Part shown: in pieces, positions 1 through 64,000 of the stretch
How positions within the stretch are numbered: position 1 is the stretch's first letter
Layout of the letters: each line of letters begins with the position of its first letter
NCBI GenBank assembly: GCA_946480925.1
Contig: CAMLLU010000001.1
Location: 124,001 to 188,000, forward strand
Length of the DNA stretch: 64,000 nucleotides
Direction: 5' to 3'
Origin: an uncultured Rivibacter sp.
GTDB lineage: Bacteria > Pseudomonadota > Gammaproteobacteria > Burkholderiales > Burkholderiaceae
Translations under genes and position numbers: made by a program
Notes under the pieces: generated by a model
Told to the model about the DNA's origin: nothing
Seen by the model: only the letters and a program-made list of their open reading frames with translations
The model's database searches: none

Positions 1-240
1 GGCTACTTCTTCTACAAACTGGGTTGCGAGCCCGCGCCGCTGCTGCTGGGCTTCATCCTCGGGCCCATGATGGAAGAGAACCTGCGCCGCGCGCTGCTGC
101 TGTCGCGCGGCGACTGGAGCACCTTCGTGACGCGGCCGTTGTCGGCCGGGTTGCTGGCCGCGGCGGCGTTGATGGTCATCATCGTGCTGCTGCCCTCGGT
201 GAAGGCCCGCCGCGAAGAAGCCTTCCAGGACGCCGACTGA
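1..240 (+). CDS. TctA-family tricarboxylate permease, C-terminal fragment
   Basis: Only the last 79 codons are present; the gene enters from the left edge of the window. The fragment carries GFILGPMMEENLRRAL, a hallmark of the C-terminal end of TctA, the large membrane subunit of tripartite tricarboxylate transporters. A hydrophobic segment (about residues 51-66) follows, then a short charged tail ending in FQDAD. In the family, TctA works with the small membrane subunit TctB and a periplasmic TctC binding protein to import citrate or other carboxylates. The partners would lie outside the window. A strong hairpin 33 bases after the stop suggests this is the last gene of its transcript. The substrate cannot be told from this fragment. 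Confidence 0.85.
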   Translation, partial: GYFFYKLGCEPAPLLLGFILGPMMEENLRRALLLSRGDWSTFVTRPLSAGLLAAAALMVIIVLLPSVKARREEAFQDAD

Positions 241-272
241 GCGACCGCGACCACACCTCCACTTGAACGAAC

Positions 273-300
273 AAGCCCCGCCTCCCGCGGGGCTTTGTTC
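273..300 (+). terminator. Rho-independent terminator after TctA
   Basis: AAGCCCCGC (273-281) pairs with GCGGGGCTT (287-295) around a five-base loop, and a T-rich stretch follows. It separates the TctA transcript from the MFS gene that starts 9 bases later. Confidence 0.85.
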
Positions 301-308
301 TTGATGCG

Positions 309-1907
309 ATGTTCGCTGCGATGAAAGAAACGCCCACCGCATTGCTGCCGCTGCAAGGCCCGGTGTTCCGCATGCTGTGGCTGGCCTGGCTGGCCGCCAA
401 CGTGAGCATGTGGATGAACGACGTGGCCGCCGCCTGGCTGATGACCTCGCTGACCGACAGCCCGGTGATGGTGGCGCTGGTGCAGGCGGCGGCCACGCTG
501 CCGGTGTTCCTGCTCGGGCTGCCCAGCGGGGCCATGGCCGACATCGTGGACCGCCGCAAGTACTTCGCCGCCACGCAGCTGTGGGTGGCCGTCAACGCGG
601 TCGTCCTGTGTCTGTGTTCGCTGGCCGACGTGCTGAGCGCGCAGCTGCTGCTCACGCTCACCTTCATCAACGGCATCGGCCTGGCGATGCGCTGGCCGGT
701 GTTCGCGGCCATCGTGCCCGACATCGTGCCCAAGCCGCAGCTGCCGGCGGCGCTGGCGCTCAACGGCGTGGCGATGAACATGTCGCGCGTCATCGGTCCC
801 ATCGTGGCCGGTGCGCTGCTGGCCAGCGTGGGCAGTGCCTGGGTGTTCGCGCTCAACGCCGTGCTGTCGGTGGGCGCCTTCGTGCTGATCGTGCGCTGGC
901 GCAGCGAGCAGAAGGCCAGCGCGCTGCCCGGCGAGCGTTTCGTGGGCGCCATGCGCGTGGGCCTGCAGCACGTGATGCAGTCGCCGCGCATGAAGGCCGT
1001 GCTGGTGCGCGTCTTCATGTTCTTCCTGCAGTCCACGGCGCTGCTCGCGCTGCTGCCGCTGGTGGCCAAGCGCATGCATGGCGGCGGGGCGGGCACGTTC
1101 ACGGTGCTGCTGGCGGCCATGGGGGCGGGCGCCATCGTCGCGGCCTTCTTCCTGCCGCGGCTGCGCGAGCGCTTCGGGCGCAACGAGTTCGTGCGCTATG
1201 GCACCTTCACGCATGCGGTGATGTCGGCGGCCGTGGCGTTCGCGCCGAACGTTTGGGCGGCGCTGCCGGCGATGTTCGTGGCCGGCATGGCGTGGATCTC
1301 CACCGCCAATTCGCTCACCGTGGTGGCGCAGATGTCGCTGCCCAACTGGGTGCGCGCTCGCGGCATGGCGGTCTACCAGATGGCGCTGATGGGCGGCAGC
1401 GCAGCCGGCGCCGCGCTGTGGGGCCAGGTGGCGGGGTTGACCGACGTGCCGCTGAGCATCGTCATCGCATCGACGGTCGGGCCGGTGGTGCTGCTGCTCA
1501 CTCGCGGCCTCACCCTCGAAGGCAGTGCCGACGAAGACTTCAGCCCCGCCAAGCCGGCCAACGACCCGATGCCTGCGATCGACGTGCGTGCCGACGATGG
1601 GCCGGTGCTCATCACCATCGAATACCGCATCGACCCGGCCAATGCCGAAGCCTTTGCCGCGGTGATGCAGGAGACGCGGCGTGCGCGGCTGCGCCAGGGG
1701 GCGCTGTCGTGGGGGCTGTTCCACGACACCGAGGAGCCCGGCCGCTACGTCGAGACGCTGGTGGACGAATCGTGGGTCGAGCACCTGCGCCGGCTCGAGC
1801 GCTTCACCGCGGCCGATGCGGGCCTGCGCGAGCGCCGCTGGGCCTTCCACGTCGGCGATGCGCCGCCCAAGGTGAGGCGTTACGTCTCGCACGCGATGAA
1901 GGGGTAG
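309..1907 (+). CDS. MFS exporter with C-terminal soluble domain (MFS_3/EntS-like)
   Basis: This is a 532-residue major facilitator protein of the type grouped with enterobactin exporter EntS (MFS_3, transmembrane secretion effector). About 12 hydrophobic segments fill residues 15-405. The loop after segment 2 reads GAMADIVDRRKYF, the usual MFS charged loop. From about residue 430 a soluble tail begins with ITIEYRIDPANAEAF and resembles an antibiotic-biosynthesis-monooxygenase-like ferredoxin-fold domain; this tail occurs in many MFS_3 proteins. Its substrate is unknown. No good ribosome binding site precedes ATG 309, and ATG 321 is a possible alternative. The gene begins just past a terminator, so its promoter may overlap that hairpin. 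Family confidence is high, function low. Confidence 0.85.
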   Translation: MFAAMKETPTALLPLQGPVFRMLWLAWLAANVSMWMNDVAAAWLMTSLTDSPVMVALVQAAATLPVFLLGLPSGAMADIVDRRKYFAATQLWVAVNAVVLCLCSLADVLSAQLLLTLTFINGIGLAMRWPVFAAIVPDIVPKPQLPAALALNGVAMNMSRVIGPIVAGALLASVGSAWVFALNAVLSVGAFVLIVRWRSEQKASALPGERFVGAMRVGLQHVMQSPRMKAVLVRVFMFFLQSTALLALLPLVAKRMHGGGAGTFTVLLAAMGAGAIVAAFFLPRLRERFGRNEFVRYGTFTHAVMSAAVAFAPNVWAALPAMFVAGMAWISTANSLTVVAQMSLPNWVRARGMAVYQMALMGGSAAGAALWGQVAGLTDVPLSIVIASTVGPVVLLLTRGLTLEGSADEDFSPAKPANDPMPAIDVRADDGPVLITIEYRIDPANAEAFAAVMQETRRARLRQGALSWGLFHDTEEPGRYVETLVDESWVEHLRRLERFTAADAGLRERRWAFHVGDAPPKVRRYVSHAMKG

Positions 1908-1940
1908 CGGCCGGCGGGCCGCTGCGCTGCCCGTCTGCCT

Positions 1941-1981
1941 TTGCGCTGTTTTCGCGCAAGCCCACTTCGCTGCAAGCGAAG
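1941..1981. other. Two short hairpins between MFS gene and ggt
   Basis: TTGCGC (1941-1946) pairs with GCGCAA (1954-1959), and CTTCGC (1965-1970) pairs with GCGAAG (1976-1981). Neither has a following T-run. They may be weak 3' end structures of the MFS gene or part of the promoter region of the next gene. Confidence 0.3.
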
Positions 1982-2033
1982 GCAGCGCCGCACAGAATCG
2001 GGAAGACCGCCGAAAGGCCGCCGAGAGACCACC

Positions 2034-3653
2034 ATGAGCCACGCCTTCGACTACCAATCGCCCTACACCAGCACCCGCCTGCCGCTGTTCGCGCGCAACG
2101 TGGTGGCCACCTCGCACCCGTTGGCCGCGCAGGCTGGCCTGCGCATGCTGCTCGCAGGCGGCAACGCGGTCGATGCGGCCATCGCCGCTGCCGCGGCCAT
2201 CACCGTCACCGAGCCGGTGAGCAACGGCCTGGGGTCGGACGCCTTCTGCATCCTGTGGGACGGCCAGGCGCTGCATGGCCTCAATGCCTCGGGCCGGGCG
2301 CCGGCGGCGTGGACGCCCGAGTACTTCACTCGCAAGTACGGTGCTGATGCGAAGACACCGCCCAAGCGCGGTTGGGACGCCGTGACCGTGCCCGGCGCGG
2401 TGGCCGGCTGGGCGGCGCTGAGCCGGCGTTTCGGCAAGCTGCCGTTTGCGGACCTGCTGGCGCCGGCCATCGAGATCGCCGAGCGCGGCTACGCAGTACC
2501 GGTGGTGGTGCAGCAGAAATGGGCCGCAGCGGCCGATGAACTGTCTGCACAGCCGGGCTTTCGCGAAACCTTCTTGCCGCGAGGTCGTGCGCCACAGGTG
2601 GGCGAACGTTTCGTCTTCGAAGGCGCGGCCCGCGCGCTGCGTGCCATTGCCGCGAGCCGGGGCGAGGCCTACTACCGAGGCGAGATCGCCGCAGCCGCGG
2701 TGAAGCATGCGCAGGCGCACGGTGGCGCCATCACGCTCGACGACTTCGCCGCCTACCAACCCGAATGGGTCACCCCCATCGGCCAGGCGTATCGCGGTTA
2801 CACGCTGCACGAGATCCCACCCAACGGGCAGGGCATCGCGGCGCTCATTGCGCTGGGCATCCTGTCGAACTTCGACCTCGCTTCGCTGTCGCCCGACAGC
2901 GTGGCCTCGCAGCACCTGCAGATCGAGGCGATGAAGCTCGCGTTCGCCGACGTGTACCGCTACGTGGCCGAGCCCGCCAGCATGGAAGTCACGCCCGGGC
3001 AGATGCTGGATGCGGCCTACCTCAAGAGCCGCGCCGCGCTCATCGACCCGAAGCGCGCGCAGGGCTTCGGCGCCGGCAACCCGGTGAAGGGCGGCACCAT
3101 CTACCTCACCGCGGCCGACGAGAGCGGCATGATGGTGAGCTTCATCCAGAGCAACTACATGGGCTTCGGCTCGGGCGTGGTGGTGCCCGAGTACGGCCTG
3201 TCGATGCAGAACCGCGGCCATGCGTTTTCGCTCGATGCGAAGAGTCCCAACGTGGTCGCGCCGCGCAAGCGCCCGTTCCACACCATCATCCCGGCCTTCC
3301 TCACGAAGGACGGCCAGCCGGTCATGAGCTACGGCGTCATGGGCGCCAACATGCAGCCGCAAGGCCACATGCAGACGCTGGTGCGCATGCTCGACTATGG
3401 GCAGAACCCTCAGGCGGCCTGCGATGCGCCGCGCTGGCGCTTCAACGCCGGGCTCGAGATCAACGTCGAGAGCGCGATGGACCCGGCGCTGGTGCAGGGC
3501 CTGCTCGAGCGAGGCCACCGTACCGAAGTCATTCGCGACAGCTACCAGGACTTCGGCGCCGGCCAGTTCATCTGGCGCCTGGGCGATCCGGCGGTGGAAG
3601 GCTACGTGGCTGCCAGCGATCCGCGGCGTGACGGGCAGGCCGTGGGCTGCTGA
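2034..3653 (+). CDS. ggt: Gamma-glutamyltransferase family protein
   Basis: This 539-residue N-terminal-nucleophile hydrolase belongs to the gamma-glutamyltranspeptidase family, which cleaves or transfers the gamma-glutamyl group of glutathione and related peptides. The N-terminal half has GNAVDAAIAAAAAITVTEP, highly typical of the family. The self-cleavage site that makes the small subunit is the Thr in VKGGTIYLTAAD (about residue 355), followed by SNYMGFGSGVVVPEYG. The start at 2034 follows a GAGAGA-type ribosome binding site; an open frame extends upstream but lacks family sequence. No signal peptide is visible, so it is probably cytoplasmic and closer to the YwrD-like branch than to periplasmic E. 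coli Ggt. The stop overlaps the start of the EamA exporter gene by one base. Confidence 0.9.
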   Translation: MSHAFDYQSPYTSTRLPLFARNVVATSHPLAAQAGLRMLLAGGNAVDAAIAAAAAITVTEPVSNGLGSDAFCILWDGQALHGLNASGRAPAAWTPEYFTRKYGADAKTPPKRGWDAVTVPGAVAGWAALSRRFGKLPFADLLAPAIEIAERGYAVPVVVQQKWAAAADELSAQPGFRETFLPRGRAPQVGERFVFEGAARALRAIAASRGEAYYRGEIAAAAVKHAQAHGGAITLDDFAAYQPEWVTPIGQAYRGYTLHEIPPNGQGIAALIALGILSNFDLASLSPDSVASQHLQIEAMKLAFADVYRYVAEPASMEVTPGQMLDAAYLKSRAALIDPKRAQGFGAGNPVKGGTIYLTAADESGMMVSFIQSNYMGFGSGVVVPEYGLSMQNRGHAFSLDAKSPNVVAPRKRPFHTIIPAFLTKDGQPVMSYGVMGANMQPQGHMQTLVRMLDYGQNPQAACDAPRWRFNAGLEINVESAMDPALVQGLLERGHRTEVIRDSYQDFGAGQFIWRLGDPAVEGYVAASDPRRDGQAVGC

Positions 3654-4564
3654 TGACTGCAGCCTCCACGGCCGACGCCGGCGCGCACCCTTCTGTGCTG
3701 CCCGGCCTCGCGCTCGCGCTGGCCGGCTCCATCGCCTTCTCCGGCAAGGCCATCATCGTCAAGCTCGCCTACCGTCACGGTGTCGATGCGGTCACGCTCA
3801 TCATGTACCGCATGCTGTTCGCGGCGCCGCTGTTCGCGCTCATGGCATGGTGGTCGGGGCGGGGCAAACCGCCGCTGTCGCGGCGCGACTGGCTGGGCAT
3901 CCTCGGGCTCGGCGTCAGCGGCTACTACCTTGCGAGCTTCCTCGACTTCCTTGGCCTGCAGTACGTCACTGCGAGCCTCGAGCGGCTGATCCTCTACCTC
4001 AACCCGACCATCGTGCTCGTGATGGGCGTGGTGTTCTTCGGCAGGAAGGTCACGTTGAAGCAATGCCTCGCCATCGCGGTGAGCTATGCGGGCGTGCTCC
4101 TGGTGTTCGGCCGCGAGGCCAGCTTCGAAAGCCGCAACGTGCCGCTGGGCACGGCGCTGGTGTTCGCCAGCGCCGTGTCGTACGCGGTGTACCTCGTCTA
4201 CAGCGGCGAGCTGGTGCAGCGCCTGGGTTCGTTGCGGCTGGTGGGCTGGGCGAGCCTGGTGGCCTGCGCGTTCTGCATCGGCCAGTTCTTCGTGCTGCGG
4301 CCGATGTCGGCATCCATCGTGGCGCCGGAGGTCATCTGGCTGTCGGTGCTCAATGCCACGCTGTGCACGGTGGCACCGGTGCTGATGGTCATGATGGCGA
4401 TCGAGCGCGTCGGCGCCACGCTGGCCGCGCAGACGGGCATGGTGGGCCCCTTGTCCACGCTATTCATGGGGGTGTTGATCCTCGGCGAGCCTTTCACGCC
4501 CTGGATCGCCGCCGGCACGGCGTTGGTGCTGACCGGTGTGTGGCTCCTGGCGAAATGGAGATGA
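3653..4564 (+). CDS. EamA/DMT-family transporter
   Basis: This 303-residue protein has about ten hydrophobic segments arranged as two EamA repeats (about residues 12-145 and 160-300), the layout of drug/metabolite exporters such as RhtA or YddG. The repeat-typical stretch YVTASLERLILYLNPTIVLV lies in the first half and a related one ending GEPFTPWIAAGTALVLTGVW in the second. Its start overlaps the gamma-glutamyltransferase stop (TGATG), so the two are co-transcribed and translationally coupled. That suggests export or exchange of an amino acid or gamma-glutamyl compound, but this is inference. A partial copy of a gene-end repeat begins directly after its stop. Confidence 0.85.
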   Translation: MTAASTADAGAHPSVLPGLALALAGSIAFSGKAIIVKLAYRHGVDAVTLIMYRMLFAAPLFALMAWWSGRGKPPLSRRDWLGILGLGVSGYYLASFLDFLGLQYVTASLERLILYLNPTIVLVMGVVFFGRKVTLKQCLAIAVSYAGVLLVFGREASFESRNVPLGTALVFASAVSYAVYLVYSGELVQRLGSLRLVGWASLVACAFCIGQFFVLRPMSASIVAPEVIWLSVLNATLCTVAPVLMVMMAIERVGATLAAQTGMVGPLSTLFMGVLILGEPFTPWIAAGTALVLTGVWLLAKWR

Positions 4565-4600
4565 TGTCGCCCACCCCCGTAGCGCGGCGTCCGCTTGGTG
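4565..4600 (+). repeat. Partial copy of CCACCCCCGTAGC gene-end repeat
   Basis: Within a few bases of the EamA stop codon the sequence reads CCACCCCCGTAGCGC, the opening of the longer repeats at 32496 and 36055. The match fades after about 20 bases. The whole 90-base gap to the next gene contains only this and a ribosome binding site. Confidence 0.5.
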
Positions 4601-4654
4601 CCGTGGGCTGCCGGTGCCGTTTGGGCGCATGACAACGACGGATGGAGAAACTGG

Positions 4655-5434
4655 ATGGATCTGGGTATTGAAGGCAAGTGGGCGCTGGTGTGCGCCGCGA
4701 GCAAAGGCCTTGGCAAAGGCTGCGCACAGGCGCTGGTGGCCGAAGGCGTGAACGTGGTGATCACCGCACGCGGCGCCGAGGCGCTGGAGGCCACGGCTGA
4801 CGAGCTGCGCGCCCTGAAGCGCGGCGAGGTGAGGGTAGTGGCCGGCGACATCACCACGCCCGAAGGCCGCGCCGCTGCGCTGGCTGCGTGCCCGCAGGTG
4901 GACGTCCTCGTCAACAACGCCGGCGGCCCACCCCCCGGCGACTTTCGCGACTGGGACCGCGATGCGTGGATCAAGGCGCTGGACGCGAACATGCTCACCC
5001 CCATCGAGCTGATGAAGGCGGTGGTGGACCCGATGATGGCGCGCGGCTTCGGGCGCATCGTCAACATCACCTCGGGCGCGGTGAAGGCGCCGATCGACGT
5101 GCTGGGCCTGTCGAACGGCGCACGTTCCGGCCTCACCGGCTTCGTCGCCGGCCTCGCGCGCAAGACGGTGGCCAAGAACGTGACCATCAACAATCTGCTG
5201 CCCGGCCCCTTCGACACCGACCGGCTCGCCGCCACGATGGCCGGTGCCGCCAAGGCCAGCGGCCAGCCGCTCGAAGCGGTGATGGAGCAGCGCCGCAAGC
5301 AGAACCCGGCAGGCCGCTTCGGCACCGCGGCGGAATTCGGCGCTACCTGCGCTTTCCTGTGCAGCGTGCACGCGGGCTTCATCACCGGCCAGAACCTGTT
5401 GATGGACGGCGGAGCCTATCCAGGCACCTTCTAG
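4655..5434 (+). CDS. SDR-family oxidoreductase with atypical active site
   Basis: This 259-residue short-chain dehydrogenase/reductase-like protein has a Rossmann nucleotide site CAASKGLGKGCAQAL (residues 12-26) instead of the usual TGxxxGxG, and the structural motif VNNAGG near residue 88. After the conserved Ser (NITSGAVKAP), the catalytic YxxxK is replaced: SNGAR occupies the place of YSASK before SGLTGF. Proteins with this signature form a known SDR subgroup often labelled 3-oxoacyl-ACP reductase by similarity, but the usual chemistry is doubtful. ATG 4655 is preceded by GGAGA seven bases upstream. It is followed closely by a GST gene, probably in the same transcript. The substrate is unknown. 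Confidence 0.85.
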   Translation: MDLGIEGKWALVCAASKGLGKGCAQALVAEGVNVVITARGAEALEATADELRALKRGEVRVVAGDITTPEGRAAALAACPQVDVLVNNAGGPPPGDFRDWDRDAWIKALDANMLTPIELMKAVVDPMMARGFGRIVNITSGAVKAPIDVLGLSNGARSGLTGFVAGLARKTVAKNVTINNLLPGPFDTDRLAATMAGAAKASGQPLEAVMEQRRKQNPAGRFGTAAEFGATCAFLCSVHAGFITGQNLLMDGGAYPGTF

Positions 5435-5486
5435 CCTCACCGCCCCCGCGCCGAGCAGCGTCAACCGATACAAAGGAGGCCCGACA

Positions 5487-6143
5487 GTGGCAAAGCAGGT
5501 CGCCAACGACTACACGCTCTACGGCTTCAAAGGCTCGGGTTCGGCTGCCGTCGAGGTGGCACTCACGTGGTGCGGCCTGCCTTTTAGGCAGGTCGAGGCG
5601 GCCTCCTGGGAGCCGGGGCCGGAGCTCGATGAACTGCGGCGGGCCAACCCGCTCGGGCAGATCCCGACGCTGGTGCTGCCCGATGGCACCGTGCTGACCG
5701 AAAGCGCAGCCATCCTCATCCACCTGGGTCTGGCCCATCCGAACAGCGCGCTGCTGCCGAAGCAGCCATCTGCGCGGGCGACGACGATTCGCGGCCTCGT
5801 CTACATCGCGGCGAACTGCTACGCGACCATCGGCGTGACCGACTACCCGGAGCGCTGGCTCGCCAAACCCGATGAGCCATCGCGCGAAAACCTGCTCATG
5901 GGCGCACGCCGACACTTGGCCGAGCTGTGGGGCGTGTTCGCCGATACCTTTGCCGCCTCGCCGTGGCTGGGGGGTGCCGAGCCGAACGGGCTCGACCTGT
6001 ACGCTGCCGCGATCTCGAAGTGGTCAGGCGCCAGGGCCCACCTGAAGACGGCGCGGCCGGCCTTTCACGAGCTGCTGCTGCGCATCGAGGCACACCCGAA
6101 GGTGGCGCCGGTGTTCGAGCGGCACTGGCCTTCGGTGGCCTAG
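5487..6143 (+). CDS. Glutathione S-transferase family protein
   Basis: This 218-residue protein has the two-domain GST layout. The N-terminal thioredoxin-like domain (1-80) contains LGQIPTLVLPDG with the cis-proline, and TESAAILIHL with the Glu-Ser pair that binds the glutathione gamma-glutamyl group. The helical C-terminal domain covers about 90-215. The start codon is GTG at 5487, fixed by a strong AAAGGAGG site at 5472-5479. It follows the SDR gene by 52 bases and is probably co-transcribed. The clear catalytic Ser/Tyr/Cys of the well-studied classes cannot be assigned by eye, so its reaction is open. Confidence 0.9.
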   Translation: MAKQVANDYTLYGFKGSGSAAVEVALTWCGLPFRQVEAASWEPGPELDELRRANPLGQIPTLVLPDGTVLTESAAILIHLGLAHPNSALLPKQPSARATTIRGLVYIAANCYATIGVTDYPERWLAKPDEPSRENLLMGARRHLAELWGVFADTFAASPWLGGAEPNGLDLYAAAISKWSGARAHLKTARPAFHELLLRIEAHPKVAPVFERHWPSVA

Positions 6144-6154
6144 CGAGATCAGGC

Positions 6155-6796
6155 TCAGGCCGTCTTGGGCTCGGCGGGGTTCGGGGCCGTCTTGCGTCGG
6201 CGTGCGGCCCATCCCACGGCCACCAGGCCAAGCGCCGTCATGGCGTAGGTTTCAGGCTCGGGCACGGCCGCGGCAATGGTGAGCGAGCCATAGGCGGCCG
6301 TGCGGCCGTCATAGGCGGTGAAGCTGTTGCGCGGATTGGAGCCGTAGCCATACATGTCGATGAAAGGCACGTCGGCCCTGCCATACACGCCGCCCACCCA
6401 GTCGACCACCTGGCCGCCTTCGATGAGGAAACCGGGGGCTGACGAAAAGCCGGAGCCGTTGCGAAAGCCTGCCAGCGTGAGGTTCTGCGCTCCGGTGGCA
6501 TAGATGGCTGCGCCGAAGGGCAGGAAGAAGTCGTAGATGCTTGCGGTCCTGTTGATGCCGTCGGTGGCGAGGATGGCGCTGTCCACCGAGAACATCCCGG
6601 TGAAGCTGTCACCGACGCTCAGGCAGCCGAAGGAGTAGTGACCGCTGGCGGCGCTGTCGCAGGGCGAATGCTGGTCGATGCGGTTGATCGTGAGCGTGAT
6701 GTTGTAGGCCGTGGTTTGCGCTGCTGCGTCGGCGACGCCAGCCAGCACCGAGCCGACCAATGCCACGGTCGCCAGTGCCTTTGTGATGAATGACAT
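6155..6796 (-). CDS. PEP-CTERM sorting domain protein
   Basis: This 213-residue exported protein has an N-terminal signal peptide (MSFITKALATVALVGSVLAG, cleavage probably after ADAAA). It ends with VPEPETYAMTALGLVAVGWAARRRK. That is the PEP-CTERM pattern: VPEP, one membrane segment and an Arg-rich end, recognised by exosortase/EpsH systems linked to extracellular polysaccharide. An 11-residue tail after the Arg cluster is longer than usual. The middle part (Gly/Ser/Tyr-rich, probably beta) matches no family I know. The start is set by AGGAGAGG eight bases upstream of ATG 6796; an open frame extends further but lacks coding character. No exosortase gene lies in the window, so it must be elsewhere. 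Confidence 0.85.
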   Translation of the reverse strand: MSFITKALATVALVGSVLAGVADAAAQTTAYNITLTINRIDQHSPCDSAASGHYSFGCLSVGDSFTGMFSVDSAILATDGINRTASIYDFFLPFGAAIYATGAQNLTLAGFRNGSGFSSAPGFLIEGGQVVDWVGGVYGRADVPFIDMYGYGSNPRNSFTAYDGRTAAYGSLTIAAAVPEPETYAMTALGLVAVGWAARRRKTAPNPAEPKTA

Positions 6797-6892
6797 GAGC
6801 CTCTCCTGTTCTCTTCCACCCGGCACTGTCTGGGGTCGGCCGTCAAGCCTCAATCCCCGAGACAGGTGGCTTACACCTTGTGCAGCGTTGCC

Positions 6893-7804
6893 TTAGCCAG
6901 CCGGACGTCGCGAAGACACCACGATGCCGCCGACGATCAGCACGAACGCCGCGCCGTGGTACCAGCGGGGCGGCTCGCCGAGCAGCGCGGCCGACAGCAG
7001 CGCCGCGAACACCGGCGTGAGGTTGCCGAAGAAGGCCGCGACGGTGGGCCCGGCGGTCGCCACGCCCAGGCCCCAGCAGCGGTAGGCCACGATCGACGGG
7101 CCCACCGCCACGTACACCAGCGCGGCGAGTACCCAGCCATTCCAACGAATCGGCTGCGCGCCGGCCAGGCCTTCTCCCAGCGCGGCACCTCCTGCACCCA
7201 GCAGCCCGAACAGGACCTGCACCAGCAGCAACTCGGCCCAACCCCAGGCCGGTCGCTGCTCACCTTGCATGTGCGCGGGCGGCCGCGCGAGCAGCCAGCT
7301 GTAGAAGGCCCACGCAATGATGGCAGCGACGATGTAGACGTCGCCCGGCACCAGCTGCACGCGAGCCAGCGTGGCGAGATCGCCGCGCGCGATGACCAGC
7401 AGCACGCCGCCGGCCGAGAGCAGCGCTCCCAGCAGTTGCCGGCGCGTAGGGTGCACACCGTAGAACAGCGCCCCCACGATCAGCATCCACACCGGCATGC
7501 TGGCGGCGATGAGGGTCACGTTGATCGGCGTGGAGGTGACCAGCGCCATGTATTGCAGCGCGTTGTAGCTGCCCACGCCGAGCAGGCCCAGCCACAGCAG
7601 GTACGGCCAGCGCGAGGCGATGTCTCTCGGCCTTTGCAGGACGCGCCAGCCCAGCGCCAGCAGGAGGGCGCCGGCCAGCACCCAGCGCAGGAAGTTGAGC
7701 ATGAGCGGCGGCACGCTGCCCACCAGCAGTCGGCCCACCACGGCATTGCCCGCCCACAGCAGGGGCGGCAGGCTCATCAACAGGGCGGTCTTGGGAGTGA
7801 TCAT
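6893..7804 (-). CDS. EamA/DMT-family transporter
   Basis: This 303-residue protein has ten predicted membrane segments in two EamA repeats. It begins MITPKTALLMSLPPLLWAGN, with the first-helix pattern PPLLWAGNAVVGR common in the RhaT/EamA group, and ends with a basic tail SSRRPAG. These proteins export metabolites or amino acids; the substrate cannot be inferred. ATG 7804 is preferred to upstream in-frame starts because those lie inside a repeat array (7812-7879). The ribosome binding site is poor. It lies downstream of the DUF2007 gene on the same strand, separated only by that repeat. Confidence 0.85.
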   Translation of the reverse strand: MITPKTALLMSLPPLLWAGNAVVGRLLVGSVPPLMLNFLRWVLAGALLLALGWRVLQRPRDIASRWPYLLWLGLLGVGSYNALQYMALVTSTPINVTLIAASMPVWMLIVGALFYGVHPTRRQLLGALLSAGGVLLVIARGDLATLARVQLVPGDVYIVAAIIAWAFYSWLLARPPAHMQGEQRPAWGWAELLLVQVLFGLLGAGGAALGEGLAGAQPIRWNGWVLAALVYVAVGPSIVAYRCWGLGVATAGPTVAAFFGNLTPVFAALLSAALLGEPPRWYHGAAFVLIVGGIVVSSRRPAG

Positions 7805-7811
7805 TTTTTGA

Positions 7812-7880
7812 TGGTGACCGGTGACTTGTGACCAGTGACTGGTCAACGCATTCCGGTCGCAAAGTCACTGGTCACCAGGA
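7812..7880. repeat. GTGACYG-type gene-end repeat, copy 1
   Basis: One arm holds several heptamer-like units (TGGTGACCGG, TGTGACCAGTGAC) at 7812-7845. The other arm is the inverse, GTCACTGGTCACCAG, at 7864-7878. GTGACCAGTGAC in the first arm can pair with GTCACTGGTCAC in the second, giving a 12-bp stem. The stop codon of the DUF2007 gene lies inside the second arm, which encodes its last residues GDQ. Related arrays lie at 10197, 39347 and 59716. Confidence 0.75.
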
Positions 7881-8176
7881 AAGAGGGCGCCGCAGTTCCA
7901 GCACTGGTCGAACGGGCCGTCGATGTGCTCGTGGCAGGCGCGGCATACCCAGTGCCTCGCGGGTGCGTGGCTCAGCTCGTCCAGCAACTGCCGGGCACGG
8001 TCGAGCTGGTCGTCGTCTTCCACCCAGATCTCGGGCAGGCATTGGTCGGGCGGCAGCTCGCCGGCGATGCTGCTGGCATAGGCACGCTGCACGCGCGCTT
8101 CGATGCCGGCTTGCGTGAGCATGTCGGCCCACAGCGTGGCAATGGCGAGGTTCGGGGCAGGGGTGAGGCGGCGCAT
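7865..8176 (-). CDS. DUF2007 domain protein with zinc ribbon
   Basis: This 103-residue protein starts MRRLTPAPNLAIATLWADML, matching the opening of DUF2007 (a small alpha/beta domain thought to be ligand-binding or regulatory). The C-terminal part has CRACHEHIDGPFDQCWNCG, two CxxC pairs that would form a zinc ribbon. The start was placed at ATG 8176, where family similarity begins; a GTG at 8203 is also open. The last three codons and stop are made of intergenic repeat sequence, so the true ancestral end may have been different. Function is unknown. Confidence 0.8.
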   Translation of the reverse strand: MRRLTPAPNLAIATLWADMLTQAGIEARVQRAYASSIAGELPPDQCLPEIWVEDDDQLDRARQLLDELSHAPARHWVCRACHEHIDGPFDQCWNCGALFPGDQ

Positions 8177-8247
8177 CGGGCAGAGAACAGCTGAGGCTGG
8201 CACGATAGCGGACTTCCAATCCCAAGACGTCGAGGACGGAGAAGAAC

Positions 8248-9240
8248 ATGACCGAAACGGTGAAGGCCATCCAGGCCAGGCAAGCCGGCGGACCTGAAGT
8301 GCTGCAGCTCGTGGACTTGAATGTGGGTGAGCCCGGCCCGGGCGAGATCCGCATCCGCCACCACGCCGTCGGCCTGAACTACATCGACGTCTACCACCGC
8401 ACGGGGCTGTATGCGCTGCCGTTCCCGTTGACGCTGGGCATGGAAGGCGCCGGGATCGTCGAAGCGGTGGGTGAGGGCGTCACGCACCTCAAGCCCGGCG
8501 ACCGTGCCGCTTATGCCAGCCAGCCGCCTGGTGCCTACAGCGAGGCGCGCGTCATGCCGGCCAAGTGCGTGGTGAAGCTGCCGGAGTCCATCAGCTTCGA
8601 GCAGGGCGCCGCGATGATGCTCAAGGGCCTCACCGCCCAATACCTGCTGCGCAAGACGCTGCCGCAAGGTGGCTTGCAGGCGGGTGATTTCGTGCTGTTC
8701 CACGCGGCCGCCGGCGGCGTGGGGTTGATCGCCTGCCAATGGGCCAAGGCGCTGGGCCTGCAGCTCATCGGCACGGCCGGCAGTGACGAAAAATGCGTGC
8801 TCGCCAAGGCTCACGGTGCAGCTTTCGCCATCAACTACAACCGCGAGGACTTCGTCTCCCGCGTGAAGGAAATCACGGGTGGTCGCGGCGTCAAGGCTGT
8901 CTACGATTCGGTGGGCAAGGACACCTTCGAACGCTCGCTCGACTGCCTTCAACCTTTCGGCCTGCTGGCGAGCTTCGGCAATGCCTCGGGGCCGGTGCCG
9001 CCCGTCAACCTCGGCCTGCTGGCCGCCAAGGGCTCGCTCTACGTGAGCCGGCCCACGCTGTTCACCCACCTGGCCACGCGCGAATCGACGCAGGCCATGG
9101 CCGATGAACTGTTCTCGGTCGTCGCCAGCGGCCAGGTGAAGATCGCCGTGGAGCAGCGCTATTCGCTGGCCGATGCCGCCCAGGCGCACCGCGACCTCGA
9201 GGCGCGCAAGACTACGGGTTCGAGCGTGTTGCTGCCCTGA
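8248..9240 (+). CDS. qor: NADPH:quinone oxidoreductase (zinc-free MDR family)
   Basis: This 330-residue enzyme of the medium-chain dehydrogenase superfamily is close in length and sequence to E. coli QorA. The N-terminal catalytic domain contains GLNYIDVYHRTGLY, a signature of quinone oxidoreductases. The Rossmann motif HAAAGGVG appears near residue 153. The zinc-binding Cys/His set of alcohol dehydrogenases is absent, as expected. It would reduce quinones in the cytosol using NADPH. GGAGAAG lies a few bases before ATG 8248. It is divergent from the DUF2007 gene with about 70 bases between the starts. Confidence 0.92.
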   Translation: MTETVKAIQARQAGGPEVLQLVDLNVGEPGPGEIRIRHHAVGLNYIDVYHRTGLYALPFPLTLGMEGAGIVEAVGEGVTHLKPGDRAAYASQPPGAYSEARVMPAKCVVKLPESISFEQGAAMMLKGLTAQYLLRKTLPQGGLQAGDFVLFHAAAGGVGLIACQWAKALGLQLIGTAGSDEKCVLAKAHGAAFAINYNREDFVSRVKEITGGRGVKAVYDSVGKDTFERSLDCLQPFGLLASFGNASGPVPPVNLGLLAAKGSLYVSRPTLFTHLATRESTQAMADELFSVVASGQVKIAVEQRYSLADAAQAHRDLEARKTTGSSVLLP

Positions 9241-9289
9241 GCGGCACAATGACAGCGTTTCGACCGCCTGCGATCATGTTGTTTTTGAG

Positions 9290-9405
9290 CCGAGTCAAGG
9301 ACCGTCCGCACGACAAGCACGCCGCCTGGCGGTGTTGCTGTTGACGCTCTCGCCCAAGCCGGCGCGGGCGCACCGGGCGTGCCCCGCCTCACATCCTTGA
9401 CTCGG
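9290..9405. other. 116-base segment closed by a 12-bp inverted repeat upstream of cysE
   Basis: CCGAGTCAAGGA (9290-9301) and TCCTTGACTCGG (9394-9405) are perfect inverse copies, 92 bases apart. The downstream arm ends 11 bases before the cysE start. It could close a structured 5' leader, be two operator half-sites, or be the ends of a small element. No gene lies between the arms. Confidence 0.5.
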
Positions 9406-9416
9406 GAAGACCCACC

Positions 9417-10196
9417 ATGTTCGAGCGCATCAAAGAAGACATCGCCTGCATCCTGGAACGCGACCCCGCCGCGCGGTCGCGCTGGGAGGTGGTGACCTGC
9501 TACCCCGGCTTCCATGCCTTGCTGATGCACCGCTGGGCGCATGCGTGCTGGAAGAATGGCTGGCACGTCACGGCCCGCTTCATCTCGCACGTTGCGCGTT
9601 TCCTCACCGGCATCGAAATCCACCCGGGCGCCACGATCGGCCGGCGCGTGTTCATCGACCACGGCATGGGCATCGTGATCGGTGAAACCGCCGAGGTGGG
9701 CGACGAATGCACCATCTACCAGGGCGTCACGCTGGGCGGTACCTCGCTGCACCGCGGCGCGAAGCGCCACCCGACCCTTGGCCGCGGCGTGATCGTCGGT
9801 GCCAACTCGCAGGTGCTGGGCGGCTTCACCGTAGGTGATGGCGCGCGCATCGGCTCAGGTGCCGTGGTCGTGAAGCCCGTGCCGCCGGGCGCCACCGCAG
9901 TGGGGAACCCGGCGCGCGTCATCGTGGCCGATGGCGACGCCACGCGCGAGGAAGCCGCGGCCCGCATGGGCTTCTCGGCCTACGGCGTGACGCAGGGTGA
10001 CGACCCCGTGGCGCAGGCGATGAAGGGCCTGATCGACAACGCTGGCGGCCACGAGCACCAGATCGCGTTGCTGTGGCAGGCGATCGAAAAGCTTTCCAGC
10101 AGCGCGCGCGAGATTCCCGCACCCGACTGCGTGCCGCAGGACGCGCAGAAAGACGAGCACTTCGACGCCGAGCGGCTGAACCGGCTGGTCAAGTAG
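9417..10196 (+). CDS. cysE: Serine O-acetyltransferase
   Basis: This 259-residue enzyme transfers acetyl from acetyl-CoA to L-serine, the committed step of cysteine biosynthesis. The N-terminal helical part (1-75) is followed by a left-handed beta-helix of hexapeptide repeats (about 70-175). It contains IEIHPGATIGRRVFIDHGMG with the conserved catalytic His-Asp region, and GETAEVGDECTIYQGVTLGG. The sequence continues to GATAVGNPARVI, typical of the acetyl-CoA site. A C-terminal extension of about 75 residues follows, which in other CysE proteins binds CysK or mediates feedback. Its own regulation may involve the inverted repeat upstream (9290-9405). Confidence 0.95.
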   Translation: MFERIKEDIACILERDPAARSRWEVVTCYPGFHALLMHRWAHACWKNGWHVTARFISHVARFLTGIEIHPGATIGRRVFIDHGMGIVIGETAEVGDECTIYQGVTLGGTSLHRGAKRHPTLGRGVIVGANSQVLGGFTVGDGARIGSGAVVVKPVPPGATAVGNPARVIVADGDATREEAAARMGFSAYGVTQGDDPVAQAMKGLIDNAGGHEHQIALLWQAIEKLSSSAREIPAPDCVPQDAQKDEHFDAERLNRLVK

Positions 10197-10264
10197 CGAC
10201 TGGTGACCTGTGACTGGTGACTCGTGAATTCACCAGTCACTGATCACTGGTCACAAAGTCACTT
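10197..10264. repeat. GTGACYG-type gene-end repeat, copy 2
   Basis: This array fills the whole gap between the convergent cysE and mog genes. The left arm has CTGGTGACCTGTGACTGGTG and the right arm the inverse units CACCAGTCACTGATCACTGG. The mog stop codon (10259-10261) is the TGA of a GTGAC unit. An intact hairpin could form on either strand, suiting a bidirectional terminator. Confidence 0.75.
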
Positions 10265-10837
10265 CTTCCTGGGGCGGAAGGCCGTGCACACCGACGCATC
10301 GGTCTCGATGTACGGGCCGCCGATCAGGTCGATGCAATAGGGCACGGCGGCGAAGATGCCGTGCACGCGAGGCTTGCCGTCGTCGCCCTTCAAGCCTTCT
10401 AGCGTTTCGGCAATCGACTTCGGCTGGCCCGGCAGGTTGATGATCAAGGCCTTGCCGCGGATGACCGCCACCTGGCGTGACAGGATGGCCGTGGGCACGA
10501 AGTTCAGGCTGATCTGGCGCATCTGTTCGCCGAAGCCTGGCATCACCTTGTCGGCTACGGCCAGCGTGGCTTCGGGAGTTACGTCGCGCGGCGCCGGGCC
10601 GGTGCCGCCGGTGGTGAGCACGAGGTCGCAGCTTTCGCTGTCGACCAGTTCACACAGCGTCGCGCTGATGGTGGCTTCGTCGTCGGGAATGAGCCGGGTG
10701 GCCCAGTCGATGGGGTTGCGCACGGCGCGCTGCAGCCACTGCTGCAGCGAGGGCAGGCCCTTGTCTTCGTAGACGCCGGCCGAGGCGCGGTCGCTCACCG
10801 AAACGAGCCCGATCCTCACGCGGTCGAGTTCACTCAT
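10259..10837 (-). CDS. mog: Molybdopterin adenylyltransferase
   Basis: This 192-residue MoaB/Mog-fold protein activates molybdopterin by adenylation before molybdenum insertion. The nucleotide/pterin motif TTGGTGPAPRDVTPEAT (about residues 74-90) and the motif INLPGQPKSI (about 134-143) are both present. VRIGLVSVSDRASAGVYEDKG at the N-terminus is typical. The start overlaps the end of darP by eight bases, so the two are coupled. The cofactor would serve the nitrate reductase NasA encoded 14 kb away, among others. The gene ends within a repeat array. Confidence 0.92.
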   Translation of the reverse strand: MSELDRVRIGLVSVSDRASAGVYEDKGLPSLQQWLQRAVRNPIDWATRLIPDDEATISATLCELVDSESCDLVLTTGGTGPAPRDVTPEATLAVADKVMPGFGEQMRQISLNFVPTAILSRQVAVIRGKALIINLPGQPKSIAETLEGLKGDDGKPRVHGIFAAVPYCIDLIGGPYIETDASVCTAFRPRKK

Positions 10838-11405
10838 GGTCCTGCGGCTCCTGGCCGTCGTCGAGTGTCTGGCGCACGAACTGGAACAGCTCGCGGTAGG
10901 CCCGCCCGCTGCGCTGCTCGGGCGTGGCGGCGGCGTCCTTGCGGGCCGTGCGAATCAGGCTGCGCAGCGCCTGCACGTCGGTGCCGGCGTGCTGGTCCAT
11001 CCAGCGCGTGAGCGCTTCGTCGTTTTCGATCAGCTCGGTGCGCCAGCGTTCGGCGCGGTGCAGCGTGAGGGTGTCCTTTGCGCGGCCGAGCTGGGCCGCG
11101 GCAACGGCCTCGCGGATCGGCTCCACGTCGGCGCGGCGCATCAGCTTGCCCACGTATTGCAGCTGGCGCCGCCGGCCTTCGTGCGAGCGTGTGCGCTTGA
11201 GTTCGCGCACCGCCTCGCGCAAGGACTCCGGCATGTCGATGCTGTCGAGCCGGTCGTCCGGCAGCGCGACCAGCGCCTCGCCGAGCTCCTGCAACTCGTG
11301 CATCTGCTTCTTGAGCTGGGTCTTGCTCGGGCGTTGCTGCTGCTGATCGTCGTCGTCTTCGCGGTCGTGGGCCAAGGTGCTGCAGCCGGGTTCGAAAAAG
11401 GGCAA
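10830..11405 (-). CDS. darP: Dual-action ribosomal maturation protein DarP (YjgA)
   Basis: This 191-residue highly charged helical protein matches the YjgA/DUF615 family, now DarP, which associates with pre-50S ribosomal particles and helps late large-subunit assembly. The signature stretches are RPSKTQLKKQMHELQELGE (about residues 25-43) and ELKRTRSHEGRRRQLQYVGK (67-86). An acidic/Gln-rich stretch DREDDDDQQQQ precedes the domain. It sits upstream of mog and overlaps it, and is divergent from pmbA with only 55 bases between the two starts. In many betaproteobacteria this neighbour is pmbA. Confidence 0.92.
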   Translation of the reverse strand: MPFFEPGCSTLAHDREDDDDQQQQRPSKTQLKKQMHELQELGEALVALPDDRLDSIDMPESLREAVRELKRTRSHEGRRRQLQYVGKLMRRADVEPIREAVAAAQLGRAKDTLTLHRAERWRTELIENDEALTRWMDQHAGTDVQALRSLIRTARKDAAATPEQRSGRAYRELFQFVRQTLDDGQEPQDHE

Positions 11406-11460
11406 CTATCATAAGCCGGCCCCTCGCCGAGGGGCTCCTTCAGCAAACCTCCGAGCCACC

Positions 11461-12828
11461 ATGCCCCAAGACACCCACGGCTTCGCCTACTCGCGTGAAC
11501 AATTCCAGCAACTGGTTGAAGACACGCTCGCCATCGCCAGGCAGCTCGGCGGCAGCGACGCCGCAGTCGAGGTGTCCGAGGGCGCGGGGCTGTCGGTGTC
11601 GGTGCGCAAGGGCGAGGTCGAGAACGTCGAGCGCAATCGCGACAAGTCCATCGGCGTCACGGTCTACATCGGCCAGCGCCGCGGCAACGCCAGCACGTCG
11701 GACTTCTCTCGCACGGCACTGGAGCAGACCGTGCGCGCCGCCTACGACATCGCCCGCTTTACCGCGGAAGACCCGGCCGCCGGGCTGCCCGACGATGCCG
11801 ATCTTGCGCGCGGCAATGACGTGACGCGTGACCTCGATCTGTTCCACCCGTGGGACATCGACGCCGAGCGCGCTGTCGAGATCGCCAAGGAATGCGAGGC
11901 CGCAGCCCTTGCGACGGACAAGCGCATCACCAACTCCGAAGGCGCTGGCGTGTCGGCACAGCAGTCGCATTTCTGGGCTGGCAACTCGCGAGGCTTTCGC
12001 GGCGGCTACGCCAGCTCGCGGCATTCGCTGTCGGTGGCGCCCATTGCTGGCAAGGGCGACAACATGCAGCGCGATGCCTGGTACTCGTCGATGCGCGACC
12101 CGAACGAGCTGGCTGCTCCGCAAGCCGTGGGCCGGTATGCCGCTGAACGCGCGCTGTCGCGCCTGCGCAGCCGCAAGATCGCGACCTGCGAGGTGCCGGT
12201 GTTGTTCGAGTCCACGCTCGCGGCTGGACTGCTGGGCGCCTACGTGCAGGCCACCAGCGGCGGCGCGCTGTACCGCAAGGCCAGCTTCCTGGCCGACTGC
12301 CTGGGACAGCAGGTGTTCCCCAAGCACATCGAGATCGTCGAAGACCCGCATCAACTCAAGGGCAAGGGCAGCGCGCCGTTCGACGACGAAGGTGTGGTGA
12401 CGCGCGCACGCCATGTGGTGCAGGAAGGGCGGGTGCAGGGCTACTTCTTGTCGAGCTATTCGGCGCGCAAGCTGGGCATGCGCACCACCGGCCATGCCGG
12501 CGGCTCGCAGAATCTCACGTTCAGGAGCGCGCTCACGCAACCCAATGACAACCTCGACGAGATGCTGCGCAAGCTGGGGCGAGGCCTGTTCGTCATCGAG
12601 CTGATGGGCCAGGGCGTGAACTACGTGACCGGTGACTACTCGCGAGGTGCAGCCGGCTTCTGGGTCGAGGGTGGGCGCATCGTGCATCCGGTGCATGAAG
12701 TGACCATCGCGGGCAGCCTGCGCGACATGTTCCGCCACATCGTGGCCGTAGGCGCCGATGCCTACACGATGGGCACCAAGACCGTGGGCTCGGTGCTCGT
12801 CGAGCGCATGAAGATCGCGGGCCTGTAG
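11461..12828 (+). CDS. pmbA: Metalloprotease subunit PmbA/TldE
   Basis: This 455-residue protein is the PmbA (TldE) subunit of the TldD/TldE protease, which in E. coli processes microcin B17 and degrades CcdA. Conserved regions include VSVRKGEVENVERNRDKSIG near residue 45, NSEGAGVSAQQS near 160, and LMGQGVNYVTGDYSRGAAG near 385. TldE itself lacks the HExxH zinc site, which belongs to TldD; no tldD lies here. The start at 11461 gives MPQDTHGFAYSREQF; the frame is open upstream but that part overlaps the divergent darP promoter region. It is monocistronic as far as can be seen. Confidence 0.93.
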   Translation: MPQDTHGFAYSREQFQQLVEDTLAIARQLGGSDAAVEVSEGAGLSVSVRKGEVENVERNRDKSIGVTVYIGQRRGNASTSDFSRTALEQTVRAAYDIARFTAEDPAAGLPDDADLARGNDVTRDLDLFHPWDIDAERAVEIAKECEAAALATDKRITNSEGAGVSAQQSHFWAGNSRGFRGGYASSRHSLSVAPIAGKGDNMQRDAWYSSMRDPNELAAPQAVGRYAAERALSRLRSRKIATCEVPVLFESTLAAGLLGAYVQATSGGALYRKASFLADCLGQQVFPKHIEIVEDPHQLKGKGSAPFDDEGVVTRARHVVQEGRVQGYFLSSYSARKLGMRTTGHAGGSQNLTFRSALTQPNDNLDEMLRKLGRGLFVIELMGQGVNYVTGDYSRGAAGFWVEGGRIVHPVHEVTIAGSLRDMFRHIVAVGADAYTMGTKTVGSVLVERMKIAGL

Positions 12829-12945
12829 CCGCGCTCCTAGGGTTCTCGATAGGGCCTGAGGGCCACATCGTTCAGCCACTTTTCAGCGTGCGCCGGTCTA
12901 CTGCGCAGGGTCTGCCGCGAACGTTTTCGCAGCAGGTATGCGCAC

Positions 12946-12988
12946 GGGGAAAACCCCTGTGAGACCCCAGAGGTGGACTCCTAGAATC
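12946..12988 (+). promoter_or_regulatory. Promoter-region motif shared by the split TRAP transporter genes
   Basis: GGGGAAAACCCC (12946-12957) is followed by ACCCCAG and, after a short spacer, TCCTAGAATCC near 12979-12989. A very similar series occurs upstream of dctQ (16734-16778, other strand). The rest of the 199-base gap before dctP shows no gene. Confidence 0.45.
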
Positions 12989-13027
12989 CGCCCGACTCAA
13001 CCCCCTAGTTCCCGCAGGAGAGAGACC

Positions 13028-14110
13028 ATGGAACGTCGTTCATTCATACAACATGCCGGCATCGCGGGCGTGCTCGCTGCCGGTGCAGCGCCCGCCGTGG
13101 TGCACGCGCAGGCCAACATCCGCTGGCGTCTCGCATCGAGCTTCCCGAAGTCGCTCGACACCATCTACGGCGCGGCCGAGGTCTTCTCGAAGAAGGTGAA
13201 GGAGATGTCGGGCGGCAAGTTCGAGATCTCGGTGCATGCGGGCGGTGAGCTGATGCCGGCCTTCGGCGTGGTCGACGGCGTGCAGAACGCCACGGTCGAG
13301 ATGGCGCACACCGCGCCGTACTACTTCTTCGGCAAGGACGAGACCTTCGCGCTGGGTTGTGCCATTCCCTTCGGTCTCAACTCGCGTCAGATGACCGCGT
13401 GGCAGTACGAAGGCAACGGCCTGAAGCTGATGCGCGAGTTCTATGCCAAGTACAACATCATCAGCTTCCCGATGGGCAACACCGGTGCCCAGATGGGCGG
13501 CTGGTACCGCAAGGAAATCAAGACGGTCGCCGACGTCAAGGGCCTGAAGATGCGCATCGGCGGCTTCGCCGGCCGTGTGCTCGAGCGCATGGGCGGCGTG
13601 CCGCAGAACATCCCCGGTGGCGAGATCTATCAGGCACTGGAGAAAGGCACCATCGACGCAGCCGAATGGGTGGGCCCGTACGACGACCAGAAGCTGGGTT
13701 TCAACAAGGTGGCGCCGTTCTACTACTACCCCGGCTGGTGGGAAGGCGGCCCGCAGCTTGATCTGTACGTCAACACCAAGGCGTACGAAGGCCTGTCTGC
13801 CGAATACAAGGCCATCATCGAATGTGCTGCGGCCCTAGCCCACACCGAAATGCAGGCCAAGTACGACGCCAAGAACCCCGCGGCGCTGAAGCAGCTGGTG
13901 GCCGGCAGGACCAAGCTCGTCGCATTTCCGAAGCCCGTGCTCGACCTGGCCTTCAAGGAATCGATGGCCATCTACAGCGAGCTGTCGGCCAAGAACCAGA
14001 ACTGGAAGAAGGTCTACGAGGACTACGCCAAGTTCCGCGCCGAGCAGAACCTGTGGTTCCGCTTCACCGAAGCGCGCTTCGACAGCTACATGCAAAGCGC
14101 CAAGCTGTGA
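13028..14110 (+). CDS. dctP: TRAP transporter substrate-binding protein (DctP/TakP-like)
   Basis: This 360-residue periplasmic binding protein belongs to a TRAP transporter, which imports organic acids using a sodium gradient. The N-terminus MERRSFIQHAGIAGVLAAGA has a twin-arginine-like pattern (RRSFI) and cleavage probably after VVHAQ. Family features are NIRWRLASSFPKSLDTIYGA and the substrate-lid region PGGEIYQALEKGTIDAAEWV with the conserved Arg-containing stretch KMRIGGFAGRV. Its length and sequence fit the TakP branch, which binds 2-oxoacids such as pyruvate, but the ligand is not proven. AGGAGAG precedes ATG 13028. The membrane subunits are encoded convergently, downstream. Confidence 0.92.
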   Translation: MERRSFIQHAGIAGVLAAGAAPAVVHAQANIRWRLASSFPKSLDTIYGAAEVFSKKVKEMSGGKFEISVHAGGELMPAFGVVDGVQNATVEMAHTAPYYFFGKDETFALGCAIPFGLNSRQMTAWQYEGNGLKLMREFYAKYNIISFPMGNTGAQMGGWYRKEIKTVADVKGLKMRIGGFAGRVLERMGGVPQNIPGGEIYQALEKGTIDAAEWVGPYDDQKLGFNKVAPFYYYPGWWEGGPQLDLYVNTKAYEGLSAEYKAIIECAAALAHTEMQAKYDAKNPAALKQLVAGRTKLVAFPKPVLDLAFKESMAIYSELSAKNQNWKKVYEDYAKFRAEQNLWFRFTEARFDSYMQSAKL

Positions 14111-14162
14111 CGCCGTAGGCCCGCTGAGTCCCGCGGGCCCGCCGCTTCAAGCCTCAATGGAG

Positions 14163-14193
14163 AAGGCCCCGCAATGCGGGGCCTTTCTTTTTT
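14163..14193 (+). terminator. Rho-independent terminator after dctP
   Basis: AAGGCCCCGC (14163-14172) and GCGGGGCCTT (14176-14185) form a 10-bp stem with a three-base loop, followed by TCTTTTTT. It ends the dctP transcript. Confidence 0.9.
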
Positions 14194-14224
14194 GTCGATG
14201 CATCGTCTTTCCTGGACTACCAAA

Positions 14225-14253
14225 GCAAAGGCCTCGCATCGCGAGGCCTTTGC
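14225..14253 (-). terminator. Terminator-like hairpin after dctQM
   Basis: GCAAAGGCCTCGC and its inverse GCGAGGCCTTTGC form a 13-bp stem with a three-base loop. On the minus strand it lies 24 bases after the dctM stop and is followed by TTTGG. Together with the previous terminator it insulates the convergent TRAP genes. Confidence 0.75.
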
Positions 14254-14276
14254 ACGGCGGGAGGGGAGTCGAGGCG

Positions 14277-16040
14277 CTATTGCTTCTTGTCGCCCTCGGC
14301 CTCTCTCTTCACCGCTTCCTCCAGCGCCTTCATCGGGTCGTCGTCGGCCAGTGGAGCCTCTGCATCGCTGGCAGCGGCTTCCGGCGCGGACGCTGCTGGG
14401 TCGAGCTCCGGTGCAGGGGCTTCTTCTGCGGGCATGCTCATTTCCTGCAGCGCCTTGTCGGCGTCGATCTTCTCGCCTTCGTCGGTGCCATGCGACACGA
14501 GGCCAGGGAACGCGATGATGAGGCCGACCATGATGACCTGGATGATCACGAAGGGCACGGCGCCCCAGTAGATCTGTCCGGTCGTTACCTTCGCTATCGG
14601 CTTCTTCGTCACCTTGTCGGTGTAGTCGTCGTTCGGTGCCACGCTGCGCAGGTAGAACAGCGCAAAGCCGAAGGGCGGGTGCATGAACGAGGTCTGCATG
14701 TTCACCGCCAGCAGCACACCGAACCACACGAGATCGATGCCCAGCTTCTCCGCGACCGGTCCGAGCAGCGGGATCACGATGAACGACAGCTCGAAGAAGT
14801 CCAGGAAGAACGCCAGGACGAAGATCAGGATGTTGACGACGATGAGGAAGCCGAGCTGGCCACCCGGCAAGCTGGTCAACAGGTGCTCCACCCACTTTGG
14901 ACCGTCCACGCCCTGGAACGACAGGCTGAACACCGTGGAGCCGATCAGGATGAACACCACGAAGCACGACAGCTTCATCGTCGTGTCCATGGCCTGCTTC
15001 ATCAGCGTCATGCTCAGGCGCTGGCGGGCGATGGCCATCACCAGCGCGCCGACCGCGCCCATCGCGCCGCCTTCGGTGGGCGTCGCGATGCCCAGGAAGA
15101 TGGTGCCCAGCACGAGGAAGATCAGCGCCAGCGGCGGGATCAGCACGAAGGTCACGCGTTCGGCCATGCGCGACAGCAGCTTGAGCTTGAGCAGCCTGTT
15201 GAGCACCGCCAGGGCGAACGCCACGCCCACGCCCACGCACATCGCGACGACGATGAGCTCGTCGGTCGGAGTGGTCTCGGGGCGCGTTTCGGCAAAAGCG
15301 ACGGCAGCGGCCACCGACACCACGAACAGCACGAGCAGCGAGCGCAGTCCAGGCGAGCCGTCGTCTTCGCGGATGGTGCGCGCTTCGGGCGGCAGCGCTG
15401 GCGCCCAGGTGGGGCGGAACAGCGTGACGAGCAGGATGAAGCCGGCGTACAGGCCCGTGAGCACGAAGCCCGGAATGAAGGCGCCCTTGTAGAGGTCGCC
15501 CACGCTGCGGCCCAGCTGGTCGGCCATGATGATGAGCACCAGCGACGGCGGGATGATCTGCGCCAGCGTGCCCGAGGCGGCAATGGTGCCGGTGGCGATG
15601 CGGCGGTCGTAGCCGTAGCGCAGCATGATGGGCAGCGAGATCAGGCCCATCGAGATGACGGAGGCCGCCACCACGCCGGTGGTGGCCGCGAGCATGGCCC
15701 CCACGAAGATCACCGCATAGGCGAGGCCGCCGCGGATCGGGCCGAACAGCTGCCCGATCGTGTCGAGCAGGTCTTCGGCCATGCCCGAGCGTTCGAGGAT
15801 CAGCCCCATGAAGGTGAAGAACGGGATCGCCAGCAACGTGTCGTTCTGCATGATCCCGAAGATGCGCAGCGGCAGGGCCTGCATCAGCGAGGCCGGCAAC
15901 AGGCCCAGTTCGACGCCGATGAAGCCAAACAGCAACCCGCAGGCGGCCAGCGAGAACGCCACCGAAAAGCCCATCAACAAGAAGACGATGAGCCCCGCGA
16001 ACATGATCGGCGCCATGTTGGCGCTCAGGAACTCCATCAT
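14277..16040 (-). CDS. dctM: TRAP transporter large permease (DctM)
   Basis: This 587-residue large subunit of a TRAP transporter provides the transport pathway. About 12-13 hydrophobic segments cover residues 8-525. Recognisable DctM stretches are NDTLLAIPFFTFMGLILERSG, GAMLAATTGVVAASV and the sodium-site-like GTIFLGIATPTEGGAMGAVG. It is longer than the 430-residue typical DctM, as in the TakM/mannitol-chloroaromatic branch. The last ~60 residues form a cytoplasmic tail rich in Ala, Pro, Glu and Asp (PAEEAPAPELDPAASAPEAA), unusual for the family. The start overlaps the dctQ stop by four bases (ATGA). Confidence 0.93.
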   Translation of the reverse strand: MMEFLSANMAPIMFAGLIVFLLMGFSVAFSLAACGLLFGFIGVELGLLPASLMQALPLRIFGIMQNDTLLAIPFFTFMGLILERSGMAEDLLDTIGQLFGPIRGGLAYAVIFVGAMLAATTGVVAASVISMGLISLPIMLRYGYDRRIATGTIAASGTLAQIIPPSLVLIIMADQLGRSVGDLYKGAFIPGFVLTGLYAGFILLVTLFRPTWAPALPPEARTIREDDGSPGLRSLLVLFVVSVAAAVAFAETRPETTPTDELIVVAMCVGVGVAFALAVLNRLLKLKLLSRMAERVTFVLIPPLALIFLVLGTIFLGIATPTEGGAMGAVGALVMAIARQRLSMTLMKQAMDTTMKLSCFVVFILIGSTVFSLSFQGVDGPKWVEHLLTSLPGGQLGFLIVVNILIFVLAFFLDFFELSFIVIPLLGPVAEKLGIDLVWFGVLLAVNMQTSFMHPPFGFALFYLRSVAPNDDYTDKVTKKPIAKVTTGQIYWGAVPFVIIQVIMVGLIIAFPGLVSHGTDEGEKIDADKALQEMSMPAEEAPAPELDPAASAPEAAASDAEAPLADDDPMKALEEAVKREAEGDKKQ

Positions 16041-16639
16041 TTCTTGGCTCCCTCGGCGGCTTCGGCTTCCTTGCGGATCAGCTCGGCCAGTTCTTCCTCG
16101 GCGGTCTTGACCACCTGCTTCTTGGTCGGGTCATCGCACAGGCCCATCAGGAAGCCCACGCGCTTGATCAATTCCGAAACGCCTTGCAGGCCCAGCAGCA
16201 CGAAGCCGAGCGGTACCAGCGCATACACCGGCCAGCGGATGAGGCCACCCGCGTTGGACGACATCTCGCTCGTCTCGAACGCACGGAACACCAGCGGCAA
16301 CACCAGCTCGATGACGAGCACGACGAACGGAAACAGGAAGACGGCGATGCCGAAGATCTCGACCTTGATCTGCGTGCGCTTGGAGAAGCGATGCAGGATC
16401 ACGTCGATCTTCACGTGCTCCTGCCGCAGCATCGTGTAGCCGGCGGCAAGCAGAAACACTGCGGCAAACAGATACCACTGGATTTCGAGGAAGGCGTTCG
16501 AGCTGGTGTTGAAGGCCTTGCGGACGACCGCATTGACGGCGCTGATGAGCACCGCGGCCAGCACGAGCCATGACACCCCTCGCCCGACCAGCTCATTGAG
16601 CCGGTCGATCAGCCGCGAGAGTTTGAGGAGGGCAGACAC
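16037..16639 (-). CDS. dctQ: TRAP transporter small permease (DctQ)
   Basis: This 200-residue small membrane subunit has four predicted membrane helices (about 22-42, 60-80, 100-125, 150-170). It contains the DctQ-typical FLEIQWYLFAAVFLLAAGYT and EHVKIDVI. It forms the permease complex with DctM. The start was set at GTG 16639, with GGAGA six bases upstream; the frame is open further upstream, but that part is Cys/Arg-rich and unlike the family. A charged C-terminal tail (EEELAELIRKEAEAAEGAKK) is longer than usual, echoing the acidic tail of DctM. Confidence 0.88.
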   Translation of the reverse strand: MSALLKLSRLIDRLNELVGRGVSWLVLAAVLISAVNAVVRKAFNTSSNAFLEIQWYLFAAVFLLAAGYTMLRQEHVKIDVILHRFSKRTQIKVEIFGIAVFLFPFVVLVIELVLPLVFRAFETSEMSSNAGGLIRWPVYALVPLGFVLLGLQGVSELIKRVGFLMGLCDDPTKKQVVKTAEEELAELIRKEAEAAEGAKK

Positions 16640-16733
16640 TTCGTCTCCGTTGTCGTTCGTTGGTTGTTGAAGGCAAGGATGCCGACACACGCAGATGGGG
16701 CGCCGACAACGCTGCCCGAGCTTCAAGGCGCTG

Positions 16734-16778
16734 GCATTCTAGGAACGACAACGCTGGGCCCTAGGGTGGTCTTTCCCT
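16734..16778 (-). promoter_or_regulatory. Promoter-region motif of dctQM matching that of dctP
   Basis: Read on the minus strand: AGGGAAAGACCACCC, then CCCAGCGTTG, then TTCCTAGAATGCC. This follows the order and rough spacing of the elements before dctP (12946-12988). The rest of the 284-base gap between dctQ and the next gene holds this and a terminator only. Confidence 0.45.
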
Positions 16779-16834
16779 GATGGAGGTTCGGGCGAGCGTG
16801 CCGGCACTCTAGGCGCACGCGCTGAATGGCGGCT

Positions 16835-16882
16835 GAAAAAGACGGTGCCCAGGCATGCGGGAGAACCCGCATGCCTGGGCAC
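16835..16882 (-). terminator. Strong Rho-independent terminator after the Blh-like gene
   Basis: GTGCCCAGGCATGCGGG (16845-16861) and its perfect inverse (16866-16882) form a 17-bp stem with a four-base loop. On the minus strand it is followed by GTCTTTTTC. It ends the transcript of the gene whose stop lies at 16924. Confidence 0.9.
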
Positions 16883-16923
16883 ATTGCGCGAGTGCCATGC
16901 GCCCAGCGCATCCACTCAACGCA

Positions 16924-17277
16924 TCAGCGTGTTGCGATGGCGGCGTTGTAGAGCTTGGTGCTGCGTGCGCCGCTGCGGCAGAAGGCCAGCACCGGGTGGG
17001 GCAGTTCTTCGAGCAGCTTGGCAAACGCGGCGATCTCTTCGGGCGACTGGTAGGCGCCGTTGACCGGCAAGTACCGGTATTCGAGCCCGGCCGCGCGGGC
17101 AGCCGCTTCCATTTGCGCGCTGGTGGGCTGGCTGGGCCCGCCTTCGAAGTCGGGCCGGTTGTTGACCACGCTGCGGAACCCTGCGCGAGCCGCCTCGGCC
17201 ATCGCCGCGGGTTCGAGTTGCGGGGCCGCGCACACGTCCGGTGCGATTTGCGTCAAGGGCAGGGAGGGGGCGTTCAT
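16924..17277 (-). CDS. TIGR01244-type sulfur transferase/phosphatase (Blh-like)
   Basis: This 117-residue protein has the dual-specificity-phosphatase-like fold of the beta-lactamase hydrolase-like (Blh) domain. The P-loop is FCRSGARSTKLY, with Cys and Arg spaced as CxxxxxR, near residues 99-110, and VVNNRPDFEGGPSQP precedes the mobile loop. Family members are annotated as putative sulfur transferases or phosphatases; some are fused to a persulfide dioxygenase, pointing to sulfide oxidation. None of those partners lies beside it here. It is transcribed toward its own strong terminator. The yqeY stop lies 17 bases upstream of its start, so the two may be co-transcribed. Confidence 0.85.
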   Translation of the reverse strand: MNAPSLPLTQIAPDVCAAPQLEPAAMAEAARAGFRSVVNNRPDFEGGPSQPTSAQMEAAARAAGLEYRYLPVNGAYQSPEEIAAFAKLLEELPHPVLAFCRSGARSTKLYNAAIATR

Positions 17278-17294
17278 GGCACCAGCTTACTTGC

Positions 17295-17741
17295 TTACTT
17301 GGAAAGGGCCTGCTTGACCGCGCTAGACACCTGCCCCATGTCGGCTTGGCCCCCCAGGCGCTGCTTGGCCACGCCCATCACCTTGCCCATGTCGCCGGGA
17401 CCGCTGGCTCCCAGCTCGGCCACGAGCTTGGCCACTTCGGCGGCGATGGCCTCGGTGCTCAGGCGCGCCGGCAGGTAGGCCTCGAGCACGGCGAGTTCGG
17501 CGGTTTCCTTGTCGGCGAGATCGGTGCGGCCCGCCTGCGTGAACTGGGCGATCGAGTCCTTGCGCTGCTTGATCAGCTTGTCGACGATGCCGATCACGGC
17601 CGTGTCGTCGAGCTCGACGCGTTCGTCGACTTCCTTCTGCTTCATGGCCGCCAGCAGCATGCGGATGGTCGACAGGCGCTCCGCTTCCTTGGCGCGCATC
17701 GCGGCCTTCATGTCTTCGGTGATCTTGTCTTTCAGGCTCAT
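17295..17741 (-). CDS. yqeY: GatB/YqeY domain protein
   Basis: This 148-residue protein is similar to the tail domain of GatB, the tRNA-dependent amidotransferase subunit. MSLKDKITEDMKAAMRAKEA and LSTIRMLLAAMKQKEVDERV at the N-terminus are family hallmarks. The C-terminal half has GPGDMGKVMGVAKQRLGGQA, typical of the YqeY/GatB end domain. Free-standing YqeY is thought to interact with tRNA or tRNA-modifying complexes but its role is not settled. It follows rpsU on the same strand, a conserved order in bacteria (rpsU-yqeY, then dnaG in many species; dnaG is not here). Confidence 0.92.
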   Translation of the reverse strand: MSLKDKITEDMKAAMRAKEAERLSTIRMLLAAMKQKEVDERVELDDTAVIGIVDKLIKQRKDSIAQFTQAGRTDLADKETAELAVLEAYLPARLSTEAIAAEVAKLVAELGASGPGDMGKVMGVAKQRLGGQADMGQVSSAVKQALSK

Positions 17742-17763
17742 CTTTCTTTCCTCCAGAAACGCA

Positions 17764-17794
17764 CAAGCCCGCAGCGGCGTCCCGTGCGGGCTTG
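17764..17794. terminator. Hairpin between rpsU and yqeY
   Basis: CAAGCCCGCA (17764-17773) and TGCGGGCTTG (17785-17794) form a 10-bp stem with an 11-base loop. On the minus strand only a weak T-run follows (GTGCGTTTC), so it may attenuate rather than stop read-through into yqeY. Confidence 0.5.
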
Positions 17795-17844
17795 TTCTTG
17801 ACCGTTGCGACCGCCGCCTGACAACGGGCCGGCGATCAGCGAAA

Positions 17845-18057
17845 TCAGTAGAGCTTCTTGGGCAGCTGCATGCTGCGAACGCGCTTGAAGTGGCGCTTCA
17901 CGGCGGCGGCCTTCTTGCGCTTGCGCTCGGCGGTCGGCTTTTCGTAGAACTCGCGGGCGCGCAGTTCGGTCAACAAACCCAGCTTTTCAATGGTGCGCTT
18001 GAAACGGCGCAGGGCCACGTCGAAGGGTTCGTTTTCTTTGACACGAATGGTGGTCAT
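17845..18057 (-). CDS. rpsU: 30S ribosomal protein S21
   Basis: This 70-residue basic protein is the small-subunit protein S21, which helps base-pairing between the anti-Shine-Dalgarno end of 16S rRNA and m[24 protein letters not shown] and the middle [20 protein letters not shown] are nearly universal in proteobacterial S21. It ends in a Lys/Arg-rich tail. It precedes yqeY with a hairpin between them, which could allow S21 to be made in excess. Confidence 0.97.
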
Positions 18058-18193
18058 GTAGATCAGGATCCTGGTTTGTTTGCGCTCGGAGTTCGCGGGC
18101 GGCGTTTCCGGTAAACCGGCCGCGAATCGACACGCGGGTTGCTAGCAAAGACCGCGATTATAGCCAGCTGCGTGTGCCTTGCAATGCGCAACG

Positions 18194-19417
18194 TTAGTGA
18201 CCGCTCTCCTGGCTTGCCTCCGCCATGCCGCGGGCGCAGGCAGCGGCGCTGGCCCAGGCCCACTGGAAGTTGTAGCCGCCCAGCCAGCCGGTCACGTCGA
18301 CCACCTCGCCGATGAAGTGCAAGCCTGGTAAGCGGCGGCTTTCCAGGCTTTGCGAGCTGAGCTCGCGTGTGTCCACGCCGCCGGCCGTGACCTCGGCCTT
18401 GCGCCAGCCTTCCGTGCCGGTGGGCACGAGCGACCAGCGTTGCAGGCTGGCTGCCAGGGCGGCCAGGTCCTTGTCTTTCACCTCGGGCAAGGGGCGCTCG
18501 GCCAATGCGCCTAGCGGGGCCGACCATGCCTCTGCCAGCCGCGCCGGCAGCCAGGTCGTCAGCTCGTTGGCGAGTTTCTTTTTCGAATGGGTCTTGGCGG
18601 CTCGCAAGGCTTCGTCCAGCTTCTGGCCGGGGGCGAGGTCCAGCGTGACCGGCGTGCCTGGGTTCCAGTAGCTGGAAATCTGCAGGATGGCCGGGCCGCT
18701 CAGGCCGCGATGGGTGAATAGCAGGTCTTCGTAAAAGCGCCCGCGGGTCTTGCCTTTGCCGACGGACACCTCCACCGGCAGAGACAGGCCGGACAACTCG
18801 GCAAAAGGGCCCCACTGCGCGGCGTCGAAGGTCAGCGGCACCAGCGCCGGGCGCGGCTCGACGACGCGGTGCCCGAACTGCCTGGCCAGCCGGTAGCCCC
18901 AGTCGGTGGCACCGATCTTGGGAATCGAGAGCCCGCCGGTGGCCACCACGAGGCGGCCGGCGGCTACGGGGCCGTTACCCGTATCCAGCTCGAAACCCTT
19001 GGCTGCCTGCCGCACCGCTTCCACACGGCAGGGCTGCCACCGTGTCACATTGCCGGCCTCGCATTCGCGCACCAGCATGCCGATGATCTCGTCGCTCGAC
19101 TCGTCGCAGAACAGCTGGCCCTTGTGCTTTTCGTGCCAACCGATGCGGTGGCGCTGCACCAGCTCGATGAAGTCTTTTGGTGTGTAGCGCGCCAGCGCTG
19201 AACGGCAGAAGGCAGGGTTCTCCGAGAGAAAGTTCGCCGGGCCGGCATCGCGGTTCGTGAAGTTGCAACGCCCGCCGCCGGAGATGCGGATCTTCTCGGC
19301 CAGCTTCTCGGCATGGTCCAGCACCAGCACCTTCAGGCCGAGCTGGCCGGCCACGCCCGCGCAGAACAGCCCGGCCGCGCCGGCGCCAACGATGGCGACA
19401 TCGAAACGCTGCGCCAT
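18194..19417 (-). CDS. NAD(P)/FAD-dependent oxidoreductase, YhiN/HI0933 family
   Basis: This 407-residue flavoprotein of the HI0933/YhiN family has a dinucleotide-binding motif VAIVGAGAAGLFCAGVAG at residues 6-23. GGGRCNFTN follows near residue 50, the clearest family signature. Toward the end GGVDTRELSSQSLES and GLHFIGEVVDVTGWLGGYNF close the FAD domain. The family is often labelled aminoacetone oxidase but its true substrate is unknown. ATG 19417 was chosen because family sequence begins exactly there (MAQRFDVAIVG) and the ATG overlaps the stop of the upstream desaturase (TGATG). An open frame running further upstream only reads through the desaturase gene in another frame. Confidence 0.92.
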   Translation of the reverse strand: MAQRFDVAIVGAGAAGLFCAGVAGQLGLKVLVLDHAEKLAEKIRISGGGRCNFTNRDAGPANFLSENPAFCRSALARYTPKDFIELVQRHRIGWHEKHKGQLFCDESSDEIIGMLVRECEAGNVTRWQPCRVEAVRQAAKGFELDTGNGPVAAGRLVVATGGLSIPKIGATDWGYRLARQFGHRVVEPRPALVPLTFDAAQWGPFAELSGLSLPVEVSVGKGKTRGRFYEDLLFTHRGLSGPAILQISSYWNPGTPVTLDLAPGQKLDEALRAAKTHSKKKLANELTTWLPARLAEAWSAPLGALAERPLPEVKDKDLAALAASLQRWSLVPTGTEGWRKAEVTAGGVDTRELSSQSLESRRLPGLHFIGEVVDVTGWLGGYNFQWAWASAAACARGMAEASQESGH

Positions 19418-20550
19418 CAGCCCTTCCAGGTGAACGGGAACTTCAACTGCTTGAAGAAACCGTTGGGCACGTAGTCGCCCAGCACGCCGTACCGGTCGGG
19501 CCACTTGCGGTCGGACTGCACGGCGGTGCCGAACAGATGGTCGAGGAAGGCGAAGTGCGCCGCGTAGTTCTTGTCGATGGCCTCGTCGTCCTGCGAGTGG
19601 TGCCAGTGGTGGAAGTTGGGCGTGACGATGATGTAGCGCAGCGGCCCCAGGCGCACGCTCACGTTGGCATGGTTGAACACCGCCTGGAAGCCGACGATCA
19701 CGATGTAGGTGTCGATCACTTCCTTGCTGAAGCCCAGTACGAAGATGGGTGCCAGCACCAGCGTGCGCGTGATGATGAGCTCGAGGATGTGCTGCCTGGA
19801 GCCTGCCAGCCAGTCCATGCTCTTCACGCTGTGGTGCACCGCGTGCAGGCGCCACAGCAGCGGCACCTCGTGGTAGGCGCGGTGCGTCCAGTACTGCACG
19901 AGGTCGGCCACCAGGATGATGAGAAACAGTGCAACGGGGAAGGGCAGACCCTGCACCCAGCCGCGCACGCCGTCGTGCGCGGCCCAGCCGAACAACTTGT
20001 GCACCAGCAGGTTGGTGGCCAGCAGCACGAAGCCCACCACCATGTGGTTCACGAGGAAGTGGTGGAAGTCCGTCTGCCACTCGGCGCGGAACACCGGCTG
20101 GTCGCGCCGCAGGGCGAACAGCTTCTCGATGAACATGAAGATCAGCGTCGAGCCCAGCAGGTCGAGGATGAACCAGTCCAGCCCGATGTAGGGCGTGTGG
20201 TCGGGGAAGTTCGGGTCCACTTCGACCTTGTGGCCGCCCAGCACCAGCGTGAGCGCCACCAGCGTGAAGGCCCAGAACGACAGCCACCGCACGCGGCTGA
20301 ACACCACGTTGAAGAGGGCAATGGACCCCGAGATCACCATCGCCCAGTACATCACCAGCCGCAGCACCTCGACGTCGTAGCTTTTGCGCAGCTGCGGTGT
20401 GGTGAGGTACTCCGGGAAGTGGAAGGCCAGCACGCCCAGGAAGCACAGCACCGCCAGCAGCAGTGCGATCACGCCGGAAACCAGCCCTTTGCCGCTGTGC
20501 AGCTCGCCGTGCGATTCGCTCAGCCGGTTTAGCTTGTCGAACATGTCCAT
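19417..20550 (-). CDS. Sterol desaturase/fatty acid hydroxylase family membrane protein
   Basis: This 377-residue membrane di-iron enzyme of the fatty-acid-hydroxylase superfamily has the His clusters that hold the irons: HRAYHEVPLLWRLHAVHHS around residues 223-241 and PNFHHWHHSQ around 314-323. Six or so membrane helices surround them. Members hydroxylate or desaturate lipids such as sterols, hopanoids or fatty acids; which lipid is modified here is not known. The start could be ATG 20550 or ATG 20544. Its last bases overlap the YhiN-like gene start, so both are translated from one mRNA, suggesting a shared role in redox modification of a membrane lipid, by inference only. Confidence 0.9.
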   Translation of the reverse strand: MDMFDKLNRLSESHGELHSGKGLVSGVIALLLAVLCFLGVLAFHFPEYLTTPQLRKSYDVEVLRLVMYWAMVISGSIALFNVVFSRVRWLSFWAFTLVALTLVLGGHKVEVDPNFPDHTPYIGLDWFILDLLGSTLIFMFIEKLFALRRDQPVFRAEWQTDFHHFLVNHMVVGFVLLATNLLVHKLFGWAAHDGVRGWVQGLPFPVALFLIILVADLVQYWTHRAYHEVPLLWRLHAVHHSVKSMDWLAGSRQHILELIITRTLVLAPIFVLGFSKEVIDTYIVIVGFQAVFNHANVSVRLGPLRYIIVTPNFHHWHHSQDDEAIDKNYAAHFAFLDHLFGTAVQSDRKWPDRYGVLGDYVPNGFFKQLKFPFTWKG

Positions 20551-20579
20551 GTGTCTTCCCCTTCCCCTGCGAGTGGGTG

Positions 20580-20590
20580 CGGATTATCCG
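20580..20590. promoter_or_regulatory. Palindrome in divergent promoter region
   Basis: CGGATTATCCG is a perfect 11-base palindrome between the divergent desaturase and MFS genes, whose starts are 83 bases apart. It may be an operator. Nothing else stands out in the gap. Confidence 0.3.
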
Positions 20591-20633
20591 TACCATCCGG
20601 CACTTCCCGCCTGCCGGGTACCCCCCAAACTCG

Positions 20634-21764
20634 ATGAGCGACATCCGAACTGCCGCGTGGGCAACCCGCGCCAACTTTTTCTACAGCGGGTTCCTGTTTG
20701 CCACCTGGGGCGTGCACGTGCCCACGGTGCGCGAGCACTACGGCCTCGGTGAGCAGGCGCTGGCGATGGCCATGCTGGCCGCCGGCGTCGGGGCGCTGGC
20801 CGGGTTGACGCAGGCCGGGCGGGCGATCGGGCGGGTGGGCGCGAAGCCCGTGACGCTGGCGAGCGGGTTGGTCGTGGCGTTGTGCGTCGCGGCACTGCTG
20901 CTGACCCGGGACTACGCCGTGCTGGTGGCCACGATGGTGGCTTTCGGCGTGGCCTCCGGCCTGCTCGACGTGGCCATCAACGCCGAGGCGACCGAACTCG
21001 AACACGTGGCGCAGCGCAAGCTCATGAGCGGCTTTCACGGCATGTTCAGTCTGGGTGGCATGGCGGGGGCAGCGGCGGGCAGTGCCTTGCTGGCTGCCGG
21101 CGTAACGCCGAATGTGCACCTGTGGAGCGTGGCCCTGGGCGGCACGCTGGCACTGGTGGTGGCCACCGCGTTGATGCTGCCGTTCAAGCCCAGTGCCGAC
21201 GGCAAGGCGGCCGGCTTCGAGCTGCCGCGCGGTGCCTTGCTGCTGCTCGGCGTGCTGGCCGCACTGGGCCTCATTGCCGAAGGGGCGATGTACGACTGGA
21301 GCGTGCTCTACATGCACCGCGAGCTCGGCAGCCCGCAGCAGCAGGCGGCGCTCGCCTATGCCAGCTTCTCGGCCGCGATGGCTGCCGCTCGCTTCGGCGG
21401 TGACTGGGTGCGGGAGCGCACCGAGCCCGCAAGCCTGATGCGCTGGAGTGCCGCGCTCTCGGCCGCGGCCATGGCTGCCACGCTGCTGATCGGCCAGCCG
21501 TGGGTTGCGCTCATGGGCTTCGCGCTGGTGGGTGTGGGCATGGCCAATATCGTGCCGGTACTTTTCAGCGCGGCGGCGCGCGTGCCCGGCACCACGCCGG
21601 CGCACGGCATCGCGGCGGTGTCGTCGGTGGGTTACCTGGGCTTCATGGCCGGCCCGCCGCTGATCGGCGTGGTGGCCGAACGCAGCTCGCTGGCGATGGC
21701 GCTCTCGGTGGTGGTGATGTTCGCGGCCACGCTGGCACTGGCCGCGCGGCGGGCCTTGCGTTGA
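20634..21764 (+). CDS. MFS transporter, YbjJ-like
   Basis: This 376-residue, 12-helix major facilitator protein is of the type represented by E. coli inner-membrane protein YbjJ. It starts MSDIRTAAWATRANFFYSGF, with FATWGVHVPTVREHYGLGE at the end of helix 1, typical of this group. The segment GLLDVAINAEATELE and the loop MSGFHGMFSLGGMAGA are also characteristic. Substrates of this group are unknown. The start was placed at ATG 20634, 83 bases from the divergent desaturase start. It converges with a HxlR-type regulator gene only four bases away. Confidence 0.88.
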   Translation: MSDIRTAAWATRANFFYSGFLFATWGVHVPTVREHYGLGEQALAMAMLAAGVGALAGLTQAGRAIGRVGAKPVTLASGLVVALCVAALLLTRDYAVLVATMVAFGVASGLLDVAINAEATELEHVAQRKLMSGFHGMFSLGGMAGAAAGSALLAAGVTPNVHLWSVALGGTLALVVATALMLPFKPSADGKAAGFELPRGALLLLGVLAALGLIAEGAMYDWSVLYMHRELGSPQQQAALAYASFSAAMAAARFGGDWVRERTEPASLMRWSAALSAAAMAATLLIGQPWVALMGFALVGVGMANIVPVLFSAAARVPGTTPAHGIAAVSSVGYLGFMAGPPLIGVVAERSSLAMALSVVVMFAATLALAARRALR

Positions 21765-21768
21765 GGCT

Positions 21769-22113
21769 CTATTCGCCCGCTTCGGTGTGCTGTACCCACC
21801 GGTTGGCCCAGCCCTTCAGCGGCCCGAGCTTGACGACCAGTGCCAGCCCTTGTTCGGTGAGGCGGTAGCCGGCGGGTGCGCCCGGCGTCAGCAGGCCGGC
21901 CTGGCGCAGTTCCTTCAGCCGCGCGTTCAGTACGCTGGGTGACACGCCGCCGCAGCTGGCGCGCAGCGTGCGGAAGGTCTGCGGGTGGCCGTCACGCAGT
22001 TCCCACAGCACCCGCAGGGCACTGCGCCGGCCCAGCAGGTCGAGCAGGGCCGTGATGGGCTGCTCTGTGCTTGAGCCGCGGGCGGTGACGTGGGCGTGTG
22101 GGGAGGTGTGCAT
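21769..22113 (-). CDS. HxlR-family winged-helix regulator
   Basis: This 114-residue DNA-binding protein contains ALLDLLGRRSALRVLWELRDG, the opening helix pattern of HxlR/MarR-like regulators, followed by the recognition region CGGVSPSVLNARLKELRQAGLL. The wing is GAPAGYRLTEQG, near residues 78-89. HxlR regulators usually respond to reactive electrophiles or small aromatic compounds and control a neighbouring gene. Its obvious neighbour is the convergent MFS gene. No Cys lies in the C-terminal part; one Cys (in ASCGGVS) sits next to the recognition helix. Confidence 0.87.
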   Translation of the reverse strand: MHTSPHAHVTARGSSTEQPITALLDLLGRRSALRVLWELRDGHPQTFRTLRASCGGVSPSVLNARLKELRQAGLLTPGAPAGYRLTEQGLALVVKLGPLKGWANRWVQHTEAGE

Positions 22114-22164
22114 GGCGGCGGCAATGGCCGCCCAATGGTAGGGCGGCGCGCGCTGCCGGCAGGG

Positions 22165-23013
22165 TCACCGCTGCTGGTACACCCGCACGTAGTCCACCTC
22201 CATCGACGCCGGAAAGGCCTGCGGATCGACGCCGTGCTGGCCGCCCCAGTTGCCGCCGACCGCGATGTTGATCAGAAGGTGCTGGGGGCGATCGAACGGC
22301 CAGCGGCTGCGGTCACCCGAGCCGTCGTTGCTGAAGCTGAAGTGGTTGCGGTCGTCCACGCCCATGGTGATGCGTTCGGGCGTCCACGTGAGCTGGTAGT
22401 GATGGAAGGCGGTGCAGGCGTCGGCACGCGCGACCTTGGCGGTGCGGTGCGTGCCGATGCCGTGGTGAAAGGCTCGCGTGTGCACCGAGGCGTGGAGCAC
22501 GCCGGGGTCGAAGCCCACGTGCTCCACGATGTCGATCTCGCCGTCGTCGGGCCAGCGGCCGCCGTCAGCCAGCGTCCACACCGCTGGCCACGTGCCCCGG
22601 CCGCAGGGCAGCTTCGCACGGATCTCGAAAAAGCCGTAGGTCCAGCTCGCCCGGCCTTTCGTGAACAGGCGGGTCGATGTGTACTGTTGGCCGCCGCCGT
22701 CGGCGAAGCCGGTGGTGCTTTCACGACGCGCGGTGATGACGAGCCGGCCGCCTTCGACACGCGCGTTGTCGGCGCGTTCGGCGGCGTAGTACTGCTGCTC
22801 GTCGTTGTACCAACCCTGCCGGTTGCGGTGCGTGTCGTAGGCCCACTTCGCCGCGTCGGGCAACGGCCCTGTGTCGAACTCGTCGGCCCACACCAGCTGG
22901 TAGCCCGGCGGCAGGCCGCCCGGTTCGTCGATGCCGGCGGGGCCTGGAGCAGGGGCGGGTGCGCTTGCGCAGCCGGCCATCAGCGCCGCGAGGGCCAGGC
23001 CGGCGTTCCGCAT
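22165..23013 (-). CDS. Glycoside hydrolase family 16 lipoprotein
   Basis: This 282-residue secreted glucanase-type enzyme has a lipoprotein signal, MRNAGLALAALMAGCASAP, with the lipid-modified Cys at residue 15, so it is anchored in a membrane facing the periplasm or surface. The catalytic motif GEIDIVEHVG (ExDxxE) near residue 140 and the flanking TWPAVWTLADGG and YQLTWTPERITMGVDD are family 16 signatures. Members cut beta-1,3- or beta-1,3(4)-glucans and related polymers. ATG 23013 overlaps the ybiB stop (TGATG), so it is the last gene of the ybiB transcript and possibly of the nitrate operon, an unexpected partner. Confidence 0.9.
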   Translation of the reverse strand: MRNAGLALAALMAGCASAPAPAPGPAGIDEPGGLPPGYQLVWADEFDTGPLPDAAKWAYDTHRNRQGWYNDEQQYYAAERADNARVEGGRLVITARRESTTGFADGGGQQYTSTRLFTKGRASWTYGFFEIRAKLPCGRGTWPAVWTLADGGRWPDDGEIDIVEHVGFDPGVLHASVHTRAFHHGIGTHRTAKVARADACTAFHHYQLTWTPERITMGVDDRNHFSFSNDGSGDRSRWPFDRPQHLLINIAVGGNWGGQHGVDPQAFPASMEVDYVRVYQQR

Positions 23014-23987
23014 CAGGCGGTTCTTTCGTGCGTGCTGCCGCGTGCTTCGGGAATGGCCCGCAGCGCCTGCAGGATGCATTCGACCTGCTGCACCAGCGGC
23101 GCCGGCGCCGGCTTTTCGCCGCTGATCACGCTCTGGATGTAGTGCGCCGTGGTGGCCGCGTCGTTTTCGCGCGGTAGCACCGGCAACTCGGTCAGCACAC
23201 CTTCGTGCGCCGGGCGCGAGAGATCCTCGCGCCGCTGCCCGCCGATGAAGACATCCAGCTTCGGTGCGCGGCGCGGGTCGGCCACCGGCTCGCCCTCGGT
23301 GCCGCGCAGCAGCATCGCGTTGGCCTGCGTGTGCGCGAGGAATTCCTGGTGCGCGCTGCCGTATTCGGGGTGGGTGTAGTTGACCAGGCGCAGCGTCGGC
23401 AGCGGGTGGCCCCCGGCAGAGCGGCAGGGGTCGAGCAGCTTGGCCACCGTGTGGCCGGGGTTGCGCAGGCCGACGGTCCAGCGCACGTCGAGCAGCTTGG
23501 CCAGCGGTGGGCAGAGCTGCTCGATGCGCATGAAGGCCGGCTCATGCCGCGACCAGGCGGCTTCCACGTCGCCCGCTTCACGGGCCGGCGGCAAACCGAG
23601 GTCGTGAAAGATCGACGCGGTGGTCACGCGCCCCGGGTCATGCGCCGGGCCGTGCACCAGCACCGGCACACCTTCCTGTGCCAGCAGCAGCGCCAGGAGC
23701 GGCGTGAGGTTGGGCAGCTTGCGCGCGCCGTTGTACGAGGCCAGCAGCACCGCCGGCTGTGCGGGCCGCACCGGCATGCAGCGCTCGTTGGTGGCTTCCA
23801 GGAAGCCGGCGAGCTCTTCGGTGGTTTCGCCCTTGATGCGCATGGCCAGCGCGAAGGCGCCTATTTCCAGGTCGGTGACGCGGCCGTCGAGCACCTGGCT
23901 CATGAGGTCGTAGGCCTGGGTTTGCGTCAACGAGCGCGCGCCGTCTTTGCCGCGGCCGATTTCCTTGATGTAGGGGGCGATGCTCAT
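23013..23987 (-). CDS. ybiB: DNA-binding protein YbiB (TrpD-like fold)
   Basis: This 324-residue protein has the fold of anthranilate phosphoribosyltransferase but belongs to the YbiB group, which binds nucleic acid rather than making anthranilate. The N-terminal helical domain includes MSIAPYIKEIGRGKDGARSL, and the second domain has LVHGPAHDPGRVTTASIF and GLRNPGHTVAKLLDP in place of the enzyme's phosphoribosyl loops. In betaproteobacteria ybiB commonly sits beside nitrate assimilation genes, as here, 75 bases after nasA. Its role there is unknown. It ends overlapping the glycosidase gene. Confidence 0.88.
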   Translation of the reverse strand: MSIAPYIKEIGRGKDGARSLTQTQAYDLMSQVLDGRVTDLEIGAFALAMRIKGETTEELAGFLEATNERCMPVRPAQPAVLLASYNGARKLPNLTPLLALLLAQEGVPVLVHGPAHDPGRVTTASIFHDLGLPPAREAGDVEAAWSRHEPAFMRIEQLCPPLAKLLDVRWTVGLRNPGHTVAKLLDPCRSAGGHPLPTLRLVNYTHPEYGSAHQEFLAHTQANAMLLRGTEGEPVADPRRAPKLDVFIGGQRREDLSRPAHEGVLTELPVLPRENDAATTAHYIQSVISGEKPAPAPLVQQVECILQALRAIPEARGSTHERTA

Positions 23988-24062
23988 GTGCTTTTTCTCC
24001 CTGTGAGGCGGGAGCGAAAACGCAATTCTCAGGCCAATGCCCGGGCCCGCCGGCTCACGCGG

Positions 24063-26879
24063 TTACGCCGCTTGCAGCTGGCTACGGATCAGCTTCTTGA
24101 GCTCCGGCACACAGGAGCCGCAGTTGGTGCCGCACTTGAGCTCGCCTTGCAGCTGCGCGAGCTGTGCGTCGGCCGGGCCGTTGCAGTGCGAGAGCGTCGC
24201 CATGATCTCGGGCTCGGCCACGTTGAAGCAGGTGCACACCTGCCGACCCTTGGCCTGCACCGCCACGGGGGGCTTGGCGCCGGGCACCAGCAGCAGGCGA
24301 CCATAGGCCTGGGCAGGCACTTCGTCCTGCAGCAGCGTCTTGATCCACGCTTCGGCGCTGGTGTCGCCGGCCAGAACGAAGCCCTCGAGCCGTGCATCGC
24401 CGCCGGGCTGCCGCACGAGCCGCATCGCACGGCGCTGGCCGCGGCGCTTGTCGGCATAACGCAGCACCTCGGTGCCGCGCAGGCCCAGCATGCCTTCGAT
24501 CTGGGTGACCAGCTCGTCCGGTGCCGCCTCGTAGGCAGCGGCGCGGAACAGCACGCCCACCAGGCCGTGCTCGTGCGGCTCGCGGCCGAAGGGCACGCAA
24601 CTGGCGTAGGCGAACGAAGGCATCAGCGCGCGCAGTTGCTGCTGGGCGAGCAGGGCCTTGTCTTGCGGCAGCCAGGCCATGGCCAGCAGGCGCCACGGCA
24701 GCTCGGCCTTCAGCAGCTTCACGGCGCTGTGCTTGAGCTCGGGCTGCTTGGACTTGGGGCAGAAGGCCGGTGTGGTGATCGCATTGATGCCCGCCAGGCG
24801 CTCGCCGGTGGACGACACGCCGGAGACGAACTCCTCGCCCCAGTGCATGGCGACGAAGGCCTGCGTGAGCGCCACCGCCTCGTTGGCCACCACGGGCAGC
24901 ACGACGGAGCCGCGGCGCGAGGTGACGTGTAGCAGGTCGCCATTGGCCCAGCCGCGGCGCGACAGTTCCTGCGGATGCAGTTCGATGCTGGGCTCCGGCA
25001 CGTGGCCGAACAGGCGCCCGAGCACACCGGTGCGGCTCATGCCGTGCCACTGGTCGCGCAGCCGGCCGGTGGTGAGCGAGAAGGGGTAGCGCGCGTCGCG
25101 CGGTTCGGCAACGGGCTTGTATTTCATCGCCACGAAGCGTGCGCGGCCGTCCGGCGTGGGGAACACGCCATCTTCATAGAGCCGCACCTTGCCTTGGCTG
25201 GCGCCTTCCGGCATGGGCCATTGCTGCGGGCCGGCGGATTCGAGCAGCGCGTAGCTCAGGCCGGTGATGTCGAGGTCGCGACCGCGGGTGGATTCGCGGT
25301 GTTCGTTCCACACCGATTCGGCGGTGTCGTACGGAAAGAGCGTGGCGAGCCCCTGCGGCACGCGTTCGGGCAGGCGCTGTTCGAGCCGGCGGGCGAAGTC
25401 CACCACCATGGCCCAGTCGTGGCGGGTCGCGCCCGGCGCGGCCACGGCGGGGCGCACGCGGCTGATGCGGCGCTCGCTGTTGGTGACCGTGCCTTCCTTT
25501 TCGCCCCAGGTGGTGGCGGGCAGCAGCAGATCGGCGTAGGCGCAGGTGGCCGTGGTGGCGAAGGCCTCCTGCACCACCACGAACTCGGCGGTCTGCAGCG
25601 CGCGGCGCACCGTGGCCTGGTCGGGCAGCGACTGGGCCGGGTTGGTGCAGGCGATCCACAGCGCCTTGATCTCGCCCCGCGCGACGGCCTCGAACATCTC
25701 CACCGCCGTCTTGCCCGGCGTGGCCGGCACGTCCGGCACTCCCCACAGCGCGGCCACTTCGGCGCGGTGCTCGGGGTCGGCGAGGTCGCGGTGGGCGCTC
25801 AGCAGGTTGGCCAGGCCGCCCACTTCGCGCCCGCCCATCGCATTGGGCTGGCCGGTGAGCGAAAACGGCCCGGCGCCCGGCTTGCCGATCTGGCCGGTGG
25901 CCAGGTGCAGGTTGATGAGCGCAGCGTTCTTGTCGGTGCCCGAGGAGCTCTGGTTCAGGCCCTGGCAGTAGAGCGACAGCGTGGCCGGCGACTCGCCGAA
26001 CCACTTGGCGGCCTGCACGAGGTCGGCCTCGTTGATGCCGCACAGCTTGGCCACTTCCTTGGGCGTGAAGTCACGCACGATGGCCTTCAGTTCGTCGAAG
26101 CCGGTGGTGTGGGCGCGGATGTAGGCGTTGTCGGTGAGGCCTTCCCACATCAGCAGGTGCAGCATGCCGTGGAAGAGGGCCACGTCGGTGCCGGGCTGGA
26201 TGGGCAGGTACAGGTCGGCGACTTCCGCGGTTTCGGTGCGGCGCGGGTCGGCGACGATGAGTTTCATCGCCGGGTTGTCGCGCCGCGCGTCTTCGATGCG
26301 GCGGAACAGGATGGGGTGCGCGTAGGCCGTGTTGGAGCCGACGATGAAGAGCGTCTGCGCGAACTTGAAGTCGTCGTAACAGGCCGGCGGTGCGTCGGCG
26401 CCCAGCGTGGCCTTGTAGCCGGCCACCGCGCTGCTCATGCACAGGCGCGAGTTGGTGTCGATGTTGTTGGTGCCCAGCAGGCCCTTGGCCAGCTTGTTGA
26501 AGACGTAGTAGTCCTCGGTGAGCAGCTGGCCCGAGATGTAGAAGCCCACCGCATCGGGGCCGTGCCTGCGCACGATGTCGGCAAAGCGGTCGGCCGCTTC
26601 GTCGAGCGCGGCGTTCCAGCTCACCACTTGCGGTGTGTCGCCGCGCGATGCACGGCGCTGCGGTTGCAGCAGGCGCGTCTGCAACGTGACCGGTGCCGTG
26701 GCGGTGAGGTGCAGCGTGCTGCCCTTGCTGCACAAGCGGCCGAAGTTGGCAGGGTGCAACGGATCACCGCGCACGCCGGTGATCTGCTCGCCCTCGCTCT
26801 CGATGATCACTCCGCAGCCCACACCGCAGTACGGGCAGGTGGAGCGTGTCTCCTTCACCTTCGCTGCCCCTGTGTTCAC
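24063..26879 (-). CDS. nasA: Assimilatory nitrate reductase catalytic subunit
   Basis: This 938-residue molybdenum enzyme reduces nitrate to nitrite in the cytoplasm for nitrogen assimilation. The N-terminal [4Fe-4S] motif is CPYCGVGCGV with a further Cys in RLCSKG, followed by molybdopterin-guanine-dinucleotide domains (about 60-700) with GTNNIDTNSRLCMSSAVAGY carrying the likely Mo-ligand Cys. A C-terminal bacterioferritin-associated-ferredoxin-like [2Fe-2S] domain (VCTCFNVAEPEIM ... CGTNCGSCVPELKK) is present, as in NasA of Klebsiella. The start is GTG 26879, overlapping the nirD stop as GTGA. Electrons probably reach it from a flavoprotein or ferredoxin not encoded next to it. Confidence 0.96.
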   Translation of the reverse strand: MNTGAAKVKETRSTCPYCGVGCGVIIESEGEQITGVRGDPLHPANFGRLCSKGSTLHLTATAPVTLQTRLLQPQRRASRGDTPQVVSWNAALDEAADRFADIVRRHGPDAVGFYISGQLLTEDYYVFNKLAKGLLGTNNIDTNSRLCMSSAVAGYKATLGADAPPACYDDFKFAQTLFIVGSNTAYAHPILFRRIEDARRDNPAMKLIVADPRRTETAEVADLYLPIQPGTDVALFHGMLHLLMWEGLTDNAYIRAHTTGFDELKAIVRDFTPKEVAKLCGINEADLVQAAKWFGESPATLSLYCQGLNQSSSGTDKNAALINLHLATGQIGKPGAGPFSLTGQPNAMGGREVGGLANLLSAHRDLADPEHRAEVAALWGVPDVPATPGKTAVEMFEAVARGEIKALWIACTNPAQSLPDQATVRRALQTAEFVVVQEAFATTATCAYADLLLPATTWGEKEGTVTNSERRISRVRPAVAAPGATRHDWAMVVDFARRLEQRLPERVPQGLATLFPYDTAESVWNEHRESTRGRDLDITGLSYALLESAGPQQWPMPEGASQGKVRLYEDGVFPTPDGRARFVAMKYKPVAEPRDARYPFSLTTGRLRDQWHGMSRTGVLGRLFGHVPEPSIELHPQELSRRGWANGDLLHVTSRRGSVVLPVVANEAVALTQAFVAMHWGEEFVSGVSSTGERLAGINAITTPAFCPKSKQPELKHSAVKLLKAELPWRLLAMAWLPQDKALLAQQQLRALMPSFAYASCVPFGREPHEHGLVGVLFRAAAYEAAPDELVTQIEGMLGLRGTEVLRYADKRRGQRRAMRLVRQPGGDARLEGFVLAGDTSAEAWIKTLLQDEVPAQAYGRLLLVPGAKPPVAVQAKGRQVCTCFNVAEPEIMATLSHCNGPADAQLAQLQGELKCGTNCGSCVPELKKLIRSQLQAA

Positions 26880-27232
26880 GCCGCGGCCTTGACCTCGTCG
26901 AGGGCCAGCGAATTGAGCTCGTCCACGTCGAGCGAAACCACGCCGCCCTCGACCTTGACGCTGAACTTGGTGGTACAGCCTTCGTCAGGCGACTTCGCGC
27001 AGCCGTCGTTCAGGCCGATGGTCCAGTTGTGCAGCGGGCAGGCCACGCTCTCGCCGAACACGATGCCCTGGCTCAGCGGGCCGCCCTTGTGCGGGCAGCG
27101 GTCGAGCAGCGCGAACACCTTGTCTTCGGCGTTGCGGAACACGGCCACGTCGCAGCCGGTAGGGCGTGCCACGCGGCGCGCTCCCAGCACGGGAATGTCT
27201 TCGACGCGGCAGATGGCTTTCCAATCACTCAT
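26876..27232 (-). CDS. nirD: Nitrite reductase (NADH) small subunit
   Basis: This 118-residue Rieske-fold protein pairs with NirB. It contains CPHKGGPLSQG and CPLHNWTIGL, spaced as the CxH and CxxH ligands of a Rieske [2Fe-2S] cluster. The well-known E. coli NirD has lost these ligands, so this protein may hold a real cluster. The start MSDWKAICRVEDIPV is typical for the family. It lies between the sensor-like gene (40 bases upstream) and nasA, overlapping the latter by four bases, in one operon that makes ammonia from nitrate. Confidence 0.94.
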   Translation of the reverse strand: MSDWKAICRVEDIPVLGARRVARPTGCDVAVFRNAEDKVFALLDRCPHKGGPLSQGIVFGESVACPLHNWTIGLNDGCAKSPDEGCTTKFSVKVEGGVVSLDVDELNSLALDEVKAAA

Positions 27233-27271
27233 GGGGACTCCGTATTCGTTCTGTGTCTGTTTCTCAAGCTC

Positions 27272-28099
27272 TCAAGCGGCCGAGAGGCGCGCATACAAGC
27301 CGGTGACCTGATCCATCACCTGCAGGATGTTTTCGCTGCTGGCGAACACCTGCTCGGCGCGTTGCGCGGTCTTGGCACCTTCGGCGCCGCGCTCCAACGC
27401 GTTCTGGAAGAACACCCACTGCTGCTGCGCGAGGTCGAGCTGCTGGTGGATGGCCGGCGTGGCCTGGGGTGCGTCGTGCAGCGTCTTCAGGCCGGCGATG
27501 AACTCGTCGCGGGCCTTGCCGAGTTCCTTGGCGGCGTCGGGCACTTCGGCCTTCCAGCTCTGCACCAGGTAGAACTTGGCCATGCGCTGCGACAGCATGC
27601 GCTGGCGGCCGGCCAGGTTGACCAGGTGGCCGACCGGCTTGCCCGAGTGCTTTTCGAGCTGCACCGTGCCCTGGTGGGCCAGCTGCAGCACCCGGCCGTC
27701 GAGCGCGATCAATTGCTGCGCCGCCGGCTTGTTGGGCGTGGCCCCCACGAGCGCCGTCTTGTATTCGCCCCACACCGCTTCGAGCGCGACGTAGGTAGCG
27801 CGGATTTCGCCGGTGGGCGCATAGGCCTTCAGCTCGACGAACTGCCGGTCGAACAGCGCCATCGAGTCAGCCAGGATGCGCTGGGCGCGCGACACGTCCA
27901 CCTCCTGCCCGATGGCGAGCCAGGCCTTGGCCATGCGCTGCGACAGCATGCGTTGGCGGCCGGCCTTGTTGATGGCGTCGTTGATGTCGCCGACCTGCGC
28001 GCGTGCACGCTGCCCGGCCAATGCGAACGAGGTGCCGGCCAGCGCCGCCAGCACGCCGCGGCGGCGCCACAGGGGCGAAGAGGGTACTGCCTGCGTCAT
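27272..28099 (-). CDS. Exported protein with two NarX-like (PilJ-N) sensor motifs
   Basis: This 275-residue protein has an N-terminal export signal with a twin-arginine look (RRRGVLAALAGTSFALAG, cleavage near ARA-Q). After it come two similar all-helical halves, each opened by nearly the same motif: AINKAGRQRMLSQRMAK (residues 42-58) and LVNLAGRQRMLSQRMAK (159-175). The motif is that of the type IV pili methyl-accepting-transducer N-terminal domain (PF13675), which also covers the P-box of nitrate sensors NarX and NarQ. No membrane anchor, kinase or signalling output follows, so it is probably a free periplasmic protein. It starts two bases after the nirB stop, inside the nitrate operon. I infer it binds nitrate or nitrite; the partner is unknown. 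Confidence 0.8.
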   Translation of the reverse strand: MTQAVPSSPLWRRRGVLAALAGTSFALAGQRARAQVGDINDAINKAGRQRMLSQRMAKAWLAIGQEVDVSRAQRILADSMALFDRQFVELKAYAPTGEIRATYVALEAVWGEYKTALVGATPNKPAAQQLIALDGRVLQLAHQGTVQLEKHSGKPVGHLVNLAGRQRMLSQRMAKFYLVQSWKAEVPDAAKELGKARDEFIAGLKTLHDAPQATPAIHQQLDLAQQQWVFFQNALERGAEGAKTAQRAEQVFASSENILQVMDQVTGLYARLSAA

Positions 28100-28101
28100 G
28101 G

Positions 28102-30552
28102 TCACACGGCGGCCACGGCGTCGAACTGGCGCGTGTCCACGGCCGCCTTGTCGAACTCGAACCAGGGGTCGGGCTCGCCGTCGAGCGAGAACTGCAGCCG
28201 CTCCCACAGCGCCTTGCGGTTGGCTGCGTCGTCGAGCACTTTCTTCTTCACGTAGTCGAGGCCCACGCGGCTCACGTAGTGGCAGGTGCGCTCGAGGTAC
28301 CAGCCCTCTTCGCGATAGAGCTGCAAGAAGGCGCCGCTGTACTCGAGCACTTCCTCGGGCGTCTTCACCTTCACGAAGAAGTGCGCCACTTCGGTCTTGA
28401 TGCCGCCGTTGCCGGCCACGTAGAGCTCCCAGCCGGAGTCGACGCCGATCACGCCCACGTCCTTGATGCCGGACTCTGCGCAGTTGCGCGGGCAGCCGCT
28501 CACCGCGAGCTTGACCTTGTGCGGCGCGTACATGCGCCACAGCTGGCGTTCGAGGTCCTTGCCCATCTGCGTGCTGTCTTGCGTGCCGAAGCGGCACCAT
28601 TCGCTGCCCACGCAGGTCTTCACCGTGCGCAGCGCCTTGGCATAGGCATGGCCCGAGGGCATGCCGATGTCCTTCCAGACGTTGACGAGGTCTTCCTTCT
28701 TCACGCCCAGCAGGTCGATGCGCTGGCCGCCGGTGACCTTGACGGTGGGGATCTTGTACTTGTCCACCGCGTCGGCGATGCGGCGCAGTTCATCGGCCGT
28801 GGTTTCGCCGCCCCACATGCGCGGGATCACCGAGTAGGTGCCGTCCTTCTGGATGTTGGCGTGGCTGCGCTCGTTGATGAAGCGCGACTGCGGATCGTCC
28901 TTCGCTTCCTTCGGCCAGGTGCTGATGAGGTAGTAGTTGACGGCCGGGCGGCACGACGAGCAACCGTTGGGTGTGCGCCAGTTGAGGTGCTTGTAGACGC
29001 TGTCGATGGTGAGCAGCTTGGAGCCGTCGGGCAGCGGCGTGCGGATGGCCTGGCGCACCTCTTCGTGGCTGTGGTCGGTGCAGCCGCACATGGCCTTCTT
29101 CTTGGGCGTGGACGAGTAGTCGCCGCCGGCGGTGAACATCAGCAGCTGCTCCACCAGGCCCGTGCACGAGCCGCAGCTCGCGCTGGCCTTGGTGTGCTTG
29201 CGCACCTCTTCGAGCGTGAAGAGCCCCTTTTCCTTGATGGCCTTGCAGACCGCACCCTTGGTGACGCCGTTGCAGCCGCACACCTCGTCGCTGTCGGCCA
29301 TGGCCGCGGCCTTGTTGTGGCCTTCGTGGCCTGTGTCACCGATGTTCGACTCGCCGAACATCAGCTTGTCGCGGATGTCTGCGACGGAACGGCCTTCGCG
29401 CACGAGCTTGAAGTACCAGGAGCCATCCACGGTGTCGCCGTAGAGGCAGGCGCCCACGAGCTTGTCGTCCTTGATGACGAGCTTCTTGTAGACCCCGCCG
29501 AAGGGGTCGCTCATCACGATCTCCTCGGTGCCTTCGCCGCCCATGAAGTCGCCGGCCGAGAACAGGTCGATGCCGGTGACCTTGAGCTTGGTGCTCACCT
29601 GCGAGCCGGTGTAGCGGCCGATGCCGAACTCGGCCAGGTGCGTGGCGCACACCTTGCCCTGTTCAAACAGCGGCGCCACCAGGCCGTAGGCGATGCCGCG
29701 GTGCGCTGCGCATTCACCCACCGAGTAGATGCGCGGGTCGGTCACGGTCTGCATCGTGTCGGTGACCACGATGCCGCGGTTGCAATGCAGGCCGATTTTT
29801 TCGGCGAGCTCCGTGTTGGGGCGGATGCCCGCGGCCATCACCACCAGGTCGGCCGGCACTTCGGTGCCGTCCTTGAACTGCACGGCCATCACACGGCCGT
29901 CCTTGTCGCCGATGAGTGCCTGGGTCTGCGCGCCGATCATGAACTTGAGGCCGCGGTCTTCGAGCGACTTGCGCAGCAGGCCGCCGGCCACGTCGTCGAG
30001 CTGGCGCTCCATGAGCCACGGCATGATGTGCACCACCGTGGTCTGCATGCCGCGCAGCATCAGGCCGTTGGCGGCTTCCAGGCCCAGCAGGCCGCCGCCG
30101 ATGACCACCGCGTGCTTGTACTTGGCGGCCGCCTCGATCATCGTGTTGGTGTCGGCGATGTCGCGGTAGGCGATCACGCCGTTCAAGTCCTTGCCAGGCA
30201 CCGGCAGGATGAACGGGTTGGAGCCGGTGGCCAGCAGCAGGCGGTCGTATTCGGCCTCGGTGCCGTCCTCGGCGCGCACGATGCGGCGCTTGCGGTCCAC
30301 GCTCACCACCTTCTTGCCCAGGTGCAGCGTGATGTTGTTCTCTTCGTACCAGCTCACCGGGTTGAGGATGATCTCGTCGAGCGTCTGCTCGCCGGCGAGC
30401 ACCGGGCTCAGCAGGATGCGGTTGTAGTTGGGGTGCGGCTCGGCGCCGAACACCGTGATGTCGTACAGATCGGGAGCGATCTTCAACAGCTCTTCGAGCG
30501 TGCGCACGCCGGCCATGCCGTTGCCCACCATCACCAACTTCATCTTCTTCAT
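28102..30552 (-). CDS. nirB: Assimilatory nitrite reductase (NADH) large subunit
   Basis: This 816-residue enzyme reduces nitrite to ammonia in six electron steps with NADH. The order of domains is FAD and NAD binding (1-300, with VMVGNGMAGVRTLEELLKIA and VVIGGGLLGLEAANGL), two BFD-like [2Fe-2S] regions with paired Cys (CGCNGVTKGAVCKAI; CGSCTGLVEQLL), and the siroheme/[4Fe-4S] half. The latter has CVGSEWCRFGTQDS and AVSGCPRNCAESGIKDVGV. ATG 30552 follows AGGAG by eight bases; an internal ATG at 30543 is less likely. It is the first gene of an operon with the sensor-like gene, nirD and nasA, and has a sigma-54-type promoter about 50 bases upstream. Confidence 0.96.
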   Translation of the reverse strand: MKKMKLVMVGNGMAGVRTLEELLKIAPDLYDITVFGAEPHPNYNRILLSPVLAGEQTLDEIILNPVSWYEENNITLHLGKKVVSVDRKRRIVRAEDGTEAEYDRLLLATGSNPFILPVPGKDLNGVIAYRDIADTNTMIEAAAKYKHAVVIGGGLLGLEAANGLMLRGMQTTVVHIMPWLMERQLDDVAGGLLRKSLEDRGLKFMIGAQTQALIGDKDGRVMAVQFKDGTEVPADLVVMAAGIRPNTELAEKIGLHCNRGIVVTDTMQTVTDPRIYSVGECAAHRGIAYGLVAPLFEQGKVCATHLAEFGIGRYTGSQVSTKLKVTGIDLFSAGDFMGGEGTEEIVMSDPFGGVYKKLVIKDDKLVGACLYGDTVDGSWYFKLVREGRSVADIRDKLMFGESNIGDTGHEGHNKAAAMADSDEVCGCNGVTKGAVCKAIKEKGLFTLEEVRKHTKASASCGSCTGLVEQLLMFTAGGDYSSTPKKKAMCGCTDHSHEEVRQAIRTPLPDGSKLLTIDSVYKHLNWRTPNGCSSCRPAVNYYLISTWPKEAKDDPQSRFINERSHANIQKDGTYSVIPRMWGGETTADELRRIADAVDKYKIPTVKVTGGQRIDLLGVKKEDLVNVWKDIGMPSGHAYAKALRTVKTCVGSEWCRFGTQDSTQMGKDLERQLWRMYAPHKVKLAVSGCPRNCAESGIKDVGVIGVDSGWELYVAGNGGIKTEVAHFFVKVKTPEEVLEYSGAFLQLYREEGWYLERTCHYVSRVGLDYVKKKVLDDAANRKALWERLQFSLDGEPDPWFEFDKAAVDTRQFDAVAAV

Positions 30553-30602
30553 CGCTATCGCTCCTGACCAATCACTCGTGGGGACACACCCGCGCCTGTA
30601 TT

Positions 30603-30619
30603 AGCAAGCGTGGTGCCAA
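30603..30619 (-). promoter_or_regulatory. Sigma-54 promoter of the nirB operon
   Basis: Minus strand TTGGCAC, five bases, then TTGCT: an excellent match to the -24/-12 consensus. Transcription would start near 30592, leaving a leader of about 40 bases before nirB. That leader shows no pair of six-base-loop hairpins. Sigma-54 control points to NtrC-type nitrogen regulation. Confidence 0.75.
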
Positions 30620-30625
30620 AAATTA

Positions 30626-30651
30626 GGGAATGCACCAGACCGGGATGCACC
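30626..30651. promoter_or_regulatory. Direct repeat GGGA(A)TGCACC between divergent promoters
   Basis: GGGAATGCACC (30626-30636) and GGGATGCACC (30642-30651) lie in the same direction between the nirB and kinase promoters. TGCACC is the half-site of NtrC operators, but here the halves are direct, not inverted, and close to both promoters. The binding protein is unclear. Confidence 0.45.
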
Positions 30652-30656
30652 GTTTC

Positions 30657-30673
30657 TGGGATCGTTTCTTGCT
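30657..30673 (+). promoter_or_regulatory. Possible sigma-54 promoter of the phosphatase-kinase gene
   Basis: GGATCG (30659-30664), four bases, then TTGC (30669-30672) has correct -24/-12 spacing and most consensus bases. The start would be near 30684, just before a dyad. Weaker than the nirB promoter. Confidence 0.45.
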
Positions 30674-30687
30674 TCGTGGTGCGCTCG

Positions 30688-30712
30688 CTCAACGCTGATG
30701 CACAGCATTGAG
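30688..30712. promoter_or_regulatory. Ten-base dyad at the start of the phosphatase-kinase transcript
   Basis: CTCAACGCTG (30688-30697) and CAGCATTGAG (30703-30712) flank a five-base spacer. They are inverse copies except one position, which would be a G-U pair in minus-strand RNA. It lies between the predicted start site and ATG 30732, so it could be an operator or an RNA hairpin. Confidence 0.45.
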
Positions 30713-30731
30713 GACGCAGAACAAGGGAATC

Positions 30732-32495
30732 ATGAGTTTCGACGTCGACATTGGCTGGTTCAGCGCGCGTGGACCGCGGGAGGACAACGAGGACTTCGCC
30801 GCTGCGGTGCGCCCAGCGCCCCACGATGAGGCGCGCGGGCTGATCGCCGCGATCGCCGATGGCGTGTCGATGGGCGGCGGCGGCAAGATGGCCTCGCAGA
30901 CCACGGTGATGAGTCTGGTGCAGGACTACTTTGGTGCACCCGAAACCTGGGACACGAGCGTGGTGCTCGACCGCCTCATCGGCGCGCAGAACGCCTGGCT
31001 CACCGACCACAACCGGCGCCGCCAGCAGCTGGGCGCCGCGCAGGGCGGCGGCAGCGCGATGACGACGCTGACCGCGCTGGTGCTGCGCGGCCACAGCTAT
31101 ACGCTGGCCCACGTGGGCGACACGCGTGCATGGCTGCTGCGCGGCGATGCTGCCGACGCGTGCACCCAGCTGAGCCAGGACCACAGCTTCGACCACCCCG
31201 ACATGCGCAGCCGCCTCACGCGCGCCATCGGGCTCGACGACCACGTGCGGGTCGACTACCAGCAGGGCGAGCTGCACAGCGGCGACGTCTTCATGCTCAC
31301 CAGCGACGGCGTGCACGGCGCGCTCAAGCGCCGCGTGCTGGCGCAGCATGCCCTGGCGGCTCGCGAGGGCTCCGCACAGGCGGCCGCCGAGGCGCTGGTG
31401 AATGCCGCGCTCGGGGCCGGCAGCCGGGACAACAGCAGCGCGCTCGTCATCCACGTGCGCGGTCTCGCGCCGCTGCGCCTTGACGACGCGCTGGTGCACG
31501 CGCGCCAACTGCCGGTGCCGCCGCGCCTGAAGGTGGGCGACACGATCGACCACTACACGGTGACCGCGCTCATTGCCGATACCGGCGTACACCGGCTCTA
31601 CCAGGTGCGCGACCTCGACACCCGCGAGCTGCTCGCGATGAAGACCCTGCACGAGAGCCGTGCCAGCGACCCCGAGGAGCGAGCCATGCTCGCGCACGAG
31701 GCCTGGCTGGGCCTGCGGCTCACGCAGCGCTACGGCGAACACGAGTCGAGCGGCTTCGTGCGCGTGCGCGAGCCCAGGGAGCCGGGCGCCTTCTACACGC
31801 TGTTCGACTGGCATGCCGGCCACACACTGGAGCAATTGCTTGCGCAGGGCCGCCGCTTCGAGGTGCGCGAGGTCCTTGCCGGTGCATTGGCCGCGGCCCG
31901 TGCGCTGGGCCGGCTGCACCGCCAGGGCGTGATCCACCGCGACATCAAGCCTGCCAACCTGCACCTGGGCGACGACGGCCAATGGCGAGTGCTCGACCTG
32001 GGCGTGGCCATCTCGGGCCGCGAGCCCGCGGCGCAACGCGAGCTGCATGCCGGCACGCCCAGCTACATGAACCCCGAGCAGTGGTCGGCCGATGAGGGTG
32101 CCAACACCGGTGCCACGGCGCAGAGCGACCTCTACGCGCTGGGCGCTACGCTCTACCAGTGGCTGACCGGCAAGCTGCCCTACGGCGAGATCGAGCCCTA
32201 CCAGCTGGCGCGTTTCCGCCAGGACCCGAGGGCTCCGTCGCGCCTGCGGCCCGAAGTGCCGATCTGGCTCGACCACGTGGTGCTCAAGGCGGTGGCTCGT
32301 GACCCCAGGCAGCGCTTCGAGACGGCCGAGGAGATGGTGCTCGCGCTGGAGCGCGGCGCTTCGCGCCCGCTGGCCGCACCCAGTGCCACGCCGCTGGCAG
32401 TGCGCGACCCGCGCGCGCTGTGGCAGATCGCACTGGCGATCTCGATGCTCTTCAATGTGCTGCTGATTGTTTGGCTGCTTTTCCTGCCCCGTTGA
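30732..32495 (+). CDS. Fused PP2C phosphatase-Ser/Thr kinase, membrane-anchored
   Basis: This 587-residue protein joins opposite activities. Residues 1-250 form a PP2C-type phosphatase with metal-binding motifs PREDNEDFAA, AIADGVSMGGGGKMASQ, VGDTRAW, TSDGVHG and SRDNSSALVI. Residues 270-530 form a Hanks-type kinase with the ATP-site Lys in LLAMKTL, the catalytic loop HRDIKPAN (Asp404), DLG in place of DFG, and GTPSYMNPEQW. A single membrane helix (about 558-582) ends the protein, leaving both domains in the cytoplasm. Genes of this kind are found beside nirBD/narK in other proteobacteria, such as Pseudomonas. Substrates are unknown. A TTG at 30708 is a less likely start than ATG 30732. It is divergent from nirB. 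Confidence 0.93.
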   Translation: MSFDVDIGWFSARGPREDNEDFAAAVRPAPHDEARGLIAAIADGVSMGGGGKMASQTTVMSLVQDYFGAPETWDTSVVLDRLIGAQNAWLTDHNRRRQQLGAAQGGGSAMTTLTALVLRGHSYTLAHVGDTRAWLLRGDAADACTQLSQDHSFDHPDMRSRLTRAIGLDDHVRVDYQQGELHSGDVFMLTSDGVHGALKRRVLAQHALAAREGSAQAAAEALVNAALGAGSRDNSSALVIHVRGLAPLRLDDALVHARQLPVPPRLKVGDTIDHYTVTALIADTGVHRLYQVRDLDTRELLAMKTLHESRASDPEERAMLAHEAWLGLRLTQRYGEHESSGFVRVREPREPGAFYTLFDWHAGHTLEQLLAQGRRFEVREVLAGALAAARALGRLHRQGVIHRDIKPANLHLGDDGQWRVLDLGVAISGREPAAQRELHAGTPSYMNPEQWSADEGANTGATAQSDLYALGATLYQWLTGKLPYGEIEPYQLARFRQDPRAPSRLRPEVPIWLDHVVLKAVARDPRQRFETAEEMVLALERGASRPLAAPSATPLAVRDPRALWQIALAISMLFNVLLIVWLLFLPR

Positions 32496-32625
32496 GTCCA
32501 CCCCCGTAGCGCCTTCGGCGCTTCCCCTCAAGGGGGCGACGCTGGCGGACCGGCAGAGCCGGATCCACGGCGTCCGTGCGGATCGCCGCAGGGTCGCTTG
32601 GCGACCTGCGGCTCCGCGTGAGAAG
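32496..32625 (+). repeat. Long gene-end repeat, copy 1
   Basis: It begins directly after the kinase stop with GTCCACCCCCGTAGC. A hairpin AGCGCC/GGCGCT follows, then CCCCTCAAGGGGGCG, then GACGCTGGCGGACCGGC with GCCGGATCC as its inverse, and finally GTCGC/GCGAC. About 115 bases align with the copy at 36055. Between this and the narK stop (32647) nothing else is seen. Confidence 0.8.
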
Positions 32626-32646
32626 AGGGGGGGCTTCATTGCGTGT

Positions 32647-33912
32647 TCAGGCGCCGCGTTGCAGGGTGCGTGCGGAGGCGTCCTGGGGTGCGCCATGTGG
32701 CACGGTGCGAGCACGGCCACCCTTCTCGGCCCAGGTGCGCGTCCAGCGGATCTGCATTACCCGCATCATCAGCAGCACGGCCACGGCCAGTACTGCGAAG
32801 AACACGAAGCCCCAGGCGTAGCTGCCGGTGTATTGCTTCGACAGGCCCATCGCGTTGGGCACGAGGCCGCCGCCCAGCGCGCCGACCTCACCGATCATGG
32901 AGCCGGCCACCGCCGTGGTGAGCGGCCAGCGCAGCGGCACCAGCTGGAAGAGGGCACCGTTGCCCGCGCCCAGCGCCGAGAAGCACACCATGAAGAGCAG
33001 CGTGGTGGCGACGAGCGAGGCGGAGGCGAAGCCGCACAGCACCAGCGTCACGGCCACGATCAGCAGCACCGCGGTGAGCGTGTTGATGCCGCCCAGCCGG
33101 TCGGAGATCCAGCCGCCGAACACGCGCACGGCCGCGCCCATGAAGGCGGCCAGCATGGTGAGTTGGCCCGCCTGCACCTTGCTGACGCCGAACTGGTCGT
33201 AGTAGTAGGTGGGCAGGAAGGTGGTGAGGCCGATGAAGCCGCCGAAGGTCACGCCGTAGATGAGGCTGAAGGCCCAGCCGTCCTTTTCGAACAGGCAGGC
33301 GATGTGTTCGCGGAAGCTGGCGTGTGCGTCGAGGTCGGGCGGCTCCTTGGCGAACACGATCATCACCAGCATGGGCAGCAGGATGGCCGCGGCCGCGAAG
33401 CCGTAGACCGTCTGCCAGCCGAAGGCCTGTGCCAGCGGGGGCGCCACCAGCACCGAGACCGCCGTGCCTACGTTGCCCGCGCCCACCAGACCCATGGCCA
33501 GGCCCTTGTGGCGCGGCGGGAACCAGCCCGAGCCCAGCGACAGCGCCACGCCAAAGCTCGCCCCCGCAATGCCCAGCAGCACGCCCATGGCCAGCAGGTC
33601 GTTGAAGCTCTTGACCATGAAGAAGCCGTACAGCATGGCCACGGCGATCAGCGTCATCTCGACCAGCGTGGCGTTCTTGCGGCCGATGTATTGCGCGAGC
33701 ACGCCCAGCGGGAAGCGCATCAGCGCCCCGGCGATGATGGGGATCGACAGCATCAGCCCCTTCTGCGCGGGCGTGAGCTGGTAGGCCTCGGTGATGAACG
33801 GCGCCATGGCACCGTTGAGCACCCAGATGCAGCACGAGAACGCGAAGTACAGGAACGCCGAGAACAGGGTCGGCGCGTGGCCTGAGCGGAGAAAACTTCT
33901 GAAGCCGGACAT
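32647..33912 (-). CDS. narK: Nitrate/nitrite transporter, NarK/NasA-type MFS
   Basis: This 421-residue MFS transporter has 12 membrane segments. It carries the two Gly-rich nitrate signature motifs, GLVGAGNVGTAVSVL (about residues 120-134) and ALGAGNGALFQLVP (about 315-328). FPLGVLAQYIGRKNATLVEM fits the loop after helix 2. It imports nitrate for the nearby reductases. The start at ATG 33912 (MSGFRSFLRSGHAPTLF) matches relatives; ATG 33927, adding MASPH, is possible. The gene has its own sigma-54-like promoter and an unusually long leader of about 130 bases with stacked hairpins, described separately. It is divergent from the ANTAR regulator gene and convergent with the kinase gene. Confidence 0.93.
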   Translation of the reverse strand: MSGFRSFLRSGHAPTLFSAFLYFAFSCCIWVLNGAMAPFITEAYQLTPAQKGLMLSIPIIAGALMRFPLGVLAQYIGRKNATLVEMTLIAVAMLYGFFMVKSFNDLLAMGVLLGIAGASFGVALSLGSGWFPPRHKGLAMGLVGAGNVGTAVSVLVAPPLAQAFGWQTVYGFAAAAILLPMLVMIVFAKEPPDLDAHASFREHIACLFEKDGWAFSLIYGVTFGGFIGLTTFLPTYYYDQFGVSKVQAGQLTMLAAFMGAAVRVFGGWISDRLGGINTLTAVLLIVAVTLVLCGFASASLVATTLLFMVCFSALGAGNGALFQLVPLRWPLTTAVAGSMIGEVGALGGGLVPNAMGLSKQYTGSYAWGFVFFAVLAVAVLLMMRVMQIRWTRTWAEKGGRARTVPHGAPQDASARTLQRGA

Positions 33913-33929
33913 GTGTGGGCTCGCCATGG

Positions 33930-34043
33930 GGTTTGCCCCGCACCAGGAGGTGGCGGGACTTATCTGCACATGGCTGCGCACGACGGTGTGCGCATGACCG
34001 GCGGTGCTGTTGCACGGTCCGGGTGCAACGTCACACCCGAGTG
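33930..34043 (-). ncRNA. Structured narK leader, candidate ANTAR target RNA
   Basis: On the minus strand the leader begins with a hairpin CGGGTG/CACCCG (34039-34034 with 34025-34020). A smaller GACCG/CGGTC structure follows, then a perfect 7-bp hairpin TGCGCAC/GTGCGCA (33994-33975) with six-base loop ACCGTC. Loops of six with A at position 1 and G at position 4 are what ANTAR proteins bind, usually in pairs; the first hairpin has a six-base loop (GACGTT) only if a U-G pair closes it. A GC-rich hairpin around CCCGC/GCGGG near 33957-33936 follows but has no T-run. The ANTAR regulator is encoded next door. Confidence 0.6.
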
Positions 34044-34054
34044 CCTTGTGCATC

Positions 34055-34070
34055 GCAACAACCATGCCAG
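34055..34070 (-). promoter_or_regulatory. Sigma-54-like promoter of narK
   Basis: Minus strand CTGGCATG, then TTGC with correct spacing (GG and GC 12 apart). The predicted start near 34043 is exactly before the first leader hairpin. One consensus base differs (T for C after TGGCA). Confidence 0.65.
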
Positions 34071-34162
34071 TCGGTCTCGCTGCAGGTCGCGGTCTTGCTC
34101 TATGCTTGCCGGCCCTCGGCCGTGCAGGCGGCCGTTTCCCTCTGCAGAAAGGCCGCCGTTCC

Positions 34163-35437
34163 GTGACTTCCGTTCTTGTCGCCCAGGACCTCGCCCCCGG
34201 CTCCCCCGTGTTGGCCGACGACCTCGCGGCCGCGGGATTTCACGTCCTTGGTGCCACCGGTTGCGACAACCTGGTGCGCGACACGCTGCGAAGCAACCCC
34301 GACGTGCTGGTGTGCTGGCAGCCCCGGCCGGCAGAGACTTTTTTCACGGCGCTCAGCACGCTGCAGGCCAACGCGGCGCTGCCGGTGGTGGTGTTCACCA
34401 GCGACCCCGAGGTCGAAGCCATGGAGAGGGCGCTGGCCGCGGGGGTGCAGTGCTGGGAAGTGCAGGGCTACCTGCCGCAGCGCCTGCGCGCGGTGGTGCA
34501 GCTGGCGCAGGCGCGCTTCAAGCACGAGCGTGCGCAGCGCGAGGCGATGGCCGAACTCAGCAGCCGCTTCGAAGAGCGCAAGCTCGTCGACCGCGCCAAG
34601 GGCATCCTGATGCGCTCGCAGCAGCTGTCCGAGGAAGAGGCCTTTCGCCTGCTGCGCAGCGCCTCGATGCACGGCAACCAGCGTGTGGGCCAGGTCTCGC
34701 AGCAGATCATCGACATGGCGCGTTATGCCGATGCGATCAACCGCGCCGGCCAGTTGCGCATGCTCTCGCAGCGGCTGGTGAAGCTCTACGCACTGGGCTG
34801 CGCAGGCACCGATGCGGCGGCCACGCGGGCGCTGCTGGTGCAGTCCGTCGAGCGTGTGGACGACAACCTGGCGGTGCTGGCCAAGCTGCTGTCGCGCCCG
34901 ACCTTCGGCGACCTGCTCGATGCCGCGATGGCGCCGTGGACCGAACTGCGTGCCAAGCTGTCGGCGCCTGCCGACGTGGCCGGTCTGCAGGCGCTGGACG
35001 CCTTGGCCGAGCGCTTGTTGACGCAGGCCGAGCGGCTGACCACCGCACTCGAATCGTGCGGCCTGGCCAGCACCTTGCACGTGATCAACGTCTCAGGCCG
35101 CCAGCGCATGCTGTCGCAGCGGCTGGCCAAGCAGGCGCTGCTGTCGCATCTGCTGCAGGGCGATGCCGCCCGGGGCGCCGAGGCCGAGGTCAAGCACATC
35201 GTGAGCGAGTTCGACCAGGCGCTGCAGTACCTGGGCGGCGTGCCGCTGTCCACGCGCGACATCCGCGAAGGCCTGGCCACGGCGGCACGCACCTGGAGCG
35301 CCATGCTGGCGGCCGTGAAGCGCGTGCATGAAGCCGACGGCCGCCTGGCGCTGGCCGGCAGCAGCGAAGCGCTGCTCGAGCTGTTCGATCGGCTCACCGG
35401 CCAGTACGAGCACGGCATGCAGGGCTTGATCGGCTGA
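34163..35437 (+). CDS. ANTAR-domain regulator fused to two NarX-like sensor motifs
   Basis: This 424-residue cytoplasmic protein has three parts. Residues 1-120 resemble a response-regulator receiver, as in NasT, but the phosphorylated Asp is missing (NPDVLVCWQPRPA has Cys-Trp there). Residues 128-184 are an ANTAR RNA-binding domain (RKLVDRAKGILMRSQQLSEE). The rest is helical with two copies of the PilJ/NarX-type motif: NRAGQLRMLSQRLVK (193-207) and NVSGRQRMLSQRLAK (309-323). ANTAR proteins such as NasR and NasT let transcription pass a leader terminator when nitrate is present. Here the sensor parts follow the ANTAR domain, unlike NasR. The start is probably GTG 34163; no family sequence precedes it. 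It is divergent from narK, whose leader holds a candidate target. Confidence 0.88.
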   Translation: MTSVLVAQDLAPGSPVLADDLAAAGFHVLGATGCDNLVRDTLRSNPDVLVCWQPRPAETFFTALSTLQANAALPVVVFTSDPEVEAMERALAAGVQCWEVQGYLPQRLRAVVQLAQARFKHERAQREAMAELSSRFEERKLVDRAKGILMRSQQLSEEEAFRLLRSASMHGNQRVGQVSQQIIDMARYADAINRAGQLRMLSQRLVKLYALGCAGTDAAATRALLVQSVERVDDNLAVLAKLLSRPTFGDLLDAAMAPWTELRAKLSAPADVAGLQALDALAERLLTQAERLTTALESCGLASTLHVINVSGRQRMLSQRLAKQALLSHLLQGDAARGAEAEVKHIVSEFDQALQYLGGVPLSTRDIREGLATAARTWSAMLAAVKRVHEADGRLALAGSSEALLELFDRLTGQYEHGMQGLIG

Positions 35438-35577
35438 CGGGCGGCCAGGCTGCACGCCGCATCGCGGCCTGTAGTGCCGCCGGGCGCGCCTTGGGGCTAG
35501 GAAAAACCCGCAGCAATGCCCCATATAGGCCCGGGCAATTGGACTCGCCCCGTTGCACAGGAGTAGTGTCCTTTCCG

Positions 35578-35596
35578 CATCCCGCGTCACGGGATG
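35578..35596 (+). promoter_or_regulatory. Hairpin in the rubrerythrin leader
   Basis: CATCCCG (35578-35584) and CGGGATG (35590-35596) form a 7-bp stem with a five-base loop, 36 bases before the rubrerythrin start. The remaining gap from 35438 contains no gene that I can see. Confidence 0.35.
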
Positions 35597-35631
35597 GGCT
35601 GTTCCCTGTTCCCCCACGTCAGGAGATCGTT

Positions 35632-36054
35632 ATGCAGCTCAAGGGCTCGAAGACCGAACAGAACCTGAAGGACGCATTTGCGGGTGAATCGCAGGCCAAC
35701 CGGCGCTACCTCTACTTCGCCAACAAGGCCGACGTCGAAGGGCAGAACGATGTGGCGGCGCTGTTCCGCTCCACCGCCGAAGGTGAAACCGGCCACGCGC
35801 ACGGCCACCTGGAATTCCTGGAGCACGGCTCGGGTGACCCGGCCACCGGCCTGCCCATCGGCGCCACGCGTGACAACCTGAGGGCCGCCGTGGCCGGCGA
35901 AACGCACGAGTACACCGACATGTACCCGGGCATGGCTCGTCAGGCTCGCGAAGAAGGCTTCGAGGAGATCGCCGACTGGTTCGAGACGCTGGCCAAGGCC
36001 GAGCGTTCGCACGCCAACCGCTACCAGAAGGCGCTGGACGCGCTGGTGGACTAG
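35632..36054 (+). CDS. Rubrerythrin family protein (no rubredoxin domain)
   Basis: This 140-residue di-iron four-helix-bundle protein has the iron ligands in AFAGESQANRRY, EGETGHAHGHLEFLE, AVAGETHEYTDMYPGM and LAKAERSHANRYQKAL, the two ExxH-type pairs plus extra Glu residues. The C-terminal rubredoxin domain with CxxC pairs found in classic rubrerythrin is absent, as in sulerythrin-like proteins. Such proteins reduce hydrogen peroxide and need an outside electron donor. A strong AGGAG site lies nine bases before ATG 35632. It is followed by a repeat and then by an Fe-S protein and DUF3501, a grouping seen in other proteobacteria. Confidence 0.93.
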   Translation: MQLKGSKTEQNLKDAFAGESQANRRYLYFANKADVEGQNDVAALFRSTAEGETGHAHGHLEFLEHGSGDPATGLPIGATRDNLRAAVAGETHEYTDMYPGMARQAREEGFEEIADWFETLAKAERSHANRYQKALDALVD

Positions 36055-36178
36055 GTCCACCCCCGTAGCAGCTGACGCTGCTCCCCTCAAGGGGGCGACG
36101 CTGGCGGACCGGCGGAGCCGGATCCGCGGCGTCTGCTCTGATCGCCGCAGGCCGCCTTGGCGGCCTCGGCTCCTGGTT
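36055..36178 (+). repeat. Long gene-end repeat, copy 2
   Basis: It begins directly after the rubrerythrin stop with GTCCACCCCCGTAGC, aligned to 32496. The first hairpin is AGCAGC/GCTGCT here against AGCGCC/GGCGCT in the other copy, and the last is GGCCGCC/GGCGGCC against GTCGC/GCGAC, so paired bases have changed together. CCCCTCAAGGGGGCG is identical. It fills the gap up to the ribosome binding site of the next gene. Confidence 0.8.
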
Positions 36179-36192
36179 GGCGGAGGCTTCTG

Positions 36193-37557
36193 GTGAGCCA
36201 TCGTGAGGGAAATCTTGAGGCGCCCACCCGGCACGCGGTGGACTGGAAGCATGCCGACTACTACGACGAGGAGAAGTGCTTCCACGAGCTGGAGCGCATC
36301 TTCGACATCTGCCACGGCTGCAGGCGCTGCGTGAGTCTGTGCCATTCGTTCCCGACGTTGTTCGACCTGGTGGACGAAGGCAAGACCGGCGAGGTCGATG
36401 GCGTGGCCCGCACGGACTACTGGAAGGTGGTGGACCAGTGCTACCTGTGCGACCTGTGCTACATGACCAAGTGCCCCTACGTGCCGCCGCACCAATGGAA
36501 CCTGGACTTCCCGCACGCCATGCTGCGGGCCAAGGCCATCAAATTCAGGAAGGGCGAGGTCAAGGCGGGTGACCGGTTCCTGGCGTCGACCGACGTGCAT
36601 GGCCAGTTCGCCGGCATTCCGGTGGTGGTGCAGGTGGTCAACGCCGTCAACAAGACCAGCTTCGCCCGCAACGCGATGGAGTCGCAGCTGGGCGTGGACA
36701 AGAAGGCCTGGATGCCCGAGCTGGCCAGCAGGCGCTTTCGCTGGAGCGCGAAGAAGAGCGGCAGCGAAGAGGTAAAGGAAGGCGAGCGCACACCCGGCAA
36801 GGTGGCCATCTTTTCCACCTGCTACGTCAACTACAACGAGCCCGGCATCGGCTTCGACCTGCTGAAGATCCTGGAGCACAACGCCATTCCCTACGTCATC
36901 CTCGAAAAGGAGAAGTGCTGCGGCATGCCAAAGTTCGAACTGGGTGATCTCGAGTCGGTTGAGAAGCACAAGAACGCCAACATCCCGGTGCTGGCGAAAT
37001 ACGCGAAGGACGGTTACGCCATCCTGTCGGCCGTGCCCTCGTGCACGCTGATGTTCAAGCAGGAGCTGCCGCTGCTGTTTCCTCAGGAAGAGGACGTGCA
37101 GCTCGTGAAGGAGGCGATGTGGGACCCGTTCGAATACCTCGTGGCGCGCCACAAGGACGGGCTGCTGAAGACAGACTTTTCGCAAGACCTCGGCCAGGTG
37201 AGCTACCACATCCCTTGCCACGGCCGCGTGCAGAACATCGGCCGCAAGACTGAAGAGATGCTCAAGCTTGTCGGCCAGCACGTCACGCTGACACTCAACA
37301 CGGTGGAGCGCTGCTCCGGCCATGCCGGTACCTACGGCGTGAAAAAGCCGTATCACGACATCGCCATGAAGATCGGCAAGCCGGTGTTCAAGGCCATGGG
37401 GAAGACGAACGCCGAAGGCAAGGGGCCGGACGTCATCAGCTCCGACTGTGCGCTGGCCGGGCACCACATCGCGCAGGGCATGGCCGAGAACGGTCTGCCC
37501 GCCGCCGCTTTGCAACACCCGCTGACGCTCGTGCGTCGCGCCTACGGATTGACCTGA
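36193..37557 (+). CDS. Heterodisulfide-reductase-like (HdrD/GlpC-type) Fe-S protein
   Basis: This 454-residue protein has two [4Fe-4S] ferredoxin motifs, CHGCRRCVSLCHSFP (about residues 40-54) and CYLCDLCYMTKCPYVPP (about 84-100). Two CCG-type domains follow: CCGMPKFELGD near 246 and the region HIPCHGRVQNIG to ERCSGHAGTYG near 340-380. Such domains hold unusual [4Fe-4S] clusters in heterodisulfide reductases and GlpC-like electron carriers. The start is GTG 36193 with GGAGG seven bases before; an open frame runs back into the repeat but has no support. It lies between rubrerythrin and DUF3501 and could pass electrons to rubrerythrin; this is inference. DUF3501 starts 12 bases after it. Confidence 0.9.
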   Translation: MSHREGNLEAPTRHAVDWKHADYYDEEKCFHELERIFDICHGCRRCVSLCHSFPTLFDLVDEGKTGEVDGVARTDYWKVVDQCYLCDLCYMTKCPYVPPHQWNLDFPHAMLRAKAIKFRKGEVKAGDRFLASTDVHGQFAGIPVVVQVVNAVNKTSFARNAMESQLGVDKKAWMPELASRRFRWSAKKSGSEEVKEGERTPGKVAIFSTCYVNYNEPGIGFDLLKILEHNAIPYVILEKEKCCGMPKFELGDLESVEKHKNANIPVLAKYAKDGYAILSAVPSCTLMFKQELPLLFPQEEDVQLVKEAMWDPFEYLVARHKDGLLKTDFSQDLGQVSYHIPCHGRVQNIGRKTEEMLKLVGQHVTLTLNTVERCSGHAGTYGVKKPYHDIAMKIGKPVFKAMGKTNAEGKGPDVISSDCALAGHHIAQGMAENGLPAAALQHPLTLVRRAYGLT

Positions 37558-37569
37558 GGGCACCTCCAG

Positions 37570-38148
37570 ATGGCAATCACCCGCGACAGCCTGCTGACCC
37601 TCGAAGCCTATGCCCGCGCGCGCAAGGACATGAAGGCGAGCGTGATCCCGCATCGGCGCCTGCGCAGCGTGCACCTGGGCGAGCACATGACGGTGCAGTT
37701 CGAGGACGAGACCACCATCCGCTACCAGATCCAGGAGATGCTGCGGGTCGAGAAGATCTTCGAGGAAGAGGGTATCCAGCAGGAGGTAGACGCCTACAAC
37801 CCGCTGGTGCCCGACGGAAGCAACTGGAAGGCGACGCTGCTGCTCGAGTACCCCGACGTGCACGAACGCAGGCGCGAGCTGGGCCGCCTGATCGGCGTGG
37901 AAGACCGCATGTTCGTCGAGGTGGAGGGGCGGTCGCGGGTCTATGCGATCGCCGACGAAGATCTCGACCGCGAGAACGCCGAGAAAACCTCGTCCGTGCA
38001 CTTCCTGCGCTTCGAATTCCCTCCGGCACTGGCGGCGGCCATTCGCGCCGGTGCGGCCGTCAAGTTGGGGTGCGACCACAGCAACTATCCGGTGCACGTG
38101 AGCATCGCGCCCGACACGCTGGCCAGCCTGGCCGGCGACCTGCGCTAG
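37570..38148 (+). CDS. DUF3501 family protein
   Basis: This 192-residue soluble protein matches DUF3501, a family of unknown function that travels with rubrerythrin and the Fe-S protein just upstream. The N-terminal ITRDSLLTLEAYARARKDMK and HLGEHMTVQFEDETTIRYQI are typical. No Cys cluster, signal peptide or membrane segment is visible except a single Cys (KLGCDHSNYPVH) near the end. The constant neighbourhood suggests a part in peroxide detoxification or in assembling the redox partners. Translation is likely coupled to the upstream gene, which ends 12 bases before. Confidence 0.9.
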   Translation: MAITRDSLLTLEAYARARKDMKASVIPHRRLRSVHLGEHMTVQFEDETTIRYQIQEMLRVEKIFEEEGIQQEVDAYNPLVPDGSNWKATLLLEYPDVHERRRELGRLIGVEDRMFVEVEGRSRVYAIADEDLDRENAEKTSSVHFLRFEFPPALAAAIRAGAAVKLGCDHSNYPVHVSIAPDTLASLAGDLR

Positions 38149-38351
38149 CCAGCCGCTGCACGCCGCCAAACGCCACCGCGTGGTGCTGCAAGTTCCCCGG
38201 CTTGCCCCATTGATCACGGGATACAAGGCTGACAAAGCCTGCGGCTATCATCGGCCGTTACAACCTCTGCCGGATCCGGAAAAGTCTTCCGACGCGGCAA
38301 GCAGTACCACTCAACCCCGGGGCCAAGAGCCCGAATGCCGAGGAAGCCAAC

Positions 38352-39356
38352 GTGATGACCCAGCACGACGCCCAGGGTCTGTCCCCCAACGGTGCCGCGT
38401 CTGTTCCGGGCGCCGTGGCGCTCTCCTTGTTCGATGCGCTGGGGATCGGCGTCACGCTCAAGGACGTGGCTTCTGGCTGCTACGTTCACGTCAATCGCGC
38501 TGCCGAGGGCTTGTTCGGTCGCCCGGCCGAGCAGCTCGTCGGCCACACCGATGCCGAGCTGTTCGAGGCTTCGCTGGCCGCGGCACTGCGCGCTGCCGAG
38601 CAGCAGGCGCTGAGCCTGGACGGCACCGCCACGACCGAGCACCGCCTCGACCTGGGCGCCGGCCGGCGCGACCTGCAGGCCACCCGGCGCTACTTGTTCG
38701 CTCCCGATGGCAGGCCCATGCAGCTGCTGTGTGCCTGGCTCGACAAGACCGAACAGCACCGCCGCGAGGCCCAACTGCAAGCGGCGCTCGAGCAGCTCGA
38801 GCAGCAGCAAGGCGCCAACGAAATGCTGCGCCGCGAGCTGCAGGACGAGCGCGTGCGCGACAGCACCACCGGGCTGTACCACCGCGCCCATTTCGAAGAC
38901 CAGCTTCGGCGCGAGGTCGATCTGTCTTCACGCGAGCACCGTGAATTCGCCCTGGTGTTCGTGGCGATCGACGCGCTCGACGAAACCGCACGCCAGTACG
39001 GTGCCGAAGGCCGCCAGCGTGTGCTCGAAGCCCTGGGCCGGCTGCTGCGCAGCAACACCCGGGCGATGGATGCGCCGTGCCGGCTCGAGCACGAGAACTT
39101 CGCAGTGCTGCTGTCGGGCGTCGGCCTGGCCACGGCCCATGCCCGCATGGAAGGCCTGCGTCGCCAGTGCGCCACGCAGATCGTCGCGCTGGCCGGCCAG
39201 GAGCTGCACTTCAGTGTGTCGATGGGCGTGGCAAGCTTTCCGCACACTGCCAGCACCCTCGAAGGGCTGATGGAGGCTTCGGAAGCGGCCCTTGCCGAAG
39301 CCCGCCGCCGCGGTGGCAACCGCGTGGCACTGGCAAGCATCCGGTTCGACCAGTGA
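38352..39356 (+). CDS. PAS-GGDEF domain protein with degenerate GGDEF site
   Basis: This 334-residue cytoplasmic protein has a PAS-like sensor (about 22-135, starting LSLFDALGIGVTLKDVASGC) and a short coiled coil (about 138-165). A diguanylate-cyclase domain (about 172-330) opens with DSTTGLYHRAHFEDQL. The catalytic loop that normally reads GGDEF is EHENF here (RLEHENFAVLLSG), so cyclic-di-GMP synthesis is unlikely; the domain may bind GTP or serve as a sensor. The late motif SMGVASFPH is retained. The start could also be ATG 38355. The stop lies in a repeat array. No partner EAL gene lies nearby. Confidence 0.9.
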   Translation: MMTQHDAQGLSPNGAASVPGAVALSLFDALGIGVTLKDVASGCYVHVNRAAEGLFGRPAEQLVGHTDAELFEASLAAALRAAEQQALSLDGTATTEHRLDLGAGRRDLQATRRYLFAPDGRPMQLLCAWLDKTEQHRREAQLQAALEQLEQQQGANEMLRRELQDERVRDSTTGLYHRAHFEDQLRREVDLSSREHREFALVFVAIDALDETARQYGAEGRQRVLEALGRLLRSNTRAMDAPCRLEHENFAVLLSGVGLATAHARMEGLRRQCATQIVALAGQELHFSVSMGVASFPHTASTLEGLMEASEAALAEARRRGGNRVALASIRFDQ

Positions 39357-39400
39357 CCAGTGGCTAGCACAGGTCACAGGTCACCACACGGTCACTACCC
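39347..39400. repeat. GTGACYG-type gene-end repeat, copy 3
   Basis: It lies between the convergent GGDEF and TauE genes. Left units are GACCAGTGACCAGTGG; right units are CAGGTCACAGGTCACC and CGGTCAC. The GGDEF protein's last residues (DQ) and stop codon are within the left units. Confidence 0.7.
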
Positions 39401-40203
39401 CAAGGCCTTGTAGAGCATGTAGGTCGCCAGGCCGTACAGCAGGAAGGCGAATACGCGCTTGAGCTGCCGGACGTTCATCGCATGCGCGGCCCTGGCACCC
39501 AGCGGAGCGAACAGCACGCTCGACACGGCGATGACCAGCAGCGCCGAGATCCACAGGTAGCCGAAGGCGCCGGGCAGCGGGTTGTCGATCGACCTGCCGC
39601 CCACCACATAACCCACGGTATTGGCCAGCGCGATGGGGAAGCCCAGCGCGGCACTCGTGGCCACGGCGTTGTGCATGTTGACGTTGCACCACGTCATGAA
39701 GGGCACCGAGATGAAGCCGCCGCCGGCGCCCACCAGGCCCGAGACGAACCCGATGACACCGCCCGCAGAAAGCCGCCCGGCAGTGCCCGGCAGCTGACGC
39801 GTCGGCTCGGGCTTCTTGTCGAGCAGCATCTGGGTGGCGGAAAAGCCCACGAACAACGCGAACACCAGCGCGAGCACCGTGCCCTTGAGCAGCGCGAACA
39901 CACCGGCGCCCGCGAGCAGTCCGCCGGCGACGATGCCCGGCGCCAGGGTGCGCACGATCTCCCAGCGCACCGCGCCGCGTTTGTGGTGCGCACGCACGCT
40001 GGAGATCGACGTGAACAGGATGGTCGCCATCGACGTGGCGATCGCCATCTTGACGGCCAGCGCCGACTCCACGCCGCGGTGCGACAGGATGAAGGTCATG
40101 AACGGCACCATCAGCATGCCGCCGCCGATGCCCAGGAGGCCTGCCAGGAACCCGGTGAAACAGCCGAGCAGCAGCAGCTCGGCGACCAGCTGCCATTCGA
40201 GGA

Positions 40204-40207
<4 letters not shown>
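39395..40207 (-). CDS. TauE/SafE family anion exporter
   Basis: This 270-residue membrane protein of the TauE/SafE (formerly DUF81) family has about eight helices. It opens with GCFTGFLAGLLGIGGGMLMVP and repeats the pattern as GFVSGLVGAGGGFISVPF, the two Gly-rich hallmarks of the family. Members export sulfite, sulfoacetate or other anions; here the substrate is unknown. The start is probably TTG 40207, which overlaps the EVE gene stop (TTGA) and has GGAG eight bases upstream, so the genes are coupled. No ATG fits without extending into the EVE gene. Confidence 0.88.
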
Positions 40208-40674
<467 letters not shown>

Positions 40675-40680
40675 CGCTGT

Positions 40681-40858
40681 GTTGTTCTTGTGTGCTCGCG
40701 GTGCGTGCAGGGAAGGTGTCCGCCGCGAGCCGAGAGCCGCATTCCTGAACCCAGGGGATTCAGGTGGGCGAGGTCAGAAAGGCTTCGGGTTCATCTGACG
40801 CGAGACGATCGCACCAGCCAGTCGATGTTCCAGGCCCTTGCTCAATGAGCATCGGTTC
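40681..40858 (-). ncRNA. ssrS: 6S RNA
   Basis: It lies downstream of zapA on the same strand, the classic place for ssrS. The minus strand reads CACCTGAATCCCCTGGGTTC, then AGG and AATGCGGC, close to the E. coli 6S segment around CCUUGAACCAAGGGUUCAAG. Inner pairs are visible: GGTGCGA with TCGCCCACC, GTCAGA with TCTGAC, CCTGAA with TTCAGG, and GCAAGGG with CCCTGC near the ends. A TATATT -10 box at 40869-40864 predicts a start near 40857. The ends are approximate. 6S RNA binds the sigma-70 polymerase and restrains it in stationary phase. Confidence 0.7.
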
Positions 40859-40863
40859 AAGGA

Positions 40864-40869
40864 AATATA
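40864..40869 (-). promoter_or_regulatory. -10 box of the 6S RNA gene
   Basis: Minus strand TATATT, about seven bases before the predicted 6S start. No convincing -35 is visible at the usual distance. The space up to zapA (40966) has no further gene. Confidence 0.45.
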
Positions 40870-40965
40870 AAACTCCCGCGAACGCGACGGACGAAACCAT
40901 TCTAGAGCGTGAGTGTGAATGGCAAGGGCCCTACCCGTGCGGCAAAAGGGCCAAGTTCGTCACGT

Positions 40966-41295
40966 TCAGAAGAGCCGGCCGTCTTCGTTTAGCGCGCTGT
41001 CGATCCGGCGGATCAGCGTGTCGACGTCGGCACCGGCATTGCCCTCGAGGCTGCTGTCGGTCAGCAAAGGTTCGGGCGCTGCTGCGGCAGGTGCCGGGCG
41101 CTCGGCCAATGCATAGGCAAGATTCAATGCAGCCAGCACGGCGATGCGTTCGCGTGCCTTGACTTTGCCGGCATCGCGGATCGCACACATCTCGCGGTCC
41201 ACGTTGCCCACCGCTTCGAGCAGCGAAGTCTCGCCGCCTTCCGGGCAGCCGAGGATGTAGCTCTGCCCCATGATCGTCACTTCGATCTGCTTCAT
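40966..41295 (-). CDS. zapA: Cell division protein ZapA
   Basis: This 109-residue protein crosslinks FtsZ filaments at the division ring. KQIEVTIMGQSYILGCPEGG at the N-terminus and REMCAIRDAGKVKARERIAV in the dimer-helix region match the family. A flexible Ala/Pro linker (about 75-85) leads to a short C-terminal part. The start is ATG 41295 (MKQIEV); a further frame extension upstream has no support. It follows a small coiled-coil gene 16 bases upstream, and the 6S RNA gene lies downstream. Confidence 0.92.
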   Translation of the reverse strand: MKQIEVTIMGQSYILGCPEGGETSLLEAVGNVDREMCAIRDAGKVKARERIAVLAALNLAYALAERPAPAAAAPEPLLTDSSLEGNAGADVDTLIRRIDSALNEDGRLF

Positions 41296-41311
41296 GACCA
41301 CTCCAGGGGCT

Positions 41312-41527
41312 TCAGGCACGGTGGTCTTCCACCGGCGGATCGGCCGGCAGGCGCTCGAGCAGCGCGTCGATGCGGCTGCGTGCGGCGCCCAGGCGCGCGC
41401 GCAGCGAATCGCGCTCGGCTTTCACCGCCTCGAGTTCCTGTTGCAGCAGCGTGTTGGTGCGCTTGAGCTCCTCGTGCCGCAGCAGCAGGCGTTCCACGCG
41501 TTCGGCTAGCTCGTCCATTCTCGACAT
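41312..41527 (-). CDS. ZapB-like small coiled-coil protein (TIGR02449-type)
   Basis: This 71-residue protein is almost entirely coiled coil (DELAERVERLLLRHEELKRT, then heptads to about residue 60). It matches the small protein family that precedes zapA in proteobacteria and is considered ZapB-like. It probably supports ZapA and FtsZ at midcell. ATG 41527 follows an AGGAACCGAT leader; a TACAAT box on the minus strand at 41565-41560 could be its promoter. It is divergent from the B12 riboswitch. Confidence 0.85.
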   Translation of the reverse strand: MSRMDELAERVERLLLRHEELKRTNTLLQQELEAVKAERDSLRARLGAARSRIDALLERLPADPPVEDHRA

Positions 41528-41586
41528 CGGTTCCTCGGCCTCGCCTACAACCTCGCGGCATTGTATGGGGCGCTCCAGCCCACCTT

Positions 41587-41592
41587 TACAAT
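41587..41592 (+). promoter_or_regulatory. -10 box before the cobalamin riboswitch
   Basis: TACAAT, about 7 bases before the likely riboswitch start. TTGTAT at 41561-41566 could be a -35 but the spacer of 20 is long; it overlaps the divergent zapB-like promoter. Confidence 0.45.
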
Positions 41593-41598
41593 TTGCCG

Positions 41599-41805
41599 CG
41601 TTGGTGCTCGTGTCGGTGTTCACACCGGCGCGGTTAAACGGGAAGCAGGGAGGTCGTGCCGTCGCCACGACACCACCCAACCTGCGCTGCCCCCGCAACG
41701 GTAAGCGGACGGGATTCGTTCCCCACCCTGCGCACAGCCACTGGAGGCTCGTCTTCCGGGAAGGTCGCATGGGCCGTTCCGCCAGCCCGGATACCGGCCA
41801 ACGGG
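41599..41805 (+). ncRNA. Cobalamin riboswitch
   Basis: It carries the standard elements in order: AAACGGGAAGCAGGG near 41636, GCTGCCCCCGCAACGGTAAG (41687-41706), the B12 box GCCACTGGAGG near 41737, CCGGGAAGG near 41757, and GCCCGGATACCGGCC near 41784. The riboswitch binds adenosylcobalamin or a related form and would shut down btuB and probably the whole downstream B12 operon, most likely by blocking translation, since no T-rich terminator is visible before ATG 41888. The 360-base gap around it has no other gene. Confidence 0.95.
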
Positions 41806-41887
41806 GGGTGCGGCACGTTCGCGTGCGGTGCCATGTCGCATGGGCCTGCGGGGAAGCTGGCACGTGCACCGCGTTCGTCCATTCAAC

Positions 41888-43801
41888 ATGTCGTTTTCTC
41901 CCGTGGTGCCGCACGCACCTTTCGCGCGGGCTGCCGTTGCGCTCGCCTCGCTGCTGGCCTGCGCCGCGCCCGCATCCGCCCAAACCGCCGCGGCTGCGCT
42001 GTCGCCGGTGGTCGTGACCGCGACCCGCACGGCCACGCCGCTCGACCGCGTGATCGCCGACGTGGTCGTCATCGATGCCGAGCAGTTGCGCGACGCTGCC
42101 GGCAGCACCGTCGAAGACGTGCTGCGTGAACACGCTGGCGTGCAGATCGTGCGCAACGGCGGGCCGGGGCAGAGTGTCGGCTTCTTCGTGCGCGGCACGT
42201 CGACCAACAGCACCGTCGTGCTCATCGACGGCGTGCGGGTCGGTTCCGCCACGCTGGGCCAGGCGCAGCTCGAAAGCCTGAGCGTCGCGCAGATCGAGCG
42301 CATCGAAGTGCTGCGCGGGCCCGGCAGCAGTCTCTACGGTGCCGATGCGATGGGCGGCGTGATCCAGATCTTCACGCGGCGCGGCGCCAACGGTGCGCCA
42401 CGCGTGCAGGCCAGCCTGGCGGCAGGCCGCTATGACTCGAACGAGGCTTCCGGCAGTGTGAGCGGTGCCATCGGCGGGTTCGACTACGCCGTGTCGTTTT
42501 CGCGCGAAGCCAGCGACGGCATCTCGGCCATTGCTGCACCGGGCGATACCTTCCAGAGCTACAACCCCGACAAGGACGGCTTCCGCCGGCGCGGCGGCTC
42601 GGCGCAACTGGGGTACACCCCCGTCGACGGCCATCGCATCGGCCTGCGCTGGGCCGAAAGCCGGCTCGATGCGCAGTACGACGGCGCAGAATTTCCACCT
42701 CCCAACTTCACTGCCGACGCGTCGCCAGACTTCCGCAACAAGCTCGACACGCGTGTGGTTGCGCTCGACTATGCCGCGAGCGTCACGAAAACCTGGCGCA
42801 GCGACCTCACGCTTTCGCAGAACGAAGACAAGCTGGCCTCGGGCGGCACCACGCTGAGCCGTTTCGAGACCGAGCGGCGCCAGGTGGGCTGGCAGAACAC
42901 CTGGGACTTCGCGCAGGGCCACACGCTCGTCGGGCTGATCGAGCGGCTGGAGGAAACGGTGCAGTCGCCATCGTTCAACCCCAATGAGCGCAGCCGCGAC
43001 AACGATGCACTCGTGCTCAGCTACACCGGCACGCAAGACGCCCACCGCTGGCAGGTGGATGTGCGGCACGACCGCAACAGCGTCTATGGCGGCCACACCA
43101 CTGCCAAGCTCGGCTACGCGCTGCAGTTGAGCAAGCCGTGGTCGGTGCGGGCATCGGCCGGCACGGCGTTTCGTGCACCGAGCTTCAATGAGCTGTACTT
43201 CCCCGGTTTCGGCGTCGAGACCATGCAGCCGGAGAAGTCGCGCAGCATCGAGGTCGGCACCACGTGGCGCGAGGAGTCCTGGAGCGTGCAGGCCACGGCG
43301 TATCGCAACCGTGTCCGCGACCTCATCGTCTATGAGATGGACCGTTCGTTCTGCCCGGCGGATCCGGCTTACGACTTCGGCTGCGCACGCAACGTCAACC
43401 GTGCCCGTCTGAAAGGGGCTTCGCTGTCTGCGCAGGGGGCGCAAGGTGCTTGGCATTGGGCTGGCGGCGTGGAACTCCTCGATGCCACCGATGCGGCCAA
43501 CGGTACCCGCCTGCCGCGCCGCGCCGCGCACACCGCGAACGCCAGCCTGGCCTACCATGCAGCGGAGTGGGGAGCGCGCGCTGCGGTGCAGGGCGTGGGC
43601 AAGCGCCCTGAGCCCGGCGGCACGGTGATGCCGTCCTACGAATTGCTCGACCTGAGCGCCCACTACGTGCTGGCCCGCAACTGGCGCGTGGAGGCCAAGC
43701 TCTTCAACGCGCTCGACAAGCGCTATGAGCCGGTCAAAGATTACGGCGCGCCGGGCCGCGCGCTGTGGCTGGTGCTGAGCTACGACAGCCAGGCGTTCTG
43801 A
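41888..43801 (+). CDS. btuB: TonB-dependent cobalamin receptor
   Basis: This 637-residue outer-membrane beta-barrel imports vitamin B12. A signal peptide (to about residue 35, ending PASAQ) is followed by the TonB box LSPVVVTATRT. The plug domain contains FFVRGTSTNSTVVLIDGVRV and IEVLRGPGSSLYGADAMGGV, and the barrel ends in aromatic Phe (LSYDSQAF), as needed for BAM-dependent assembly. ATG 41888 gives MSFSPVVPHAPFARAAVALA; a further upstream ATG is open but does not make a signal peptide. No clear ribosome binding site is seen, which fits masking by the riboswitch. It starts the B12 operon. Confidence 0.94.
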   Translation: MSFSPVVPHAPFARAAVALASLLACAAPASAQTAAAALSPVVVTATRTATPLDRVIADVVVIDAEQLRDAAGSTVEDVLREHAGVQIVRNGGPGQSVGFFVRGTSTNSTVVLIDGVRVGSATLGQAQLESLSVAQIERIEVLRGPGSSLYGADAMGGVIQIFTRRGANGAPRVQASLAAGRYDSNEASGSVSGAIGGFDYAVSFSREASDGISAIAAPGDTFQSYNPDKDGFRRRGGSAQLGYTPVDGHRIGLRWAESRLDAQYDGAEFPPPNFTADASPDFRNKLDTRVVALDYAASVTKTWRSDLTLSQNEDKLASGGTTLSRFETERRQVGWQNTWDFAQGHTLVGLIERLEETVQSPSFNPNERSRDNDALVLSYTGTQDAHRWQVDVRHDRNSVYGGHTTAKLGYALQLSKPWSVRASAGTAFRAPSFNELYFPGFGVETMQPEKSRSIEVGTTWREESWSVQATAYRNRVRDLIVYEMDRSFCPADPAYDFGCARNVNRARLKGASLSAQGAQGAWHWAGGVELLDATDAANGTRLPRRAAHTANASLAYHAAEWGARAAVQGVGKRPEPGGTVMPSYELLDLSAHYVLARNWRVEAKLFNALDKRYEPVKDYGAPGRALWLVLSYDSQAF

Positions 43802-43815
43802 CCCTCCACCCCAGC

Positions 43816-44799
43816 ATGCTCGCCGCACCCTCCGTCCGTCTGTGGCTGCCGTTGGCGCTGCTGGGCGCGGGTGCCGCGGTGGCGCTGGGCCTCTCCGCGG
43901 GCTCGTCGGGCTTCGGCTGGGCCGATGCGCAGATCGTCTGGCAGATCCGCTTGCCGCGTGTGCTGGCCGGCTTTGGTGCCGGGGCTGCGCTGGCGCTGGC
44001 CGGGGCGTTGATGCAGCTGCTCACGCGCAATGCACTGGCTGACCCTTACGTGCTGGGTGTCTCCGGCGGCGGCTCGGTGGGCGCGCTGTTCGCCATCCTG
44101 CTCGCGCCGGCGTGGGCCGTGTGGGCACCGCCGATCGGTGCGGCGGCCGGCGCGGCGCTGGCGGCGATGGTGCTGTTCGCGCTGTCGTGGCGTGTGATGG
44201 CGCGCGCCACGGCGCTCGGGCCCGTCAGCGAGGCCGGCGTGACCTTGCTGCTCATCGGCGTGATGCTGGGCTCGGCCTCGTCGGCGCTGGTGTCGCTGCT
44301 GCTCACGCTCGCGCCCGACCTGCAGTTGCGCGGCATGGTGTTCTGGCTGCTGGGCGACCTGAACGGTGCTACCGAGTGGGTGCCGGTGTGGCTTGCGGTG
44401 GCGGTGTGCCTCGTGCTCGTGTGGCCCGCGGCGCACGAACTCGACCTGCTGGCGCGTGGCGATGCCTGGGCGGCGACGGTGGGCGTGTCGGTGGTGCACC
44501 GCCGGCGCATCGCACTGCTCGCCGCGGCGGTGGCCACCGGCGCGGCCGTGGCCACCGCGGGCGCCATCGGCTTTGTCGGGCTGGTGATTCCGCACGCGCT
44601 GCGGCTGGCCGGGCTGCGTGTCGCGCGCTGGCTGCTGCCGGCCAGCGTGCTGGCTGGAGGTGCTTTCCTTACCGCGGCCGACACGGTGGCACGCACCATC
44701 GTTGCGCCGGTGCAGCTGCCGGTGGGCGTGCTGTCGGCCGGCGTCGGCGTGCCGGTGTTCCTGTGGTTGCTGCTGAGCCGCGCCGGGAGGCGTCCATGA
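43816..44799 (+). CDS. btuC: Cobalamin ABC transporter permease (FecCD family)
   Basis: This 327-residue inner-membrane permease of the FecCD/BtuC family has about ten helices. Typical stretches are RLPRVLAGFGAGAALALAGA, QLLTRNALADPYVLGVSGGG, and the BtuD-contact region ATAGAIGFVGLVIPHALRLA. It takes up B12 delivered by BtuF. ATG 43816 lies 14 bases after btuB, and its last codon overlaps the ATPase gene (ATGA). Placing it under the B12 riboswitch supports cobalamin rather than iron-siderophore transport. Confidence 0.92.
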   Translation: MLAAPSVRLWLPLALLGAGAAVALGLSAGSSGFGWADAQIVWQIRLPRVLAGFGAGAALALAGALMQLLTRNALADPYVLGVSGGGSVGALFAILLAPAWAVWAPPIGAAAGAALAAMVLFALSWRVMARATALGPVSEAGVTLLLIGVMLGSASSALVSLLLTLAPDLQLRGMVFWLLGDLNGATEWVPVWLAVAVCLVLVWPAAHELDLLARGDAWAATVGVSVVHRRRIALLAAAVATGAAVATAGAIGFVGLVIPHALRLAGLRVARWLLPASVLAGGAFLTAADTVARTIVAPVQLPVGVLSAGVGVPVFLWLLLSRAGRRP

Positions 44800-45620
44800 A
44801 CGACAGGGTGTTGAACGTGCAGGTGCGTGCACTGCAACTCAGGGCGGGCGCCACGAGCCACGGCCGGGTGCTGTGCCGCGACCTGGCGTTCGATGTGCGG
44901 GCCGGCGACTGCTGGGTGGTGCTGGGGCCCAATGGCGCAGGCAAGTCCACGCTGATTGCCACGCTGGCCGGCCTGCTGCCCCCGGCGGCAGGGCATGTGG
45001 TGCTGCAGGGGCAGGAACTCGCGGCCTGGCCGGTCGCGGAGCTGGCGCGCTGGCGTGCGTGGTGCCCGCAGTTCTGGATCGACCCATTCCCGAGCAGCGT
45101 CGAAGACACCGTGCGGGCCGCACGCCGGCCGCAGTCGCGCTGGTCGGGCTGGGGCGATGAAGCCGACGCTGCACAGCCCGGCGAGATCGAGCGGGTGTTG
45201 CGCGAGCTCGACCTGCTGCACCTGCGCGAGGCCGACGTGCGCACGCTCTCGGGCGGCGAACGCCAGCGCGTCGCGGTAGCGGCCTGCCTGCTGCAGGGGG
45301 CGCCGTGGCTGCTGCTGGACGAGCCGGCCTCGCACCTGGACCTCGCGCATCAGCAATTGCTGGTGGACGTGCTTCGCGAGCGTGCGGCCGGCGGCAGCGC
45401 CGTTTTTGCCAGCCTGCACGACATCGACCTTGCCGCGCGCCTGGCCACGCACGCAGCGCTGCTCGACGGCCGCGGCGGTGCCGTCGTGGGCTCGCGCGAA
45501 GACGTGATGACGCCGGCCCACCTGTCGGCCGCGTTCGGCGTGGCGGTCGATCGCGTGGAGGTGTGCGGCGTGCAGCGCTTCTGGGTCGGTCCGGCGCGCC
45601 ATGTGGAGGTGCAGCGATGA
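44796..45620 (+). CDS. btuD: Cobalamin ABC transporter ATPase
   Basis: This 274-residue ATPase has the Walker A motif LGPNGAGKSTL (about residues 43-53), the signature LSGGERQRVAVA (about 151-162), Walker B WLLLDEPASHLD (about 169-180) and the switch His in SLHDIDLA. It powers BtuC. The protein is well in line with FecE/BtuD-type ATPases. The start overlaps btuC and the stop overlaps cobU by four bases each, so it sits in a tightly coupled operon. Confidence 0.94.
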   Translation: MNDRVLNVQVRALQLRAGATSHGRVLCRDLAFDVRAGDCWVVLGPNGAGKSTLIATLAGLLPPAAGHVVLQGQELAAWPVAELARWRAWCPQFWIDPFPSSVEDTVRAARRPQSRWSGWGDEADAAQPGEIERVLRELDLLHLREADVRTLSGGERQRVAVAACLLQGAPWLLLDEPASHLDLAHQQLLVDVLRERAAGGSAVFASLHDIDLAARLATHAALLDGRGGAVVGSREDVMTPAHLSAAFGVAVDRVEVCGVQRFWVGPARHVEVQR

Positions 45621-46171
45621 GCCGGCTGCACCTGGTGCTGGGAGGTGCCCGCTCGGGCAAGAGCCGCTTTGCCGAAACGCTGGCCCGCGAGGCCGAGCGG
45701 CAAGGCCATGAGATCGTGTTGCTGGCCACCGCGCTGGCCGGCGATGCCGAGATGGCCGAGCGCATTGCGCGGCACAAGGCTGCGCGCCCGGCGCATTGGC
45801 GGCTGCACGAGGTGGGCCCCACACAGACGTTGGCCGGGACCTTGCTGCAGGCGGCCTCCGCGCCCCGCGGCTTTGTGGTGGTCGATTGCCTCACGCTGTG
45901 GCTGTCGCAGCTCATGTGCCCGCCGCCCGGGCTCCCGGTGGCCGATGTGCAGACCGAGTCGGCTGCATTGCTGCGTGCATTGCCGCAGCTGCAGGCTCCC
46001 GCGGTGCTGGTGTCCAACGAGATCGGCCAGGGTGTGGTGCCGATGGATGCCGCCACGCGTGCAGTGGTCGATGCACTCGGCCGGCTGCACCAGGACGTTG
46101 CCGCGCTCGCGGACCGCGTGACGTGGATGGTCGCGGGCCTGCCAGTTGCCGTGAAGGACTCGCCCCGATGA
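45617..46171 (+). CDS. cobU: Adenosylcobinamide kinase/guanylyltransferase
   Basis: This 184-residue bifunctional enzyme phosphorylates adenosylcobinamide and then adds GMP to make adenosylcobinamide-GDP, a late step of B12 assembly and salvage. Residues 8-15 form the P-loop GGARSGKS. VVDCLTLWLSQLM holds the second nucleotide-site motif, and VLVSNEIGQGVVPMD is the third conserved region. The guanylylated His lies in the segment ERIARHKAARPAHWRLHE. The gene is between btuD and btuF, overlapping both by four bases, so transport and salvage genes are mixed. Confidence 0.95.
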   Translation: MSRLHLVLGGARSGKSRFAETLAREAERQGHEIVLLATALAGDAEMAERIARHKAARPAHWRLHEVGPTQTLAGTLLQAASAPRGFVVVDCLTLWLSQLMCPPPGLPVADVQTESAALLRALPQLQAPAVLVSNEIGQGVVPMDAATRAVVDALGRLHQDVAALADRVTWMVAGLPVAVKDSPR

Positions 46172-47103
46172 AAAGACTGGCTGCCTGCACCCTGCTGGTT
46201 GCTGCCTGTAGCGCAGCCCACGCGCTTGAAATCACCGACGACGCCGGCCGCCGGCACGTGCTGAACGGGCCGGCGCAACGCGTCATCACGCTGGCGCCCA
46301 ATCTCACGGAAATGGTCTACGCAGTGGGCGGCGGCGCGCAGCTGGTGGGCACCGTGGCCACCAGCGACCACCCCGAGGCAGCCCGCACCGTGCCGCGCGT
46401 GGGCGACCACCAGCGGCTCGACATCGAACGCATCGTCGCGCTCAAGCCCGATGCGGTGCTGGTGTGGCACCACGGCAATGCGGGGCGCGAACTGGCTCAG
46501 CTCGAGACCGCAGGCTTGCGCCTGGTGTACCTGGAGCCACAACGGCTCGACGAGATCGCCCGCACCATCGAACGCGTGGGCGAGTTGCTCGGTCGCAAAG
46601 CAGCGGCCGGGCAGAAGGCGCAGGCGCTGACCGCCGCACTGGCGTCTTTGCGGGCCGAGCACGCGGGCAGCGAGCCCGTGCGGGTCTTCTACCAGGTGTG
46701 GCAGCAGCCGCTGATGACGGTGAACGACCGCCAGCTCGTCAGCGACGTGATCCGCCTGTGCGGCGGGCGCAACGTGTTCGGCCACCTCGCGCCGCTGGTG
46801 CCGCAGCTGTCCACCGAGTCGGTGGTGGCCGCGCGGCCGGAAGTGATCATGGCCGCGCGTGAGGGCGGGCCTGAAGCCCCCGGCGGCGGGGCGCGCCGCG
46901 AACCCGCTCTCCCGTCGTTCGAGATGTGGGCGAGCTTCCGGCAGATGCCTGCCGTGCAGCACCGCTGGCTCTACACCTTGCCCGGCGACGTGATCAGCCG
47001 CCAGGGCCCGCGCATCGACGAAGGCGCCCGCGCCTTGTGCCAGGCGCTCGACGAAGTGCGCGCCGAACGCGCGCGGCTGCGCACTCGCACATCGACTCCC
47101 TGA
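46168..47103 (+). CDS. btuF: Cobalamin-binding periplasmic protein
   Basis: This 311-residue protein has a signal peptide (MKRLAACTLLVAACSAAHAL, cleavage near AHA). It then shows the helical-backbone binding protein fold used by BtuF and siderophore receptors. RVITLAPNLTEMVYAVGGGA and ERIVALKPDAVLVWHHGN are characteristic, as is the Trp-containing pocket QVWQQPLMTVNDRQLVSDVI. It delivers B12 to BtuCD. The order btuD-cobU-btuF is unusual, since btuF more often lies beside btuCD without an intervening synthesis gene. Confidence 0.92.
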   Translation: MKRLAACTLLVAACSAAHALEITDDAGRRHVLNGPAQRVITLAPNLTEMVYAVGGGAQLVGTVATSDHPEAARTVPRVGDHQRLDIERIVALKPDAVLVWHHGNAGRELAQLETAGLRLVYLEPQRLDEIARTIERVGELLGRKAAAGQKAQALTAALASLRAEHAGSEPVRVFYQVWQQPLMTVNDRQLVSDVIRLCGGRNVFGHLAPLVPQLSTESVVAARPEVIMAAREGGPEAPGGGARREPALPSFEMWASFRQMPAVQHRWLYTLPGDVISRQGPRIDEGARALCQALDEVRAERARLRTRTSTP

Positions 47104-47115
47104 AATTCGCACTCC

Positions 47116-48270
47116 ATGATCATGAAAACACTGGAACAGCAGCTCCCCCGTATCGAACCGGTTCACGACGCGGCATTGCACGCGCGGCTGCAGCGCCGCA
47201 TCGACCGCAAGACCAAGCCGCTGGGCGCACTGGGCCGCATCGAGTCGCTCGCGCTGCAGCTCGGGCTCATCTTGCGTGACGAAGCCCCGGTGCTGCGCGA
47301 ACCGCAGATGCTGGTGTTTGCGGCCGACCATGGGTTGGCCACGCGCGGCGTATCGGCCTATCCGCAAGCCGTGACCGCGCAGATGGTGAGCAACATGCTC
47401 GCCGGTGGTGCTGCGGTGAGTGTGCTGGCACGCCAGCATGGCCTCGCCCTGACGGTCATCGATGCAGGCGTGAATTCCAGCACCGTGCCCGATCAACACG
47501 CCGGGCACCCCGTCGAGAGCGGGCGGGCCCTGCCTGGAGCGGCCGTGCGGCGTGGCGGCCAGGGGATCACCTCGCTCGGGGAGAGCACGCATCCCCCCGG
47601 CCTGCTGCTGCGCAAGATGGGCCCGGGCACGCGCGATGCGCTGCTGGAGCCAGCCATGACCGTGGAGCAATGTGTCGGTGCGGTCTCCGCCGGGCGTGCC
47701 GTGGTGCGCGGGCTGCCGGGCAACGCGGTGCTGTTGGGTGAAATGGGCATCGGCAACACGTCGAGTGCGTCGCTGCTGCTTTCACGCATCACGAACACCC
47801 CCATCGAGCGTTGCACCGGGCGTGGCACAGGCCTGAGCGACGAGGCGCTGGCGCGCAAGGCGCAGGTGTTGCGCAACGTGCTCGAAGCGCACGGGCAGGC
47901 ACATGAGCCGCTGCAGGCGCTCGCCGCGTTCGGCGGTTTCGAGATCGCCATGATGGTGGGCGCCGCGTTGCAGGCCGCCAGCGAACGGCGCGTCGTGGTG
48001 GTCGATGGCTTCATCGCCACCAGCGCATTGCTCGTGGCCCATGCGCTGCAGCCGGCCGTGCACGGGTACTGCGTGTATGCGCACCGATCGGGCGAGGCAG
48101 GGCACGCGCTGATGCTCGAGCACCTGGGGGCCGAACCGCTGCTGGACCTCGGCCTGCGCCTGGGTGAAGGCTCTGGCGCGGCACTGGCCTGGCCGCTCAT
48201 CGACTCGGCCGCACACCTGTTGTGCGAGATGGCCAGCTTCGAATCCGCAGGCGTGTCCGACGCGCTGTGA
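47116..48270 (+). CDS. cobT: Nicotinate-nucleotide-dimethylbenzimidazole phosphoribosyltransferase
   Basis: This 384-residue enzyme makes alpha-ribazole phosphate, the lower ligand of B12. Recognised segments are RIDRKTKPLGALGRIESLAL, LVFAADHGLATRGVSAYPQ, GEMGIGNTSSASLL and the catalytic Glu region LGLRLGEGSGAALA near the end. The start could be ATG 47116 (MIMKTL) or ATG 47122. It follows btuF by 12 bases and overlaps cobS by one base. It needs dimethylbenzimidazole made elsewhere; no bluB lies in the window. Confidence 0.95.
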   Translation: MIMKTLEQQLPRIEPVHDAALHARLQRRIDRKTKPLGALGRIESLALQLGLILRDEAPVLREPQMLVFAADHGLATRGVSAYPQAVTAQMVSNMLAGGAAVSVLARQHGLALTVIDAGVNSSTVPDQHAGHPVESGRALPGAAVRRGGQGITSLGESTHPPGLLLRKMGPGTRDALLEPAMTVEQCVGAVSAGRAVVRGLPGNAVLLGEMGIGNTSSASLLLSRITNTPIERCTGRGTGLSDEALARKAQVLRNVLEAHGQAHEPLQALAAFGGFEIAMMVGAALQAASERRVVVVDGFIATSALLVAHALQPAVHGYCVYAHRSGEAGHALMLEHLGAEPLLDLGLRLGEGSGAALAWPLIDSAAHLLCEMASFESAGVSDAL

Positions 48271-49049
48271 TGCAACACGAACTGCGGCTCTTCTTCATTG
48301 CGCTGCAGTTCCTCACGCGTGTGCCGGTGCCGCGCTGGGTGGGCTGGCGCGACGAATGGCTGCACGACAGCGCCCGCCACTTCGCGGCGGTTGGCATCGT
48401 GGTCGGCGCGGTTTGCGCGGTGGTGTATCACGCGGCGCTGTGGCTGTGGCCACCGGCGGTGGCCATCGGGCTGTCAGTGGCGGCCGGCCTGCTGCTCACC
48501 GGTGCGTTCCACGAAGACGGCTTTGCCGACGTGTGCGACGGCCTCGGTGGTGCCACGAGCCGCGAGCGTGCGCTGGCCATCATGAAGGACTCGCGCATCG
48601 GCGCCTATGGCGCCATCGGCATCGCCATGATGTTGGGCCTCAAGGCTGCCGCGCTCGTGAGCCTGCCCACTGGCTGGGTGGCCGCGGCGCTGGTGCTGGC
48701 GCACGGGGCTTCGCGTGCAGCGGCGGTGAGCCTGATCCGCTGGCTGCCCTATGCCGGTGACGTGGAGCACGCCAAGGCCAAGCCGCTGGCGCAGCGGCTG
48801 TCAGCAGCCGGGCTTTGGGTGTCGTGGGGCTGGGTGCTGCAGGTGGCCGCCGCACTCGCGGCGTGGCGGCCTGCAGCGGCGCTTGCAGTGATGGGCGCCT
48901 TGCTGCTGGTCATTGCCTGTGCCGTACTGTGCGCGCGCTGGTTCAAGCAGCGTTTGGGGGGCTACACGGGCGATTGCCTGGGCGCGACGCAGCAGTTGTG
49001 CGAGCTCACGGCCTACCTCGGGCTGCTGGCGCTGCTGCGCCATGTCTGA
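48270..49049 (+). CDS. cobS: Adenosylcobinamide-GDP ribazoletransferase
   Basis: This 259-residue integral membrane enzyme joins adenosylcobinamide-GDP and alpha-ribazole (phosphate) to make B12. LRLFFIALQFLTRVPVPRWV at the start and GAFHEDGFADVCDGLGGA with the metal-binding acidic residues are hallmarks. Six or so hydrophobic segments are seen. ATG 48270 overlaps the cobT stop (TGATG), and its own end overlaps cobC by eight bases. Confidence 0.94.
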   Translation: MQHELRLFFIALQFLTRVPVPRWVGWRDEWLHDSARHFAAVGIVVGAVCAVVYHAALWLWPPAVAIGLSVAAGLLLTGAFHEDGFADVCDGLGGATSRERALAIMKDSRIGAYGAIGIAMMLGLKAAALVSLPTGWVAAALVLAHGASRAAAVSLIRWLPYAGDVEHAKAKPLAQRLSAAGLWVSWGWVLQVAAALAAWRPAAALAVMGALLLVIACAVLCARWFKQRLGGYTGDCLGATQQLCELTAYLGLLALLRHV

Positions 49050-49635
49050 GCCGGTGTCGTCGTCGCTGTGGCTGTGGCGCCACCCGCGGCCGGAGGGCGG
49101 GGCGGGGCGCTGCTATGGCCAGTGCGACTTGCCGGTCGACCGCCGCCAGGCCAAGCGCCTGGCGCACCGAATCCGCCAGGTGGCACGACGCCAGGCGCTG
49201 CCCCACGTGGTGTGGACGTCGCCGCTGACGCGCTGCCGCGATGTGGGCCAGTGGTTGCGCCGCTGGGGCTGGCAGCACCGCGTCGACGCCGCCTTGAGCG
49301 AGCTTCACTTCGGCGCCTGGGAAGGCCGCCCATGGAGCGAGCTGCCGCGCGAAGACATCGACACCTGGGTGCAGGACTTCGCGAAGCATGCGCCCGGCGG
49401 TGGCGAAGCCTTGCCGGTGTTCGCCGATCGCGTGCGACGTTTCATGCAAGCGCATGCCGGGCATTGCACGCTCGTGGTCGCGCACGGCGGTTGGATGGTG
49501 ATGGCACGCTGGTTGACCGATCAACCGGATCGAGCCTTCACGGCTGCAGACTGGTCGGCTGCGCCGCCCTATGGCAGTTGCTGGGTCAACCCGCCAGCCG
49601 TGCTCCAAACCTCCCGTCCCCGCCGACCCCGATGA
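49042..49635 (+). CDS. cobC: Alpha-ribazole phosphatase (histidine phosphatase family)
   Basis: This 197-residue enzyme of the phosphoglycerate-mutase-like family is expected to remove the phosphate from alpha-ribazole phosphate or the B12 precursor. The catalytic His sits in LWLWRHPRPEGGAGRCYGQC; the usual RHG is RHP here, a variant seen in related CobC proteins as far as I recall. Later motifs are VWTSPLTRCRDV, ELHFGAWEGRPW and the second His in LVVAHGGW. It is the last gene of the B12 operon. Its final 50 bases overlap the end of the convergent helicase gene. Confidence 0.88.
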   Translation: MSEPVSSSLWLWRHPRPEGGAGRCYGQCDLPVDRRQAKRLAHRIRQVARRQALPHVVWTSPLTRCRDVGQWLRRWGWQHRVDAALSELHFGAWEGRPWSELPREDIDTWVQDFAKHAPGGGEALPVFADRVRRFMQAHAGHCTLVVAHGGWMVMARWLTDQPDRAFTAADWSAAPPYGSCWVNPPAVLQTSRPRRPR

Positions 49636-51421
49636 TCAGCCGCTGCGTGGCCCGGGTGGCTCCCACGTAGAACAGGCGAGCCTCGTCGCGTTCGTCTTCA
49701 CCCTGTGCGGGCATGTGGCCCACGCCCACCATCGCCACCACCGGAAACTCGAGCCCTTTGCTGGCATGCAGTGTCAGCACCTTGATGGTGTCGGCAGCGG
49801 GGTCGTAGCTGCCCGAGCCTTTGCGCACCTGGTGCGGCAGGCGGCGTTGGCGCAGCACGCCGGCGCAGGTCTCCATCTCGCTGTAGTGCCGGCAGAGAAT
49901 GGCCATGTCACTCCAGGCGTGGCCTTCTTCGTGGGCGGCGCCCAGCAGTTCGGCCACCTTCTGCACTTCTTCGCGCAAGGTGGGCAGGCGGATGATGAGC
50001 GGCGGTTCCCCGTTGCGCCCGCAGCTCACGGGCTTGAGCAGCGGCACGCCGTCGTCGTCCTTGTCTTCGGCGGTCAAAAGGTCGGCCGCAACCAGGCTGG
50101 CAGCCTGCAGGATCTGCCGCGTGTTGCGGTAATTGATCTTGAGGATGGTGGTACGCCCCTGCGCCTGGATGCCCACGCTCTTGAAGCTGAACTGCTTGCT
50201 CCTGCTGCGCTCGTAGATGCTTTGCGCATCGTCGTAGAGCACCAGCAGGCTGTTGGTGGTCGGGTCCACCATCTGTACCACGAGCTTGAGCCATTCAGGC
50301 GCGAAGTCGTGGCCTTCGTCGATGAGTACCGCCTGGTATTGCCCGCCAGGGATCTGCCGGCGTTCCACGGCTCGGATCACGCGCTCGACGAGTTCCGCGA
50401 CGTATCGAGCCGCTCCGACTTGCCCGGGCAGGGCCTGGCCGAAGTGCACGAGCTGGTCGCGGCACCATTTGTGGAAGTGCACCACATGCACGCGGTGAGC
50501 AACGCCCTTGGCGTCCATCACGCGGGCCAGTTGCTTGGAAAGCGGCTCGTTGTAGCAGAGCACGAGGATGGGCTTGCTGGCCGTCGTCTGCGCCTTGGCC
50601 AGGTGCTCGGCGCGGTAACCAAGCAACATGGTCTTGCCCGAGCCGGCAACGCCGTGGATCACGCGGTGTCCCTCGCCCAGGCTGCGTGCCAGCTGCTCCT
50701 GCTGCAGGTCCATCACGCGCATGATGCTGGGGAGCTCAAGGGTTTCGTCGTCTTCGCCGGCCTCAGCACCGGCCGCGAACAGGGCGCCCTGCACCGGCAC
50801 TCGCACCTCGGGAAACATGATCCAGCGTACGCGATCGAGTTGCGGCAGCGACATGGCGCCACCCATCATGAAGGGGAACATGTCCCACAGGCGGCTTTGC
50901 AATGCCTCCGCGTCTACCTGCCCGCCCATTTCGTCCTGGCAGATCACGCGGTGGGGCTCGATGGCGTGGCCGAGTTCGGCCTTGTCGAACTGCGCACGGG
51001 TGATGTTGGGCAGCACCACGCCGTAGCTCCATGGAAAGGCAAGCTTGCCCTGGTGGCGGCCTTCAGGGTGCACCAGCTGTGGGTCGCGCTCCAGCGCGTT
51101 GACCACCTGATGGGTGTACTGCCGCGCCTGCTCCAGCGGGTTGGCAATGGTCTTGGGGCCCAGCTCGCCGTGGATGTCCCACGTGTGCTTGTTGGCCTGG
51201 ATGAGCGTGGAAAGCCGGAAGTCCTTGACCTCGAGGATCAGGATGCCCCGGCGCGGGTGCAAGACCACGAAGTCCGGGTGCTGGTAGCGGGGGCCGACGG
51301 CCACGTCGTACCAGAGGAGGTAGTCGGCGTCGAGCTTCTGTTCGAGCCGCTCGGCGGTGCGGCGCTCGCCCGGCGTCATGCGCGAGACGCAGCTGCCCAG
51401 GGCAGGTATCAGTGTGGCCAT
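49586..51421 (-). CDS. NERD-domain SF1 helicase (UvrD-like)
   Basis: This 611-residue protein has an N-terminal NERD nuclease-related domain (about 20-130, with PDFVVLHPRRGILILEVKDF carrying the D and ExK residues). Helicase domains follow: Walker A HGVAGSGKTMLLGYR near 260, Walker B AVLIDEGHDFAPEW near 360, KINYRNTRQIL for motif III/IV, and LTLHASKGLEFPVVAMVGVG for motif V. It probably acts on DNA ends in repair or in defence against foreign DNA, but its role is not known. ATG 51421 follows AAAGGG; a longer open frame upstream has no support. The end overlaps cobC by 50 bases on the opposite strand. Confidence 0.9.
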   Translation of the reverse strand: MATLIPALGSCVSRMTPGERRTAERLEQKLDADYLLWYDVAVGPRYQHPDFVVLHPRRGILILEVKDFRLSTLIQANKHTWDIHGELGPKTIANPLEQARQYTHQVVNALERDPQLVHPEGRHQGKLAFPWSYGVVLPNITRAQFDKAELGHAIEPHRVICQDEMGGQVDAEALQSRLWDMFPFMMGGAMSLPQLDRVRWIMFPEVRVPVQGALFAAGAEAGEDDETLELPSIMRVMDLQQEQLARSLGEGHRVIHGVAGSGKTMLLGYRAEHLAKAQTTASKPILVLCYNEPLSKQLARVMDAKGVAHRVHVVHFHKWCRDQLVHFGQALPGQVGAARYVAELVERVIRAVERRQIPGGQYQAVLIDEGHDFAPEWLKLVVQMVDPTTNSLLVLYDDAQSIYERSRSKQFSFKSVGIQAQGRTTILKINYRNTRQILQAASLVAADLLTAEDKDDDGVPLLKPVSCGRNGEPPLIIRLPTLREEVQKVAELLGAAHEEGHAWSDMAILCRHYSEMETCAGVLRQRRLPHQVRKGSGSYDPAADTIKVLTLHASKGLEFPVVAMVGVGHMPAQGEDERDEARLFYVGATRATQRLIIGVGGDGRFGARLAG

Positions 51422-51500
51422 CCCTTTCCACCCACTTTCTGCTTGTCGTGGGGTGCATCTTGCCAAAGATGCGAGATGGGTTTGAGCGCGTGATGTGCCG

Positions 51501-52151
51501 CTACTGCGGCTGCAGCAGCTTCTCGTCGTAGTGGCACCACGGCACCACCTTGCATTCCCAGCAGCGCGGCTTGCGGGCCTGGCACACGTAGCGGCCGTGC
51601 AATATCAGCCAGTGGTGCGCGTCGCCCATGTAGGCCTCGGGCACACGCTTGAGCAACCCCAGCTCCACCTGCAACGGGTTCTTGCCGGGGGCGAGCTGCG
51701 TGCGGTTGCTCACGCGGAAGATGTGCGTGTCCACCGCCATCGTCGGCTCGCCGAAGGCCACGTTGAGCACCACGTTGGCGGTCTTGCGGCCCACGCCGGG
51801 CAACGCCTCCAGCGCCTCGCGCGAGCGCGGCACCTCGCCGCCGTGGCGTTCCACCAGGATGCGGCAGGTCTCGAGCAGGTGCTTGGCCTTGTTGCGGTAC
51901 AGGCCGATGGTCTTGATGTACTCGCACAGCGTGTCGTAGCCGAGGTCGAGCAGCGCTTGCGGCGTGTTGGCCACCGGGAACAGGCGCCGCGTCGCCTTGT
52001 TCACGCCCACGTCGGTGGCCTGGGCCGACAGCAGCACGGCGGCAAGCAGCTCGAACACCGAGGTGAACTCCAGCTCCGAGGCCGGTTGCGGGTTGGCGGC
52101 CTTGAGCGTGGCGAAGAAGGCTTCGATGTCAGCGGGCGTCATCAGCGTCAT
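51501..52151 (-). CDS. nth: Endonuclease III
   Basis: This 216-residue base-excision-repair enzyme removes oxidised pyrimidines and cuts the strand beside the gap. The helix-hairpin-helix motif is LPGVGRKTANVVLN with the catalytic Lys, followed by VDTHIFRVSNR with the catalytic Asp. The C-terminal [4Fe-4S] loop reads CQARKPRCWECKVVPWC, the CX6CX2CX5C spacing. Start ATG 52151 is preferred; ATG 52142 is also possible. It overlaps the end of the pseudouridine synthase gene upstream by 23 bases. Confidence 0.95.
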   Translation of the reverse strand: MTLMTPADIEAFFATLKAANPQPASELEFTSVFELLAAVLLSAQATDVGVNKATRRLFPVANTPQALLDLGYDTLCEYIKTIGLYRNKAKHLLETCRILVERHGGEVPRSREALEALPGVGRKTANVVLNVAFGEPTMAVDTHIFRVSNRTQLAPGKNPLQVELGLLKRVPEAYMGDAHHWLILHGRYVCQARKPRCWECKVVPWCHYDEKLLQPQ

Positions 52152-52902
52152 GGGCGCGCAGTGTAGGGGCAGGTCGCCCGCCGACCCACCCTTCGTGGCG
52201 CAGCAGAACCTGCCAGTCCTCGTTCCACGGTTGCTCGATGCCGGAGCCGATGCGCAGCCTCTCGCCTTCACGTGCCGGATGCGGCAGCTCGATCTCCAGC
52301 GCATGCAGCCACAGCCGCTGCAGACCCAGGCGCGCCGCCCACCAGCGGTTCAGCGGCCCCTTGCCGTGCGTTGCATCGCCGATGACGGGGTGCGCGATGT
52401 GCTTCAAGTGCCGGCGGATCTGGTGGCGCCGGCCTGTGTGCGGCTCGGCCTGCACCAGCGCGGCGCGCGTGGTGGCGTGGCGCCCGTCGGGTTCGGGCAG
52501 CTCCAGGGGGGCCAGCCGTTCGATGAACGTCGTGGCGGGCTGTGCAGGTGCGTCGCGCGCCGTGTCTTCCTCCCGCAGCGCGTGGTCCACCAGCATTCGC
52601 CCGGCGGGCCAGCCGCGCACGAAGGCGATGTAGCGCTTGTGCACGCGCTGGCCCTCGAACGCCGCGCCCAGCTCGCGCGCCACCTCGGGCGTGAGCGCGA
52701 ACAGCAGCACGCCCGAAGTGCCCTTGTCGAGCCGGTGCACGGGGTAGACGAGCCGGCCGAGCTGGTCGCGCACCATCTGCATCGCAAAGCGCGTTTCATG
52801 TGCATCGAGGCCGGTGCGGTGCACCAGCAGGCCGGGCGGCTTGTGCACGGCCACGAGCCAGGCGTCGAGGTGGAGAACGGGCAGCACAGCGACGGAGTTC
52901 AC
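52129..52902 (-). CDS. truC: RluA-family pseudouridine synthase, TruC-like
   Basis: This 257-residue enzyme has length and sequence close to TruC, which makes pseudouridine 65 in tRNA. WLVAVHKPPGLLVHRTGLD opens the fold, and the catalytic Asp is in VYPVHRLDKGTSGVLLFAL. Later motifs are TGRRHQIRRHLKHIAHPVIG and LWLHALEIELPHP. No S4 domain precedes it, as in TruC. The start is probably GTG 52902; no ATG is available in the right area and the ribosome binding site is weak. An open frame upstream belongs to no gene. The assignment to TruC rather than another RluA member is probable but not certain. Confidence 0.85.
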   Translation of the reverse strand: MNSVAVLPVLHLDAWLVAVHKPPGLLVHRTGLDAHETRFAMQMVRDQLGRLVYPVHRLDKGTSGVLLFALTPEVARELGAAFEGQRVHKRYIAFVRGWPAGRMLVDHALREEDTARDAPAQPATTFIERLAPLELPEPDGRHATTRAALVQAEPHTGRRHQIRRHLKHIAHPVIGDATHGKGPLNRWWAARLGLQRLWLHALEIELPHPAREGERLRIGSGIEQPWNEDWQVLLRHEGWVGGRPAPTLRAHDADDAR

Positions 52903-52983
52903 GCAACAGGCTTCACAAACAATGCGACACGGCGATGATGCCTTGCCACAATGCGCGGGCGATGGTGCGCCGTGGGGAGACGC

Positions 52984-55845
52984 ATGACGGTCGGGGCAAG
53001 CCTGGGACGGACGTTGCGGGGCGCTGCGCTCAGGTGGGCGTGGTGGCTGCTGGCGTTGTGCGCGACTTCCGCGGTGGCCGATGACACACCGCTGCGCCAG
53101 CTGCCCCAGCCAGCGGAGGTGCAGCAGCAACTCAGCCCCGCATCGCAAGCCTGGCTCAAGGCCCACCCCACGCTGCGCGTGGCCACCGTGCGCGAATGGC
53201 CACCCATCGACCAGCACGGCCCCGGCGGTCGCTACGAAGGCGCCTCGGCCCAGATGCTGCAGGCCACGGCCCGCCTGCTGGGCGTGAAGGTCTCGGCCAA
53301 GGCGTACGACAATTTCGAGCAGGTCATGACCGCGGTGCGGCTCGGGCAGGTGGACTTGGTGACCTCCGTGGCCCGCAGCAGGGAACGTGAAGGCGAGCTG
53401 CACTTCAGCATCCCGTACCTGTCGCTGCCGGTGGCCTACATCGGCAGCCGCGGCACCACGGACTTTTCCGAGCGCTTCGACTTCGGCGGCCGTTCGGTGG
53501 TGGTGGAGCGCGGCTACGTGGCGCAGGGCTACCTCGAGGCCACCTACCCAGGCACGCGGCTGTTCAAGGTGGACAACACGCTGCAGGCCTTGCAGGCAGT
53601 GGCCGAAGGCCGTGCCGACTTCTACCTCGGTGCATTGCCGCCGGCGCACTACCTCATCGAGTCGCACCGCCTGGCCGACCTGGAGGTGATGCGCACCACG
53701 CGGCTGTCGATAGGCAACCTGCATTTCGCCTCCACTGCGGTGCCGCTGCGCGACGCCATCGACGTGGCACTGCGCGCCATGGGCAGTGGCCTGCTCGACG
53801 GGATCGCCGCGAGCTGGCAGCCACGCTACCTGACGCTCACGCCGCAACGCCCGTTGGTGCAAGGCGCGCGTGCTGCTGCGGCGCAGGCGCTGGGGGAGCT
53901 GCGCGTGGCCTTCGACGTGGGCTTCGGCCCGGTGACCTACGTGGGTGAGGACGGCGAGGCCAGCGGCTTCGCGGTGGAGATGTTCCGCCGCGTGGCCGAC
54001 GCCGCCGGCCTGCGCTACCGCTTCGTGGCCATGCCGTCGTTCCAGGCAGGCATGCAGGCCGTGCGCGAACGCGAGGCTGACGTGATGCTCGCCGCCGTGC
54101 GTACCTTCGAGCGGCTGGAGTTCGCCTCCTTCGTGGGGCCGTATTACACGGCGCCTTCGGTGCTGGTGAGCCGGCTCGACGGCGGCGGCTGGCACAGCGT
54201 GGCCTCGCTCGGCGGCCGCACGCTGGCGGTGGACGCGGCGCACTACCTCATTCCCGCGATCCGCCGCGAGGCGCCGGCGGTGCACATCCTCGAGACCGGC
54301 AGCGTGGAGCATTCGTTCGAAGCGGTGCAGCAAGGCCAGGCCGATGCCGCCGTCACCAACCTCGAAGTCGCGGTGCGGCTCATCAACTCGCGCTTCCTCG
54401 GCAAGCTGCAGGTCACCGGCACGGTGGAAGGCCGGCCCAGCGAGCTGTACTTCATGCTGCGCAACGACCGGCCCGAGCTGGCCACGGCGCTGAAGCAGGG
54501 CTTCGACGTGACGCCCGAGAACGAGCGCCATGCACTGGCCAACACCTGGCTGCGCACCGAATACCGCCCCGGCGTTTCGTGGTGGCGCGTGGCCGCGTTC
54601 GTGGGCCCGCTGTTCGCCGCATTGGTGGTGGCCCTGCTGGCGATGGCCTTCTACAACCGGCGCCTGAAGGCCCAGGTGCAGGCCCGTGAGCGTGCCGAAC
54701 AGGCGCTCGCGGTCGAGCGCGACATGGCCCGCCAGACGGCCCGGGCCAAGGCCGAGTTCCTGGCCGAAATGGGCCACGAGGTGCGCACGCCGCTGGGCGC
54801 CATTGCCGGCGGCCTGAAGCTGCTCGAGCGCGAGGCCCTGCCCGAAAGCACGAGCCGTACGCTGGGCTCCATCAACCGCGCGGCGCAACACCTGGTGGAG
54901 CTGCTCAACAACCTGCTCGATGCGGCCAAGCTGGAGGCCAGCAAGATCGAGATGCACGTGCAGCCGCTCGACGTATGCCGGCTGGTGGCCGAGGTGATCC
55001 AGGAATTCGAGCCGCTGGCGCAATCGCGCGGTGTGAAGCTCGGCACCGGGCTGCCGAACCCACCGCTGCCCGAAGTGATGCTCGACGGCCTGCGTGCCCG
55101 CCAGGTGCTGGCCAACCTGGTGTCGAACGCGCTCAAGTTCACGCCGCCGGGTGGCGAGGTGGCCACCCGGCTGCAAGGCCGCGTGGTGGGCTCCAACCAC
55201 AGCGGCACGCCGATCTGGGAGCTGTTCTTTGCCGTGCGTGACACCGGCGTGGGCATGAGCCGCGAGGTGCGCGAGCGTGTGTTCCAGCGCTTCGTGCAGG
55301 CGCCAGGTGCCGAACAGCGCTACGGCGGCTCAGGCTTGGGGCTCGCCATCGTGCGGCAGCTGCTCGACCTCGTGGGCGGCACCATCGAGGTGGACAGCGA
55401 GCCCGGCCAGGGCAGCGAATTCCGCGTGCGCGTTTGCGTGACCCAGGCGCGTGAAGCTCCCGCAGTTCAGGGTGCGTCACCATGGCGCAGCGTGCTGCTC
55501 GTCGAAGACGACCCGGTGAACCAGACGCTGTTCGCCGAGGAACTGACTGCCGGCGGCTACGAGCTGCGCGTGGCCGCGAGCGCCGAAGAGGCGCTGCAAG
55601 TGCTGCGCGAGCGTCAGGCCGACGTGCTCGTCACCGACTTGAACCTGCCCGGGCAAAGCGGCCTCGAGCTGGTGGCCGAGGCGCGTGCGCTCGGCGAGGC
55701 GGCGGCGCCGAAACGCGTGGTGGTGCTGTCTGGCGAAGACACGCCGTCGGGCGGCGCGGCCGCCGCCGGGGTGGACCTGTGGCTCGCCAAGCCGCGTGGG
55801 GCCTCAGACCGCAACTGGCTCACCGCGCTGCGCGCCCTGCGCTGA
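52984..55845 (+). CDS. BvgS-like hybrid sensor histidine kinase
   Basis: This 953-residue hybrid kinase has a signal segment (1-30) and two periplasmic solute-binding (venus-flytrap) domains at about 60-275 and 290-525. One membrane helix follows (about 540-562), then a short coiled coil, HisKA with EMGHEVRTPLGAIAGG (His598), an ATPase domain with NLVSNALKFTPPGG and GGSGLGLAIV, and a receiver domain with Asp885 in VLVTDLNLPGQSG. The layout is that of BvgS and EvgS, except that no Hpt domain follows. The ligand may be an amino acid or other small molecule. The start follows GGGGAG at ATG 52984. No response regulator lies nearby, so the receiving partner is unknown. Confidence 0.92.
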   Translation: MTVGASLGRTLRGAALRWAWWLLALCATSAVADDTPLRQLPQPAEVQQQLSPASQAWLKAHPTLRVATVREWPPIDQHGPGGRYEGASAQMLQATARLLGVKVSAKAYDNFEQVMTAVRLGQVDLVTSVARSREREGELHFSIPYLSLPVAYIGSRGTTDFSERFDFGGRSVVVERGYVAQGYLEATYPGTRLFKVDNTLQALQAVAEGRADFYLGALPPAHYLIESHRLADLEVMRTTRLSIGNLHFASTAVPLRDAIDVALRAMGSGLLDGIAASWQPRYLTLTPQRPLVQGARAAAAQALGELRVAFDVGFGPVTYVGEDGEASGFAVEMFRRVADAAGLRYRFVAMPSFQAGMQAVREREADVMLAAVRTFERLEFASFVGPYYTAPSVLVSRLDGGGWHSVASLGGRTLAVDAAHYLIPAIRREAPAVHILETGSVEHSFEAVQQGQADAAVTNLEVAVRLINSRFLGKLQVTGTVEGRPSELYFMLRNDRPELATALKQGFDVTPENERHALANTWLRTEYRPGVSWWRVAAFVGPLFAALVVALLAMAFYNRRLKAQVQARERAEQALAVERDMARQTARAKAEFLAEMGHEVRTPLGAIAGGLKLLEREALPESTSRTLGSINRAAQHLVELLNNLLDAAKLEASKIEMHVQPLDVCRLVAEVIQEFEPLAQSRGVKLGTGLPNPPLPEVMLDGLRARQVLANLVSNALKFTPPGGEVATRLQGRVVGSNHSGTPIWELFFAVRDTGVGMSREVRERVFQRFVQAPGAEQRYGGSGLGLAIVRQLLDLVGGTIEVDSEPGQGSEFRVRVCVTQAREAPAVQGASPWRSVLLVEDDPVNQTLFAEELTAGGYELRVAASAEEALQVLRERQADVLVTDLNLPGQSGLELVAEARALGEAAAPKRVVVLSGEDTPSGGAAAAGVDLWLAKPRGASDRNWLTALRALR

Positions 55846-55857
55846 AGCCGTGGTTCG

Positions 55858-56829
55858 TCATCCGCCGCGAAAGCGCGGGCTCGGGCACGCCAGGTAGAAC
55901 CATTCCTGGCCCGCCAGTGCGGCCGGGTTGGGGAACACGATGCGCCCGTCGGTGGCGGCTTCCACCGGCGTGCCGTCGTGCCGGGTGCCGACCACCTCGC
56001 CGGCACGCACCGCGTCGAAGCTGGCCCACTCGCGCACGAAGCGGTCGTCGTCATGCGCCTTGTCGACCACTTCGAACAGGTGCAGGGCTTCCACGGCGGT
56101 GGCCGGCGCGGGCGGCGGTGCATCGATCAGCCGCAGATGCGCCAGCGTGTTGACGATGGCGCGGTAGGCCACCTCGGGTGCGCGTGGATCTGCGTGCTGG
56201 CCGCACTCGAGCGTGAAGCCCCAGCCGCCCACGCGGCGCATGTATTCGGTGGTGCCCACGCCGTAGTCCGCATCGAGCTCGTGCAGCGGCTGGCCGGCCG
56301 CTGCCAGTTGCGCGCGGCGGCGCTCCACGCCGGCGGCATAGGTGCCCAGCCAGCCGTCGACGATGCGGCGCACGCCCAGCCGCACGGCCAGCGCCTCTTC
56401 CTGATCGGCATGGGCAAAGGGCTCCAGCGCGCCGCTGTTGTTCTCAGGCCCCACCATCGCGAACGGCTCACCGGCGGTGTGAAAGGAATGAAGGTCGAGC
56501 AATACCTCGTGGCGTTCCAGCAGCGGGCACAGCCAGTTGGCCACGTGGTCTTCGAACTCGTGGATCTCTCCGGTCGGGGCGAGCTTGCGGTTGAGGTTGC
56601 GGTCGCCCTGGCGCTGGCGGTGTTCGTAGGCCAGCGGGTTGGTCACGGGCACGAAGGTCACTTCGCCCGCAATGAGCGCGAGGCGGCCTTGTTCGATGTC
56701 TTGCAGCACGCGGCGTATCGCCACCGTGCCGCAGGTTTCGTTGCCGTGCACCGCGCCGGTCACGATGAGCCGCGGGCCCGGCGTGGTGCTCTTGAAATGG
56801 ATGGATTCGAAGGGGCGCATGTTGGTCAT
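55858..56829 (-). CDS. Succinylglutamate desuccinylase/aspartoacylase family protein
   Basis: This 323-residue M14-like zinc hydrolase has its zinc ligands in VTGAVHGNETCGTVAI (His and Glu) and LLDLHSFHTAGEP (His), with NPLAYEHRQRQGDRNLNRK holding the substrate-binding Arg residues. The catalytic Glu is probably in GFTLECGQH. Relatives cleave N-acyl amino acids such as N-succinylglutamate or N-acetylaspartate; the ast pathway genes are not in the window, so the substrate is open. It is convergent with the kinase gene, and the VanX-like gene ends 15 bases upstream of its start on the same strand, suggesting co-transcription. Confidence 0.88.
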   Translation of the reverse strand: MTNMRPFESIHFKSTTPGPRLIVTGAVHGNETCGTVAIRRVLQDIEQGRLALIAGEVTFVPVTNPLAYEHRQRQGDRNLNRKLAPTGEIHEFEDHVANWLCPLLERHEVLLDLHSFHTAGEPFAMVGPENNSGALEPFAHADQEEALAVRLGVRRIVDGWLGTYAAGVERRRAQLAAAGQPLHELDADYGVGTTEYMRRVGGWGFTLECGQHADPRAPEVAYRAIVNTLAHLRLIDAPPPAPATAVEALHLFEVVDKAHDDDRFVREWASFDAVRAGEVVGTRHDGTPVEAATDGRIVFPNPAALAGQEWFYLACPSPRFRGG

Positions 56830-56844
56830 CCGTCTTGTTGTCGG

Positions 56845-57444
56845 TCAGTCCACGCGCGTGAAGTGCTGCCGCACGTGGCGGCGATCGAGCATGTCGAAAT
56901 GCCACCACTCGTTGTCGATGCCGTTGAAGCCGCCCGCCGCCATGGCTCGGCGCAACAGCTCACGGTGGTTCACGTGCTGTGCCAGCAGCGCGCCGCTGGC
57001 CAGGTGCTGCGCTTCGAGCTTCGGATGCGAGAGCTCGTCCATCTCGTCGAAGCCGCTGCCCATGTCGAGCTCGACGCCGCTCGCATCGAGCAGCGTCACG
57101 TCCAGCGCCATGCCGAAGGAATGGATGGAGCCGATCGCGGGGTCGGCCACGTACTGGCGCAGCCCGGTGCCGTCGAGGAAGTCCCACAGCTGCACCTGCA
57201 CGCGGTGCGGGCGCAAGGCATCGAGCACGAGGATGCGATGGCCGGGCGCCTCGCGCTGCAGGTGCGCGGCAGCGCGCTCCAGGCCGTTGGCGGCGAGCCG
57301 GTGCAGCCAGGTGCAGTCCAGCGAGCCATAGAGGTTGCGGCCGGTGAAGTTGCGCTCGCTCGCATAGCGCAGGTCCACGGCCACGCCGGCAATCGACGGT
57401 ACGTGGCGGAAGTCCGGATGGGAGGCGACGTCTTCACAACGCAT
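56845..57444 (-). CDS. D-alanyl-D-alanine dipeptidase, VanX family
   Basis: This 199-residue zinc dipeptidase has the zinc site in SIHSFGMALDVTLLD (SxHxxGxAxD) and the catalytic Glu with third His in IDNEWWHFDM. The N-terminal region contains VDLRYASERNFTGRNLY, typical of VanX/DdpX/PcgL proteins. In non-resistant bacteria such enzymes recycle D-Ala-D-Ala from peptidoglycan. No export signal is seen, so it is probably cytoplasmic. ATG 57444 (MRCEDVAS) is the likely start. No vancomycin resistance genes are nearby. Confidence 0.9.
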   Translation of the reverse strand: MRCEDVASHPDFRHVPSIAGVAVDLRYASERNFTGRNLYGSLDCTWLHRLAANGLERAAAHLQREAPGHRILVLDALRPHRVQVQLWDFLDGTGLRQYVADPAIGSIHSFGMALDVTLLDASGVELDMGSGFDEMDELSHPKLEAQHLASGALLAQHVNHRELLRRAMAAGGFNGIDNEWWHFDMLDRRHVRQHFTRVD

Positions 57445-57490
57445 GTCGCCCGAGGATAGCGGAGCGCCGTGGGCCCGCCGTTGCACGGGG

Positions 57491-57871
57491 CTATCGGATG
57501 TCGCCGTCCACGTAGTACCAGCGGCCTTCTTCGAGCACGAAGCGGCTCGTCTCGTGCAAGCGGTGCGCGCGGCCGCCGAGTTTGCTGCGGGCCACGAACT
57601 CCACGGTGGCGTGGGTGTCGTCCTTTTGCTCGTGGCGTTTCACCTCGAGGCCCAGCCACTTGAGCCCGGGCTCGTCGGCGCCCAGGTCGGCAGGCCGTGT
57701 GGATGGGTGCCAGGTGGCCAGCAGGTAGTCGTGCAGAGCCAGCACGTAAGCGCTGTAACGGGAGCGCATCAGGGCCTCTGCGGTGGGGGCGGCCGCCCCG
57801 GCATGGAAGGGGCCGCAGCAGCGTTCATAGCCGGCATTCGAGCCGCACGGGCAAGGCGCATGGCCTTTCAT
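57491..57871 (-). CDS. YchJ family protein with SEC-C zinc motif
   Basis: This 126-residue protein of the YchJ/UPF0225 family has an N-terminal SEC-C metal-binding motif, [18 protein letters not shown]. The NTF2-like fold follows, with [20 protein letters not shown], a very recognisable stretch. It ends [10 protein letters not shown]. Function is unknown. Its ATG 57871 overlaps the MarR-GNAT stop by four bases (ATGA), so it is co-translated with that regulator. Confidence 0.92.
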
Positions 57872-58827
57872 AGATCGAGCTCCCAGGTTTCGCCGACGAG
57901 ATCGTGCCCGAAGCTGTGATGCGGCTCCTGCTTCACCAGCCGGTAGCCCGCCTTCTGGTAGGTGGCCCGTGCCGCGGTCAGCACCGAATTGGTCCACAGC
58001 GTGATCTTGCGGTAGCCCTTGTCACGTGCGAAGCGCTCGCACTCGTTCACCAGGCGCTTGCCCAGGCCCAGGCCGCGCGCCGCCGGCTCCACCAGCAGCA
58101 TGCGCAGCTTGGCCGCGTGCTCGCCGTACTCATTGGCCGGCGCCTTCACGAGGAACACGCAGCCGAGGTTTTCGCCATCGCGCTCGGCGATCCAGCCGCG
58201 CTCGCGCTGCGGGTCGAAGTGGTCGACGAAGTCAGCCGACAAGCGTGCGGCCAGGGCCTCGAACTGCTGGTTCCAGCCGTACTCCTGCGCATACAGCGCG
58301 CCGTGGCGCTGCACCACCCAGCCCATGTCGCCCGCGCGCGGCTCACGCAGCGTGATCATCGGCGGCGTTTGCGGGCCCAGCAGCAGCGACTGCACCGTGC
58401 CCATGGCGGCAAGCAGCCGTGTCTGTTCGGGCTCGCTCAATGCGTCGAGCCAGTGCGCGACCTGCGCGCTCGATGCAGCGTCCATCGCGGCGTAGATGCG
58501 CCGGCCTTCGGCGGAAAGCGAAAGCTGCTGCGCCCGTGCATCGGCGGGCGAGCGGCTCACGTTCACGAGCCGGGCTTCGCGCAGGCGCCGCAGCAGCCGG
58601 CTCAGGTAGCCGGCGTCCAGCCCCAGTTGGCCGGCGAGCCAGGTGGCCGTGGGCGGCTGCGCCTCGTCGGCATGCGCCAGCTCCCATAGCGCACGGGCCT
58701 CGCTCAGGCCCAGGCCGGTGTCGAGCAGGCCGTCGTCAAGCAGGCCGAGGTGCTGGGTGTAGAAGCGCCCGAAACGCCGCACCGCGGCAACGCGCTCGAC
58801 CAGGGCAGGGGAAGCAGCATCGTGCAT
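57868..58827 (-). CDS. Fused MarR-type regulator and GNAT acetyltransferase
   Basis: This 319-residue protein has a winged-helix MarR domain (1-150; [20 protein letters not shown] is the recognition helix, [17 protein letters not shown] the wing). A GNAT domain (165-319) follows, with the acetyl-CoA loop [17 protein letters not shown] and [20 protein letters not shown]. Proteins of this design are common in proteobacteria; their targets are mostly unknown. The start follows an AAAGG-type site. It is divergent from yaaA, and the gap contains palindromic GGCAA/TTGCC sites that could be its operator. Confidence 0.9.
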
Positions 58828-58850
58828 CGCGAGGCCTTTCAAGTTGTGTA

Positions 58851-58884
58851 GGCAAATGGCATTTAAATGCTTGCCAAAGGCAAG
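58851..58884. promoter_or_regulatory. Palindromic operator candidates between MarR-GNAT and yaaA
   Basis: GCATTTAAATGC (58859-58870) is a perfect palindrome; CTTGCC-AAA-GGCAAG (58870-58884) is a perfect dyad; another GGCAA lies at 58851-58855. Dyads of this size are typical MarR sites. The likely targets are the regulator's own gene and yaaA. Confidence 0.5.
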
Positions 58885-58950
58885 TTTATGCGTCTCGGTG
58901 GCCAGGCACCAGCGCTGATACGCTCGCCCACCCATTTGCCATTGCCCGCC

Positions 58951-59730
58951 ATGCTGTTTCTGCTGTCTCCCGCCAAGTCGCTCGACTACGACACCCCGCC
59001 GCACGTGGCGGCCCACACGCTGCCGGTATTCGCCGACCGGGCCGCCGAGCTGATCGGCGTGCTGCGCGAAAAGTCCAGCGCCGAGGTCGCCGAGCTGATG
59101 GACCTGAGCGAGGCGCTGGCCGACCTGAACGTGAACCGCTATGCCGCCTGGCAGCGTCGCTTCACCGCACGCAACAGCAAGCAGGCCGCGCTGGCCTTCA
59201 ACGGCGACGTCTATGAAGGCCTTCAGGCCGCGAGCCTGGGCGAAAAAGACCTCGAATGGGCGCAGCAGCACGTCGCCATCCTGAGCGGCCTGTACGGCGT
59301 GCTGCGCCCGCTGGACTGGATGCAGCCCTACCGGCTCGAAATGGGCACGCGGCTGGTCAACCCGCGCGGCAAGGACCTCTACCGCTATTGGGCCGACACC
59401 ATCGCTCCCCACCTCAACGAGCGCCTGGCCGGCGAAAAGACGCCCATCGTGGTGAACCTCGCGTCTGAGGAATATTTCAAGGCCGTCGATCTGAAGGCAC
59501 TGAAAGCCCGCGTGGTTCATTGCGTGTTCGAGGAATGGAAAAGCGGGCGTTACAAGGTGGTGAGCTTCTTCGCCAAGCGCGCGCGGGGGCTCATGGTGCG
59601 CTACGCGATCGAAAAGCGCGCCAAGACACCCAAGGTGCTGGAGCGTTTCGACCGCGAGGGCTACTCACTCGACGCAACGGCCAGCGAGCCCGACCGGCTG
59701 GTGTTCCGGCGTCGTAACAGTGACCTGTGA
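58951..59730 (+). CDS. yaaA: Peroxide stress protein YaaA
   Basis: This 259-residue DUF328 protein in E. coli lowers free iron and protects DNA during hydrogen peroxide stress. MLFLLSPAKSLDY, then FNGDVYEGLQAASL, ILSGLYGVLRPLDWMQPYRLE and NLASEEYFKAVD are all strongly conserved. ATG 58951 is chosen because the family begins there; an in-frame ATG at 58867 lies within the operator. The gene ends in a repeat array that supplies its last residues. It may be controlled by the divergent MarR-GNAT protein. Confidence 0.94.
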   Translation: MLFLLSPAKSLDYDTPPHVAAHTLPVFADRAAELIGVLREKSSAEVAELMDLSEALADLNVNRYAAWQRRFTARNSKQAALAFNGDVYEGLQAASLGEKDLEWAQQHVAILSGLYGVLRPLDWMQPYRLEMGTRLVNPRGKDLYRYWADTIAPHLNERLAGEKTPIVVNLASEEYFKAVDLKALKARVVHCVFEEWKSGRYKVVSFFAKRARGLMVRYAIEKRAKTPKVLERFDREGYSLDATASEPDRLVFRRRNSDL

Positions 59731-59783
59731 CCGGTGACTGGTGACTGGTACTGGCCACTGGTCACCAGTTACCGGTCACTGCG
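59716..59783. repeat. GTGACYG-type gene-end repeat, copy 4
   Basis: Left units: CAGTGACCTGTGACCGGTGA and ACTGGTGACTGG. Right units: CCACTGGTCACC and ACCGGTCACTG. The yaaA stop is the TGA of a GTGAC unit. It covers the whole gap to within 13 bases of the next start. Confidence 0.75.
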
Positions 59784-59795
59784 AGAATCGCCGCC

Positions 59796-60647
59796 ATGAG
59801 CGCTCAAAGCATCACCCCCGAACTGCGTCACTGGATCGTCGAGCAGGCGAAGGCCGGGCACAAGCCGGACGTCGTGCTCAAGTCGATGATGGACAGCGGC
59901 TGGGAGGAAGAGGTCGCAATCCGCGCCCTCGAAGAGACCCTGCAGGGCTTTCTGGACGAACACGCCAAGGCGGCCGGCCTGCCGGCGCCCAAGCCGGTGC
60001 CCGAGCCCGACATCGCAGGCTCCCCCAGCGTCGTGCGGGCCTTCGACCGCGACGTGCGCATCGTGATGGCGATGCGCAACCCGCGCGTCGTAGTCTTCGG
60101 CGGCCTGCTGTCGCGCGAGGAATGCGACGCCATCGTCGACCTGGCCCGCCCCCGGCTGGCACGTTCCGAAACGGTGGACAACGCCACCGGCGGCAGTGAG
60201 GTCAACGCCGCGCGCACCAGCGAAGGCATGTTCTTCCGCCGTGGCGAGCACGAGGTGATCTCGCGGCTCGAACAGCGCATCGCCGCGCTGGTGAACTGGC
60301 CGATCGAAAACGGCGAAGGCCTGCAGATCCTGCACTACCGCCCTGGCGCCGAATACAAGCCGCACTACGACTACTTCGACCCCGCGCAGCCGGGCACGCC
60401 CACCATCCTGAAGCGCGGCGGCCAGCGCGTGGGCACGCTGGTGATGTACCTCAACGACCCTGAGCGCGGCGGCGGCACCACCTTCCCCGACGTGCACCTC
60501 GAAGTCGCGCCGATGAAGGGCAATGCAGTGTTCTTCAGCTACGACCGCCCACACCCCATGACGAAGACGCTGCACGGCGGTGCGCCGGTGCAGGCCGGCG
60601 AGAAGTGGGTCGCCACCAAGTGGCTGCGCGAGGGGCAGTTCGAGTGA
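59796..60647 (+). CDS. 2OG-Fe(II) oxygenase, prolyl 4-hydroxylase-like
   Basis: This 283-residue protein has an N-terminal helical part (1-60) and a double-stranded beta-helix oxygenase domain (about 90-283). The iron ligands are in YKPHYDYFDP (HxD) and the distal His in HPMTKTLHGGAP, with the 2-oxoglutarate-binding Lys in KWVATKWLRE. ARTSEGMFFRRGE is characteristic of bacterial prolyl hydroxylases. Some bacterial members modify EF-Tu or other proteins; the target here is unknown. The stop overlaps the CoA-transferase start (GTGA), suggesting joint expression. Confidence 0.92.
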   Translation: MSAQSITPELRHWIVEQAKAGHKPDVVLKSMMDSGWEEEVAIRALEETLQGFLDEHAKAAGLPAPKPVPEPDIAGSPSVVRAFDRDVRIVMAMRNPRVVVFGGLLSREECDAIVDLARPRLARSETVDNATGGSEVNAARTSEGMFFRRGEHEVISRLEQRIAALVNWPIENGEGLQILHYRPGAEYKPHYDYFDPAQPGTPTILKRGGQRVGTLVMYLNDPERGGGTTFPDVHLEVAPMKGNAVFFSYDRPHPMTKTLHGGAPVQAGEKWVATKWLREGQFE

Positions 60648-61687
60648 CCGATCGTCCAGCCGGTGCAGACCCACTGCACGACGCGCTGGATGGCTTGCGC
60701 ATCGTCGATCTCTCGCGCCTGCTGCCCGGGCCACTGGCCACGCTGCGGCTGGCCCAATGGGGCGCCGACGTGCTGAAGGTCGAAGACCCCGGTGAAGGCG
60801 ATGGCGCCCGCGCCCTGTGGCGTACCCAGGCCGAGGCTGCCGCAGGCGAACCCGGCCCGTTCTACCGCCAGCTCAATGCCGGCAAGCGCGTGCTGCGGCT
60901 CGATCTGCGCAGCCCCGAGGGCAAGGCCACGCTGCTCGAAGAGCTGCGCAGCGCCGACGCCCTGGTCGAGGGCTTTCGCCCCGGCGTGATGGCGCGGCTG
61001 GGGCTCGACTTCGACACCGTGTCGGCGCTGAACCCCAAGTTGGCGATGGTGTCCATCAGCGGCTACGGCCAGCAAGGCCCTTGGGCACAGCGTGCCGGTC
61101 ACGACATCAACTACATCGCGATGGCCGGTGTGCTGGAGCAGGTCGCCACGCCCGATGGCGAGGTCGCGCTGCCCAATTTCCAGATCGGCGATCTGCTGGG
61201 TGGCGCGCAGGCGGCGCTGAGCGCGTTGCTGGCAGCCGTGCTGGCCGCGCAGCGCACCGGGCGCGGGCGCCACGTCGACATCTCGATGACGCACGAGGTG
61301 ATGCGCCACCAGGTGGTGGTGCGTACCGCACTCGAAGCACAGGGCCGGGTGCCGCCGGCCGGGCGCGACCTGCTCTCGGGCGGGGCGCCTTGCTACGGTG
61401 TCTACCGCACGGCCGACGGCCGCCACCTCGCGGTGGGCGCGCTGGAACTCAAGTTCTGGCAGTCGCTGTGCAAGGCCCTCGGCTGCCCCCAATGGGAGCG
61501 ACGCCACTGGTCCCTCGGTGAGGCACCGGGCAGCGACGCGGCGTTGGCCCTGCGCGCCGAGCTGCAGACCGTATTGGCCTCGCAGCCGCTGGCGCATTGG
61601 GTGCAGCTGTTCGACAGCGTCGATGCCTGCGTGACGCCGGTGTTGAGGCTGGACGAGGCGCTGCGGCATCCGCTGTTTGCGGCCTGA
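60644..61687 (+). CDS. CaiB/BaiF family CoA transferase
   Basis: This 347-residue class III CoA-transferase-fold protein is similar to alpha-methylacyl-CoA racemases. IVDLSRLLPGPLATLRLAQW and GADVLKVEDPGEGD begin it. The catalytic Asp is in GHDINYIAMAGVLE, and DLRSPEGKATLLEELRSADA and EGFRPGVMARLGLD are also typical. It acts on an acyl-CoA in the cytosol; which one cannot be told. The start is GTG 60644, overlapping the oxygenase stop. It is convergent with the ankyrin-repeat gene, nine bases away. Confidence 0.93.
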   Translation: MTDRPAGADPLHDALDGLRIVDLSRLLPGPLATLRLAQWGADVLKVEDPGEGDGARALWRTQAEAAAGEPGPFYRQLNAGKRVLRLDLRSPEGKATLLEELRSADALVEGFRPGVMARLGLDFDTVSALNPKLAMVSISGYGQQGPWAQRAGHDINYIAMAGVLEQVATPDGEVALPNFQIGDLLGGAQAALSALLAAVLAAQRTGRGRHVDISMTHEVMRHQVVVRTALEAQGRVPPAGRDLLSGGAPCYGVYRTADGRHLAVGALELKFWQSLCKALGCPQWERRHWSLGEAPGSDAALALRAELQTVLASQPLAHWVQLFDSVDACVTPVLRLDEALRHPLFAA

Positions 61688-61696
61688 CGCAACACC

Positions 61697-63109
61697 TCAG
61701 CGCCCGCCGGCTGCTTCGATGGCCTGAGCAATGGCGGCGTAGCCGCGCTGCCTCGCGTGCTGCAGCGGCGTCACGCCTGCACGGTCGGCGATGTTCGGGT
61801 CGGCGCCGTGGGCCAGCAGCAGCTTCACGATTTCGGTGTGGCGGGGGCCGCCGTCGCCCAGCAATACCGCTTCGAGCAGTGCCGTCCAGCCGAGGCTGTT
61901 GACGTGGTTGCGGTCGACGCGGGTGTGCAGCAGCAGCTCGCGCACGATGGCCACGTGGCCATAGTGGCTGGCCGGTATGAGCGCGGTGCCGCCGTAGCGG
62001 TTGAGGCTGGTCACGTCGGCGCCGGCCGCCAGCACGGTGCGCAGCACTTCGAGGTGGCCGCGTTCGGCGGCGGTGTGCAGGGCGGCATTGAGGGCCTGCC
62101 GGTCGGCTCCGGCAGCAATGGCCTGCTTCGCGGTGCCAGCATCGCCGGCTTCGGCGGCTTGCAATAGCGCGGCGTTGGCCGCGGCGGCACCGGCTCGTTG
62201 TGCGGGGGCTTGCTGGGCCTTGAGTGCCGGCGCGGCGGCGCCGGCGAAGGCGGGGCTGCTTTGCCGCAGTTGCCGTGTGTCGTTGTCGCCGGCCGCATCA
62301 CGCGGGTTCGGGGTTGCGGCTGCCTGCGCCGTGGGTGTGGCAGGAGCGGCGGGCTCGGTGGCCGCCTCGCGTCGGGCCGGCGGTACCGGTGCTGCCGGGG
62401 CAGGGGCGGTGGGTTCCGCCAGGCGCGAGAGGTCGCGCTGTTTGGCGGGCACTGCGTCGGCTGGCGCAGCGAGGCTGCGCTGCGGGGCCGGTGCGGCTTC
62501 CTGTATCGCGGCTGCCGGGGCGGGGGGCGAACCGCGAGTCTCCTTCTCCTGGGCAGCCGCGGCTTCACGTTCGCGCGCCGGTTGGGCTTGCGCCTTGCGT
62601 TCCCGGTCTGCCTCGGCCGCTGCCTTGCGCGCGCGCATCTCGGCCTTGCCGGCGGCAGCCGGCGGCGTGTGCGGGGCGGTAGCCGTGTCGGCAGCGGCGG
62701 CCTCGGCCGGTGCTGTGCCGGGGGCCGGGGCTGGTGCCACTTCGGCGGGCGAGGTTTGCTGGGCCGGTGCAGGCAGGGTGGCTGCTACCGGCGCTTCGCG
62801 TGCAAATTCCTCCGGCGGGCTTTCCATCTGCACGCGCAGGGCCACCAGCGTGGCCAGCGACACGGTGCACACCGAGGCGGCCACGGCTGCCCAGCGCCAG
62901 CGCGGCGTATTGGCGGCGCTGCCGGCGCGCTGGGGCACCGGCGCCACTGCAGGCGCCTCGGTGCGGCCCGCTGCCAGTGCGGCCGCCAGCACGCGGTCGC
63001 GCACGGCCTCGGCGGGCTGCGGAGCGCCCGAGCCCAGCAAGCCATCAGCCTGCGCATAGGCTTCCAGCAGCGGGTCTCGGGGCGGTGCGGCGGGTGGGCG
63101 AGGGGTCAT
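61697..63109 (-). CDS. Membrane protein with C-terminal ankyrin repeats
   Basis: This 470-residue protein has a short N-terminal cytoplasmic part (1-72) and one membrane helix (about 75-95, WAAVAASVCTVSLATLVAL). A long Ala/Pro/Glu-rich linker (about 100-310) is followed by four or so ankyrin repeats (about 320-470; for example TAAERGHLEVLRTVLAAGAD and KLLLAHGADPNIADRAG). The repeats should be in the periplasm. It lies downstream of an ECF sigma gene on the same strand, where anti-sigma factors usually are, though it has no zinc anti-sigma motif. ATG 63109 is the likely start. The linker is partly low complexity, so its exact length may vary. Confidence 0.8.
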   Translation of the reverse strand: MTPRPPAAPPRDPLLEAYAQADGLLGSGAPQPAEAVRDRVLAAALAAGRTEAPAVAPVPQRAGSAANTPRWRWAAVAASVCTVSLATLVALRVQMESPPEEFAREAPVAATLPAPAQQTSPAEVAPAPAPGTAPAEAAAADTATAPHTPPAAAGKAEMRARKAAAEADRERKAQAQPAREREAAAAQEKETRGSPPAPAAAIQEAAPAPQRSLAAPADAVPAKQRDLSRLAEPTAPAPAAPVPPARREAATEPAAPATPTAQAAATPNPRDAAGDNDTRQLRQSSPAFAGAAAPALKAQQAPAQRAGAAAANAALLQAAEAGDAGTAKQAIAAGADRQALNAALHTAAERGHLEVLRTVLAAGADVTSLNRYGGTALIPASHYGHVAIVRELLLHTRVDRNHVNSLGWTALLEAVLLGDGGPRHTEIVKLLLAHGADPNIADRAGVTPLQHARQRGYAAIAQAIEAAGGR

Positions 63110-63177
63110 GACGACACCCCGCTCGCTGAGCATAGCGATCGACCCTCCGAGAGGGGGGGACCTTGCGCGGGAGTGAG
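63108..63177 (-). repeat. GC-rich repeat copy A at the start of the ankyrin gene
   Basis: Plus-strand order: ATGACGACACCCC, hairpin CGCT/AGCG (63124-63137), a run resembling CCCTCCGAGAGGGGGG, then CTTGCGCGGGAGTGA. The same order occurs in copy B 162 bases away. The ankyrin gene's start codon lies at its edge. Confidence 0.6.
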
Positions 63178-63187
63178 TACCGCGGCT

Positions 63188-63211
63188 CCAAGCCGGCCTG
63201 CGCCGGCTTGG
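63188..63211. other. GC-rich hairpin between the two repeats
   Basis: CCAAGCCGGC and GCCGGCTTGG form a 10-bp stem around a four-base loop. It may act as a terminator or processing site between the sigma and ankyrin genes. No gene is seen in the 292-base gap. Confidence 0.45.
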
Positions 63212-63269
63212 ACGGCACGAACGCCGGCAAGCTCTGCGGCCGGCAGGCCCGGCGCGGCGGCCAGGGGGG

Positions 63270-63340
63270 ATGACGACACCCCATCCGCTGAATACAGCGG
63301 ACGCCCCTCCGCGAGGGGGGCGGGTCTTGCTTGGGAGCGG
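63270..63340 (-). repeat. GC-rich repeat copy B between the sigma and ankyrin genes
   Basis: ATGACGACACCCC (63270-63282), hairpin CCGCTG/CAGCGG (63285-63300), CCCCTCCGCGAGGGGGGCG and CTTGCTTGGGAGCGG, aligned with copy A. It lies about 60 bases from the end of the sigma gene. Confidence 0.6.
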
Positions 63341-63401
63341 CCCGGCGCGGCGGCCCGGAAAGTACAGGTTGACATTGGACGTCTCATGTCAAAGGGCCTG
63401 G

Positions 63402-64000
63402 TCAGTTCCATGCCGCCAGGGCTTCGCGCAGTTTCGCGCGGGCATAGCGCAACCGGCTCTTGGCGGTTTCGGCGCCCACGCCGGTGGCTGCGGCGATCTC
63501 TTCGACGCTGAGGCCGGCTTCGGCCTGCAGCAGGAAGGCTTCGCGCTGCACCAGCGGCAGCGCTTCGAGCGCAGTGAAGAAGGCCAGGGCCTGTTCGCGG
63601 TGTTCGAGGCGCCGCAGCGGTTCATGGCGTTCATCGGCCGCGATGCAATCGGCCAGCGAGTGATCCGTCTCGCCATCGGCATCCGTGGCCTGCGCGTCGA
63701 TCGACAGCTCATGGCCGCGTCCCTGGCGGCGCAGGTGGTCGATGACCCGGCTGCGCGCCAGCGTGAACAGCCAGGTCGAGAAGCGTGCCGTCGGCACATA
63801 GCGCGGCGCCTGCCTTGCCACGGTGATCCACGTTTCCTGCAGCACGTCGTCGGCCGCACTGGCATGGTGGGCGCCCAGGCTGCGCAAGATGAAGCGATGC
63901 ACCCGCTTCGCGTGCCGGTCGTACAGGCGCGTGAAGGCCGCCGCGTCGCCGGCGGCAAAGGCCAGCATCAGCGACTCGTCTGCATCGGCCTCCGTGTCGT
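63402..64000 (-). CDS. ECF RNA polymerase sigma factor, start cut off
   Basis: The reading frame stays open to the right edge of the window, so the first codons are missing. The 199 residues present have sigma region 2 (AFTRLYDRHAKRVHRFILRS and DVLQETWITVARQAPRY, then FSTWLFTLARSRVIDHLRRQ). Region 4 reads ALPLVQREAFLLQAEAGLSV, ending with EEIAAATGVGAETAKSRLRY. It is a sigma-70-type factor of the ECF group that directs polymerase to a small set of envelope- or stress-related promoters. The gene after it encodes a membrane protein that could regulate it. ATG 63968 lies inside the family region and is not the true start. Confidence 0.92.
   Translation of the reverse strand, partial: DTEADADESLMLAFAAGDAAAFTRLYDRHAKRVHRFILRSLGAHHASAADDVLQETWITVARQAPRYVPTARFSTWLFTLARSRVIDHLRRQGRGHELSIDAQATDADGETDHSLADCIAADERHEPLRRLEHREQALAFFTALEALPLVQREAFLLQAEAGLSVEEIAAATGVGAETAKSRLRYARAKLREALAAWN

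Follow-up and report, generated by a model that had tools for sequence, protein, structure and literature searches.

NasR from Klebsiella oxytoca is a NIT-ANTAR antiterminator in which the sensory NIT domain (PF08376) precedes a C-terminal ANTAR domain. McpN as well as NarX and NarQ are membrane proteins that sense nitrate in the periplasm as dimers. NasT is a receiver-ANTAR antiterminator. It has been described as a protein without a sensor of its own that is held by NasS (PMC3795266), and EutV as a response regulator (PMC7496416). For NasR it has been proposed that contacts between sensor and ANTAR domain mask RNA-binding residues until nitrate releases them, and the same paper states that, before its own work, it had been unclear how differing sensors drive one RNA-binding domain (PMC7496416). 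The RNA target of ANTAR proteins as described by Ramesh et al. consists of two short hairpins with hexaloops bearing A1 and G4, the second of which overlaps an intrinsic terminator (PMC3369931). According to the McpN paper, nitrate-binding PilJ domains of the McpN type carry a strict N-box, [IVL]-[ND]-x-A-G-x-Q-R-M-L-[ST]-Q, and PilJ domains, as the authors note citing Pfam, are also present in transcriptional regulators (PMC6381276).

The window, i.e. the whole stretch of 64,000 nucleotides analysed here, contains an open reading frame with a GTG start (34163..35437, + strand, 424 amino acids) that, judging from its sequence, appears to encode an uncharacterised protein design doing the job of the known NasR and NasS-NasT systems. 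Its ANTAR RNA-binding domain (34553..34711, residues 131-183) is recognized by Pfam (PF03861, E 3.5e-19, 68.8 bits compared with a cut-off of 27.3), aligns with the corresponding part of NasR over residues 119-184, and contains R139, K140, K146 and R165, each of which is conserved in at least 33 of 34 proteins of the same build. The preceding part (34163..34522, approximately residues 1-120) is termed receiver-like because Rv1626, a receiver-ANTAR protein of mycobacteria, can be aligned with residues 4-184 (E 3.7e-17) and EutV with residues 18-183, and because the predicted model of this part resembles EutV and receivers in a structure comparison, while the Pfam receiver profile is absent from the matches at E ≤1. 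In the Rv1626 alignment, Trp52 occupies the column of the phosphoacceptor Asp that would be expected of a response regulator; of the 34 fusion proteins, 3 have Asp in this column and 15 have Trp. The C-terminal part matches PilJ (PF13675) in two stretches above the Pfam cut-off (protein E 2.6e-21, 76.3 bits compared with 26.6; best stretch 306-401), and two four-helix bundles are predicted for residues 185-424, one spanning residues 185-298 (34715..35056) and the other residues 302-423 (35066..35431). In the predicted model, helix 175-214 forms an unbroken extension of the third ANTAR helix into the first PilJ bundle. The chain shows no apparent membrane span, its hydropathy averaged over 19 residues peaking at 1.5. 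The first protein alignment and fold comprised 54 of 121 proteins, the second 31 of these 54 and the window piece.

An earlier note on this DNA had read the chain as a receiver-like domain without the phosphorylated Asp, followed by an ANTAR domain and a cytoplasmic sensor, and had proposed matching of the C-terminal part to PF13675 and a four-helix-bundle fold as checks; the domain order and both checks are borne out by the results just given. It had also reported two copies of a motif AGxxRMLSQRLxK behind the ANTAR domain. Both copies are there (AGQLRMLSQRLVK at residues 195-207 and SGRQRMLSQRLAK at 311-323), the second beginning with SG instead of AG. The order of domains, seen in the note as unlike that of characterised proteins, is one for which no published account of a receiver-ANTAR-tandem-PilJ architecture was found in literature searches limited to open-licence papers.

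Comparison with the described systems reveals both likenesses and differences. Whereas NasR senses through its NIT domain, the regulator possesses two PilJ domains after the ANTAR domain and a receiver-like domain in front, and PF08376 is absent from its Pfam matches at E ≤1; the predicted sensor fold nevertheless resembles that of NasR in a structure comparison. The receiver-ANTAR part is approximately 30-40% identical to NasT-like proteins, it belongs to the same kind of operon and the same RNA element is present in genomes with NasT-like proteins, but the regulator carries a C-terminal sensor of 240 further residues with two PilJ bundles, and the fusions have mostly lost the phosphoacceptor Asp. 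EutV and Rv1626 differ from the regulator in that the latter lacks a phosphoacceptor and has a sensor attached. Each PilJ bundle contains the Gly-x-x-Arg nitrate motif also present in McpN and NarX/NarQ, but here two bundles reside on one chain that has no apparent membrane span and is attached to an RNA-binding domain.

A single-sequence contig scan yielded three loci, only one of which is a true fusion, L001 from Methylibium rhizosphaerae with 89% identity; this genome served as the starting point for finding further relatives. The protein search returned 2447 matches at E ≤0.001 among 7999 scored, and 120 of 120 of the matches listed contain both Pfam domains. Where database names are given among the matches listed, they read 'AmiR/NasT family two-component response regulator' or 'type IV pili ... 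N-terminal domain', and our assignment corrects annotations as response regulators or pilus chemotaxis proteins. In the family of Methylibium rhizosphaerae, 34 of 200 genomes encode the fusion, counted when the match spans receiver-ANTAR through both PilJ parts (G118, matching over residues 35-284 only, was excluded), and many of the remaining family genomes encode a NasT-like protein or a tandem-PilJ protein that stands on its own. In samples drawn from the class (274 genomes) and the phylum (398 genomes), full-length fusions were seen in 2 and 3 genomes, respectively, all of them already present in the family sample; the best 4-8 candidates were scored per genome in these searches and misses are possible. 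The architecture is common within one family, not rare. In FastTree analyses, the N-terminal parts of the 34 fusions form one clade with a support of 0.998 when compared with 37 other receiver-ANTAR sequences, while the C-terminal parts form a clade with a support of 0.757 against only 7 others. Because the fusions form one clade, a single origin of the fusion is most likely.

We consider it highly probable, at roughly 80%, that the protein regulates nitrate assimilation from the cytoplasm as a one-component, nitrate/nitrite-responsive system, in which a NasT-like receiver-ANTAR part is combined with a C-terminal sensor of two PilJ domains. Computed support is provided by the order of domains, by conservation of both Gly-x-x-Arg motifs, by the location in a nitrate cluster and by the conserved hairpins described below. 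The divergently transcribed narK (32647..33927, − strand) encodes a NarK-type nitrate/nitrite transporter and is the predicted target gene. Past narK follow genes for a PP2C phosphatase-protein kinase fusion (30732..32495, + strand; longest ORF from 30708), the large subunit of nitrite reductase, NirB (28102..30552, − strand, TIGR02374), a separate tandem-PilJ protein (27272..28099, − strand) with an N-terminal export signal apparent by eye, a nirD-like Rieske protein (26876..27232, − strand, named by eye from the sequence) and a NasC-type assimilatory nitrate reductase, a molybdopterin oxidoreductase with a BFD-like domain (24063..26879, − strand). The survey of neighbourhoods that the earlier note had suggested covered 34 loci (L001, L067-L098 and the window itself) with the window proteins as queries, and it points to nitrate assimilation for the majority of relatives. 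A nirB match is present at 31 of these loci and a nasC match at 30, the latter reaching no more than 36-40% identity in L080, L088 and L089; two loci at which a gene was missed are represented by contigs shorter than 9 kb. Of 33 leaders, 25 have narK as the divergent neighbour of the fusion gene and 8 have nirB, with a further, transporter-like ORF intervening in L079.

The PP2C-kinase fusion is present inside the nitrate cluster in most of the 34 loci. The separate tandem-PilJ protein encoded between nirB and nirD exhibits two strict N-boxes by eye, and its relatives occur in many family genomes. It is 32% identical to the sensor half of the regulator and is possibly kin of the source of that half.

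The sigma54-like promoter in front of the divergent gene, narK or nirB, is immediately followed by a conserved hairpin, P1, which is accompanied by a second one, P2, in most close relatives. In the window, the promoter (TGGCATGGTTGTTGC, 34055..34069, − strand) is followed on the same strand by P1 (TCGGGTGT-GACGTT-GCACCCGG, 34019..34040), by a linker helix GACC...GGTC (33996..34019) and by P2 (TGCGCAC-ACCGTC-GTGCGCA, 33975..33994) with A1 and G4 in its hexaloop. In 33 of 33 leaders, the strand that encodes the divergent gene carries a sigma54-like GG-N10-GC element, picked by eye among pattern matches; L086, where the contig ends and no narK or nirB lies upstream on the opposite strand, is outside this set. 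The stricter pattern TGGCAY-N5-TTGC occurs at only two sites on both strands of the 64 kb, one before narK and the other before nirB (30604..30618, − strand). P1, with G4 in the hexaloop and a stem of at least 5 bp, was detected 18-23 nt behind the sigma54-like element in 32 of 33 leaders, L076 being the exception, compared with a mean of 2.8 and a maximum of 7 in 200 runs on dinucleotide shuffles. When G4 was not required, position 4 of the best hairpin per leader was G in 30 of 33, and position 1 was A in 19, G in 12 and C in 2. The P1 helix covaries, being paired in 90.8% of cells and showing changes on both sides in six of eight pairs; the cells with such changes number 31, compared with 8.1 in shuffles.

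Strict pairing revealed P2 in 13 of 33 leaders, compared with a mean of 3.8 and a maximum of 9 in shuffles, and inspection by eye revealed it as a shorter or mismatched stem in seven more; its loop is usually situated 44-45 nt downstream of the P1 loop. The P1-P2 alignment comprises 20 of 33 leaders, 13 without visible P2 (L085, L087-L098) having been left out; in these 20 leaders, selected for a visible P2, 91.4% of the cells of the P2 helix are paired and five of its seven pairs have changed on both sides, while the linker helix, with 74.4% of its cells paired, is the more weakly supported element. When the window leader is folded to minimum energy, P1, the linker helix and P2 each form a hairpin of their own (z −3.07 compared with shuffles). 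Rfam has no family at this leader, the only hit being a sub-threshold CRISPR-repeat match with E 0.098. The leaders are similar to the dual-hairpin element as outlined by Ramesh et al. (PMC3369931) but have a longer structured linker and a purine, not strictly A, at loop position 1; in the window, the P2 loop combines A1 and G4, whereas the P1 loop has G4 but G1.

No P1/P2 element was found behind the sigma54-like promoter of nirB in the window, and RNA-mediated control by nitrate would therefore act on uptake. In L077, L080, L082 and L084, two sigma54-like elements are present per intergenic region, one before P1-P2 and the other near nirB. The nirB promoter region of the window (30604-30720, − strand) contains repeated GGTGCA words upstream of the sigma54-like element. 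These words may be NtrC sites.

Binding to this RNA could be turned into expression in more than one way. The earlier note had postulated a nitrate sensor and antiterminator in one protein. Its first half is the best supported reading in view of the PF13675 and PF03861 matches, the predicted bundles and the neighbourhood, but for the window antitermination is one candidate output, no canonical terminator having been found in its leader by a loose scan with loops of 3-9 nt. The same scan gave terminator-like sites in 11 of 33 leaders, several of which coincide with P1 or are weak. Instead, the RNA may be a translational leader in which the stretch behind P2, AUGUGCCUCC in many relatives, pairs with ribosome site and start codon and is displaced upon ANTAR binding. 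We regard this as rather unlikely, although more probable than the other alternatives considered here. The predicted fold of the window pairs GCCAUG behind P2 with a CAUGGC that contains the narK start codon, the best duplex of the post-P2 stretch touches the Shine-Dalgarno and start site in 12 of 26 loci, and most leaders of the clade of the window are without a canonical terminator in our scan. On the other hand, only 5 of the 26 duplexes are matched or beaten by five or fewer of 100 shuffles, and the loci's own pairings are not clearly better than locus-swapped ones (permutation p 0.087 for 14 loci; L074, near-identical to L071, was left out and 11 of the 26 loci lack the needed start site). 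Pairing between the post-P2 stretch and the start site is suggestive in single loci and not significant overall. In addition, GC-rich hairpins followed by T runs are visible by eye in the distant relatives L094, L096 and L097. A Shine-Dalgarno sequence and start codon are located 49-62 nt after P2 in L070, L071, L074, L080, L081, L083, L130 and L132; the ORF opened there comprises 17-49 residues and is neither narK nor nirB, which suggests a leader peptide or a remnant.

With regard to the nitrate/nitrite-responsive regulator, the sensor half deserves closer inspection. The near N-boxes INRAGQLRMLSQ (residues 192-203, first bundle) and INVSGRQRMLSQ (residues 308-319, second bundle) each deviate from the strict N-box by one mismatch, and at least one strict N-box match is present in 11 of 34 fusions. 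It is therefore conceivable that an ANTAR regulator of nitrate genes is at hand whose PilJ half perceives something other than nitrate or nitrite, be it another anion, a protein partner or nothing at all. PilJ domains that do not bind nitrate exist according to the McpN paper (PMC6381276), and sensors of other ligands score near McpN in the structure comparison. We nevertheless judge this possibility improbable: Gly and Arg of both motifs are almost invariant (Gly196, Arg199 and Arg315 in all 34 fusions, Gly312 in 32 of them), the gene cluster is one of nitrate assimilation, and a profile comparison places the nitrate receptor McpN, which aligns with residues 305-411 in the single-sequence comparison, nearest to residues 306-412 among proteins of solved structure (E 8.7e-9). 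The two nitrate arginines of NasR are R49 and R236. Equating these two with the two N-boxes in order was considered and dropped, as the alignment ranges do not fit simply and the residue names were not found in the accessible text of the NasR paper (PMC7496416).

The regulator favoured here is not the only protein that may read the RNA. A covariance model, R1, was built from the 20 P1-P2 leaders and matches the window at the narK leader only (86.2 bits; next 23.8 bits). In 33 of the 34 fusion genomes (G033 was left out), R1 gave 20 strong matches at E ≤2.4e-5, namely 19 training sites beside the fusion and a new one elsewhere in G059. Weaker matches (E 0.001-0.1) number 22 besides one of 35.7 bits in G145, and two of them adjoin the fusion (G145:C40, G014); the 35.7-bit match was taken as a false positive because none of the searched nitrate-cluster genes is found there. 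Among the 200 family genomes, 25 have a match at E ≤0.001, 20 with the fusion and five without (G093, G099, G105, G111, G131); the matches in the 20 comprise training sites, the new site in G059 and the presumed false positive in G145. In these five genomes and at the new site in G059, the R1 site lies directly upstream of nirB-nasC and is preceded by a sigma54-like element, as read by eye. NasT-like genes are present in G093, G105 and G131, while G099 and G111 encode NIT-ANTAR proteins of the NasR type on the same contig as the R1 site, about 7 and 3.5 kb away, respectively. That NasT or NasR is the true reader of P1-P2 and the fusion merely accessory or directed at another target would agree with these five genomes and with the further ANTAR match in 30 of 33 fusion genomes, but is very improbable given that 19 of the 20 strong matches adjoin the fusion and that the hairpin persists in G061, G135 and G183, where the fusion is the only ANTAR match found. 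One RNA target with three alternative readers would be the simplest reading.

For the nitrate/nitrite-responsive regulator, the following course of events can be envisaged. A NasT-like receiver-ANTAR protein would have acquired its own sensor in the form of two C-terminal PilJ domains. Nitrate or nitrite would be bound between the two bundles via Arg199 and Arg315, and helix 175-214 would carry the signal into the ANTAR domain. Release similar to that proposed for NasR is plausible by analogy, and the continuous helix would offer a further route. ANTAR domains thus freed or re-oriented would bind the hexaloops of P1 and P2 and permit expression of narK, or of nirB-nasC in other relatives, so that nitrogen limitation would act via the sigma54-like promoter and nitrate via the RNA. 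In the clade of the window, the output could be antitermination or release of the start site. A more far-reaching combination is advanced only tentatively: one RNA target would have been kept while its reader was swapped between NasS-NasT, NasR and a NasT with captured tandem PilJ; the two N-boxes would form a single intrachain nitrate site; the ligand would act on the RNA-binding helix through the continuity of ANTAR and sensor helix; and in the clade of the window, the start site of the nitrate transporter would be freed without an intrinsic terminator.

Both halves of a circuit can be named in this way: a regulator that is common yet uncharacterised, and the RNA that it probably targets. 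The regulator represents a compact, apparently cytoplasmic predicted nitrate sensor with an RNA output, and an RNA target probably common to three sensor designs would allow a direct test of how different sensors drive one RNA-binding domain. Directly downstream of the regulator gene, rubrerythrin, CCG-domain (cysteine-rich) protein and DUF3501 genes are arranged in a row (35491-38148, + strand). Further away in the window, a 6S RNA (40713-40896, − strand) scores 49.1 bits, slightly over the gathering score of 46.4, and a cobalamin riboswitch (41585-41816, + strand, 80.2 bits) precedes an ORF that resembles TonB-dependent receptors and was named by eye (41828-43801).
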